This document shows, piece by piece, positions 1 through 43,602 of a DNA stretch of 43,602 bases. A model generated the notes under the pieces. That model had not been told where the DNA came from. It made no database searches and saw only the letters and a list, made by a program, of their open reading frames with translations. Numbering within the stretch: the first letter of the stretch is position 1; each line of letters opens with the position of its first letter. Source of the stretch: an uncultured Geobacter sp. (GTDB lineage: Bacteria > Desulfobacterota > Desulfuromonadia > Geobacterales > DSM-12255); NCBI GenBank assembly GCA_937860145.1, contig CALMBF010000177.1:1-43602 (forward strand), read 5' to 3'. Made by a program: the position numbers and the translations under genes.

Positions 1-46
1 TACACCTCTCTATTCGTCGGCAGCGTCAGATGTGTATAAGAGACAG
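1..46 (+). other. Illumina Nextera adapter (assembly artefact)
   Basis: This is synthetic sequence. Bases 1-5 are the last bases of the P5 flow-cell oligo, bases 6-13 (CTCTCTAT) match the common Nextera i5 index known as S502, bases 14-27 are the Nextera read-1 overhang, and bases 28-46 are the 19-base Tn5 mosaic end finishing in AGAGACAG. The order and lengths match the commercial adapter exactly, so it should be trimmed. It also shows that base 47 is a physical contig end, so genes missing to the left (for example nuoF) may simply be unsequenced here. Confidence 0.98.
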
Positions 47-148
47 GGTCACGCACCGCCCGGGGCGGTTATGTCTGAAGAGAACCTGGTCCATGAAAAA
101 TCCGGTGCACGGCTGAGGTCACCTATGCGTTCTGATCAGCCCTGATGA

Positions 149-172
149 TTCCCCCCTCACGGGGGAGGGAAT
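149..172 (-). terminator. GC-rich hairpin after the cytochrome gene, terminator-like
   Basis: A run of C at 151-156 and a run of G at 161-165 form a stem around the loop TCAC. Pairing can extend outward, with one mismatch, through TTCC and GGAA. It lies 29 bases past the stop of the minus-strand cytochrome gene. There is no clear T-run on the minus strand, so efficient intrinsic termination is uncertain. A second small dyad (ATCAG-CC-CTGAT) lies at about 134-145. Confidence 0.35.
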
Positions 173-200
173 AAAGTCGATGGAACAAAGGAAACAAGGG

Positions 201-524
201 TTACTTGAACGTCTTTATGACATATTCCGCGATCGCCTTCGCCTGGGCATCCGGCAGCTCTTTCCTGTCGTACTGCTTCATCCCCGGTCCCGGCTTCCTG
301 ATCTTTTTGACGATGTCTTTGACGCTCTTCACGCCGTTGGCCTCCCGGGTCATCTTCATCAGAGTCTTTGCCGGGTTGATGGTATTGCCGCCGGCGGGAT
401 GGCATCCGGAGCAGAGCCTCTCGAACTCGGCCTTGCCGTCGATCTTACCCGTTGCGGCCATGGATACCGTCACCAGCAGCAGTGCCACTACCATACTCCC
501 GAACAGCCAGATTCCCCTTTTCAT
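201..524 (-). CDS. periplasmic monoheme cytochrome c
   Basis: A 107-residue protein with a Sec-type signal peptide (residues 1 to about 24, hydrophobic core around residues 5-22, then SMAA). It has one haem-binding CSGCH at residues 38-42, and Met82 in a GPGM segment is a likely distal haem ligand. This is the layout of small class I c-type electron carriers of the c5/c553 kind. I chose the ATG at 524 over a GTG at 527 because the AGGAGG Shine-Dalgarno ends four bases before the ATG but only one before the GTG. The start overlaps the nuoE stop by one base (TGATG), so it is probably translationally coupled to nuoE. Its place directly after nuoE, where nuoF often follows, is unusual. Its redox partner is unknown. 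Confidence 0.88.
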   Translation of the reverse strand: MKRGIWLFGSMVVALLLVTVSMAATGKIDGKAEFERLCSGCHPAGGNTINPAKTLMKMTREANGVKSVKDIVKKIRKPGPGMKQYDRKELPDAQAKAIAEYVIKTFK

Positions 525-1018
525 CACCCCTCCTTTGTCGCTGACAGAAGCGACTCCCGCTCCGCTTCCAGTATCCGTCCGGCCGTTTCCCGATCGAGCC
601 GGCCGTACTGCCGCTCCCCGATCATCATGGTCGGCGCCTCCCCGCAGTTCCCCAGGCAGCAGCAGGGGAGCAGGGTAAAGAGGCCGTCGGGCGTGGTTTC
701 ACCCGGTGCTATCCCCAGGTGCTGGGCGAGGTGGGCCATGAGCGGCTCACCCCCCATGGCCCAGCAGGAGATGGAATCACAGACGTGGATCACCCGCTTC
801 CCCACCGGCCGGCGGTAGATCATCTCGTAGAAGGTGGCGAGCTCTTCCACCTGGAGGTGCGAAAGCCCCAGAAGCTCAGCCGTCTCCCCCACCGCCTCGT
901 CCGTCAACCAGCCGTAGTGGGCCTGCAGCCGCTTCATGACATCCACCGCCGCCTCCCGGGGGGTGACGGCATGGGCGACACGGGCCTGCAGCTCGATTTT
1001 CAGTGATTCAGGAGTCAT
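524..1018 (-). CDS. nuoE: NADH-quinone oxidoreductase subunit E (24-kDa [2Fe-2S] subunit)
   Basis: A 164-residue, thioredoxin-fold [2Fe-2S] subunit of complex I, which carries cluster N1a in the peripheral NADH module. The ligand pattern is intact: Cys80 and Cys85 (CDSISC) followed by Cys121 and Cys125 (CLGNC). The N-terminal helical part contains the usual LQAHYGWL and EELATFYEM blocks. The length is typical for NuoE. It starts three bases after nuoBCD ends and overlaps the cytochrome gene, so nuoA, nuoBCD, nuoE and the cytochrome read as one operon. NuoE normally works with NuoF, which is not in the window. Confidence 0.95.
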   Translation of the reverse strand: MTPESLKIELQARVAHAVTPREAAVDVMKRLQAHYGWLTDEAVGETAELLGLSHLQVEELATFYEMIYRRPVGKRVIHVCDSISCWAMGGEPLMAHLAQHLGIAPGETTPDGLFTLLPCCCLGNCGEAPTMMIGERQYGRLDRETAGRILEAERESLLSATKEG

Positions 1019-1021
1019 TTT

Positions 1022-3397
1022 TCACCTGTCCAGGTCCGCCAGGACAAAGTCCACTGACCCCAGTATGGCCAGGAAATCCGCCACCAGCCACCCCCGGCTC
1101 ATGAGGGGGAGTGCCTGAATGTGGGGGAAACTGGGGGTCTTGATCCGCACCCGGTAGGGGATGTTCAGGCCGTCGGAGACGACGAAGTAGCCGTTCTCCC
1201 CCTTGGGTGCCTCGATGGCACAGTAGTTCTCCCCCGGGGGCGGCGCCATGCCGCGGGTGACATTGACGAAGTGGTGGATGAGGGACTCGATGTCATGCAG
1301 CGTGTCCCGTTTCCGCGGCAGCACGTAACGGTAGTCGTCCGTGATCCAGCGCCCTGCCGGCATGGCGTGGAGGCACTGCGTGACGATCCGCAGGGACTGG
1401 TTGATCTCCTCCATCCTGACCAGGTACCGGGCCCAGCAGTCCCCCCCCTCGGCAGTGGGGATGTCGAACTCGAAGCGGTCGTAGCCGCTGTAGGGCATCT
1501 TCCGGCGCAGGTCCCATTCGATCCCGCAGGCGCGCAGGTTGGGCCCGGAGAGCCCCCACTCGATGGCATCGTCCCGGGAGATCGCCCCCACCCCCTTCAG
1601 CCGGGCCAGGAAGATCGGGTTTTTGTCCAGGAGGGCGTGGTACTCCCTGAGGCGCGGGGGCAACCACTCCAGGAGCTCGTTCACCGCCTTCTCCCACCCT
1701 TCGGGGAGGTCCTCCGCCACCCCGCCGATGCGGAACCAGGCAGGATGCATCCTGCCGCCGGTGATCAGCTCGACGATGTCGAAGATCTTCTCCCGGTCGG
1801 TGAAGGTGTAGAAGACCGGGGTCATGGCCCCCACGTCGGCGGCAAAGGTGCCGAGCCAGACGAGATGGCTGGCGATGCGGAACAGCTCGGCCAGCATCAC
1901 ACGGATCACCTCGGCCCGCTCGGGGACCGTGATGCCGCAGAGCCGCTCCACCGACGTGACGTAGGCCAGGTTGTTCTGTACCCCGGCCAGGTAGTCGATC
2001 CGGTCGGTATAGGGGATGAACTGGTGCCAGTGCTGGCGCTCGGCGATCTTCTCCGCCCCCCGGTGGTGGTAGCCGATGTCCAGGTCCAGGTCGACGATCT
2101 CCTCCCCCGAGAGCTTCAGGATGCAGCGGATGATGCCGTGGGTCCCCGGGTGCTGGGGGCCGAGGTTGAGGACCAGGGTATCCTCGTCGGTCCGGTCGAA
2201 GAAGTCGCTCCCCGGCAGCGCCTGGTGCCGCCGGGCATCGTCGGTTGTGTAGGGGGCCATCTCCGTCGCCCGGAAGGGGTGCTCCTTGCGCAGGGGATGA
2301 CCTTCCCAGTCATGGGGCATGAGGATCCGGCGCAAGGGATCATGGCCGCTGAAGCGGATGCCGTACATGTCGAACGCCTCCCGCTCGTACCAGGCGGCGG
2401 CCGGGAACACGGAGGTGACGCTCCCGACCTCGGGACGGACGCCCGAGGCATCCACCTTGAGACGGAGGCGGCCGGGGGTGTCGAAATTGAGGAGGTGGTA
2501 GTTGACCGTGAAATCGGCAAACCGGTCCCGTTCCCGGCGACAGGAGTTGTCCACCGCGGCGATATCCTCCAGGCGGCGGAACGGTCCGTCCGGCCGTCCC
2601 TTGAGGTGGCCCAGCACCCCGGTCAGTGCCTCCGGAGAGACCCGGTAGGTGAGCATGTCCGTCGCCCGGTCGTCCCGCTCCACCTGTCCGGGGAACATCC
2701 CCTCCAGCTCCCCCTCCAGGCCGAAGCCGGGGTAGTCATGTTGCGGCGCCGGCGGCCGCCACATCTCGTCGGAGCGGGGGAGCCACGACCGGGGATGGCC
2801 GACGGAGACGCCGCGCACGGGGATGCCGGCCATCCCCGGACCACGGGGGTCCCGGCTCTTGCTGACCCCGTCCACCAGTACCGGAGCGGTCGTCCCCTGG
2901 CTCCCCCCCGGAAGGTGGAGCACCGGCCGGGCCGGACGCTCGCTGCTCCGTATCTTCTCCTGGAGGAGCATCAGCCCCTGCATGAACGCCTCCGGCCGCG
3001 GCGGGCAGCCGGGGACGTACACATCCACCGGGATGATCTGGTTCACCCCCTGCACCACGCTGTACACATCATACATCCCGCCGGAATTGGCGCAGCTCCC
3101 CATGGAGATCACCCAGCGGGGCTCGGCCATCTGCTCGTAGAGACGGAGGATCGAGGGGGCCATCTTCTTGAAGACCGTCCCGGCAATGACCATCAGGTCC
3201 GCCTCCCGGGGGGTCCCCCGGAGCACCTCGGCCCCGAAGCGTGAGACATCGTAGCGGGAGGTAAACGAGGTCATCATCTCCACGAAACAGCAGGAGAGCC
3301 CGAAAAACATCGGCCAGAGGGAATTGGCCCGCCCCCAGTTGATCAGGTCGTCAAGGTTGGTGAGGAGTATGTTGTCGGGGGTCGATTCTTCCGTCAT
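1022..3397 (-). CDS. nuoBCD: NADH-quinone oxidoreductase subunits B, C and D fused in one chain
   Basis: A 791-residue triple fusion of the Q-module subunits of complex I. The NuoB part (about 1-170) keeps the cluster N2 ligands Cys36, Cys37, Cys102 and Cys131. A Pro/Gly-rich linker (about 160-220) leads to the NuoC part (about 220-385), which has the 30-kDa signature around [10 protein letters not shown] and HPLRKEHP. The NuoD part (about 400-791) begins [12 protein letters not shown] and ends in the usual [10 protein letters not shown]. NuoCD fusions occur in enterobacteria, and I recall BCD fusions from some Geobacteraceae. All key residues seen are present, so the protein should be functional in ubiquinone/menaquinone reduction at the membrane arm junction. 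It lies downstream of nuoA with a repeat element between them, and the Shine-Dalgarno is weak. Confidence 0.95.
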
Positions 3398-3444
3398 GTC
3401 GTTTCACAGTTAAGCGGTCTTTAGTAGCCAGCCTTATACCCAAC

Positions 3445-3562
3445 GAAATGCGGATTTTTCGCAAGGTCAAGGCGAGCAAGGAATGACGCGGAGGCGTGGC
3501 AGCGCCACGTCGCACAAGGAATTCCGCAGCTCAACGCCGAGATTGCGGAAAAGTCGCATTTC
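3445..3562. repeat. MITE-like imperfect palindrome between nuoA and nuoBCD
   Basis: The two ends, 3445-3464 and 3543-3562, are inverted copies that match at 17 of 20 positions. The centre holds an 8-bp hairpin (3493-3500 with 3504-3511, one G-T pair, loop AGC), and its midpoint nearly coincides with the midpoint of the whole element. The element is GC-rich in the middle and encodes no protein of its own. The nuoA stop codon (3531-3533) lies inside it. Elements of this style occur in many copies in Geobacter-type genomes as I recall, but only one copy is in this window, so its mobility is inferred from structure. Confidence 0.75.
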
Positions 3563-3935
3563 TCTCCCGGGAGGGTCCCCATTCCAGCCCCCCCTTCACC
3601 CATATCCACCCCAGCCCCAGCAGCAGCGCCACGATGAAGAAGGTGATGTGCAGCAGGCCGGCGATCCCCAGCCGGTCCCAGGCGACGGCCCAGGTAAAGA
3701 TGAAGGCGCTCTCAACGTCGAAGACGATGAAGAAGATGGCGATCAGGTAGAACGGTACCGGCATGGCCAGCCGGGCGCTGCCGCTGGGGACCACTCCCGA
3801 CTCGTAGGGGAGCTCCTTGTCGGGGTTGGTCGTCCGTGCCCCCAGCCAGCGGGCGGCGACCATCAGCCCCCCCATGATGACCAGGGTCACCAGGGTATAC
3901 ACCAGAAGGGGGAAGAGTTCATCCAGGAACGGCAT
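3531..3935 (-). CDS. nuoA: NADH-quinone oxidoreductase subunit A
   Basis: A small membrane-arm subunit with three transmembrane helices (roughly residues 6-28, 60-82 and 88-112). It has the conserved loop region with PYESG and the second-helix block FYLIAIFFIVFDVE, both diagnostic of NuoA. I chose the ATG at 3935 (134 residues) because GGAG lies nine bases before it. The ATG at 3944 directly abuts that GGAG and would be poorly placed. The last eleven or so residues (ending FPQSRR) are encoded by the right arm of the palindromic repeat, so the C-terminus appears to have been replaced or extended by the insertion. It is the first gene of the minus-strand nuo operon. Confidence 0.93.
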   Translation of the reverse strand: MPFLDELFPLLVYTLVTLVIMGGLMVAARWLGARTTNPDKELPYESGVVPSGSARLAMPVPFYLIAIFFIVFDVESAFIFTWAVAWDRLGIAGLLHITFFIVALLLGLGWIWVKGGLEWGPSRERNATFPQSRR

Positions 3936-4003
3936 TGCGAGCATCTCCGAGGGGATTGGGCAGAAACCGCCGGAACGGCAGGGCGCAAAATTTTATCATT
4001 ATA

Positions 4004-4031
4004 ATCCTACCCGGAACAGGCGACCTGTCAA
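4004..4031 (-). promoter_or_regulatory. candidate sigma-70 promoter of the nuo operon
   Basis: On the minus strand a perfect TTGACA (4026-4031) is followed after 16 bases by TAGGAT (4004-4009, four of six consensus bases). A perfect TATAAT lies just beyond (3998-4003), but 22 bases from the -35, which is too far. The site is about 70 bases before the nuoA start. Confidence 0.45.
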
Positions 4032-4131
4032 ATTATATCTGCACCGGTCTCCCCCGCCGGTGCCATTCCACGTGCACCTGATCAGACGGCGCGGCGAATC
4101 CATCCGGCTCATCGCCACGGAAATAATTTGC

Positions 4132-4137
4132 TATACT
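4132..4137 (+). promoter_or_regulatory. candidate -10 box of pncB-pncA
   Basis: TATACT sits 38 bases before the pncB start codon in a short AT-rich patch. No convincing -35 box lies at 16-18 bases upstream, so this is a weak call. Confidence 0.3.
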
Positions 4138-4174
4138 TCATGATACACCGCAACCGTTCGATCGGAGCCAGACC

Positions 4175-5632
4175 ATGAACCGCTACTCCCCCCTGCTTAC
4201 GGACCTCTATGAACTGACCATGCTTGCCGGTTACCTGGAGGAAGGGATCCATGACACTCCCGCGGTCTTCGACCTCTTCTACCGCAAGAACCCGTTTGGC
4301 GGCGGGTATGCCGTCTTCGCCGGTCTGGAACCGGCCCTGGAGTACCTGGAAAACCTGGCTTTCGACGAGACCGAGCTTGCCTACCTCGCCGGGCTGGGGA
4401 TATTCACCCCCCGGTTCATCGGTTTCCTCAGGGGCTTTCGCTTTCGCGGGACGGTCACCGCACCGCCGGAGGGGACCGTGGTTTTTGCCGGGGAGCCGCT
4501 GCTGACCGTGGAGGGAACGCTGGGCGAGGCCCAGTTCGTGGAGACGGCGCTCCTCACCATGGTGAACTTCCAGACCCTCATCGCCACCAAGGCCGCCCGG
4601 ATCGTCAGCGCGGCCGCCGGCGGCAGTGTCCTCGAATTCGGCCTGCGCCGGGCCCACGGACCGGATGGCGGGCTCTCCGTGGCCCGGGCAGCCGCGGTCG
4701 GAGGGGTGCTGAGCACCAGCAACGTCCTGGCGGGAATGGTCCACGGCCTCCCCGTGCGAGGGACCCATGCCCACAGCTGGATCATGGCCTTCCCCGACGA
4801 GCTCACCTCTTTCCGCAAGTACGCGGAGGTTTTCCCCGACGGCGCCATCCTCCTGGTGGACACCTACGACACCCTCAGGAGCGGACTTCCCAACGCCATC
4901 ACCGTTGCCCGCGAACTTCGCCAGCAGGGACACGAACTGGTGGGGATCAGGATCGATTCGGGAGACCTGGCCTACCTCTCCCGCGAAGCCAGGCGGATGC
5001 TGGACGAGGCCGGGTTCCACGGTGTGAAGATCGTCGCCTCGAACGAACTGGACGAACTGGTGATCGAATCGATCAGGAGCGAGGGGGGGAGAGTGGACAT
5101 CTACGGGGTCGGCACCAGGCTGGCCACCGGCGCCGGCGAAGGGGGGGGCGCCCTGGGCGGAGTCTACAAGCTCGTGCGGATCGGCGACCGGCCGCGGCTG
5201 AAGATCACCAGCGACCTCTCCAAGGCAACCCTGCCTGACCGCAAAAGGGTGCTGCGGGCAGTGGCACCCGACGGCAGCTTCATCCAGGATGTGATCGCCC
5301 TGGCCGGCGAGGATGTCACCCCCGGTGAAACGGTCTTCGACCCGGCCAACCCGCTGCAGCATACGCGCCTCCCTGAGGATGCCCGCCTGCTGGACCTTCG
5401 CCACACCGTCATGCAGGAGGGGAAACGGGTCGGCCCGCCACGTGAACAGCTGGCGGAGATGGCAGCCCGCTCATCCGGTCAACTGCGGCAGCTCCCCCAG
5501 GGGTGCCTGCGCTTCGTCAACCCCCATCGGTACAAGGTCTCCATTACCGACGGTCTGCAACGGCTCCGGCTCGACCTCTTCGAGGAGGTCCGGCAGAGCG
5601 TGGAACTGATTGACAGCGAGGCATCACCATGA
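4175..5632 (+). CDS. pncB: nicotinate phosphoribosyltransferase
   Basis: A 485-residue enzyme that joins nicotinate to PRPP with ATP hydrolysis to make nicotinate mononucleotide in the NAD salvage (Preiss-Handler) pathway. Visible family blocks are [12 protein letters not shown] at the N-terminus, [12 protein letters not shown] in the core, THAHSW (containing the His that is phosphorylated in characterised enzymes), RIDSGDL and ASNELDE. The length fits the longer bacterial/eukaryotic-type enzymes. GGAG lies about eight bases before the ATG. Its stop overlaps the pncA start as ATGA, so the two are co-translated. It is divergent from the nuo operon, whose NADH substrate depends on this pathway. 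Confidence 0.95.
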
Positions 5633-6216
5633 AACGTGACAGCGCCCTTCTCATCATCGACGTACAGAACGATTTCTGTCCCGGCGGCTCCCTGGCCGTC
5701 CCCCAAGGGGACGCGGTCGTGCCGGTGGTCAACCGCTGCATCGACCTGTTCTCCCGGGAAAACCTTCCCATTATCGCCAGCAGGGACTGGCATCCGGTCA
5801 AAACCTGCCATTTCCGGGAATTCGGCGGCCTCTGGCCCCCCCACTGCGTGCAGGTGACGCCGGGGGCCCGCTTTCACCCCGACCTGCACCTCCCGGAAGG
5901 GGCGGTGATCGTCTCCAAGGGGATGGACCCGGAGCGCAACGACTACTCCGCCTTCAGGGCCATGGACCCCCGGGGGATGGAACTGGGGCAGATCCTGCGG
6001 GAGAAGGGGATATCCCACCTGTACGTTGCCGGACTGGCCACCGATTACTGCGTTAAGGAGAGTGTTCTGGACGCCCTGCGACTGGGGATGGAGATAACGG
6101 TCATCAGCGATGGCATCAGGGGGGTCGAACTACGGGAAGGGGACGTGGAACGGGCCATCGGGGAGATGGTCGCCGCCGGAGCCGAGCTGGCACACAGCGG
6201 CGCGCTGCGTGATTAA
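5629..6216 (+). CDS. pncA: nicotinamidase
   Basis: A 195-residue isochorismatase-fold hydrolase that deamidates nicotinamide to nicotinate, feeding PncB encoded just upstream (ATGA overlap). The catalytic triad is Asp11, Lys96 and Cys140 (ATDYC). The metal-binding set is Asp52, His54 and His71 (SRDWHP and PPHC). All are in the expected order. The gene converges on the alcohol dehydrogenase gene, and the two stop codons share the palindrome TTAA. Confidence 0.94.
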   Translation: MKRDSALLIIDVQNDFCPGGSLAVPQGDAVVPVVNRCIDLFSRENLPIIASRDWHPVKTCHFREFGGLWPPHCVQVTPGARFHPDLHLPEGAVIVSKGMDPERNDYSAFRAMDPRGMELGQILREKGISHLYVAGLATDYCVKESVLDALRLGMEITVISDGIRGVELREGDVERAIGEMVAAGAELAHSGALRD

Positions 6217-7199
6217 GCCATGGTCAGCACCAGCGCCCCGCGGGCCGCGCCGCTACGCAGCTGGTTCAGGGCCTCGTTGGCCTTTTCCAGGGGGAAGCCG
6301 GTCACCTCGGTCCGTACCGGCACCCGGGGCGCCAGGGCCAGGAACTCCAGGCCGTCCCGGCGGGTGAGGTTGGCCACGGAACGAAGGGTCCGCTCCCCCC
6401 AGAGGAGCTCGTAGGGGAAGGAGGGGATATCGCTCATGCTGATGCCGCCGCAGACCACCACCCCTCCCGGGCGTACCGCCCCCAGGGCCGCCGGCACCAG
6501 TTCCCCCGCGGGGGCAAAGATGATGGCCCCGTCCAGGGGGACCGGCGGCAGGGCGCCGCTCTCCCCGACCCAGACCGCCCCCATCTCCCGGGCGAACTCT
6601 TTGGCAGCTTCATCTCCACTCCGCACGAAGGCGTACACCTCCCGCCCCTGGTAGCGGGCCACCTGGGTGACGATATGGGCCGCCGCGCCGAAGCCATACA
6701 GCCCCAGGCGCTTCCCCTCCCCCGCCATGGTCAGTGAGCGATAGCCGATCAGCCCGGCGCAGAGCAGGGGCGCCGCCTGCAGGTCGGGATACCCCTCCGG
6801 GATCGGGAAGCAGTAGCGGTGGTCCGCCACGGTATACTCGGCAAAGCCCCCGTCCACCGAGTACCCCGTGAAGCGGGCCTCGGAACAGAGATTCTCCTCC
6901 CGTGACCGGCAGTGGTCACAGCAGCCGCAGGTCGAGGCCAGCCAGGGTACCCCTACCCGGTCTCCGGTGGCGATCCCGCTCACCCCACCCCCCAGGGCCT
7001 CCACCCGGCCGACAACCTGGTGACCCGGCACGAGGGGAAGTTTCGGCTCCGCAAGATCACCGTCAACCACGTGCAGGTCGGTGCGGCAGATACCGCATGC
7101 CGACACCCGTACCAGCACCTCCCCTTCACCTGGCACGGGTATCGGGAGTTCCCGCAACTCCAGGGGTTTCCCCTGCTCCGTCAGAACCATGGCCCGCAT
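6213..7199 (-). CDS. zinc-dependent alcohol dehydrogenase (MDR family)
   Basis: A 328-residue medium-chain dehydrogenase. The start at 7199 is chosen because GGGAGG lies six to seven bases upstream and the protein then begins with the usual first strand; a longer open frame to 7361 adds 54 residues unlike the family. Catalytic zinc candidates are Cys38 (GICRTDLH) and His60, and the structural zinc set is Cys91, Cys94, Cys97 and Cys105. The Rossmann nucleotide-binding stretch is GLYGFGAAAH, which departs from the usual GxGxxG. The residue after His60 is Gln, whereas most relatives have Glu (GHE). The natural substrate cannot be told from sequence. It resembles AdhA/YjgB-like enzymes acting on primary alcohols or aldehydes. 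Confidence 0.87.
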   Translation of the reverse strand: MRAMVLTEQGKPLELRELPIPVPGEGEVLVRVSACGICRTDLHVVDGDLAEPKLPLVPGHQVVGRVEALGGGVSGIATGDRVGVPWLASTCGCCDHCRSREENLCSEARFTGYSVDGGFAEYTVADHRYCFPIPEGYPDLQAAPLLCAGLIGYRSLTMAGEGKRLGLYGFGAAAHIVTQVARYQGREVYAFVRSGDEAAKEFAREMGAVWVGESGALPPVPLDGAIIFAPAGELVPAALGAVRPGGVVVCGGISMSDIPSFPYELLWGERTLRSVANLTRRDGLEFLALAPRVPVRTEVTGFPLEKANEALNQLRSGAARGALVLTMA

Positions 7200-7257
7200 C
7201 GTCAACCTCCCCCCTGAGTGGCACCAGGATATCCTACACATCGGGTTTCGCACCCTT

Positions 7258-7869
7258 TCAGCGCTCCTCCGCAGGCTGGATACGCTCCATGCCGGCTTCG
7301 ACCAGAAGTCCCACGTAGCACCCGAAGATGACGTCGCCGATGAAGTGGTAATTCGTGGCAATCAGCAACAGGGCAAGGAGTGCCAGGAGCCCGTAACTGG
7401 GGAGCCTCGAGGAGGGGTAGTACCTGGTGACGGCGGCAAAGAAAGTGGCGAACACGATCATGTGGCCGGAGGGAAAACCGTTGTACCCCGCACCGCCATG
7501 GAACAGGTGGAATTCGTGGGGCTGCGGGTCATGTATCCAGGTCCGCGTCTCAACGCGGCCGAACGCAAATTTCAGAACCGCCCTGACAAGATAGGATACG
7601 GGGAGGGAGAGGGCAACATGACCGAGGAAACGGGTATGGGCATCGAGCAGGTTCTTTCTTTTTCTGTAGATACGACTGATAAACGCGGAGAGGGAGATGA
7701 CCATGACCAGGGCCAGCAGTGCGTCGGGCATGGACGAGGTCAGTCGTGACCAGTGCCTGTTACCGTAGAATGCATCGCGGACGAACAGGGCGGCCGGCAG
7801 GTCGACATACCTCACGCAGAGCCAGGTGAGCAGGGAGACGGGAAGGAACAGTCGGAGCAGCCGGTTCAT
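7258..7869 (-). CDS. PAP2-family membrane phosphatase
   Basis: A polytopic membrane protein with the three phosphatase motifs of the PAP2 family. Numbered from an upstream ATG at 7929, these are K120xxxxR125, PSGH at 153-156, and NYHFIGD at 193-199 with His195 as the likely general acid/base and Asp199 beside it. Such enzymes remove phosphate from lipid phosphates, such as phosphatidate, phosphatidylglycerophosphate or undecaprenyl diphosphate, on the outer face of the inner membrane. The start is uncertain: neither the ATG at 7869 (203 residues) nor that at 7929 (223 residues) has a good Shine-Dalgarno. The later one is given because the earlier one would overlap the small gene upstream. Confidence 0.82.
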   Translation of the reverse strand: MNRLLRLFLPVSLLTWLCVRYVDLPAALFVRDAFYGNRHWSRLTSSMPDALLALVMVISLSAFISRIYRKRKNLLDAHTRFLGHVALSLPVSYLVRAVLKFAFGRVETRTWIHDPQPHEFHLFHGGAGYNGFPSGHMIVFATFFAAVTRYYPSSRLPSYGLLALLALLLIATNYHFIGDVIFGCYVGLLVEAGMERIQPAEER

Positions 7870-7897
7870 GGAGGTACGGACAGGGGCGCCATCCCGC

Positions 7898-8104
7898 TCA
7901 GTCGCCAAGGGGGGTTGGAAAACAGACATTATGGGGGAGATTGGCCTTGGCGCCGCATTTCCTGCAGGATACCGTCGGGGTGCAGGTGAGATGGTACACC
8001 TCCTTGAGCAGTCCCATGTTGGTGAGCCAGCAGATATGACCCTTGTGCAGCTCGCCGCAGGAACATATCAATTCGGTGTCGTCGTAAGGAGCATGTTCTA
8101 TCAT
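7898..8104 (-). CDS. small Cys-rich protein, probable metal-binding
   Basis: A 68-residue protein of unknown function. The start at 8104 has AAAGG about seven bases upstream, and an in-frame start further out adds 36 residues without a better site. It has two Cys/His clusters (ICSCGELHKGHIC and LTCTPTVSCRKCG) with spacing like a zinc ribbon or treble clef. It has no signal peptide or membrane segment. It lies 28 bases before the PAP2 gene and may be co-transcribed with it. Intact Cys pairs and a plausible Shine-Dalgarno support a real gene, but no homologue was recognised. Confidence 0.6.
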   Translation of the reverse strand: MIEHAPYDDTELICSCGELHKGHICWLTNMGLLKEVYHLTCTPTVSCRKCGAKANLPHNVCFPTPLGD

Positions 8105-8237
8105 TCGAGACCTTTCAAGGGGATGACAGGATTGTACCGGATAATAACGCATGCCGCGGCAAAGTTGTAAAGAAAGTTGTTGAATAAACCCGTCTTGCAC
8201 CTGCAGCGCCAATCTTTACCGCAGGTATCCCGATGAG

Positions 8238-8265
8238 TTGACAGTCACGCCGTTGGGTGTAGACT
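8238..8265 (+). promoter_or_regulatory. candidate promoter of the tetraheme cytochrome
   Basis: TTGACA (8238-8243), 16 bases, then TAGACT (8260-8265), followed by an AT-rich discriminator region. It lies about 100 bases before the cytochrome start and points toward it. Confidence 0.4.
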
Positions 8266-8366
8266 GATAATATATTAATAGAAGTTAATTTATATTCTTT
8301 GTCCCCGAGGCTTCACCTATGCTTTGACATGGCTCCCAGCAAAGTTCTCTCACAAGGAGAGATGCC

Positions 8367-9053
8367 ATGAAGAAAGCTCTGTCACCCATATCAGTTGTCG
8401 TGATCATCATAACGGCATCAGTGGCTTTTGCCAACATCATCGGGAGCAAGCACGACTTCTCCCCAACCGGGCTTGCGGCTAGCAACGATGCAAACCTGGT
8501 CTCAGGTACAAGTTCCCAGGTCTGTGTTTACTGCCATGCCCCGCACAATGTCACCACGTCTCAACCCCTCTGGAACCGCGAAAATCCAACCACCCAATTC
8601 ACGCTCTACTCGGGAATCAACATGAAGAACCAGTCGTTCGACTCAGGGTTCACGTCAGACAGCAACTCGCTCTATTGCATGAGTTGCCACGATGGTCAAA
8701 CCAACGTCAACCAGGTACGTAATGCCGGGACCGCAACCGATGGCACGTTGACATCCGGCATTATTGGCCAGACGACACACACCGCACTCGGTGGATATGA
8801 CCTGAGCAAAAACCACCCGATCAATTTCCCCGTATCTGTCGACAACACTCGCAGCAACCTGCATGTCGGAACGGACAGGACCAAGATGGGGAAGGACAAT
8901 CAGTTTCCACTCTACAAGATTACCGGCAACCGTGCGACTGACCGGTCATTTGAATGCGGCACCTGCCACGACGTGCATAACCCGACCCACACTCCGTTCC
9001 TCCGTACGTCCAATAACGAGTCAGCCCTCTGTCTCGGATGTCACAACATATAG
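8367..9053 (+). CDS. periplasmic tetraheme cytochrome c
   Basis: A 228-residue secreted c-type cytochrome. Residues 1-22 form a signal peptide ending near AFA. Four CXXCH haem sites lie at 53-57 (CVYCH), 104-108 (CMSCH), 197-201 (CGTCH) and 222-226 (CLGCH). Extra histidines at 29, 60, 138, 150, 166, 204 and 208 are available as distal ligands, so bis-His haems are likely. The spacing, with a pair of sites before and a pair after a long Thr/Asn-rich stretch, resembles the doubled-CXXCH-type cytochromes common in metal-reducing Geobacterales. AGGAG lies seven bases before the ATG. The gene stands alone between convergent gltD and the divergent small-protein genes. The redox partner is unknown; a role in periplasmic electron transfer is inferred. 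Confidence 0.9.
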   Translation: MKKALSPISVVVIIITASVAFANIIGSKHDFSPTGLAASNDANLVSGTSSQVCVYCHAPHNVTTSQPLWNRENPTTQFTLYSGINMKNQSFDSGFTSDSNSLYCMSCHDGQTNVNQVRNAGTATDGTLTSGIIGQTTHTALGGYDLSKNHPINFPVSVDNTRSNLHVGTDRTKMGKDNQFPLYKITGNRATDRSFECGTCHDVHNPTHTPFLRTSNNESALCLGCHNI

Positions 9054-9213
9054 GCTGCTGCACCCACCCGGGACGGGTATCCCCTCTTGAATCACGGGGA
9101 TGGGCAGGAACGTCGTCCCCCCGAGCAGGAGACTCTTCAAAGGGGTGACAGATACGGCAGCATCGCTCCACCTACGAGGGGCAGGCCATCGTCCTGAGTC
9201 CGCGTCCGGGTAC

Positions 9214-9247
9214 AAAAAAAGGGTTACGGCATCTGCCGTAACCCTTT
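9214..9247 (-). terminator. intrinsic terminator of gltB-gltD
   Basis: A perfect 13-bp stem (9218-9230 with 9235-9247, loop ATCT at 9231-9234) is followed on the minus strand by seven T residues. It lies about 50 bases past the gltD stop. The stem is preceded by an A-run and followed by TTTCCC on the plus strand, so it could also slow plus-strand transcription from the cytochrome gene, but the T-run favours the minus strand. Confidence 0.9.
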
Positions 9248-9294
9248 CCCTATGTTCCCCTGGTCGGGAAACCGCTAAGGCACTGCACTCATGA

Positions 9295-10776
9295 TCAGGG
9301 GAGTTCGGTCGACCCCATGAGGTAACGGTCGCATTCACGGGCCGCGCCACGCCCTTCGTTGAAAGCCCAGACAACCAAGCTCTGGCCGCGGCGGCAGTCG
9401 CCGGCGGCAAAGACACCGGGGACAGTAGTGGCGTAACGCTCATACTCTGCCTTGACATTGCTGCGGGGATCGCGTTCCACCCCGAGAGCTTCGGGAAGCT
9501 GCTGCTCGGGCCCGAGGAATCCCATGGCGAGGAGTACCAGGGTTGCCGAACGCACCTGCTCGGTCCCCGGCACCGGTTTGGGGATGAACTGGCCCTTCTC
9601 GTTCTTTTCCCAGGAGACCTGAACGGTATGGACCGAGGTGACATTGCCTTCGGCGTCGCCCTCGAATTTCGTCGCGGTGGTCAGGTACACGCGGGGGTCT
9701 GCGCCGTACCTGGCCGCGGCCTCTTCCTGGCCGTAATCGACCTTGTGGACCTTGGGCCATTCGGGCCAGGGGTTGTCAGCGGCCCGCTCCTGGGGAGACT
9801 GGGCCATGATCTCCAGCTGCATGACGGAGTTGCACCCGTGACGCAGGGAGGTGGCAACGCAGTCGGTGCCCGTATCGCCGCCGCCGATGATGACCACGTC
9901 CTTCCCCTCCGCGGAGATGAACTCGGTCCCGGGGGTGAGGACATTCCTGGTGTTGGCGGTGAGGAAATCCATGGCGAAATGGATCCCCTTGAGGGAGCGC
10001 CCTTCGATGGGGAGGTCACGGGGGACGGTGGAGCCGGTGGCGAGGACCACGGCATCGAACTCAGTCCTGAGCTTCTCCACCGGGTACGCAGACGTGCCCA
10101 CCTCCGTGTTGCAGACGAAGCTGATACCTTCTGCCTCCAGTAACTTGATGCGCCGCAGCACCACTTCGCGCTTGTCCAGCTTCATGTTCGGGATGCCATA
10201 CATCAGCAGGCCGCCAGGAAGGTCGGCCCGTTCGAACACAGTGACGCTGTGGCCGGCCCTGTTCAGCTGGGCGGCAGCAGAAAGGCCAGCGGGGCCGGAC
10301 CCGACCACCGCGACATTCTTGCCGGTACGCACCTCGGGGGGAGCAGGGAAAATCCATCCCTCCTGCCAGCCACGCTCCACGATGCTGACCTCGATATTCT
10401 TGATGGTAACCGGCGGCTCGTTGATGCCGAGGGTACAGGACCCTTCACACGGAGCCGGGCAGACACGGCCGGTGAACTCGGGGAAGTTGTTGGTCCGGTG
10501 CAGACGGTCCAGTGCCTGGTGCCACAGGTTCCTGTAGATCAGGTCATTCCACTCGGGGATCAGGTTGTTGATCGGACATCCACTGGCCATTCCGCTCAGG
10601 AGGATGCCGGTGTGGCAGAACGGAATACCGCAGTCCATGCAGCGGGCCCCCTGCGTACGGAGCTTCTCCTCGGGCATGTGCAGATGAAACTCGTTCCAGT
10701 CCTTGACACGCTCCAGCGGCTCCCGGTCTGCAGGGATCTCGCGGGGGTATTCCATAAATCCGGTTGGTTTTCCCAT
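9295..10776 (-). CDS. gltD: glutamate synthase (NADPH) small subunit
   Basis: A 493-residue FAD and iron-sulfur flavoprotein that takes electrons from NAD(P)H and passes them to GltB for the reductive step of glutamate synthesis. The N-terminal ferredoxin-like part has Cys46, Cys49, Cys54 and Cys67, and then Cys106, Cys110 and Cys114, giving two [4Fe-4S] clusters. The FAD site VVGSGPAG is at about 157-164, and the NAD(P)H site [12 protein letters not shown] lies near residue 298. AGGAAA precedes the ATG at a normal distance. It lies 58 bases after gltB on the same strand and shares the terminator at 9214-9247. Confidence 0.95.
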
Positions 10777-10834
10777 AGTCTTTTCCTATATCGATGTTCT
10801 TATTGTGTAACTCGTCACCCGCCAGCGGCAGGGG

Positions 10835-13800
10835 CTAGACCCCGCTCAGACGCGCCGCATCGTGGGAGTTCTCCTCGAAGGCCGCGACCAGCGCCTCCTC
10901 GCCGGTGAGTCCCGACGCCTTGGCCCGCTCCAGGGCCTGGAGCACCCGCTTGTAATCCCTCGGCATGACCTTGACGAACCGGTTCACATACCCCTCCCAG
11001 TTGATCAGGATGATGTTTGCCCGGGCGCTGCCGGTGTACTCGGCATGTTTCTCTATCATCCCCTTGAGGATTGCCTTGTCCGCCTCGTCGAGCTGCTCCA
11101 GTTCGACCATCTCCCTGTTGCAGCGGCCGGCGAAATCACCCTGGTCGTCGAGGACATAGGCGGTACCGCCGCTCATCCCGGCGGCAAAGTTGCGGCCGGT
11201 CGCACCGAGGACGACCACGGTGCCGCCGGTCATGTATTCGCAGCCATGATCGCCGACCCCTTCGACGACCGCGTTCACCCCGGAGTTCCTGACACAGAAG
11301 CGCTCGCCCGCCATGCCGCGGATGTAGGAGGTGCCGCTGGTGGCGCCGTAGAAGGCGACATTGCCGGCAATGATGTTCTCCTCCGCCACGAAGGTCGACC
11401 CTTCGGGAGGATAGACGATGATGGTCCCGCCGGAAAGCCCCTTGCCCAGGTAGTCGTTGGCGTCACCGGAGAGTTCCAGGGTCATCCCCTTGGGGACGAA
11501 GGCACCGAAGCTCTGTCCGGCCGAGCCGTGGAAGCGGAGGTTGACCGTCCCCTCGGGGAGGCCGTCGGCACCGTGATTGCGGGTGATCTCGTTACCGACG
11601 ATGGTGCCGGCGACGCGATCCACGTTGGTGATGGGGAGCTCGGCGCTGACCTTCTCCCCCCGCTCGATGGCCGGACGGCAGATGTCCAGAAGCCTGGTCA
11701 TGTCGATGGTCTTCTCCAGACCGTGATCCTGGGCCTCGGTACAGTAACGTCCCACATCGATACCCACGTCGGGGCGATAGAGGATATTGGAGAAGTCCAG
11801 CCCCTTGGCCTTCCAGTGGGCAATGGCCTTCTTGGGCTCCAGCACGTTGGCGCGGCCGACCATCTCGTTGAAGGTGCGGAACCCGAGCTGGGCCATGATC
11901 TCCCGTACCTCCATGGCGACGAAGCGCATAAAGTTGACCACGTACTCGGGCTTGCCGGCAAACTTGGCCCGCAGGACGGGATCCTGGGTAGCCACGCCGG
12001 CCGGGCAGGTGTTGCTGTGGCAGACGCGCATCATGATGCAGCCGAGGGTCACCAGGGGGGCGGTGGCGAAACCGAACTCCTCGGCCCCCAAGAGGGCTGC
12101 AATGGCCACGTCACGGCCGGTCTTCAGCTGACCATCGACCTCGATCACGATCCTGCTGCGCAGGTTGTTCAGCACCAGGGTCTGGTGGGTCTCGGCCAGG
12201 CCGAGCTCCCAGGGGAGACCGGCATGCTTGATGCTGGAAATGGGCGAAGCGCCGGTGCCGCCGTCATAACCGCTGATCAGGACGACGTCGGCGTGGGCCT
12301 TGGCAACCCCTGCGGCAATGGTGCCGACGCCGACCTCGGAGACCAGCTTGACGCTGATCCGGGCGCGGCGGTTGGCGTTTTTCAGGTCGTAGATGAGTTC
12401 CGCCAGGTCCTCGATGGAGTAGATGTCATGGTGCGGCGGAGGCGACACCAGGCCGACGCCGGGGGTCGTATGCCGGGTCTTGGCAACCCACGGATAGACC
12501 TTGTGGCCGGGGAGTTCCCCCCCCTCGCCCGGCTTGGCCCCCTGGGCCAGCTTGATCTGGATTTCTTCGGCATTGGTCAGGTAGTTGCTCGTCACGCCGA
12601 AGCGGCCCGAGGCAACCTGCTTGATGGCGCTGTTCTTGGAGTCACCCCGTTCGTTGGTCCAGGTGAAACGTTCCGGGTCCTCGCCCCCTTCACCGGTATT
12701 GGAACGGCCACCGATCCGGTTCATGGCGATTGCCAGCGCCTCGTGGGCCTCCTGGCTGATGGAGCCGTAGGACATGGCGCCGGTCTTGAAGCGCTTCATG
12801 ATCTCCTCGACCGGTTCGACCTCTTCGATCGGAATGGGTACGTAATCCTTGAAATCCAGCAGGCCGCGCAGCGTGTAGTGCCGCTCGCTCTGTTCGTCGA
12901 TGAGCGCAGAGAAGACCTTGAACTCCTGGTAATCGCCCGTGCGGGTCGCCTTCTGCAGCGACTGGATGGTGAGGGGGTTGAAGAGGTGCTCCTCCCCTTC
13001 CTTGCGCCACTGGTACTGCCCGCCCGGATCGAGGGTCAGGTCGCTGGCCACCCTCTCCGGATAGGCCTTGCGGTGACGGGTCAGGAGCTCCGTGGCGATG
13101 CCGGTCAGGTCGGTCCCCTCGATGCGGGACGGGGTCCAGGTGAAGTACTTGTCGATGACCGAATGGTGCAGGCCGACTGCCTCGAAAATCTGGGCGCCGC
13201 GGTAACTCTGTACCGTTGAGATACCCATCTTGGCCATGGTCTTGACGACCCCCTTGATGGACGCCTTGAGGAAGTTCTTCACCGCCTTCTTGTGGTCGAT
13301 GCCGGGGAGCATCCCCTGTTGGATCATGTCGTCCATCGACTCGAAGGCAAGGTACGGGTTGATGGCATTGGCGCCGTAGCCGAGCAGCACGGCGAAGTGG
13401 TGTACTTCCCGCGGCTCTCCCGACTCCAGGATGAGCGACACCCGGGTGCGGGTGGCACTGCGGATCAGGTGATGGTGCAGGCCGGCAACGGCCAACAGTG
13501 CCGGGATGGCGGTGTGCTGCCGGTCGACGCCACGGTCGGAGAGGATCAGAAGGCTGTTCCCCTCCTCGATCGCCCTGTCGGCAGCTGAGAAGAGTCCCTC
13601 CAGGGCCTTCTCCAGCCCGTGCGGGCCATCCGCTGCCTGGAAGAGAAGGGAGAGTGTGATTGCCTTGAACCCGGGGCGATCGATGTGGCGCAGCTTTTCA
13701 AAATCCTCGTTGGAAAGGATCGGCTGGTCCAGCTTTATCATGCGGGCACTGGAGGCTGTCGGTTCAAGAAGGTTGGCCTCGGCACCGACCAGGGTGGTGG

Positions 13801-15424
13801 TGGAAGTTATGATCTCTTCGCGGATCGGGTCGATGGGGGGATTGGTCACCTGGGCGAAGAGCTGCTTGAAATAGTTATAGAGGAGCTGGGGCTGGTCGGA
13901 GAGGACCGCCAGCGGTGTATCCGTCCCCATGGACCCCAGGGGCTGCACGCCGTCACGGGCCATGGGGCCGAGAATGACCCGCTGGTCCTCGAACGTGTAG
14001 CCGAAGGCCTGTTGGCGCTGCACCACGGTCTTGTGATCGACCTCGTGCACGTGGGGTGCGTCAGGCAGCTCGTCCAGCAGCACGTGATTCTCTTCCAGCC
14101 ACTTTCCGTAGGGGTTGGCGGTGGCAAGCTCCTTCTTGATCTCCTCGTCGGGAACGATACGCCCCTGCTCGGTGTCCACCAGGAACATCTTGCCGGGCTG
14201 CAGGCGCCCCTTTTTCAGGACCTTTGCAGGCTCAACCGGCAGTACGCCGGCCTCGGAGGCCATGATGACCATATCGTCACTGGTCACGTAGTAGCGGCAG
14301 GGGCGCAGGCCGTTACGGTCGAGAACGGCGCCGATGCTCCGGCCGTCGGTGAAGCAGATCGCCGCCGGGCCGTCCCACGGCTCCATGAGGCAGGAGTGGT
14401 ACTCGTAGAACGCCTTCTTCTCGGCGTCCATCCCGTCGTGGCTCTCCCAGGGCTCCGGGGCCATCATCATGACCGCGTGGGGGAGTGAACGACCGGCCAT
14501 GACCAGCAGTTCGAGACAGTTGTCGAACATGGCGGAGTCGGAGCCGTTGGTGTTGATGATGGGGAGCGCCTTCTTGATGTCGTCACCGAACAGCTCGCTG
14601 GCAATGAGCGACTGGCGGGCGTGCATCCAGTTGACGTTGCCCCGCAGGGTATTGATCTCGCCGTTGTGGGCAAGGAAGTGGTACGGGTGGGCGCGGTCCC
14701 AGCTGGGGAAGGTGTTGGTGGAGAAGCGGGAGTGCACCAGGGCCAGGGCGGAGACCATGTCGGGGTCGCGCAGGTCCGGGTAGTACTGGTCGACCTGCAC
14801 CGGCATGAGCATCCCCTTGTAGATGATCGTGCGGGAGGAGATACTCGACACGTACCAGTAATTGTCGACACCGGCGTCGCGGATCTCGTGGATGGCCCGC
14901 TGGTTGATGATGTAGAGCTTGCGGTTGAACGCCTGCTCATCACCGCATGAGTCGCCCTTCTCGATGAAGAGCTGGCGGACCTTCGGCTCGCCCGACTTGG
15001 CGGTGTTCCCCAGGGACGAGTTGTCGGTAGGCACGTCGCGCCAGCCGATTATTCTTAACCCCTCCTCGGCGATGATACGTTCCATGACGTGGCGTGCGCT
15101 GTTCCGGTCGGTGGCCTCGGGAGAGGTAAAGATCATGGCAACGCCGTAGCCGCCGGGTTCGGGGAGGTCGAAACCGAGGGGAGCACAGACCTTGCGCAGG
15201 AACGCATCGGGCATCTGCATGAGGATACCGGCGCCGTCACCCGTGTTTGGCTCGCAACCAACCGCACCGCGATGGTCGAGATTGGTCAGGATTGTCAATG
15301 CCTGCCGCACGATGTCATGGGACTTTTTCCCCTTCATGTTGACGACAAATCCGACGCCGCAGGCATCATGCTCGAACTGGGGATCGTAGAGTCCCTGCTT
15401 TTTAGGTATTCCGATAGTTTTCAT
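10835..15424 (-). CDS. gltB: glutamate synthase large subunit
   Basis: A 1529-residue enzyme that moves the amide of glutamine to 2-oxoglutarate, giving two glutamates. It has an N-terminal class II glutamine amidotransferase domain (about 22-430) in which Cys22 is the nucleophile and the first 21 residues are expected to be removed. A central domain follows, then an FMN-binding synthase domain (about 830-1200) with the [3Fe-4S] ligands in [12 protein letters not shown] near residue 1130. A C-terminal beta-helix (GXGXG) domain runs from about 1280 to 1480. The full length matches the usual bacterial alpha subunit. AAGGG lies about eight bases before the ATG. Together with gltD it forms the GOGAT half of ammonium assimilation. 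Three NtrC-like sites lie upstream. Confidence 0.96.
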
Positions 15425-15546
15425 GTTGCAACCCTTGTAGAAACTGTGGTTCTCGTCGACTGCCGGCAGATCCGTGTGAAGGGTAGAGATGCAAGGGGGA
15501 CTGGCACTCTAGGTAACTGCGAAGGACAATCTGATACGAAATAAGT

Positions 15547-15575
15547 AAAATACCTCTCTCTAATCAGTTTTTCAA
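15547..15575 (-). promoter_or_regulatory. candidate promoter of gltB-gltD
   Basis: On the minus strand TTGAAA (15570-15575), 17 bases, then TATTTT (15547-15552). It directly follows the terminator of the preceding operon and leaves a leader of about 115 bases. I looked for a sigma-54 promoter (GG, ten bases, GC) here and did not find a good one. The nearest candidate, TGCCAG with TTGC (about 15490-15510), lacks the GG and is mis-spaced. Confidence 0.45.
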
Positions 15576-15577
15576 TG

Positions 15578-15611
15578 AAAAAAGGCCGATTCGTTCAAGA
15601 AAATCGGCCTT
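15578..15611 (-). terminator. intrinsic terminator after the TolA-like gene
   Basis: A 10-bp perfect stem (15582-15591 with 15602-15611) with a 10-base loop is followed on the minus strand by a run of six T residues. It closes the long envelope/glycosylation operon about 230 bases after the last stop codon and insulates gltB. Confidence 0.85.
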
Positions 15612-15653
15612 ATTACGTTTAGTTAACTAACAATTGTATACAAGACACCTGGA

Positions 15654-15670
15654 TGCACATTTATTGCGCA
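15654..15670. promoter_or_regulatory. NtrC-like 17-bp dyad, site 1
   Basis: TGCAC, seven bases, GCGCA: one half-site mismatch to the enteric NtrC pattern TGCAC-N7-GTGCA. It is the closest of the three to gltB, centred about 85 bases upstream of the candidate -35 box. Confidence 0.5.
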
Positions 15671-15685
15671 CCAACACAAATCAGC

Positions 15686-15702
15686 TGCACACTTAATGTG
15701 CA
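15686..15702. promoter_or_regulatory. NtrC-like 17-bp dyad, site 2
   Basis: TGCAC, seven bases, GTGCA: an exact match to the half-sites and spacing of the enteric NtrC pattern, with six perfect base pairs per arm (TGCACA/TGTGCA). Its centre is 32 bases, about three helical turns, from site 1. Confidence 0.55.
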
Positions 15703-15746
15703 CATTCTTCCCAAAACTTTCTCCATGAAAAAAACGAACGTCATTA

Positions 15747-15763
15747 TGCATATTTTTTATGCA
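15747..15763. promoter_or_regulatory. NtrC-like 17-bp dyad, site 3
   Basis: TGCATA, five T residues, TATGCA: a perfect dyad of the same length with one change per half-site from the NtrC pattern. Its centre is 61 bases from site 2. It is the weakest of the three as an NtrC match, but the shared length and TGCA ends suggest one family. Confidence 0.4.
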
Positions 15764-15843
15764 CACAATAACATCCACGAGAAAACGATAGGAGACTGAG
15801 CCAAGCACCTTGAGTCCCCAAACGCACCGGATACCTGAAACAA

Positions 15844-17703
15844 CTATTTTCTGTACACCTTCCAGACCAGTCCCGTGTCCGAATTGAACTTGGTAATACT
15901 GTCGGAATCCTCCATGTTACCCGTAAACGAGGAATCATCCTCCCAGAGAACACCTTCGGGCATCATCAGCCTGGCCACCTCGGTTTCTCCGGAAACCTTT
16001 CTGCCGGCGAGTTGCTTGACATGCGCATCGAACAGCTTGAGCGAAAATTTCCCGTCGGCAGGCGCGCTCCCCTTCTGCTCCACCAGGAAAACGTACACCC
16101 CCTCCCTCGCCCGCTCCAGAACCGCCTCAAGGGTGTTCTTCGAACTTCTCACGATAATCGGGGTCAGTTTCTGTAATGCCTTCGCCTCCCCCCTGGACAT
16201 GGGCTTGCCGTGCTTTCCCTTGGGATATTCGATGAAAAGAATCTTGATCGACAGGTCATCTTCCGAGTGGACAGCCAGCTTGATGTCTCCCTTGATGGGG
16301 GGGAGAGCGATACCCGCCCCCTTTTCCTGTTTTACCGGCTGTTTTGGTTCGACAGGTGCGTTCAGGGGAGGTGCTGGTGCTGTGTCGGCCTTGGCAGGGA
16401 CACTGCTGCTGACCCGGGCAGGGACCGACGACGCGCCGGTAGCGTTTCCGGCGACCTGCCGTGCAGGTTCCTTGGAGGGTTGAACCGGCCTGACAAGATC
16501 CGCCTTGAGCTTTGCGGCTTTTTCTGCCGCTGCGTGTGCCTGGGCCAGCCTCTCCTTTTCCCGCAACTCTCTTTCAACCTTCAATCGTGCAGCACGTTCC
16601 CGGCGTGATTGCTCCTCTGCCGCCTTCTGACGTGCCAACTGCTCTGCCACCAGCTTCTCCCGAGCCGCTTTTTCCCGAGCCGCTTTCTCTCTGGCTGCAT
16701 TCTCCTGCGCCAACTGCTCTGCAGCTGCTTTCTCCCTGGCGGCCTTTTCTCGCGCCAACTTTTCTGCCGCAAGCCGCTCCCTGGCCGCCTTCTCCCGGGC
16801 CTGCCGTTCTGCCGCAGCCTTCTCCCTGGCTGCTTTCTCACGTGCAACCTGCTCTGCCGCAAGCCGCTCCCTGACCGCCTTCTCCTGCGCCAATTGCTCA
16901 GCCGCCGCTTTCTCCCTGGCGGCCTTTTCCCGCGCCATCTGCTCTGCTACCCGTTGTTCCCTGGCCGCAGCCTCCCGAGCCTGCCGCTCCATCTCCGCTC
17001 TTTTTACCGACTCAGCCGCCCGCAGATTCTCTTCTGCCTGTAGTGCCGCCTGCCTCTCTGCTTCCAGACGGACCCTCTGCTCATTTTCAGCACGCTGGCT
17101 GCCAATATCTGATTGCACCACAGGAACGGGCTTGGCAGTTTCACCACGGCTCGGCTCGCTTTCAGGCGGCGTTACCGCCGGCTTTGTTTCGCCGCTTGCC
17201 GTGGCGGGAACGGGCAGACCGGGTTCGGGAGGCTGCTCTGGCGGACGACTCTTGGATTTTCCAACTTTCCTGGGAAGCTTTTTCGTAACCCTGGGGACAT
17301 CCCTGCTTTGAACTGGTTCCGGTTTGATTTTCGCGGGAGGTGGCGTCACAACTGCAACGGCATCGACAGCCTCCTCCGGGGTGGCGGCAGGTGGGGGCAG
17401 TTCGCTCTCTTCCCCGGTCTCCTCGACCGGAGTGGCAACCTTTTCGGAGAGTTCCCCGGGAGGTGGTGCCGGTGCCGGTAGTGCCACGTCTCCCCCCTGA
17501 GGCTCGGCGGGGATATCATCCGCAGGGCCGAGATCCGCCCAGATGAAGTTGAAGTCAAACCGTTCACTGTTAGCAATCGGAGGGTAGTAGATGGCTGTTG
17601 TGGCCAGTATGGCGACCAGGATGCAATGGAATACCCACGAGGCAAGGAATGCCCCGAGAAGTCCCCGGTAATCCGTTTTGTTGTAACGTTGCGGGTTCAA
17701 CAT
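15844..17703 (-). CDS. TolA-like membrane-anchored periplasmic protein with coiled coil
   Basis: A 619-residue protein with one N-terminal transmembrane anchor (about 16-40), then a Pro/Glu-rich stretch (about 60-200) suited to crossing the periplasm. A long Ala/Lys/Glu/Arg helix follows (about 203-403), and a Ser/Pro/Ala-rich linker leads to a mixed C-terminal domain (about 470-619). Residues 257-346 are six tandem 15-residue units of the form AREKAAREKAAAEQL, arranged as three 30-residue pairs. This layout resembles TolA and TonB proteins, but the C-terminal domain is not one I recognise and no tolQRB genes are nearby. It is the last gene of the minus-strand glycosylation operon and overlaps the GT87 gene by seven bases. 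A role linking the inner membrane to the outer envelope is inferred. Confidence 0.75.
   Translation of the reverse strand: MLNPQRYNKTDYRGLLGAFLASWVFHCILVAILATTAIYYPPIANSERFDFNFIWADLGPADDIPAEPQGGDVALPAPAPPPGELSEKVATPVEETGEESELPPPAATPEEAVDAVAVVTPPPAKIKPEPVQSRDVPRVTKKLPRKVGKSKSRPPEQPPEPGLPVPATASGETKPAVTPPESEPSRGETAKPVPVVQSDIGSQRAENEQRVRLEAERQAALQAEENLRAAESVKRAEMERQAREAAAREQRVAEQMAREKAAREKAAAEQLAQEKAVRERLAAEQVAREKAAREKAAAERQAREKAARERLAAEKLAREKAAREKAAAEQLAQENAAREKAAREKAAREKLVAEQLARQKAAEEQSRRERAARLKVERELREKERLAQAHAAAEKAAKLKADLVRPVQPSKEPARQVAGNATGASSVPARVSSSVPAKADTAPAPPLNAPVEPKQPVKQEKGAGIALPPIKGDIKLAVHSEDDLSIKILFIEYPKGKHGKPMSRGEAKALQKLTPIIVRSSKNTLEAVLERAREGVYVFLVEQKGSAPADGKFSLKLFDAHVKQLAGRKVSGETEVARLMMPEGVLWEDDSSFTGNMEDSDSITKFNSDTGLVWKVYRK
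16666..16935 (-). repeat. six tandem 45-bp coding repeats in the TolA-like gene
   Basis: The DNA encodes residues 257-346 of the TolA-like protein as six 45-bp units with a 90-bp higher-order period. The repeats are in frame, so copy-number change by slippage would lengthen or shorten the helix by 15 residues per unit without a frameshift. Confidence 0.8.
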
Positions 17704-19016
17704 ACCTGACTCCCGCCACTATCCGGACAGGACAGCCCATAACCTGTGCCGTTGTGTTCCCGGCTTTCCCGGCAGTAATAGATGACCGCAAAAACAAGAA
17801 CGATCTTTGCTGCGAACAGTCCCCAGCGGCACCCCACGAAAAACGGACCGAAGGCGGGGGAAAGGAATGGTAGCAGCAGCAGGAAAGCAAACAGGGCGGA
17901 TTCGTACGGGTTGAGCCTCTTCACCACCGGGATGCACAAGGGGACCAGGAGAACAAGCTGGAGTTCCTCCGTGGAGCTGACGTGGGGGCAGAAGAGCAGA
18001 TAGGATAAGAGGGCCAACGCCCAGCATCCGGCCTGCTGCAATTTCAGGCGAGCTGCAAACAACGTCATCCCTGCCAGGGAACAGAGCCACAGGACCGTCG
18101 AGATCCTGCTGGCCACGTTGTCGGGCATGCCAAAGTCGACATTCAGGATGGAGCGGAGGTTGGCCATGTGGGCGGGGACGAGCGACCATGCGTATGCCCT
18201 GTCCGCCTGAACCAGGTCGTAGCGGGCGATCATGTGCAGGTAGTCACGGATCCAGCCGGCACCGAGCAGGGGGGTGATGAATGCGGTCGTCGCAAGGGTC
18301 AACCCTAGGGCGATCATGAGGGGCTGCCATTTTTTCAGTGCCACGAGCACGGCGCCGGCGGTCAGGGCCAACGGAGGCTTGGCCGTGAGCACCCATAACG
18401 CCGTGCCAGCATAGAGTGCCCGCCTGGCGTTGCCGTCATGTTCCCGGTTTTGCGTGCTTTCAGCCAGGAACAGCAGGCTGGCACCGGTCACAAGAGCGGT
18501 TTGCCCCAGCAACATGCACGCAGAAAAGAGCGGGCTGAAAAACGGGACCAGGCCGAACCCCAGGCGACAACGGTTCGGCCTGGTCTGCCACCAGACGCTC
18601 AGAAGCCCTGCGACATTGAAAATGCAGAAGGCAGTCGCGTGGGGGAAAAACACAAGGGGGGCCAGCAGCCAGATCATCGTCGGCGAGTACCCGAAGGGGA
18701 GCGCATAGGAACTGCTGGTACCAGCCCACTTCCCTGTTGCAACGAGGTGATGTGCGACCGAGTAGACAGAATCCGCAGGACTTCCCGTTGGTTTGCCGGT
18801 CCAGGCCTCTTTCACAAAGTTAACATGTGACGCAAAATCGATGATGACGGTTTCTGTACGAGTTATTGCGATACCGAATGCAGTCCCTTCCTTCAGCGCC
18901 GGCAGCAGCACTTTCTGGGAGATGATGACGACAAGCAGCATCCAGAGGATGAGATGAACCCCTGAGGCGATCAGAGTACGATCCGGCTTGTCACCCCACA
19001 CGACGGCTTTACGCAT
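17697..19016 (-). CDS. GT87-family polytopic glycosyltransferase
   Basis: A 439-residue integral membrane protein with about ten hydrophobic segments. It matches the general layout of the GT87 (DUF2029) GT-C family: an acidic first outer loop (IDFASHVNFVKEAW), a long loop with Pro/Tyr-rich FGYSPTMIWLLAP, and the later LLGQTALVTG block where family members have a Gly-Gln pair. Known GT87 enzymes use polyprenyl-phosphate sugars on the outer face of the inner membrane. The acceptor here is unknown. It ends overlapping the TolA-like gene by seven bases and starts 27 bases after the GT2 gene, so it belongs to the same operon. Confidence 0.72.
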   Translation of the reverse strand: MRKAVVWGDKPDRTLIASGVHLILWMLLVVIISQKVLLPALKEGTAFGIAITRTETVIIDFASHVNFVKEAWTGKPTGSPADSVYSVAHHLVATGKWAGTSSSYALPFGYSPTMIWLLAPLVFFPHATAFCIFNVAGLLSVWWQTRPNRCRLGFGLVPFFSPLFSACMLLGQTALVTGASLLFLAESTQNREHDGNARRALYAGTALWVLTAKPPLALTAGAVLVALKKWQPLMIALGLTLATTAFITPLLGAGWIRDYLHMIARYDLVQADRAYAWSLVPAHMANLRSILNVDFGMPDNVASRISTVLWLCSLAGMTLFAARLKLQQAGCWALALLSYLLFCPHVSSTEELQLVLLVPLCIPVVKRLNPYESALFAFLLLLPFLSPAFGPFFVGCRWGLFAAKIVLVFAVIYYCRESREHNGTGYGLSCPDSGGSQVC

Positions 19017-19043
19017 GTCAGGACTCCCAGAGTGGTTACAGCC

Positions 19044-19826
19044 CTAATCCGAAGCGAGAAGATAATCTACATAGCGTTTGCGGGCAGGCGTATGCAACAA
19101 GATGAACAGGGTACAAAACTCCAGACCGCCAATGACAAAGTCCTTCAATCTGACCTTGGAACCCTTTACGTCTATCCACTCCTGGAGCGGATATTCATAC
19201 CACTGGGAACATGCCCGAGATGGCGGGCACCCCATGACCAGAGGGAATCTGGCCAGCATCTCCACATCGAAGGTCCAGTTGACCCTGAACGGTTTTCCGA
19301 AAACCTTGCGCAACGGCGCCGAGTTCTTGAATATTTTTGCTCCACACTGAGTGTCATACACGACCATTTCGATCAAGAGGGACGCGCAGGTCGCAAAAAT
19401 CCGGCCGACATAATGCCTGAGGGGATTCCGCTCGACGTTCCTCCCCAGAAGGCGGATACGCGAACCGATCACGACGGTGACGTCAGTAGCGTCGAGGATG
19501 CTGCAAAACTCTCCGATCGCCTCCAGTGGCGTCGCCAGGTCGGCGTCCCAGTACCCGACATTGTCAAACGGACCGTCAGTCAGCTTCAGCATGCCACGGC
19601 GCACGGCTTCCGCTTTACCGCAATTTGCCTCGAGACTTAACACGTCCACCCTCTCCCTGTTTTTTTCTCTGATACCGCAGAGAACGGAGAGGGTGTCATC
19701 CGTACTGCCGTCGTTTACGAAGAGAAATGACAGGTTGGGTTCTTTGTCGAGTGCGGCCAGGAACGAATCTGTGTGTATCCGTTTCGACTCGTTGTAACAG
19801 GGGACCACTATTCCGGTTTTTCGCAT
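19044..19826 (-). CDS. GT2 glycosyltransferase, ALG5-like polyprenyl-phosphate sugar synthase
   Basis: A GT-A-fold GT2 enzyme of about 260 residues. It shows the N-terminal PCYNES block, VNDGSTDDT, NCGKAEAVRRGM, and the metal/nucleotide-sugar DAD in YWDADLATP. This combination, with IGSR later, resembles dolichyl-phosphate glucosyltransferase (ALG5) and bacterial relatives that load a sugar from a nucleotide donor onto undecaprenyl phosphate. Unlike GtrB-type enzymes it has no C-terminal pair of transmembrane helices; only a weak hydrophobic stretch lies near the end. Either the ATG at 19826 or one at 19835 could be the start, and both overlap the methyltransferase stop. It could supply the lipid-linked donor for the GT-C enzymes encoded around it. 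Confidence 0.85.
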   Translation of the reverse strand: MRKTGIVVPCYNESKRIHTDSFLAALDKEPNLSFLFVNDGSTDDTLSVLCGIREKNRERVDVLSLEANCGKAEAVRRGMLKLTDGPFDNVGYWDADLATPLEAIGEFCSILDATDVTVVIGSRIRLLGRNVERNPLRHYVGRIFATCASLLIEMVVYDTQCGAKIFKNSAPLRKVFGKPFRVNWTFDVEMLARFPLVMGCPPSRACSQWYEYPLQEWIDVKGSKVRLKDFVIGGLEFCTLFILLHTPARKRYVDYLLASD

Positions 19827-20545
19827 AGAACCCATCCGGTAAGACCGGGGATTTTGATCCCCAGCCGGGACAATGCAATCAGCACGGCATTGTCAAGATC
19901 GAGAAGTTTTTCGAGTATGAATGTCAAGCTCTTTCCTCCATGCCATCCCCCTACCCCCTCGGAATAGTCTTCCCGGCCCAGAACGTTGCAGAGAAAATGC
20001 TTGGGAAGGAGGAGTGACGCAAACAGGTAGCCCGAAGAAAGGATCCTCAGCCCCCCTGACCGAACCAGGGACTCCAGTCCCCGGAGGCTGTAACGCCGGT
20101 AGTGGCCCAGCTTGACATCGTGTCGGCCATAAATCGACTGGAAGGCCGGGACCGTTATCATGACCCTGCCCCCCCCTGCCAGGTAGCGGTTGGCAATACC
20201 GGCAAGAAAGGCGGCATCGTCCTCCACATGTTCCAGGACATCGAGAAGCATGCAGAGATCATAGCAACCGTTGTCGGGGAGGTCGCGCACGTAGCGGATT
20301 CCACCGGGCGAGCTATTGAACCGGAGCAACTGGTCATCCGTCAGGTGTATATCAACAGCGGTTACCTCTTTCTCCTGTAGACGGGAAAAAAGGTTTTCCG
20401 AAATAAACCCGTCGCCGCACCCCACATCGAGGACCTTGATCCCGCTGAAGAGATGGGGAGCCAGGATGTTATGGAGTGCCCTGAGCCGGGCCGTTTCCCA
20501 GGGGTGCCTTTTAACCTTTGTATTGTTAAATTCTTTAAGGTCCAT
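19808..20545 (-). CDS. class I SAM-dependent methyltransferase
   Basis: A 245-residue Rossmann-fold methyltransferase. Motif I, VLDVGCGDGF, is at 38-47, and the post-I acidic residue is in VTAVDIH. The later blocks LLDVLEHVEDD and RVMITVPAF are typical of the Methyltransf_11/23 groups that act on small molecules, lipids or sugars. The C-terminal third is hydrophobic (FASLLLPKHFLCNVLG), suggesting membrane association. It overlaps the GT2 gene, so the two are translationally coupled. A polyprenyl or glycan intermediate as substrate is inferred from the neighbours only. Confidence 0.85.
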   Translation of the reverse strand: MDLKEFNNTKVKRHPWETARLRALHNILAPHLFSGIKVLDVGCGDGFISENLFSRLQEKEVTAVDIHLTDDQLLRFNSSPGGIRYVRDLPDNGCYDLCMLLDVLEHVEDDAAFLAGIANRYLAGGGRVMITVPAFQSIYGRHDVKLGHYRRYSLRGLESLVRSGGLRILSSGYLFASLLLPKHFLCNVLGREDYSEGVGGWHGGKSLTFILEKLLDLDNAVLIALSRLGIKIPGLTGWVLCEKPE

Positions 20546-20621
20546 TGAGCCTTCGTTTTGAATTCGTTTACTTTAGAGCATGTCTCATCAAGAGGTGGCA
20601 CTGTACCAGCAAAACTTCATT

Positions 20622-21737
20622 TCATTCAAGCCGCCCCAATACCCTCTCGGCAAACATCCGGGAACTGATAATATATGCAAGTTTACCCAACAATATACCC
20701 GCTATTCCATCGGACAGATAATGCCACCCAAGATACATTGTTGCCATTATGAACAAAAAGAGGAACATCCACAAAAGGAAACGAAACCCGGGGAAATATT
20801 TACCCAAAACTATTACTGAGAGATAGACAAGGGCAATATGCAGGCTCGGCATGGCCACTATACCGTTGCCACTGATAATCGTGGTATGCAAAGGATTCGC
20901 TTTGAACGAAAGATAGTGATCCAGCAACCTCTGCATATCGACGTAAGAAACAGTATTATTTATATCTTCAAAAAGTCCCGGATTATAGAATGCCGGACCG
21001 AGCGAAGGGAAAGTGACCGATATGGGGATCGAAATCCCGAAGGCGAGGCACCATGCTGCCGAAAATCTCCAAAACGTGAGACGTTCACGATATGAGCAGA
21101 CAAGGGTCATACATGTCAGAGCCCACATCTGGTAATAAATTACATCGAAAAATTGGGTAACGAGCGGATGTCTAGGAAACGAGACGGCACCTCCAAACGA
21201 TAAGACATGTAACAGCCTGCCATCCCAGCGGAACAAGATCTCATCGTACAGTGTTGTGTTAAGCACTGGAATTGCTGGCTTCAAGTTAGTGTATCCGATC
21301 AATACTGCATAAACCAGACAGTACACAATCACGCCACACAACAGATATTCTGACGAACAATATCTGCTAGTAAACTCTTTCAATAGAACTCGCAAAGGTT
21401 TGGGTAACTCACGATGCCTGCCGTCTCTGATTTCATTAACTATATCGCAAAACAAAATACAGAGCGGACCAATAACGAGGTAATAAACAACAAAGAAAAA
21501 TACGAAAACGGTCGGCAATCCCTCCGGAATCCACGAGAAATTCAAACCATTTCTCCAGCAGACAAATCTGGCACCTGCAATAAACAAGGCAATACAGCCA
21601 AACAACCAGAAAATACCCGCCTGGAATGTGTCAATTCCGGAACGAAGTGATGATTCAGATACGACCCTTATTATGCCCGCACCTATCGTTTTCACAAAAC
21701 TACAATTTGTTCGTATAACTGTATCCCGAATAGACAT
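20622..21737 (-). CDS. Aur1-like PAP2-superfamily membrane enzyme
   Basis: A 371-residue polytopic protein with the motifs of the inositol-phosphoceramide synthase (Aur1) branch of the PAP2 superfamily: FPSLGPAFYNPG, then AMPSLHIA with the catalytic-type His, and YLGWHYLSDGIAG with the second His and Asp. These are the C2- and C3-type phosphatase/transferase motifs. Bacterial relatives transfer or release phosphate-linked head groups of lipids. In this operon it could recycle a polyprenyl phosphate or add a phospho-linked group to a glycan. Base composition is somewhat lower in GC than the flanking genes. A perfect AT-rich dyad lies upstream (21816-21834). Confidence 0.78.
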   Translation of the reverse strand: MSIRDTVIRTNCSFVKTIGAGIIRVVSESSLRSGIDTFQAGIFWLFGCIALFIAGARFVCWRNGLNFSWIPEGLPTVFVFFFVVYYLVIGPLCILFCDIVNEIRDGRHRELPKPLRVLLKEFTSRYCSSEYLLCGVIVYCLVYAVLIGYTNLKPAIPVLNTTLYDEILFRWDGRLLHVLSFGGAVSFPRHPLVTQFFDVIYYQMWALTCMTLVCSYRERLTFWRFSAAWCLAFGISIPISVTFPSLGPAFYNPGLFEDINNTVSYVDMQRLLDHYLSFKANPLHTTIISGNGIVAMPSLHIALVYLSVIVLGKYFPGFRFLLWMFLFLFIMATMYLGWHYLSDGIAGILLGKLAYIISSRMFAERVLGRLE

Positions 21738-21815
21738 ACCAGCTACTCCAATCGGCTCATCCGATCATAATTCACAAGCAGACCTTCATGTAACTGACCA
21801 GCTATTTGAGTAACA

Positions 21816-21834
21816 CATGATAAAATATATCATG
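21816..21834. promoter_or_regulatory. perfect AT-rich dyad upstream of the Aur1-like gene
   Basis: CATGATA and TATCATG form a perfect 7-bp inverted repeat around five bases, in the only sizeable gap (117 bases) inside the glycosylation operon. It could be an operator for an internal promoter or an RNA hairpin. No T-run follows, so it is not a convincing terminator. Confidence 0.4.
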
Positions 21835-21854
21835 CGCCAGGCATGTTCTGCACT

Positions 21855-23420
21855 TTACAATGAAAGTGCAGGTGTATTGCCTGTAAAAAGTTTTATGTTC
21901 GAGAATTTTTGGATCAATTCTTGATGCTTTGGTATATTTTTTACAAATATACTGGCGACTTTATCAGAATAAATCAATTTCCAATTCCCGCTCATCGTGA
22001 GAACGCGAGTAAGAATCGAATTGGTGTCGAAAAATATCCAGGTGATGTTGTATTTATCAAGTGTCGTCTCCCACCCTGGCTCCAAATCAGTCACGCGACA
22101 ATATTCTTTCACCCTCTCCGAACCATACATATCAAGACGTCCGTCGATGAAGACCTTGTACTGTTGCGTCAAGGCATAAATCACACAGTCGCCGAACTCA
22201 TCGTTATTGAACATGTTACCCGTGACATGGTGGTCCCGGAGGAACTTCAGGGCAGCCATCGGTTTTTTTTCGGGATCGAACGAGTGAGTCACCGTGCCGT
22301 TCAACGCAAGGACTGCCAGGAAAACGACTCCCGCCACCGGCCAGAGATACCCCTGCGCCATGGTGTCAACCGACGCGATATTCTCTACCCTCGTACGGAG
22401 AAACCCTTCGAGTTTCGGGAAGGACGATAGGCAATCGCGCTCGATGTACCGCATGATGATCGGCATGACGACCACGCCGTACAGGGGGATGTACCTGACG
22501 GAATAGAGCGACATGCTCGTAAAGAGAAGAGTCAATGCGGTCTCGATGAACGTGGGCTTTCTCTTGGCATAGGCAAATACCACGAACAAAAGCAGGAGTA
22601 TGTACTTTAACGGCTGAGGTTCATGAAAATTGGGTGACAGGAATTCGCTCGTGTGATCCATGATATATTTGTTGGAAACCAGCTTGAGCGGAAACAGGAA
22701 GATGTGGTACCCGGTCGGATTCACCAGGCATGCGGCAATTGATAACGCAAGGGATCTTCCCAGCACCCACGCCTTTTCCCTCCCATCGGTAACCCACCTC
22801 GCTTTATCGGTAAACAGCAGCTGTACATTCCCGGCACAGTAGATCCCCATAATAGCCAGGCCGATGATATAGCCACCGTGAAGGTTCACCCAGAGAATCA
22901 TGATCAGGGGGAGAAGCCAGAGACGGTTTTTCTGTCGATACTGGTAGTCATCCAGCAGACGACACCAGACAAGCAGGATAACAAGGGAAAAGATATGGGG
23001 CCGTGCCAGCCAGTGAACCTTGGCAAGCGTGACAAACACGATGCTGGCCGCAACCGACGAAAGGATATTGTTCCCCTCCGACGTGATACCCCTGAAAAAT
23101 ATCCGTACGCTCACCGCGACCATGAGTGCGAAGCCGAACACAACCGCGGTAAGGCCTCCGACAGTGTGCAAAAGGGACATGATCACTTCCGCAAGCCACT
23201 CGTGGGCAGTCCACGGTATGGTCGGCGTTATGAAGGAGAAGATGTCCTCTCTGGGTATCGATAACGTGGTGAGGATATAGTCGCCGACGCGGATGTGATA
23301 TCCGGTGTCTCCATCGCCGAGGAAATCACTCCCCATGGGGAGGGCGAGGTAGAAGAGAACCGACAGGAACAGTACATCTGCGATTGAGGGGAGTATCCAG
23401 TTCTTCAGCCGATCGGTCAT
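21855..23420 (-). CDS. large polytopic GT-C-like membrane protein
   Basis: A 521-residue protein with about eleven to thirteen hydrophobic segments and a soluble C-terminal part of about 130 residues. The first outer loop carries DGDTGYHIRVGDYIL and then PWTAHEWLAEV. A DxxxHIR-type loop followed by a W/H/E-rich stretch recurs in uncharacterised bacterial proteins predicted to have a GT-C glycosyltransferase fold, where the first-loop acidic residues would be catalytic. I know of no biochemically tested member. Its start overlaps the stop of the TMTC-like gene upstream as ATGA. The donor is presumably a polyprenyl-phosphate sugar; the acceptor is unknown. Confidence 0.65.
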   Translation of the reverse strand: MTDRLKNWILPSIADVLFLSVLFYLALPMGSDFLGDGDTGYHIRVGDYILTTLSIPREDIFSFITPTIPWTAHEWLAEVIMSLLHTVGGLTAVVFGFALMVAVSVRIFFRGITSEGNNILSSVAASIVFVTLAKVHWLARPHIFSLVILLVWCRLLDDYQYRQKNRLWLLPLIMILWVNLHGGYIIGLAIMGIYCAGNVQLLFTDKARWVTDGREKAWVLGRSLALSIAACLVNPTGYHIFLFPLKLVSNKYIMDHTSEFLSPNFHEPQPLKYILLLLFVVFAYAKRKPTFIETALTLLFTSMSLYSVRYIPLYGVVVMPIIMRYIERDCLSSFPKLEGFLRTRVENIASVDTMAQGYLWPVAGVVFLAVLALNGTVTHSFDPEKKPMAALKFLRDHHVTGNMFNNDEFGDCVIYALTQQYKVFIDGRLDMYGSERVKEYCRVTDLEPGWETTLDKYNITWIFFDTNSILTRVLTMSGNWKLIYSDKVASIFVKNIPKHQELIQKFSNIKLFTGNTPALSL

Positions 23421-24808
23421 TGTGCCTTGCTATCCTTTGGGGGGGATGATGCCTGCCTGCCCCCTTCATCACGGTTGATGGTGGTCATGCAGGTACGGTA
23501 CAGATCATTCTCGAATTTCATCTCCCGGGCCCGTTGCAGGCTTTTCTTAGCATCGGCAATCCTCCCCGCCTGGATGAGCTCATACGCATACACTACGTGT
23601 GCCTGGGGAAGCCCGGGGGAATTGGTGACGGTGTCTCGCCACAAGGCCACCGGATCGGCCCATTGCCCGGAACGGTGTATGGTGGTGATCGCGAGGGGGA
23701 TGATCAGCAGAAACGGGAGCGGCTGGGGTATGCGCCGGCTCTTTGCCGCCAACAGCCCGACAAGGAGAGCCGTACCGGTCATGGAAAGGTACAGGTAGCG
23801 TTCCGCATACAGGGTCCAGGGGATGCTGCCGTGTAGCGCCAGCAGCGGGGGTCCCAGACAGAAGACGATGATGAGCAGGGGCAACCGGGACACTTTGAAA
23901 CGGACAAAGCAGCTGATGATGACGAGAACGGCCACAATCCCGACAGCAGCGTAGAAGGGTTCGTATATGCTCTGGATTGCCAGGTTGAGTGGAAACGGCC
24001 AGGCCATCTTCTTGAGGTAAAAGCCGAAGGCGGCCAGGCTCTTGTAAGCCAGCTCCAACACGGATTGGTGGGCGATCTTGGTCACGATCTTCGAGGTGCC
24101 GCTGTCCAACTCCCCTCGGGGACCAAGCCGCAACAGCAGGTATGATGCACTGACAATGGCGACGGTACCGCTCAGGACCCATTTTGCCACCCTCGTCCTT
24201 CTGTCCGCGACCGTCAGCAGGTAAAACGGCACAATCCCCAGGAGGGCGAAGGATGACTCCTTGGCAAGGAGGGAGAAAGAGTAGAGGATGAGCAGGGTCC
24301 CCGCCGCAGACAGCGGGGCAAGCCGCTCGTTCACAACCACCAGGAGGGAGCAGAGGAAGAAAAAGCAACAGAGGCTATCGGTGCGGCCGCTTACCCAGAG
24401 GACCGACTCGCTGTTGAGTGGCGATACCGCAAAAAAGAGCGCCGAAAGAAAAGCGCTCCCTTCGCGCTTCGGGCTCTCCGGCAGACAAGTGCGGCAGAGA
24501 TGGTACACAAGACAGGCGTTGGCCAGGTGTAGGATGAGATTGGTCAGGTGGAAGGCGACGGGATGAGCTCCCCAGAGATTGAAATCCACCAGGTAGGTCA
24601 GGAGAGTCATCGGTCTCAGGTACGTCATCCCCCCGGAAGGAGCCAGGGATGCAAAGTTCAGAGCTCCTTTCTGTAGGTCTTCCATCAGGCCGGTATCATC
24701 AAGGCTGGAAAAAGCAGAGACGAAAACAGAGAGGTAGACAAGAAGGGTAATGTCTATCAGAAGTAGAAAATTAATTTTTCTGTTGGCAAATAAAGACATG
24801 TTTCCCAT
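23417..24808 (-). CDS. TMTC-like GT-C glycosyltransferase with C-terminal helical (TPR-like) tail
   Basis: A polytopic protein of about 463 residues. It matches the TMTC/DUF1736 pattern of O-mannosyltransferase-like proteins: an acidic loop (SSLDDTGL), RPMTLLTY followed by GAHPVAFHLTN, VSGRTDSL, LLAKESS and ERYLYLS, in the order seen in that family. About 70 residues at the C-terminus are helical with a TPR-like AYELIQAGRIADAKKSLQRA. Eukaryotic TMTC enzymes O-mannosylate cadherins, and bacterial members are uncharacterised. The start is uncertain: ATGs at 24874, 24808 and 24799 are all in frame and none has a strong Shine-Dalgarno. I give 24808, shortly before the first membrane helix. It is the first gene of the operon. 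Confidence 0.7.
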   Translation of the reverse strand: MGNMSLFANRKINFLLLIDITLLVYLSVFVSAFSSLDDTGLMEDLQKGALNFASLAPSGGMTYLRPMTLLTYLVDFNLWGAHPVAFHLTNLILHLANACLVYHLCRTCLPESPKREGSAFLSALFFAVSPLNSESVLWVSGRTDSLCCFFFLCSLLVVVNERLAPLSAAGTLLILYSFSLLAKESSFALLGIVPFYLLTVADRRTRVAKWVLSGTVAIVSASYLLLRLGPRGELDSGTSKIVTKIAHQSVLELAYKSLAAFGFYLKKMAWPFPLNLAIQSIYEPFYAAVGIVAVLVIISCFVRFKVSRLPLLIIVFCLGPPLLALHGSIPWTLYAERYLYLSMTGTALLVGLLAAKSRRIPQPLPFLLIIPLAITTIHRSGQWADPVALWRDTVTNSPGLPQAHVVYAYELIQAGRIADAKKSLQRAREMKFENDLYRTCMTTINRDEGGRQASSPPKDSKAQ

Positions 24809-25212
24809 TGTCACCGCGAAATGAAGTCTTGAACAAAAGCTATTAAACTCATCAGCCTCATGCTCACATAACATTGCCTGATCACTACTGTCAGCCCTTC
24901 CTTTTGGACCATTAAAATCATGCAGTGTTTTTATAAAAGGTATTGACTCAACACCTAAGTCGTTGTAGCAGTGTTACAAAATAAAAACCGAAATATCCTC
25001 GATGAATTTCATATTTAAGCAATAACCAGCTTAAGACTAGCAATGAGACAACGTTTAAAATAAAGACCTGCTCTCATTTTTTTACAGGAAATGCCTAACT
25101 CCCCTTTCCTACTGGCAGCAATCGGCGCGCCTATCGTTTAATTAACAACAACAGATACTTGAAACTAATCACCTAAGTCGACAATTGCTCTGGAGTATAG
25201 TAATCTTGTACA
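24809..25212. other. AT-rich gap between the glycosylation operon and the foreign gene pair
   Basis: About 400 bases without a clear gene, with composition falling toward the AT-rich island. The 11-mer CACCTAAGTCG occurs twice in direct orientation (24952-24962 and 25170-25180). An AATGAGA/TCTCATT pair (25042-25048 and 25072-25078) followed by Ts is a weak terminator-like hairpin on the plus strand with a long loop. TATAGT at about 25195 could be a -10 box for the next gene, but no -35 or Shine-Dalgarno is evident. Confidence 0.5.
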
Positions 25213-26814
25213 ATGAACAAAGAATCATTTAAAAATCTTGAGATTGCATCACACATAAAACCACAGAACCTATTGACGGTATGCTTTTTTTTACTATATT
25301 TAATAATTGGACTTCTTATTTATGATAATTTTGGTGCAACTTGGGATGAGCCACTTAACAGAGATTTAGGAATTACAAGTTGTAAATATATCCAAGCGTA
25401 TATTTCAGGTAACAAGATTGCATGGTCAGATATTTCGCAGCATCTGATCGCAGAGCAAGGTCCATTTTATGAAATAGTCTTAGTAGCGATAGAGAAGTTA
25501 ATTAATATTCATGACTCACATGATATTTTGATGCTCAGACATCTCATTACATTCTTGACATTTTGGTTTGGAACTATCGCATTTTATATGTTGTTATATA
25601 AAAGACTTGGCTGCAGTTACATTTCATTATTTGGTACATTACTTCTAATACTCTCACCTCGCCTTTTTTCTCATACATTTTACAACTCTAAAGATGCTGC
25701 ACTAACGGCTTTATTTATTATTTGCACTTTGACGTTGATTATGTCTTTTGATAAGAAATCAGTTTATAATGCTATTATCCACGCACTATCATGCGCTATA
25801 GTGATAGATACAAGAGCAGTTGGTTTAGTCTTACCTACAATAACTTATTTGTGTCTGTATATGCAAGCACGCAACGACAACACGGAATTACACTTAAGAA
25901 AAATAATGCTTTATACAGTCGTGTATACGGCTTTCCTTTCTATCTTTATATATGCATTTTGGCCTGCGCTCTGGGATGCTCCGATTAGCAATTTAATTAA
26001 ATACATAAGCAATATATCTGCGGCTAAGCAATTAGACAACAACTTCTCATTGTACATGGGCAGATTTATACGTGTCGACCAACTTCCATGGCACTATCTT
26101 CCCGTGTGGATGACAATAACACTTCCACTGCCTTATACATTTTTCTTAACTATGGGGGTATTTATAATTTGCCACAACTTAACATTTAGCCGCAAAATAG
26201 CTCACAATAACCTATTCGATTTGATTTTATTATCACTACTTATAATTCCAATAATAGCAGTAATTATTATTAGACCTATATTATACGATGACTGGAGACA
26301 TTTTTATTTTTTACACCCCTACATTATAGCTATAGCAACTATTGGGATATCTAACATAATTAAAATACATAAACTGAGAAATCTAGTTATTATAACAGCA
26401 ATACTGATTGTTATACACGGCATTTCAATATTAGTATACTATCATCCGTATCAAAATATATACTTTAATCAACTAGCCGGATCAAATATTGATAAGAATT
26501 TTGAACTGGATTATTGGGGGTTGTCATTCAAAGAAGGACTGAATTTCATTTTAAAAGACCAAAGTGGAAAATGTTCAAAAGTAGCAGTATCAGACTATCC
26601 AGGTGAAGTAAACCATCTTTTTCTCAAACGAGATGATAGGGATCGCATACAGATTGTTCCAATACAAGAAGCTTCTTACTTCTTATCCAACCATCGTCAA
26701 CCCGTTAATTATACGTTGTTCTATACACAACACTATCCATGTATCAACGAGATACATAAAGTCAACATTGGAAAAACAACTCTTGCTGGTGTATTTAAAT
26801 TAAATAATAATTAA
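25213..26814 (+). CDS. PMT/GT39-like GT-C membrane protein (AT-rich)
   Basis: A 533-residue polytopic protein with about eleven hydrophobic segments. The first outer loop has TWDEPLNRD, the acidic-pair pattern of the PMT_2/GT-C group. A later loop has RLFSHTFYNSKDAAL, resembling the second conserved loop in those enzymes. The C-terminal 120 residues are soluble. By eye the gene is about one third GC with many AAA, ATA and TTA codons, unlike the neighbours at about 60%, and it has no recognisable Shine-Dalgarno, which suggests recent horizontal acquisition. It converges with the next AT-rich gene. The product is likely a membrane glycosyltransferase of unknown donor and acceptor. Confidence 0.68.
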   Translation: MNKESFKNLEIASHIKPQNLLTVCFFLLYLIIGLLIYDNFGATWDEPLNRDLGITSCKYIQAYISGNKIAWSDISQHLIAEQGPFYEIVLVAIEKLINIHDSHDILMLRHLITFLTFWFGTIAFYMLLYKRLGCSYISLFGTLLLILSPRLFSHTFYNSKDAALTALFIICTLTLIMSFDKKSVYNAIIHALSCAIVIDTRAVGLVLPTITYLCLYMQARNDNTELHLRKIMLYTVVYTAFLSIFIYAFWPALWDAPISNLIKYISNISAAKQLDNNFSLYMGRFIRVDQLPWHYLPVWMTITLPLPYTFFLTMGVFIICHNLTFSRKIAHNNLFDLILLSLLIIPIIAVIIIRPILYDDWRHFYFLHPYIIAIATIGISNIIKIHKLRNLVIITAILIVIHGISILVYYHPYQNIYFNQLAGSNIDKNFELDYWGLSFKEGLNFILKDQSGKCSKVAVSDYPGEVNHLFLKRDDRDRIQIVPIQEASYFLSNHRQPVNYTLFYTQHYPCINEIHKVNIGKTTLAGVFKLNNN

Positions 26815-26852
26815 TTGCACTAAAATACACTTTACAACATTACCACCCGATA

Positions 26853-28223
26853 TTATGTCATTTTACCATTACAACTAGATACAATGCTAGTATTACCAAC
26901 TTTATGTAGTAGCAATAAGATTCCTACGACAACTAAGGCAGGAAACATACCTATTTGAGCTATTAAGAATGCTATTTTACTATTTGTAACACTTACTTCT
27001 TTTATACTCATCAATATATCAATAATTGCATTTATAGTGCTTTGCGGAACAAGGAGTGCTGCCACTATAAACATGTAAAGTATATTATATTCAGATGCTA
27101 ACTTTCGCTTTATATAATATTTACCAATAATTACCATAGGTATTAATGTAAGAATCAAATAATGATTCCAAGCAATGGGCGCTATTAATATGCTCACACA
27201 GAGCAATATTCCGAAAGATATATCAAAATCTGCACTTCTGCGCGCCGAAGTCATACCAAATACAAGCACAATAAGCGGAAGTACACAGGCTAAATATCCT
27301 GCAAACTCAGACGATTGTATAAGAGGTGGTGCAGTTACCCCAACAAGCACCTTCGAACCAGTACCTTCCAACGCTTTCCAGCTTAAAGACCATAAGGAAA
27401 AATTTGATACAAAAGAATGATATAGCGAAGCAACTTTGGGGCCAGTTTCCAGGTAATACGTTATAACAGATGACCATCCCATGATAAATATAGCCATAAA
27501 ATTAGCAAGTACAACTGTTGTGAAGGCAGCAATTACAGCTTTCCACCTCTTGCACAACGTTAAATAAACTAGTATCGGCCAAACAATCAACTTAAATGAA
27601 ATGGCCAAACCCAGCAATAATCCGCCGCTCAATTCTTGCTTATTATGTAGCTTTTGCCACGCACATACCAATAGCGCAAGAATAAATAGCATCAACTGCC
27701 CAAGAACAATTTCAACTATTACTGGATTCCATGCCAAAATAGCTAAAGATGCAACCAATACTTCTATTACAGTAAGACGCTTATTTATTATTAACAATAT
27801 ATAACAAGCTATTATTACAATACAAAACAACTCAAAAATAAACCATACTATTGCTGCCATATTATATGTCAATATTCCTAAAGGCAACATAAGAACAGCA
27901 ACTGGAGGTGGGTGCGGAGTCGGGTGTTGAAAAATTGTAACTGGTAATTGTCCAAATATTAGTTCACCCAATGTTGATAGCTGTAAATATGGGTTTGTAC
28001 CACTCAGGACTGCTTTTGCTAACATATATTCTTGTATAAAATCTTTTTTGTATATATTTACTGAATTAAATGAATCAAAACTATCAACCAACTGGATCAT
28101 ACCTAAAATTGATACAGTTAGCATAATCATTATTTTCAAGGTGTTAATTATGTTTTCTTTTGAATTTACAGTATTCATGTTATATGCACTATTTAATTTA
28201 CTGAAAACAATATTATTTCTCAT
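26853..28223 (-). CDS. second GT87-family membrane glycosyltransferase (AT-rich)
   Basis: A 456-residue polytopic protein of the GT87 (DUF2029) kind. It has the acidic loop KKDFIQEYMLAKAV, the NPY block after it, an HPTPHPPPVA loop, and NPVIVEIVLGQ, where the family has its conserved Gly-Gln. These are clearer than in the GT87 at 17697-19016. Composition is strongly AT-rich like the convergent gene beside it, so the two probably arrived together. A start at the ATG 45 bases inside (Met16) is possible because the first 15 residues look unstructured and lack a good ribosome site. It follows the DUF192 gene by 104 bases on the same strand with no evident terminator, so read-through from the Tad operon is possible. 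Confidence 0.75.
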   Translation of the reverse strand: MRNNIVFSKLNSAYNMNTVNSKENIINTLKIMIMLTVSILGMIQLVDSFDSFNSVNIYKKDFIQEYMLAKAVLSGTNPYLQLSTLGELIFGQLPVTIFQHPTPHPPPVAVLMLPLGILTYNMAAIVWFIFELFCIVIIACYILLIINKRLTVIEVLVASLAILAWNPVIVEIVLGQLMLFILALLVCAWQKLHNKQELSGGLLLGLAISFKLIVWPILVYLTLCKRWKAVIAAFTTVVLANFMAIFIMGWSSVITYYLETGPKVASLYHSFVSNFSLWSLSWKALEGTGSKVLVGVTAPPLIQSSEFAGYLACVLPLIVLVFGMTSARRSADFDISFGILLCVSILIAPIAWNHYLILTLIPMVIIGKYYIKRKLASEYNILYMFIVAALLVPQSTINAIIDILMSIKEVSVTNSKIAFLIAQIGMFPALVVVGILLLLHKVGNTSIVSSCNGKMT

Positions 28224-28327
28224 TTCAATAAACCATTATTCAACACCAGCCATGTTTGGTATAAGCCTAAATCCAACTTATTTTTTATAAAACCTAACAC
28301 CTTATAATATCTGTACCTGAAAGTGGT

Positions 28328-28672
28328 TCATGGTTTGAAATCAACAACGTCTCCCTTGGTCAGATTGACTGCCAACACCGTGGAGGACGGCAATTCCAGA
28401 ACCGTCGCGGCTTGGGGATATACCGCGGTCATACGATTGGGCTTGAGCCCGCTGATGATTTTAATGACACAGTTGTCCCGATCCAGGAAAACCACGTCGA
28501 TGGCGAACTTCATGCCAAAGGTATGAACCCCCTTACACGGCTTCAACCAGAGGCCCCAACCGTAGGGGAGAGAATCCCGACCCAGAAGGCCCTTCATGCG
28601 CGTTAAAATGGAATCGGCAACCATAAGGTTGCCGACCAGTTCTATTCCTGAGTATCCGATAAGAGCTTTCAT
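28328..28672 (-). CDS. DUF192-family protein
   Basis: A 114-residue protein of the DUF192 family. Diagnostic blocks are RMKGLLGRDSL, the GMKFAIDVVFLD core strand, and the C-terminal LELPSSTVLAVNLTKGDVV. The family is a small beta-barrel with no settled function; many members are secreted, but this one has no signal peptide and so would act in the cytoplasm. It follows tadC and the 27-codon gene in the same direction and is probably the end of the Tad transcript. A role in pilus biogenesis is inferred only from position. Confidence 0.82.
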   Translation of the reverse strand: MKALIGYSGIELVGNLMVADSILTRMKGLLGRDSLPYGWGLWLKPCKGVHTFGMKFAIDVVFLDRDNCVIKIISGLKPNRMTAVYPQAATVLELPSSTVLAVNLTKGDVVDFKP

Positions 28673-28693
28673 TCATCACCAGGTTAAACATCT

Positions 28694-28718
28694 CACCTCG
28701 CACAAGGTCAACGAGGTG
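28694..28718 (-). promoter_or_regulatory. hairpin between the 27-codon gene and DUF192
   Basis: CACCTCG (28694-28700) and CGAGGTG (28712-28718) form a perfect 7-bp stem with an 11-base loop just past the small gene's stop. There is no T-run on the minus strand, so attenuation or RNA stabilisation is more likely than full termination. Confidence 0.4.
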
Positions 28719-28728
28719 CGCAATCAAT

Positions 28729-28812
28729 CTACTTCTTGGCCAGCTTTGCATAAACAAGAGCCACTTCCACCGCAATAATGAGAAGCAGAACGGTATTGAA
28801 ATCAGCTTTCAT
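28729..28812 (-). CDS. 27-residue single-span membrane peptide in the Tad operon
   Basis: A 28-codon open frame starting MKADFNTVLLL and ending AKLAKK with a TAG stop. It encodes one hydrophobic segment (about residues 8-22) with a lysine-rich end, the shape of small inner-membrane peptides. A strong AGGAGG lies seven bases before the ATG, better than for most genes around it. It sits 59 bases after tadC and before DUF192, in the same direction. No family was recognised. It could be an accessory of the TadB/TadC platform or a regulatory peptide. Its size is far below usual gene-calling limits, so it is likely unannotated. Confidence 0.65.
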   Translation of the reverse strand: MKADFNTVLLLIIAVEVALVYAKLAKK

Positions 28813-28871
28813 GCAAGCACCTCCTCTCACCTGAAAATTTTACCGCTATCCAACCCGCTACAAAGCTTTCA

Positions 28872-29786
28872 TCATGGAAACGCTTTCATCATGGTAATAA
28901 CTGCCGGGCCCAGAATAACTATCAGCAGCGCCGGAAACACGAAAAAGATCAGGGGGAAAAGCATCTTGACCGACGTCTTGGCGGCAGCCTCTTCGGCTAT
29001 TTGCCGCCTCTTGGTCCGCAGGGAATCAGAGTGCACCCGGAGCGCCTGGCTCAGACTGGTGCCAAATCTCTCGGTCTGAATCAACATGGTGACGAATGCC
29101 TTGATATCGTCAACCATCGTACGGTCAGCCATATCTTTCAGCGCATCGGTCCGGAGCTTGCCGGCCCTTATTTCCATGCTCGCGCGCTTCATCTCCTCGG
29201 TCAGGGGGTTCCCCTTGAATTGCGGATTGTCGCTGGCCTTTACGAGAGCGGCGTCTATACTGACCCCGGCCTCGACACAGATGGTAAGAAGGTCAAGAAT
29301 ATCGGGCAACGTGTGGAAGATTTCGGTAGTCCGGGCCTGAACCTTGCGCTGCAGATACAGGCTCGGGGCAAGAAAACCGAAAATGAGAAGCCCCACTTCC
29401 AGCAGCAGCATCTTGGGATTCAAGACCAACCCTTTCGGGAGCGCCACAAACAAAACAACGGGGAGCGGCAGCAACACCGCGAGCAGCAACTTGGAACCCA
29501 TGAAAATATAGATGCTTTCCCTGTGGTATCCTGCTGCTACGAGATACTGGGTATATTTTGATTTTTCTTTTGGTGACGTCGGGACTTTCTCGCCCAGACC
29601 TGCCAGGAAAGTCTGAAAAGGTGTTTTTTGCCTGACGATGCCGACCTTTGACATCTCCGACTGCTTCGGCATAAGCTTCTCAAGCCGCTCCTGTACGACC
29701 GAGCGCCTTGTCAGAAGCAGGTAGAGAGGAATGCCGGTAAGGAGGGCGACACTGACAAATGCTAACAAGACTACGAGATAGAGCAT
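28872..29786 (-). CDS. tadC: Tad pilus inner-membrane platform protein TadC
   Basis: A 304-residue T2SSF-fold membrane protein, one half of the Flp pilus inner-membrane platform. It has an N-terminal helix (4-26), a cytoplasmic stretch, paired membrane segments near 95-115 and 125-148, the conserved LPDILDLLTICVEAGVS block typical of TadC, and a C-terminal membrane segment (270-295). It starts eight bases after tadB. TadB and TadC are thought to form a heteromeric platform driven by TadA. Confidence 0.92.
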   Translation of the reverse strand: MLYLVVLLAFVSVALLTGIPLYLLLTRRSVVQERLEKLMPKQSEMSKVGIVRQKTPFQTFLAGLGEKVPTSPKEKSKYTQYLVAAGYHRESIYIFMGSKLLLAVLLPLPVVLFVALPKGLVLNPKMLLLEVGLLIFGFLAPSLYLQRKVQARTTEIFHTLPDILDLLTICVEAGVSIDAALVKASDNPQFKGNPLTEEMKRASMEIRAGKLRTDALKDMADRTMVDDIKAFVTMLIQTERFGTSLSQALRVHSDSLRTKRRQIAEEAAAKTSVKMLFPLIFFVFPALLIVILGPAVITMMKAFP

Positions 29787-29794
29787 GGCAGGCC

Positions 29795-30757
29795 TCAGAT
29801 CCTGATGTTAATGATTTTCCTGATAAAGAAGTAGCCCAGAATCTGCATGATAGCCGCGAACATCAGAAAATAATTGCCAATCTTTTCCTTGATAAGCAAC
29901 TGCTCGTATGCCGGATTAAGCACATTGAATACAAAGAATACGCATATGGGTAAGGCTGCAAGTACATATCCCGACAGGCGCCCCTGGGCAGTATACACCC
30001 TCACCTGACGCCGTATGTTCAAACGCTCCAGGATGGTCTTTGCCAATTTGTCGAGCGTTTCGGACAGATTCCCGCCAGTCTCGGAATTTATGCTGACGGT
30101 CGTGACAAAAAAACGAAGATCCAGGCTTTCTATCCGATCGAGCATGTTCGTAAGGGTATCGATTATGCTCATCCCCAGTTTCTGCTGTTCATATGCGGTT
30201 CGGAAGAGCTCCCCTGACGGATCCGGCGTTTCGAGGCCGACCAGTTCAACCGCACTTGTCATGGAGTGCCCCGCCCTGAGCGACCGGGAAATCATCATCA
30301 ATACATCGGGCAACTGCTCGGTAAGCTTATCCACCCGCCTCAGTATCAGGAAACGAACGGTCAGTATAATCAAGAAAATGACAAACAGCGCCATAAGTAT
30401 TGCGGGCAGCGCCTTGTGCCAGAACAGGTAAACCCCGATTGCAGGAACAATTGCCGCCGTACACGAATACATCAAAAAATTATGCAGCTGTATTTTCAGG
30501 CCGGCCCTGTCCAGACTCCGGTCAATAGAGCGAAACAGGCGATAACTGGTGAGAATACGTTCAACCCTGGGTATTTCTTTAAGTATTTCGCTGCGGACTT
30601 CATCGGGCATGTTGCCGTTTGCTTTATTGATGGCAAGCCTTCTGAGCCTCATTCTCAAGGCAAAGGTAGGAGATTCCTTGACCGTCGTAACAGCGAGAAA
30701 AATCGCTGATACCACGAGGAATACGGCTACAAAGGTAAGTAGGACAGGAATGAACAC
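29795..30757 (-). CDS. tadB: Tad pilus inner-membrane platform protein TadB
   Basis: A 320-residue T2SSF-fold platform protein. Membrane segments lie at about 3-25, 90-135 and 265-315, and the conserved LPDVLMMISRSLRAGHS block is typical of TadB. It lies between tadA (62-base gap) and tadC (8-base gap) in the usual tadABC order. Together with TadC it should couple TadA ATP hydrolysis to pilin extraction from the membrane. Confidence 0.92.
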   Translation of the reverse strand: MFIPVLLTFVAVFLVVSAIFLAVTTVKESPTFALRMRLRRLAINKANGNMPDEVRSEILKEIPRVERILTSYRLFRSIDRSLDRAGLKIQLHNFLMYSCTAAIVPAIGVYLFWHKALPAILMALFVIFLIILTVRFLILRRVDKLTEQLPDVLMMISRSLRAGHSMTSAVELVGLETPDPSGELFRTAYEQQKLGMSIIDTLTNMLDRIESLDLRFFVTTVSINSETGGNLSETLDKLAKTILERLNIRRQVRVYTAQGRLSGYVLAALPICVFFVFNVLNPAYEQLLIKEKIGNYFLMFAAIMQILGYFFIRKIINIRI

Positions 30758-30819
30758 CAGGGACTCCTTTTCATGCTACGTGGTCACGTCTCCCGTGCGA
30801 GCATGGATACATATCGGGG

Positions 30820-32127
30820 TTAATCGAAAATCCCTTCCGGCAACTCATAGCCAGACACCTTGAAGCGTTCGGCAAAGCGGGGGCGGATCCCTGTCGCCTT
30901 GTATTCGCCGACAACTTTGCCGTCCTTGTCGATACCTTTCTGATCGAAGATAAAGATATCCTGCATGACGATGGTATTCCCTTCCATGCCGGTAATTTCA
31001 GAAATCTTTGTTACCCTTCTGGTTCCATCGGAGAAGCGGACAAGTTGCACGATTATGTTTATTGCTGCGGCAATCTGCTCTCGAACAGCCCGTTCGGGGA
31101 GGTCCATACCGGCCATCAGCACCATGGTATCAAGACGGGCAAGCGCGTCACGACTTGTGTTGGCATGGATTGTCGACATGGAGCCGTCGTGACCCGTGTT
31201 CATCGCCTGGAGCATGTCGAGGGCCTCACCACCGCGAACCTCACCGAGGATGATCCGATCAGGCCTCATCCTGAGAGCATTCTTGACAAGATCCCGTTGG
31301 GTTACCTCACCTCGACCCTCGATGTTCGGCGGACGGGTTTCCAGTCTAACCACGTGCTCCTGCTTGAGAATCAATTCCGCCGAATCCTCGATGGTGACAA
31401 TCCGCTCGCTGCGGGGGATATATTCCGAAAGCACGTTCAGCAGGGTCGTCTTACCCGTACCGGTACCGCCCGATATGATCACGTTGAGCCGCGTACGGAC
31501 CGCCCCTTCCAGAATAATTTTCATCCGTTCATCGATGGACCCGATGAGAAGCAGATCACTCATTTTCAAAGGATCTACGCCGAATCTGCGGATGGAAAGC
31601 ACCGGCCCGTCAATGGCCAGGGGCGGGATGATGGCATTGACCCTGGAGCCATCGGGGAGACGTGCATCTACATAGGGGGAAGATTCGTCGATCCGGCGAC
31701 CGACCCTGGAGACGATCCGCTCGATGATCTGCATCAGGTGCTTGTTATCACGGAAAATGATGTTGGTTTTTTCCAGTCTCCCCTTCCGCTCTATGTAGAC
31801 ACTTGAGGCATTGTTCACCAGAATATCCGAAATTGCCGGATCGGAGAGAAGCGGCTCCAATGGACCAAGGCCAAACGTTTCATGCTGAACTTCAACAACA
31901 AGACGATCCTTCTCCGCCTGGTTTAAGGGGACACCTTCCTCGACAATGAGAGATTCGATGATGTAACCTATCTCCCTGGCGAGTTCGTCACTGCTGAGCA
32001 GGTCAAGCTTCCCCAGGTCCAGCCTATCGATCAGCCGGCGGTGAATACGCGCCTTCAGATCCTGGAAAAAGAGAAGATCCTTTTGAACATCCGGGGTGCT
32101 CTTGCGTTCGAAATAATCGGCAAACAT
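30820..32127 (-). CDS. tadA: Tad pilus assembly/retraction ATPase TadA (CpaF)
   Basis: A 435-residue secretion ATPase of the CpaF/VirB11-like group. A helical N-terminal region (about 1-75) precedes the N-domain with [10 protein letters not shown]. Walker [10 protein letters not shown] is at 220-228. An Asp-box-like TIEDSAEL is at 245-252, Walker [16 protein letters not shown] is at about 291-305, and the His-box MSTIHAN follows at 317-323. All catalytic elements are intact. It should form a hexamer at the inner face of the membrane and power Flp pilus assembly and probably retraction through TadB/TadC. Confidence 0.96.
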
Positions 32128-32147
32128 CCGCTGCTCCCTCTTTTACA

Positions 32148-33278
32148 TCATGATTGAAACGATTCCGAAATCTTCATAATTGCTTTCGTGACGGGTGAAC
32201 GGGGATAGAGATTAACAAGAGGCTGCCCCTTGTTGATCGAGTCGTTCACATCGGCATATTCGTTGGGAATGGCCATGAACACCTTGTGGCCGAGCACCTT
32301 TTCGGCATCCTCGATTTTTATGTCGGAACGGGAGAGGTAACGATTGACCACCAAGGTTACCTTGTGTTGGGCAATACCATTTTTCCCCATCGCGACGAGA
32401 TAACGCTTCGCATTTTTCAATGCCGGCAGACTCAGGACCGTATTGAAAACAACCCGGTCGGAGTTCTCGAACGTCATCTGGTTTGTCCCGTGGAGGGTTC
32501 CACCGGTATCGATGATAACGTAGGAGAAGACCCGTTTCAGAAAGGCCAGGATCCGCTGGATCTGTTCCGGTGTGATACCGACGGTCTCATCCACTTCCAC
32601 CGGTTCGCTCAGCAGATACACGCCGGATGAATGCCGGGCCATGACACTCATCAGAAAGTTGTCATCGAGCCTGCTGACATTGGTCGTGAGACTTGAAAGA
32701 GTGTATTTCGGGCTCAGGTCGAGAAAAATGGCGGCGTCACCGCTGAAGAAGTTGAGATCGACAAGGGCGACCTTGTCGCTCTGCTTGGCAAGGGCCGCGG
32801 CAAGATTGACCGCAATGGTGGTTGTCCCCATGCCCCCGACCGGATTATACACCGATATGACTTTCCCGTGTGCCGGCTGCGCGGCTTGGGGGGTCTTCTC
32901 GATATAGAGTCTGCCCGCCTTCTGCAACGCGCCCAGGAGTTCATTGCTGTCGAGGGGTTTGAGCAGGTACTCGTGGGAACCGGCACGCATGAGCCCCAGT
33001 ATCCAGTCCGGGTTTTTTTCTGTCGTGGCAACAAAAATCGAGCTATGGGGAGAGACATTGCTGATGCTCTGGATATCCTTGATTCCCTGTTCCAGGTTGT
33101 TCACTGCAAGGATCACCACGACGGGATGGGTGGATTGAATGAGGGGTAACCCCTCATTCAGAGTGTCAGCCGAGCCTAAGATGGTGATCTTGTCGGCATA
33201 CGGGGCAACAATGGAGTTGATTGCGCCCCGGGAGCTGGTGTCCGGTTCAATTATGATGATGGAGAGGGTTTGCGGCAT
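32148..33278 (-). CDS. tadZ: Tad localisation protein TadZ (CpaE), atypical ATPase
   Basis: A 376-residue protein with an N-terminal receiver-like domain (about 1-125) and a ParA/MinD-like domain (about 135-370). In the receiver part, the position that normally holds the phosphorylated Asp reads ILAVNN, so it is probably not phosphorylated. The P-loop reads PVGGMGTTT. Both the signature Lys and the P-loop Lys of the deviant Walker motif are absent, whereas many CpaE proteins keep the first (KGGVGTTT). Later switch-like blocks (VALVDLNFFSGD) are recognisable. TadZ places the Tad machine at a pole. This copy may bind nucleotide weakly or not at all. Confidence 0.88.
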   Translation of the reverse strand: MPQTLSIIIIEPDTSSRGAINSIVAPYADKITILGSADTLNEGLPLIQSTHPVVVILAVNNLEQGIKDIQSISNVSPHSSIFVATTEKNPDWILGLMRAGSHEYLLKPLDSNELLGALQKAGRLYIEKTPQAAQPAHGKVISVYNPVGGMGTTTIAVNLAAALAKQSDKVALVDLNFFSGDAAIFLDLSPKYTLSSLTTNVSRLDDNFLMSVMARHSSGVYLLSEPVEVDETVGITPEQIQRILAFLKRVFSYVIIDTGGTLHGTNQMTFENSDRVVFNTVLSLPALKNAKRYLVAMGKNGIAQHKVTLVVNRYLSRSDIKIEDAEKVLGHKVFMAIPNEYADVNDSINKGQPLVNLYPRSPVTKAIMKISESFQS

Positions 33279-33297
33279 ATGACTTCCTGAAATAATG

Positions 33298-34353
33298 TTA
33301 TTTAACGAGCTGTGGAGTGAGACTCAAGAAATTGGCGGTTGCACAGTCCATGCAAGTGACACTGCTTATGGTAATCGTAGGATCACTTGCATTGGTGTCA
33401 ATGCCGGTGACTTCAGCCTCGGCATAGCGTACCAGTGTGTTGAGCTTTTCAGTTGCCTGATTGACCGCGGGGCAATCCGAATAGATGGGGAGGATGACTT
33501 TCCAGCTCCCGCTGACTTTTCCACTATTGTATTGACCCAGGAGATCATTTCTGAGCTGGATGGAACCTATACCAGTGTTGGTATAGACAACCTTGTTGCA
33601 AACGTCGAGGGGAATCTCCTGCTTTTGCGTGAGCAGTTTGTCAATCACGCTGTTGGGTCCCAGATCAGAAGCTTTCGACGTTGCCGAAAACTCCGTCCAT
33701 CCCATGACTTCCTCAGCGCTGTACGTATCGTTTCCTCCGGGGGCTTTGAAGTGGAATGTCTTGGGCAACGTGAGATGCCCCGGCTCATCAGGACAAATCG
33801 GCAGGCAGTGCGCCAGCGGAATCGTCGGTTTTGGCGGTCGCTGGGCAACGGCAATGGTCCTGATGTTCACCGTATCGAAGTTAAAGATCTTGCCGAACAT
33901 GGTACCCACCGGCGTGGGACCGGCAACACCGGCACCGGCATCGCTGCTTCTGCGGGCAATGACCTCCACCGAATTGGGCCTGAAGCAGCCCGTGTCCATG
34001 CTATTAGTCGCCTTGTTCCAGCAGCCGATGACGATATCACCTGCCAGGCTGTTGCCGGTGTTCAGGTCAAGCATGACAGTAGAGCCTTCCGCTTTGTTCT
34101 GCTGGGCAAAATATTGAGCACGGTTTCTGGCGGTCGACTCGTTCGAGTAGGGATTGACCCCGCCGATTCCCTTAAGCCCCGACACCCCGGCCAGTGCCGC
34201 GGAATCGGCCGCATTCTGCAACTGCCCCCTGACCAGGTAAAAGTAGCCGACATCGATGACCAGCGCCGCCATCCCGACCAGTGCCGTCAGGGCGATGGCA
34301 ACATAGACCAGAGAAATACCCCGTTCGTTGTTCAGTTTCCGAGTGGCATCCAT
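33298..34353 (-). CDS. tadG: TadG-like minor pilin / pilus-assembly protein
   Basis: A 351-residue protein with an N-terminal Tad_N segment: a short basic leader (NNERG), one membrane helix (about 14-36), and QLQNAADSAALAG right after it, the hallmark of TadG/TadE-type pseudopilin-like proteins. The rest is a periplasmic domain with paired cysteines (CFRP, MDCA and others) that may form disulfides. It overlaps the secretin gene by 22 bases. The usual von Willebrand-like C-terminal domain of longer TadG proteins is not evident, so it is a shorter variant. Confidence 0.8.
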   Translation of the reverse strand: MDATRKLNNERGISLVYVAIALTALVGMAALVIDVGYFYLVRGQLQNAADSAALAGVSGLKGIGGVNPYSNESTARNRAQYFAQQNKAEGSTVMLDLNTGNSLAGDIVIGCWNKATNSMDTGCFRPNSVEVIARRSSDAGAGVAGPTPVGTMFGKIFNFDTVNIRTIAVAQRPPKPTIPLAHCLPICPDEPGHLTLPKTFHFKAPGGNDTYSAEEVMGWTEFSATSKASDLGPNSVIDKLLTQKQEIPLDVCNKVVYTNTGIGSIQLRNDLLGQYNSGKVSGSWKVILPIYSDCPAVNQATEKLNTLVRYAEAEVTGIDTNASDPTITISSVTCMDCATANFLSLTPQLVK

Positions 34354-35798
34354 TGCAAGGCCCTCTCTTCTTCAGAGGTTAACTTCCGGTCGGTCGGCAG
34401 TTCAAACTTTTCACCTTTTGCAAACGGCTTGATGATCTTAGGCGTGATGAAAAAGACCAGTTCCTTGTCCTTCAGGTCATCCTGGGTCGAGCGGAAGAGG
34501 GCGCCGAGGATCGGGATGTCTCCCAGCAAAGGGATCTTGGACATGGTCTTGATCGCCTCTTCCTGGAGCAGCCCGGCCATGACCAGGCTCTCGCCGTCTT
34601 TCAATTCCACGCTGGTCTGCACCGTACGGGTGTCGATGATCGGATACCCGTTAACCGCCAGGGTGCCGCTGATGCTGCTCACCTCCGCGGGATCGATCTT
34701 GAGGGCGATCAACCCGTTTTCCTGCACTTCGGGCTTGAACTTCAGTTTAATTCCCACATCCTGGAACACGACGGATGGGGTTGCCGCCCCGCCGGCATAG
34801 GTGATGACGTTATAGGGGATTTTACTTCCTGCAAGGAAATTTCCTTCCTGACCACTCTTCACCAACAGGTTCGGCTCGGCCAGTACTTTGGCATAGCCCT
34901 TCGTGGAGAGAGCCTGAAGTATGGAACCAACCCCCCCTTTGAAATAAGAAGCGCCGAGTTGTACCCCATCGAGTGGGCTGAAGCTCCCCAGGCCGGGAAT
35001 ATTGCCGGAGATGCCGGTACCACCCCCCTGTGACGTTGTTGTCCCACCCGTGCCCGAGGAGACAGTGTTGCCGGTTGCGCTCCCGCTCGGCACCCCGACC
35101 AGGTTTGAAAACATTTCTCCGCTGTTCCCCTTTACCAGGAAACTTATCCCCAACTTTTTCAATGACGATTTGTCAACCTGGGCAACCTTTACTTCGAGAA
35201 GCACCTGGGCCGGATCACTGACGGAAACATAGCTCAGGACGCGCGGTGAAAATGCCGACGCTATTTTTTCTACCTTCCCCTTGGTCTGTTCATTGTTGGT
35301 TTTGCCGGACAAGATCACCGTGTCATTGACATACTGGACTTCCACATCCGGCGCTATATCCTTCAGCTGCGTCTCGATGGCGCCGCGATCACCCGTAACT
35401 TTCACGTCGTAGAAGGTCGGCACCGGCTTGTCGTCACCATCACCCTTCGACCAGACGATCATGGAGGTGTTGCCGATGGTGATACCGTCGATCTTCAAGT
35501 CAGTCGGGGAGAGGATCTCTACGGTCACGAACTTGTTCGTGTTTGACTGGCCGGCATCCCGCCTCTTTTCGATGTCGAGTTTGTCGGATTTGGCGACGAT
35601 CTCCACATCCCGGTCCCGGTCGTCCTTCTTGGTATTGGCAAGGGTAACCAGTACCATCTTCTTGTTCAGCTTGAGCAGCGTGCTTTTATACAACCCCACC
35701 TCAAGCGGCACGCCAGCGAACACGCACGTCGGCAGGACCATCACAACCAGGAGAACCCAGGCGAGCTGTTTCAGTGTTTGTATTGGCAAGAATCTCAT
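34332..35798 (-). CDS. rcpA: Tad outer-membrane secretin (CpaC/RcpA)
   Basis: A 488-residue secretin. A signal peptide (1 to about 28, ending VFA) precedes a pilus-retention N-domain and a BON-like region (about 130-200). The C-terminal secretin domain (about 200-460) carries LAEPNLLVKSGQEGNFLAG, VELKDGESLVMAG and IPLLGDIPILGALFRS, the family signature blocks. It should form the multimeric outer-membrane pore for the Flp pilus. It shares a transcript with cpaB upstream and tadG downstream. Confidence 0.94.
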   Translation of the reverse strand: MRFLPIQTLKQLAWVLLVVMVLPTCVFAGVPLEVGLYKSTLLKLNKKMVLVTLANTKKDDRDRDVEIVAKSDKLDIEKRRDAGQSNTNKFVTVEILSPTDLKIDGITIGNTSMIVWSKGDGDDKPVPTFYDVKVTGDRGAIETQLKDIAPDVEVQYVNDTVILSGKTNNEQTKGKVEKIASAFSPRVLSYVSVSDPAQVLLEVKVAQVDKSSLKKLGISFLVKGNSGEMFSNLVGVPSGSATGNTVSSGTGGTTTSQGGGTGISGNIPGLGSFSPLDGVQLGASYFKGGVGSILQALSTKGYAKVLAEPNLLVKSGQEGNFLAGSKIPYNVITYAGGAATPSVVFQDVGIKLKFKPEVQENGLIALKIDPAEVSSISGTLAVNGYPIIDTRTVQTSVELKDGESLVMAGLLQEEAIKTMSKIPLLGDIPILGALFRSTQDDLKDKELVFFITPKIIKPFAKGEKFELPTDRKLTSEEERALQWMPLGN

Positions 35799-35831
35799 GT
35801 AAGCACCTCGTGCAGGATATGATTGCGATAG

Positions 35832-36773
35832 TTATTGGAGCACAAATTCCTTCGTCGTGCGCACCCCCCCGTCGATAAAGGTTACCGAATGGGAGGAGCG
35901 GGGTGCGGGCGCGGGTGCCTGGACGGCTGGGGCCGCGACAACGGACTTGGGACGTGCGGCTCTTCGTGGTTTTGCACTCTTTGCCGGGGTTGCTTTCACC
36001 TTTGCCACAGGGGCAGCAACAGGTGCCTCGGCAAGAGCCGTAGTGGTCCCGCTGCCGCTCAATACCTTGGTAATGGTGGCCCCTTTCGAGTCCACGGGCT
36101 GGGTATCGATGATGCTGCGCAGCAGCAGTTGCAGGGAGCCCTTACTGGCAGCGAGAATGAGTTTTTCCGAATCCTCCGGGGTCAGGTCCAGGGTAACGGT
36201 CGGCACGACCACCGGTTTCCCCTCTTTCTGCTCGGTGATCTGCCCGGTCGCCAATACGGTCACGTTCTGCAGGATGATCTTGCTGATATTCTCGCTGGTA
36301 GCCGCGCGAGGGATCGGCGTCGTCAGGACCACATCGACCCTGTTGTTGGGGGCGACGAAGCCGGCGACGCCGGCAACCTCATTGACCCCGACGGTAACGG
36401 CCCGGTGGCCCTGGGGAATGATATAGGTCATGACCCCGGCCATCGGGGTCCCTTCCTTCGGCATCAGCTTCTGCTCGGTAACGACGTCCCCGGGACTCAG
36501 ATGCCGTATCACAACACGCCCCATAAGCAGCTTGGGGTCATTGAAGCCCCCCCCCTGGACACTTGCCTTCGGAATCATGGCAATCTTCAGGTGTGGCAGG
36601 TCGAGTTTCGTCCCAATGGGGATATCGGCGGCCGCGACCACCGTTGCCTGCGCCTCGGCTGCCTTGGTCTTTTGCCCTTCCTTCTGCAGGTAGTCGTAAA
36701 CGCCCCACGAGGCAAGGCCCGCAAATAAAAGGGCGACGATCGTCACAATGGTAACCGTTTGAGGCCGTGTCAT
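35832..36773 (-). CDS. cpaB: Tad pilus assembly protein CpaB/RcpC
   Basis: A 313-residue protein with one N-terminal membrane helix (7-27), a SAF/AFP-like domain (about 42-105) containing VVAAADIPIGTKL, and the RcpC-type region (about 110-230). A long Ala/Pro/Lys-rich tail follows and ends in a short Ser/Thr stretch. RcpC homologues are periplasmic and have been proposed to stabilise the secretin and modify or handle pilin. It lies just before the secretin gene, the conserved order. Confidence 0.9.
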   Translation of the reverse strand: MTRPQTVTIVTIVALLFAGLASWGVYDYLQKEGQKTKAAEAQATVVAAADIPIGTKLDLPHLKIAMIPKASVQGGGFNDPKLLMGRVVIRHLSPGDVVTEQKLMPKEGTPMAGVMTYIIPQGHRAVTVGVNEVAGVAGFVAPNNRVDVVLTTPIPRAATSENISKIILQNVTVLATGQITEQKEGKPVVVPTVTLDLTPEDSEKLILAASKGSLQLLLRSIIDTQPVDSKGATITKVLSGSGTTTALAEAPVAAPVAKVKATPAKSAKPRRAARPKSVVAAPAVQAPAPAPRSSHSVTFIDGGVRTTKEFVLQ

Positions 36774-36797
36774 GGTTCCTCCGGAAAAATGGGATAT

Positions 36798-37226
36798 CTA
36801 TTCGTAACGCATCGCCGCCGAAGCGCGGATGCTGGTTAGATTCTGAAATTGTGGTATCAGGTTCGGCACAACACTGGAAAAACGTGTTCTGACGGTCACG
36901 ATTACGGCATCATTCGTACTGGGGTTGGTCGGCGATGCTGCCGGGATTGTTTCGATCGTGATGTTCTGAGTTGTAAGGGGTAGGGACGAGACACTGATCA
37001 CATAATCCCTTACGGTCGTTTCACTCCACGGATTTTTCGTGACGGCAGCTTTGCGAGCCCCTTCACGTGCGGCATTCGTCACACTGTTCTTCATGTACAT
37101 ATAACGACCGAACTCGATGATCCCGAAGATCAGGATGAACAGTAGCGGCAGTATTATGGCCAGTTCGACCAGCGTCTGGCCGTTATGGCTGGTGATTCTT
37201 TTCGAGATAGTGTCAATCATGGCCAA
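36798..37226 (-). CDS. tadE: TadE-like pseudopilin
   Basis: A 142-residue protein with the TadE pattern: a short leader ending in G16, then QTLVELAIILPLLF (a prepilin-peptidase-type site followed by the hydrophobic helix) and FGRYMYMKNSVTNAAREGAR, the conserved TadE block. It should be cleaved by the same peptidase as Flp and act as a minor pseudopilin. It lies 58 bases after flp2. Confidence 0.92.
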   Translation of the reverse strand: MAMIDTISKRITSHNGQTLVELAIILPLLFILIFGIIEFGRYMYMKNSVTNAAREGARKAAVTKNPWSETTVRDYVISVSSLPLTTQNITIETIPAASPTNPSTNDAVIVTVRTRFSSVVPNLIPQFQNLTSIRASAAMRYE

Positions 37227-37284
37227 TCGCTTTCACACCACAAGGCTTGAGAAGGGACATCCGATAACGTCTACGGGTAGGGTA

Positions 37285-37482
37285 TTATGACGGCAGCGAA
37301 CCAGCCACTTTGCTATACATATTGCATGTCTTGGTACCCACCAGCGTAGCGGCAAGAATCACGACAATGGCGATCAATACGAGGAGCAGCGCATACTCAA
37401 CCAGAGTCTGGCCTTTACGCCCCTTGAGAACCGAGAGTGATGAGATGAACCTGAGATAGATCCCGTTTAAAAAACTCATCAT
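37285..37482 (-). CDS. flp2: Flp-type pilin (second copy)
   Basis: A 65-residue prepilin. The leader of 24 residues ends in RKG, and the mature part begins QTLVEYALLLVLIAIVVI with the conserved Glu5-Tyr6 of Flp pilins. After cleavage only about 41 residues remain, almost all one helix, with a single Cys (KTCN) near the C-terminus followed by MYSKVAG. AGGAG precedes the ATG by six to seven bases. It is closely related to the pilin gene just upstream, separated by a strong hairpin. Confidence 0.95.
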   Translation of the reverse strand: MMSFLNGIYLRFISSLSVLKGRKGQTLVEYALLLVLIAIVVILAATLVGTKTCNMYSKVAGSLPS

Positions 37483-37498
37483 ATGTGCTCCTTGTAGA

Positions 37499-37523
37499 GG
37501 CAGGGGGGGAAATCCCCCCTGCC
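37499..37523 (-). promoter_or_regulatory. strong hairpin between the two pilin genes
   Basis: A perfect 10-bp GC-rich stem (37499-37508 with 37514-37523) around a five-base loop. On the minus strand no T-run follows; instead the flp2 Shine-Dalgarno comes next. Such hairpins after a first pilin gene can protect its 3' end or cause partial termination, giving more pilin than assembly proteins. Confidence 0.6.
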
Positions 37524-37551
37524 CTTGTTGTTGCTGCCATTTGGAGGTTAA

Positions 37552-37740
37552 TTACAATGAACCTGCTACCCTGCTGTAGACATTGCAGGTTTTGTGACCC
37601 AGGAATGTCGCGACCGCAATGACGACGATGGCGATCAGGACGAGGAGAAGGGCGTACTCGACCAGTGTCTGGCCTTTTCTGCTTTTGAGGGGGGCGATGA
37701 GGGACAGGAACCATACGTACATCTTCGTGAGTTGATTCAT
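37552..37740 (-). CDS. flp1: Flp-type pilin (first copy)
   Basis: A 62-residue prepilin, the first gene of the Tad operon. The leader ends SRKG (residue 23), and the mature helix starts QTLVEYALLLVLIAIVVI. The mature protein is about 39 residues, ending HKTCNVYSRVAGSL with one Cys at the same place as in Flp2. Such a short mature pilin is nearly all transmembrane helix before assembly. AAAGGAGA precedes the ATG by about six bases. Its promoter-proximal place fits high expression. Confidence 0.95.
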   Translation of the reverse strand: MNQLTKMYVWFLSLIAPLKSRKGQTLVEYALLLVLIAIVVIAVATFLGHKTCNVYSRVAGSL

Positions 37741-37847
37741 TTTACTTCTCCTTTCGCGTTGGCGTTATATGCCAGGTGCTTTATAAAGCCCCAGTCATCT
37801 TGGATAACATTAAAAAATAAGACGGGTTAATTAACTTGTTATTCAAA

Positions 37848-37875
37848 AGCGTAGTGCAACTTTGTACGCTGTCAA
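37848..37875 (-). promoter_or_regulatory. candidate promoter of the Tad operon
   Basis: A perfect TTGACA (37870-37875), 16 bases, then TACGCT (37848-37853, three of six). The -10 is poor, so an activator or another start site nearer the gene (TATAAA within the palindrome at 37778-37789) is equally possible. Confidence 0.3.
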
Positions 37876-38232
37876 GTCTATGTGTTAAAATTCCCGACAA
37901 AAAAAAATATAAATTTCATCTCATACAAAACAATGCACTTACAATGACGCCCGCTCTGGATACACGTAGAGATACTGTGGAAAATCGCCACACTAGCCCT
38001 GCTTGAACTCAACTGGTAGATGCTGGTTTGGTTCTGGTTTTTAACGGTGAGTTTTTAAACCGTGCGATAACTTTACAGTAGCATTAAAATTTTAACATTT
38101 AAATATTTTTTCAGTAGACAATACACACCAACAACAGACATGTCAAGAGTGAAACGCACTATTTCATTGCATCGGGTATAAAATATCAATTAACACTCTT
38201 TCTCAACAAAATAGTGCCATGTGTCCGCTGCA

Positions 38233-38267
38233 GAAAAAAAGAGACGGACCCATAATGATAATGGCCC
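38233..38267 (-). terminator. terminator of the hslO-cydD-cydC operon
   Basis: On the minus strand GGGCCAT and ATGGGTCC pair (38246-38267, one bulge and one G-T), followed after CGTCTC by a run of seven T residues. It lies about 40-75 bases past the cydC stop. Confidence 0.6.
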
Positions 38268-38308
38268 GCCCCTCTGAATGGGCAAAGAAACACGACACGG
38301 TTATCTCC

Positions 38309-39946
38309 CTACCCCATCTCCACCACCGTATCCGCGAGGGCCAGACAGGCAGGTCGGTGGGTGATGAGGAGCAGGCTCCTCCCCCGGACGTAGTTCCTTA
38401 GCTGTTCGATCACGCGCTTTTCGGTTGTGGCATCCAACCCTTCCGTCGGTTCGTCAAGGATCAGCAGAGGGGCATCCTTCAACAATGCCCGAGCCAGAGC
38501 AATGCGGCGAGCCTCGCCGCCCGAGACGGCGCTCCCCCCCTCGCCCACCACTGTTTCCACCCCATCCGGCAGACCAGCCACCCAGACGTCCAACGCTGCT
38601 GCAACCAGGACATCACGGAGCTCTTCCGTTGTCGCCCCGGGCCTGGCGAGGAGGATGTTCTCCCTGATGGTGGTATTGAAGAGATGGGGCCGCTGGGGGG
38701 AAACAGCAATGAGGCGGCGCAGGTCGTCACCGGCATGGCGGCGCAGCTCGGTGCCACCAAGGGTGATACTCCCTTCGTACTCGCGGAAACGAAGCAGCAG
38801 TTCGGCCACCGTACTCTTGCCGGCCCCGCTCGGACCGACGAGCGCTACCTTGCCGCCGGAGGGGACTTCCAGATCGAAGTCATGCAACACCGGTCGGGAA
38901 GGTTCATAGGAAAAGGAGACCCCCCTCATCACGACCCCCCAGTCACCGGTAACCGGCACAGGCATTGCCGGGTCAGGTACCGGGAGGGGAGAGGAAGAGA
39001 GTTCACCTATTCGCCGGGCCGATTCCCGGGCAGCGGGGAAAAGCTGTAGTGCCCCGGGCATGCCGCCGGCAGCTTCGAAGGCTGCGGCTGAGAAGAGGAG
39101 CAGCATCACCAGGTGGGGACCAGTGAGCGTCAGATTGGCGACCGCTGCAGCGCCGCAGAGGAGGACCGCTGCCACGCCGAGACCGGCTGACGCAACCCCG
39201 CCGGCCACGTTGAATGCCGCCCCGCCGGCCAGATTCTCCTGCTCGGCAACCAGCGCCCGGGAGACCTCGTCAACCCGCTCCACATGCTGATCAACCGCCC
39301 CGAGCAACAGGAGCTCCGCTCCCCCCTGGAGGCCGTCAGTGACCAGGGTCCTGAGTTCCCCTGCCAGTTCCACCGACTTCCTGCCGGGGCGTTCAGCCAG
39401 CCGCCGGGCGATCAGCGGCAGGAGCAGGCCGGCAATCCCCAGGAAAACCAGGAGTGAAGCCGCGGCCGAGCGGCACCACCAGGCGACGAAAAGGGTCGAG
39501 ATGACGATGGAGAGAGTGCCGGCGCAGAGCGGCGCGATGATCCGGACGTAGAGGTTCTCCATGGCATCCACGTCGGCACGTAACCTGCCAACGAGATCTC
39601 CCGAGGAATAACGCTCCAGCACCCCCGGCGACAGGGGTTCAAGGCGACGGAAGAGCCAGACGCGCAATTCGGCAAGGACCCGCAGGGCCGCGCCATGGGT
39701 GACGAGTCGCTCTCCGTAGCGGCCGACGGTGCGGCTGATGGCCAGGGCACGGATCGCTGCCGACGGTGCGAAAAAGTTGAAGGAGACCTTGGTCACGCCG
39801 GCCACGGCCATGGCGGTGATGAACCAGCCGGAGACGGCCATCAGCAGGGAGTTGGCGACGATGACGAAGATGCCGAGGAGGATGCCGCCTGCCATCCAGA
39901 GCCACTGGCCACGGGCAACCGCGAGGATGCGAATCAGTTCGCCCAT
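38309..39946 (-). CDS. cydC: thiol reductant ABC exporter subunit CydC
   Basis: A 545-residue half-transporter. Its membrane domain (about 1-310) begins in the CydC manner with SLLMAVSGWFITAMA and RYGERLVTH. The ATPase domain has Walker A GPSGAGKST at 371-379, the signature VSGGEARRIALARAL at about 464 and Walker B LLILDEPTEGLD at about 488. CydDC exports cysteine and glutathione to the periplasm and is needed for cytochrome bd and c-type cytochrome maturation in enterobacteria. It overlaps cydD by 13 bases. No cydAB genes are in the window. Confidence 0.88.
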   Translation of the reverse strand: MGELIRILAVARGQWLWMAGGILLGIFVIVANSLLMAVSGWFITAMAVAGVTKVSFNFFAPSAAIRALAISRTVGRYGERLVTHGAALRVLAELRVWLFRRLEPLSPGVLERYSSGDLVGRLRADVDAMENLYVRIIAPLCAGTLSIVISTLFVAWWCRSAAASLLVFLGIAGLLLPLIARRLAERPGRKSVELAGELRTLVTDGLQGGAELLLLGAVDQHVERVDEVSRALVAEQENLAGGAAFNVAGGVASAGLGVAAVLLCGAAAVANLTLTGPHLVMLLLFSAAAFEAAGGMPGALQLFPAARESARRIGELSSSPLPVPDPAMPVPVTGDWGVVMRGVSFSYEPSRPVLHDFDLEVPSGGKVALVGPSGAGKSTVAELLLRFREYEGSITLGGTELRRHAGDDLRRLIAVSPQRPHLFNTTIRENILLARPGATTEELRDVLVAAALDVWVAGLPDGVETVVGEGGSAVSGGEARRIALARALLKDAPLLILDEPTEGLDATTEKRVIEQLRNYVRGRSLLLITHRPACLALADTVVEMG

Positions 39947-41649
39947 CCCCCCCCCTCCGCTCCACGATCGGAAATGCCCGCGAGCCGTCCGCCGTCAAGG
40001 AGGGCGACCCGGTCGGCTGCTCGAACCGTCAGCTCCCGGTGACTGATGACCAGCAGGGTACGGCCCCGGGCAAGCCGTCGCAGCGCCCCCGTCACCATGG
40101 CTTCGTTGTCGGCATCCAGACCCGCGGTGGGCTCATCCAGCACCACCAGCGAGGCGTTGCGGAGAAACACCCTGGCCAGGGCCAGCCGGCGCAGTTCTCC
40201 TCCTGAGAGCCCCGCTCCCCGGTCACCCAGCAGGGTGTCGAGTCCCCGGGGCAACTTCTCCATAATGGACAAGGCCGAAGCAGCCTCAAGAGCATCACGG
40301 ATGTCGCCGGCACGTACGTCCGTCAGTCCCAGGGTGAGATTCTCCCTGACGGTCCCCTGGAAGAAAAAGGAATGCTGGGGAACCCAGGCGATTCTTGCGC
40401 GCCAGGCCGACGGTTGCAATGCGTCGATATCCACACCGTTCACCCGCACGCTCCCTTCCTGAGGGGAGGCGAGACCCAGGAGCAGCCCGGCCAGGGTCGA
40501 CTTGCCGGCGCCGCTCTCCCCCACGAGGGCGGTAATGGTCCCGGCCGGAAGGTCAAGGGTGATATCGGTGACCCCGCCCCGTCCGCCGGCATGGTGGAAG
40601 GTAACACGGTCAAAGGCGATGGTCAGCGGACCGGGGGGGACCGGCAGGTCTCCTCCATGCCCTACCTCATCTGGGAGCGGCGCCAGCAGAGGCGCGATAC
40701 GCTCCGCAGCGGCTACCCCCTGCATACGGGAGTGGTACGAAAGACCCAGGGTACGCAGCGGCAGGTAGAATTCCGGAGCCAGGAGGAGGACAAACAGCCC
40801 GTCATAGAGGGAAAGCCCCCCATTGAGGAGGCGAAAGCCGATGATGACGGCGACAACCGCAGTGCCGACGGTGGTGAAGAATTCCAGGGCGAGGGCGGAG
40901 AGGAAGGCAAGCCGGAGTACGGCCATGGTCGAGAGACGATACTCCTCGGAGATCCGTGCCACGGCGGCAGCCTCCCGCTTGGCGGCACTGCAGATTTTAA
41001 GATCGGGAAGCCCCTGTACCAGGTCGAGGAGATGCCCGGCCATGCGGGAAAGCCGGCTCCACTGGCGCCTATTGAGAGATTCGGAGCCGCGACCGATCAG
41101 GACCATGAGAAGGGGGATGAAGGGGGCGGAAACCAGCAGCACGAGACCGGCACGCCACTCGGACGGGGCGACGAAAAGGAGGCAGAGCGGCGGCAGCAGC
41201 ACCGCCAGGGCAGCATGGGGGAGAAAGCGGGCAACGTACGGCTCCAGCGCGTCGACCCCCGCGGTCACCGCTTCCACAAGGGAACCGGTCTCCCCCCCCC
41301 GGCCGACCGGTCCGCGTGAGAGGAGACGGCGGTAGAGAAGGCTCCGCACCCGCTGTTTCAGGGCGGCGGCAGCGGCAGCCGAACGCCGCTCCCCCAGCCA
41401 GGAGCATCCTCCGCGGAGCAGGGCCAGGAGCGCAACCAGCGACGCCAGGGGGACGATTGCCGCCAGTTCGCTTCCCTCCATGACCACCCTCTGACAGGCA
41501 AGGGCCAGCACTCGTGCCTGCAGGACGGTGAGTATCCCGGCGACAAGAGCCCACCCCACGGAGCGGGCAAGAGCCTGGCGCACCAGGCCGGCCTCCGAGA
41601 CCAGCCAGCGTTCCGCGCCCTCCCCATGTTCTCTCCCCTGCTCATCCAT
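39934..41649 (-). CDS. cydD: thiol reductant ABC exporter subunit CydD
   Basis: A 571-residue half-transporter, the partner of CydC. The membrane domain (about 25-320) contains the CydD-like APEFYLPLRTLG block near its end. The ATPase domain has Walker A GESGAGKST, the signature LSGGELRRLALARV and Walker B LVVLDEPTAGLD. The start codon has GGAGA about six bases upstream. It lies 35 bases after hslO and overlaps cydC, so the three form a redox-themed operon. In Geobacterales, rich in c-type cytochromes, a role in periplasmic thiol balance is a reasonable inference. Confidence 0.88.
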   Translation of the reverse strand: MDEQGREHGEGAERWLVSEAGLVRQALARSVGWALVAGILTVLQARVLALACQRVVMEGSELAAIVPLASLVALLALLRGGCSWLGERRSAAAAAALKQRVRSLLYRRLLSRGPVGRGGETGSLVEAVTAGVDALEPYVARFLPHAALAVLLPPLCLLFVAPSEWRAGLVLLVSAPFIPLLMVLIGRGSESLNRRQWSRLSRMAGHLLDLVQGLPDLKICSAAKREAAAVARISEEYRLSTMAVLRLAFLSALALEFFTTVGTAVVAVIIGFRLLNGGLSLYDGLFVLLLAPEFYLPLRTLGLSYHSRMQGVAAAERIAPLLAPLPDEVGHGGDLPVPPGPLTIAFDRVTFHHAGGRGGVTDITLDLPAGTITALVGESGAGKSTLAGLLLGLASPQEGSVRVNGVDIDALQPSAWRARIAWVPQHSFFFQGTVRENLTLGLTDVRAGDIRDALEAASALSIMEKLPRGLDTLLGDRGAGLSGGELRRLALARVFLRNASLVVLDEPTAGLDADNEAMVTGALRRLARGRTLLVISHRELTVRAADRVALLDGGRLAGISDRGAEGGGWAN

Positions 41650-41684
41650 CGGCTTCTCCCGAAAGCCCGTCCGAAGGGGGCGCG

Positions 41685-42575
41685 TTACTGCGGGTTGTCG
41701 GCGGTGCTCAATGCGGCCAACCGCTCCAGTTCATCGGGCTCGAAACGGTAGGACTGGCGGCAGAATTCGCAGGTGACCTCCGCCCCTCCGTCGTTCAGCC
41801 GCATGTCGTGCAACTCCTCCGCTCCGAGGGAATGAAGGGCCCGTTCGACCTTTTCCCGGCTGCAGCCACAGCGGAAGGTGAGCTCCCGCGTCTCCAGGAT
41901 GGTATGGGGGATCTCCCCCATGAGCAGCTGCAGCAGCTTTTCCGGGCCGCCGTCCCCAAGGACCCCGGTCAGCGGCGGCAAGGTGCCGATACGCTCCATC
42001 ATGGCTGTGATCTCCGTTTCATCGGCCTTGGGGAGAGCCTGCACCAGGAACCCGCCGCAGATGGCGATACGGCCGTCATTGTCAAGGGACGCCCCCAGGC
42101 CGACCGCCGAAGGGACCTGTTCCGACTCGGTCAGGTAGAGGGCAAGGTCATCGCCGATCTCGCTGCTCTGCAGCTGTACCATGCCGTGGTACGGCTCCCC
42201 CCCCATGCCGAGGTCCTTGCTGACCGTGAGAAACCCTGCCCGTCCCAGGATCCCGGGGACGTTCCAGCGACCGTTGACCGGCTCGGCCTCGGCAAGGGGG
42301 TTACCGACGCAGCCGCGAACCGCCCCATCCCCCTCCGCTTCGATGATCATCTTCATCATCGGCCCGTTCCCTTCGAATTTCATGGCTACACGCTGCCGCC
42401 CCTTCAGAAGCCCGCCCATGAGCCCGCCGGCAGCAAGTCCACGGCCAAGGGCGATACTGGCCGTGGCGGACGCCTGCTGCAGCGCGCAAACCTGCCGGGC
42501 CAGCTCACCGGCACTGCAGACCAGGACACGGATTCCACCGGACTCGGACAACGCCCGGATATAGTGATCGTTCAT
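41685..42575 (-). CDS. hslO: redox-regulated chaperone Hsp33
   Basis: A 296-residue Hsp33. The N-terminal domain starts NDHYIRALS, as in the family. The C-terminal zinc site is intact, with Cys236-x-Cys238 (CGC) and Cys269-x2-Cys272 (CEFC). Oxidation of these cysteines releases zinc and turns the protein into an active holdase for unfolded proteins. GAGG precedes the ATG by a normal distance. It leads an operon with cydDC, which exports thiols, so the grouping is consistent with oxidative stress defence. The preceding carbonic anhydrase gene is separated by a terminator. Confidence 0.95.
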   Translation of the reverse strand: MNDHYIRALSESGGIRVLVCSAGELARQVCALQQASATASIALGRGLAAGGLMGGLLKGRQRVAMKFEGNGPMMKMIIEAEGDGAVRGCVGNPLAEAEPVNGRWNVPGILGRAGFLTVSKDLGMGGEPYHGMVQLQSSEIGDDLALYLTESEQVPSAVGLGASLDNDGRIAICGGFLVQALPKADETEITAMMERIGTLPPLTGVLGDGGPEKLLQLLMGEIPHTILETRELTFRCGCSREKVERALHSLGAEELHDMRLNDGGAEVTCEFCRQSYRFEPDELERLAALSTADNPQ

Positions 42576-42670
42576 ACTGTACCTCGATGTTCAAGTAATC
42601 GCACCCCGTTCATTTACCCTGTTCATCCTGACAAATCAAGGGGAGAAGGGAGCTCCGACAGCTGCTGCAC

Positions 42671-42698
42671 AAAAAAGGCCGGTGCGTAACACCGGCCT
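42671..42698 (-). terminator. intrinsic terminator after the carbonic anhydrase gene
   Basis: A perfect 9-bp stem (42676-42684 with 42690-42698), loop CGTAA, followed on the minus strand by a run of six T residues. It lies about 24 bases past the stop codon. Confidence 0.92.
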
Positions 42699-42721
42699 CC
42701 GGAACCATCAGGAAGGGAGCA

Positions 42722-43303
42722 TCAGTCATGCTTGTTCTGCTGCGCATACCCCTGTGCCTCGTAACCATTCACCTTGACTTCGAGATGGCCGTCGTTCGGG
42801 CAGAAGATCAGGCCGTGAATCGGCACGTCAGCAGGGATGAGGGGGTTGGCGCGAATTTTCCCCACCACCTCGACCACGTTTTCCTCAGGGCAGCCGAACG
42901 CTCCGAGCCACTGCGCCAGGTCGGGGACGTGGGACTCGATTGCCTGGGGGGAGACGCCTCGAGAGATCATGTCTCTCTTAAGCTGCTCGGGGTCCACATT
43001 CGCCATACCGCAATCCTCGTGGCCGATGACAAAGATCTCCTCCACCCCCAGCATGAAGATGGCAGCCACGAGGCTCCTGATGACACCGCCGTGGAGCGGA
43101 TCGACCAGGGTATTGCCGGCATTCTTGATGACCTTGGCGTCTCCCCGCTTTATCCCCATGGCCGGCTCGAGAAAGTCGACCAGCCGTGTGTCCATGCAGG
43201 TAAAGATGGCGAACTGCTTTTTCGGGTTTTTCGGAAGGGGTGGGAATGCACCGGGGTGGACGAATTTACGATTGGCAGTAAGGATTGACTCCAGCAGGTT
43301 CAT
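42722..43303 (-). CDS. beta-class carbonic anhydrase
   Basis: A 193-residue enzyme that interconverts carbon dioxide and bicarbonate. The zinc ligands are Cys36, His95 and Cys98 (CMDTR and GHEDCGM). Asp38 and Arg40 form the catalytic dyad of beta-class enzymes, and the GHEDCG block is intact. The sequence around RNAG (here KNAGNTLVD) matches the family. It has no signal peptide, so it is cytoplasmic. AGGG lies about six bases before the ATG. It is followed by a strong terminator, so it is transcribed alone. Some relatives act on carbonyl sulfide or carbon disulfide, but this is less likely. Confidence 0.9.
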   Translation of the reverse strand: MNLLESILTANRKFVHPGAFPPLPKNPKKQFAIFTCMDTRLVDFLEPAMGIKRGDAKVIKNAGNTLVDPLHGGVIRSLVAAIFMLGVEEIFVIGHEDCGMANVDPEQLKRDMISRGVSPQAIESHVPDLAQWLGAFGCPEENVVEVVGKIRANPLIPADVPIHGLIFCPNDGHLEVKVNGYEAQGYAQQNKHD

Positions 43304-43427
43304 AGGGATCCCTCACATTCATTGGCATAATCCTAGTCAACATGTGCTCAACATGAGCCGATGCAAAACGTTTCAGTTGTACCAGAGGAGACGACCAATA
43401 ATCAACAGTGTCTACACTAAATATTTC

Positions 43428-43456
43428 CTCCCGGGAGCTGTGGGACTCCCGGGAGT
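43428..43456. repeat. paired CTCCCGGGAG palindromes
   Basis: Two copies of the perfect 10-bp palindrome CTCCCGGGAG (43428-43437 and 43446-43455) lie eight bases apart. The second extends to 12 bp with flanking A and T. Being palindromic they can pair with each other into a 10-bp stem. They lie between the partial gene at the right edge and carbonic anhydrase. Confidence 0.7.
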
Positions 43457-43468
43457 GCCCGAGGTGGA

Positions 43469-43518
43469 CAGAACGACGCCCCTGCTCATCGAACAGACGG
43501 GGCAGAGGCGTCGTTCTG
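43469..43518 (-). terminator. long hairpin after the partial right-edge gene
   Basis: CAGAACGACGCC (43469-43480) and its exact complement (43507-43518) form a 12-bp stem, extended inward by four more pairs past one mismatch (CTGC with GCAG). It starts eight bases after the stop codon of the partial gene. No T-run follows on the minus strand, so it may be a Rho-independent-like or processing hairpin. Confidence 0.5.
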
Positions 43519-43525
43519 CTCTTGG

Positions 43526-43602
43526 CTACTGCTCGAACGTCAGTTCTGCCAGTTTCTGGTAATAGGCGAAGTGGGCCTTGGTCCACTGGGCAGCTCTCTT
43601 CA
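43526..43602 (-). CDS. C-terminus of an unidentified gene (partial)
   Basis: The last 77 bases read on the minus strand as an open frame ending at a TAG (43526-43528), with the final residues AHFAYYQKLAELTFEQ. The helical, aromatic-rich end and the hairpin directly after the stop suggest a real gene end. The start lies beyond the window, and no family is identifiable from 24 residues. Confidence 0.55.
   Translation of the reverse strand, partial: KRAAQWTKAHFAYYQKLAELTFEQ

Follow-up and report, generated by a model that had tools for sequence, protein, structure and literature searches.

A predicted STT3-like glycosyltransferase family and its exchangeable gene neighbours accompany Tad pilus loci in several bacterial phyla

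Many bacteria bear Tad pili, which take part in adhesion, biofilm formation and predation; to our knowledge, little is known about how these pili are modified. In Pseudomonas aeruginosa, TfpO and TfpW are pilin accessory glycosyltransferases, membrane enzymes that glycosylate type IVa pilins, and the resulting glycosylation protects from phages (PMC11841053). For the Tad pilus, glycosylation of the Flp pilin has been proposed and RcpC implicated, as cited in PMC12307814.

The locus described here lies in a window of 43,602 nucleotides, the whole stretch of DNA that was analysed, on contig C177 of a draft genome of 3.96 Mb; Geobacter-like bacteria are among the close relatives of this genome. 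A tightly packed operon runs on the minus strand from 24874 to 15844, in the order TMTC-DTG-PAP2-methyltransferase-GT2-GT87b-TolA, with gene overlaps at TMTC/DTG, methyltransferase/GT2 and GT87b/TolA. It lies downstream of, and on the same strand as, a complete Tad/Flp pilus locus (28872-37740), in which TadA, TadB/C, TadZ, RcpA, RcpC/CpaB, TadE and Flp are all represented. A sequence-only reading of this DNA had named nine reading frames, all nine of which were confirmed at the positions it gave; the Tad locus directly upstream of the operon was not mentioned in it. In minus-strand order, the features are:

37552-37740 and 37285-37482, minus strand: two Flp pilins, candidate substrates (Pfam Flp_Fap 1e-6, below the curated cut-off)
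36798-37226, minus strand: TadE pseudopilin, candidate substrate (Pfam TadE 6e-20)
35832-36773, minus strand: RcpC/CpaB (Pfam)
34332-35798, minus strand: secretin RcpA (Pfam)
33298-34353, minus strand: TadE/G-like protein (Pfam)
32148-33278, minus strand: TadZ (Pfam)
30820-32127, minus strand: TadA/CpaF (Pfam)
29795-30757, minus strand: TadB (position and homologs in relatives)
28872-29786, minus strand: TadC (Pfam)
28328-28672, minus strand: DUF192 protein (Pfam PF02643), recurrent between TadC and DTG
25213-28223, both strands: apparent AT-rich insertion, with a PMT-like gene (25213-26814, plus) and GT87a (26853-28223, minus)
23417-24874, minus strand: predicted TMTC-like GT-C enzyme, the exchangeable member of the cassette, encoded immediately 5' of DTG
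21855-23420, minus strand: DTG (the "DTGYHIR" protein), 521 aa, the constant core enzyme of the cassette, with a predicted STT3/OST-like GT-C fold
20622-21737, minus strand: PAP2_3 (Aur1-like) membrane phosphatase/phosphotransferase (Pfam PF14378 5e-23)
19808-20545, minus strand: SAM-dependent methyltransferase (Pfam PF13489 8e-13)
19044-19835, minus strand: GT2 glycosyltransferase (Pfam PF00535 6e-14)
17697-19016, minus strand: GT87b, GT-C family GT87 (Pfam PF09594 2e-4, below the curated cut-off)
15844-17703, minus strand: predicted TolA-like envelope-spanning protein, with an N-terminal transmembrane segment, a long charged/Ala-rich middle and a C-terminal domain, about 130 aa in length, that is conserved
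15611-15582: hairpin resembling a terminator, 3' of the TolA-like gene

Within the Tad locus, Pfam E values were 9e-32 for RcpC, 6e-69 for T2SSE, 2e-20 for T2SSF and 5e-48 for Secretin. The Tad genes measured have a GC content of 49-61%. An anti-phage defence system was considered and rejected, PADLOC returning only a generic methyltransferase match.

The association of DTG with Tad pili is strong. Among 58 related genomes, in which Tad-positive status was scored by CpaB and TadC markers and a close DTG ortholog was defined by an E value below 1e-80, such orthologs are present in 21 of the 24 Tad-positive genomes and in none of the 34 Tad-negative ones (Fisher p 6e-13, a value that relatedness makes optimistic). 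Three Tad-positive genomes (G019, G026 and G055) lack DTG, so Tad pili as such do not require it. A scan of 84,980 species genomes, with only the DTG alignment as query, yielded 79 loci, and at least two Tad markers lie beside DTG in 38 of the 43 loci that have at least 9 kb on both flanks. By record title, Tad-linked loci are found, among others, in the Desulfuromonadales (Geobacter, Geomonas, Oryzomonas and others), the Desulfobacterales, the Nitrospirae (L077, L084, L087), Candidatus Lindowbacteria (L089), the Chloroflexi (L123) and the Acidobacteria (L111, L120, L122, L125, L132-L135, L140). The place of DTG varies, following TadC/DUF192 in Geobacter and the Nitrospirae, diverging from TadE in L048-L050 and directly preceding CpaB in the Acidobacteria, so that no single order has been inherited. 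In an even draw of 149 genomes from the Acidobacteriota, the phylum of L120, RcpC occurs in 27 genomes in all, among them every one of the 10 with a strong DTG match (p 8e-9); of the 12 strong DTG matches, 9 lie within about 11 kb of RcpC. Distant DTG relatives of the same clade (about 20-28% identity, L057-L062), taken as a control, have nearby Tad genes in none of six cases. Since DTG accompanies Tad pili in several phyla, the pattern suggests that sugars are placed on these pili or on proteins that accompany them.

This association also bears on the nature of the operon. That it is an ordinary surface-polysaccharide locus, found near Tad by chance, is hardly credible: polysaccharide loci often contain GT2, methyltransferase and GT87 genes, and the GC shifts suggest gene turnover, but the linkage of DTG to Tad across phyla already disfavours chance, and the operon and neighbour genes scanned contain none of the flippase, polymerase or O-antigen ligase genes of a Wzx/Wzy locus, as the sequence-only reading had observed. 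That reading had instead envisaged a GT-C system acting at the inner membrane's outer face to decorate a protein or lipid, a proposal that fits the predicted folds presented below and that the Tad/Flp context narrows towards a pilus-related substrate.

Its count of five GT-C proteins in one system stands only in part. GT-C folds were modelled for DTG and the TMTC-like protein, but the PMT-like gene and GT87a look like a recent insertion. Both have 33% GC, against 44-60% in the operon genes, and neither occurs in any of the 79 DTG loci. In the same-genus relative G001, which has no counterpart of either gene, the order is TadC-DUF192-TMTC-DTG-DTG, with DUF192 followed directly by TMTC and nothing between. 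On account of their base composition and their absence from G001 and the other DTG loci, the two genes are probably not parts of the system, and five GT-C proteins forming one unit was rejected as a description of the locus, the AT-rich insertion having no Tad-linked orthologs. As to the GT87 pair, GT87a is clear (Pfam PF09594 3e-22), while the GT87b match falls under the cut-off; a GT87b relative in L037 scores above it. The PMT-like protein matches no Pfam family.

DTG itself is not catalogued. It matched no Pfam or NCBIfam family, either as a single sequence or as a set of 30 diverse members, and no match to STT3 or any other family was found in PDB sequences and Pfam with single members, with profiles A1 and A2, or with sets of 23 or 30; a sequence-level tie to a known family was accordingly rejected. 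An AlphaFold2 model built from 23 orthologs (pLDDT 84, pTM 0.84) nonetheless places it among the GT-C enzymes. Foldseek returned yeast and human STT3 as top matches (E 2e-7), followed by DPY19, and VIA-align gave a Z score of 16.5 against STT3 (rmsd 4.7, 446 residues aligned, model residues 2-497), then 15.1 for DPY19, 14.4 for AglB, 13.9 for PglB, 13.6 for Pmt1-Pmt2 and 12.8 for ArnT. These scores are far above those of unrelated rows, and the C-terminal soluble domain is aligned too, as in oligosaccharyltransferases (OSTs). The closest folds, STT3, DPY19, AglB and PglB, are all protein glycosyltransferases. By its predicted fold DTG is STT3-like, yet by sequence it is not a GT66 member.

Thirty diverse DTG members share invariant D36, D38, H136-W137, R140-P141-H142, W177, N179, H181, E259, R309, G410 and D426-G427. 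By our own mapping, as distinct from a structural superposition, three of these acids would sit where OSTs keep metal-binding ones: D36 and D38 belong to the first outer loop, where D38-TGYHIR would match the Asp of DPYxxxR in STT3/AglB, and E259, in a later loop, would match the later-loop Glu. On the same mapping, NNDEFGD takes the place of WWDYG. The WWDYG motif is absent from DTG, the matching stretch reading NNDEFGDC in the window protein and NxDEWGDY in the consensus, and the DxD/DNE of the TM4 region is apparently replaced by HWLARPH. This degeneration of OST motifs would be expected if DTG were catalytically dead and acted as a platform or assembly component of the Tad machinery, in the manner of non-enzymatic pilin accessory proteins such as TfpY, which is not known to be a glycosyltransferase and helps to assemble the pilus (PMC11841053). 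A sparse locus (L044), with a DUF192 gene and a TolA-like gene as the only companions of DTG, points the same way. We regard such a role as very unlikely, given the invariance of D36, D38 and E259 and the repeated presence of glycan-making genes beside DTG.

Somewhat less improbable, though still unlikely, is a role for the operon in modifying a membrane lipid or surface glycolipid in ArnT-like or GT87-like fashion, its proximity to Tad reflecting shared regulation of surface attachment. Lipids are frequent substrates of GT87, PAP2 and GT2 enzymes, and the ArnT fold matches both DTG and, with Z scores of 21.4-21.6, the TMTC-like model. This explanation is countered by the identity of the closest DTG folds, which are protein glycosyltransferases, by the OST-like alignment of the C-terminal domain, and by co-occurrence with Tad over several phyla and gene orders.

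The TMTC-like protein matches no Pfam family and carries no TMTC domain, but it contains DD, YRPL, SGRTD and KES, which we take to be TMTC-like motifs. Its model (pLDDT 78) aligns over residues 25-410 with OST, ArnT and Pmt4 at Z scores of about 21-22, which, together with the DTG model, supports the GT-C folds that the sequence-only reading had offered for structure prediction to check; about 60 residues of helices follow the membrane part, and a long TPR region was not found. Seven other loci pair this enzyme with DTG. Its slot is taken in Geobacter sp. AOG1 (L033) by a TMEM260-like/PMT_2 enzyme together with a PTPS-related protein; Geomonas azotofigens (L045) has a DUF2079 protein nearby. 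The GT-C companions of DTG (TMTC-like, TMEM260/PMT-like, DUF2079, PTPS-related) are thus exchanged between genera, often along with GT2, methyltransferase and TolA-like genes, and the arrangement is one of a single core enzyme, DTG, with a shared pool of swappable glycan genes.

The remaining operon genes recur in the same manner. PAP2_3 homologs with 44-52% identity occur in 3 other DTG loci, and the Pfam match of this gene agrees with its description as Aur1-like; 8 named DTG loci contain methyltransferase homologs (L065 and L073 at 61%). GT2 homologs are found in 18 named loci (62% in L065), and those of GT87b in 3 (48-53% in L080 and L103). The TolA-like protein is matched in 21 named DTG loci, its C-terminal domain being kept in 14 other Geobacterales-level loci; membership in TolA was rejected, as the protein matches no Pfam family, TolA included, and the C-terminal domain belongs to no named family. 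A DUF192 gene is present in 26 of the 79 named DTG loci. The conserved co-occurrence put forward as a check on the system therefore holds for DTG, which is kept with Tad pili, and for each other operon gene, found in at least three other DTG loci, but the full set of the window was found nowhere else.

The acceptor is probably Flp or some other protein exported by the Tad system. In its mature form Flp has only about 40 aa, few of them Ser/Thr. A [YF][ST] pair near the Flp C-terminus occurs in 15 of 16 DTG-positive and 1 of 5 DTG-negative pilins (small numbers, with related sequences counted), and may be a weak hint of a pilin glycan in the short tail. An N-glycosylation sequon was rejected, NxS/T being present in some DTG-positive Flp tails and missing from both pilins of the window. 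The main rival to pilin modification retains the same mechanism and directs it to an exported adhesin, lipoprotein or pseudopilin travelling with Tad, such as TadE/G-like proteins or Big_1-domain lipoproteins, instead of Flp. In Geomonas cassettes, genes for a Big_1 Ig-like lipoprotein and an outer-membrane barrel do lie between those for TadC and DTG, Flp exposes little sequence, and eukaryotic TMTC and TMEM260 enzymes act on cadherins and plexins (PMC11292533, PMC13123603). No Big_1-type lipoprotein is present in the locus of the window, however, and DTG is also found in other loci without one, so that we consider this alternative improbable, if the least so of those weighed here.

The best explanation, which we hold with slightly better than even confidence, is a modular protein-glycosylation cassette dedicated to the Tad pilus, whose catalysis, donor, acceptor and order of steps we infer from the known chemistry of the enzyme families. 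GT2, the probable maker of a polyprenyl-phosphate sugar donor by its family chemistry, would load polyprenyl phosphate with sugar for use by the GT-C enzymes in the periplasm. Working on the periplasmic side of the inner membrane, DTG, as a compact STT3-like GT-C enzyme, would transfer a sugar or short glycan from the polyprenyl carrier to a Tad-pathway protein; the TMTC-like enzyme and GT87b may add or extend sugars, the methyltransferase may cap or modify the glycan, PAP2 may recycle or modify the lipid carrier, and the TolA-like protein could connect this transfer with the outer membrane or the periplasm. The Tad linkage, the GT-C folds and the swapping of auxiliary enzymes are computed results and well supported. 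The Tad linkage, the predicted likeness of DTG to protein glycosyltransferases, the auxiliary genes of glycan-making kinds, swapped between genera, and the precedents of RcpC and of TfpO and TfpW count for the cassette, while the lack of a sequence match to STT3 and of the canonical OST motifs, the shortness and low Ser/Thr content of mature Flp, and the three Tad-positive genomes that do without DTG count against it.

A broader proposal, which we advance tentatively and at somewhat less than even chances, is that DTG founds a new, multi-phylum bacterial family of STT3-like protein glycosyltransferases for Tad/Flp pili, in which swapped GT-C neighbours vary the glycan and give each lineage a different sugar coat, perhaps as protection from phages that bind the pilus or as a means of recognising surfaces. 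The DTG family would provide a concrete candidate enzyme, being a multi-phylum companion of Tad with a protein-glycosyltransferase-like predicted fold that is missing from family databases, and cultivated strains of Geomonas, Oryzomonas or Geobacter would allow a direct test of the old suggestion that Flp pilins are glycosylated.

With STT3, AglB and PglB (GT66), DTG shares a predicted GT-C fold over nearly its whole length, C-terminal soluble domain included (Z 13-16.5), and, by the above mapping, would also have the first-outer-loop Asp and the later-loop Glu in common with them. It differs in size (521 aa, against about 640-870 aa), in having NNDEFGDC/Y for WWDYG and no DxD/DNE in the TM4 region, in its lack of Pfam or PDB sequence matches, and in that no sequon is conserved in Flp. 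The TMTC-like protein resembles the protein O-mannosyltransferases TMTC1-4 and TMEM260 in predicted GT-C fold and motifs, with a TMEM260-like/PMT_2 enzyme taking its slot in L033; unlike TMTC (GT105), it is bacterial, without a Pfam TMTC match or long TPR region, and its activity is putative. The proposal linking RcpC to Flp glycosylation likewise places a glycan on a Tad pilin, although the passage concerned names no GT-C enzyme (PMC12307814), and among open-licence papers we found none on a Tad-linked GT-C enzyme. The DTG cassette, with its putative substrate, is likened to TfpO and TfpW in that accessory glycosyltransferase genes are linked to a pilus locus; those enzymes modify type IVa major pilins, whereas DTG is STT3-like, belongs to type IVc (Tad) loci and forms part of a swappable multi-gene cassette. 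Pilus-linked glycosyltransferases as such are already known; what is new is a family of predicted STT3-like enzymes, absent from the catalogues and linked to Tad pili, together with its swappable cassette.

The gene for the DTGYHIR-type (DTG) protein occurs in tandem in the same-genus relative, where the paired loci (L051 / L063) encode proteins with 42% and 59% identity to that of the window. At L052 (G043:C1:1223238-1224760), in a single genome, DTG is broken across two frames, and the DTG gene of L069 contains an internal stop codon; the split frame and the stop might reflect either decay or sequencing error.

In Geomonas cassettes, a Big_1 Ig-like lipoprotein, often accompanied by an outer-membrane beta-barrel, is encoded between TadC and DUF192/DTG, and is possibly an adhesin or glycosylation substrate:

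L043:13760-16338, lipoprotein and beta-barrel genes (Geomonas); both also in L040 and L047
L042, L045 and L046, Big_1 lipoprotein gene

A second type of Tad locus is present in Geomonas (L053-L056), with TadC followed directly by a DTG paralog and then by a small protein of STAS-like type, a CheA-like kinase and a CheW-like protein (families assigned by eye).

Outside the operon, the window also carries:

7258-7929, second PAP2-family phosphatase gene
8367-9053, likely multihaem cytochrome, an exported protein in which the CxxCH motif recurs
1022-3397, single ORF (791 aa), resembling by eye a NuoB-NuoC-NuoD fusion
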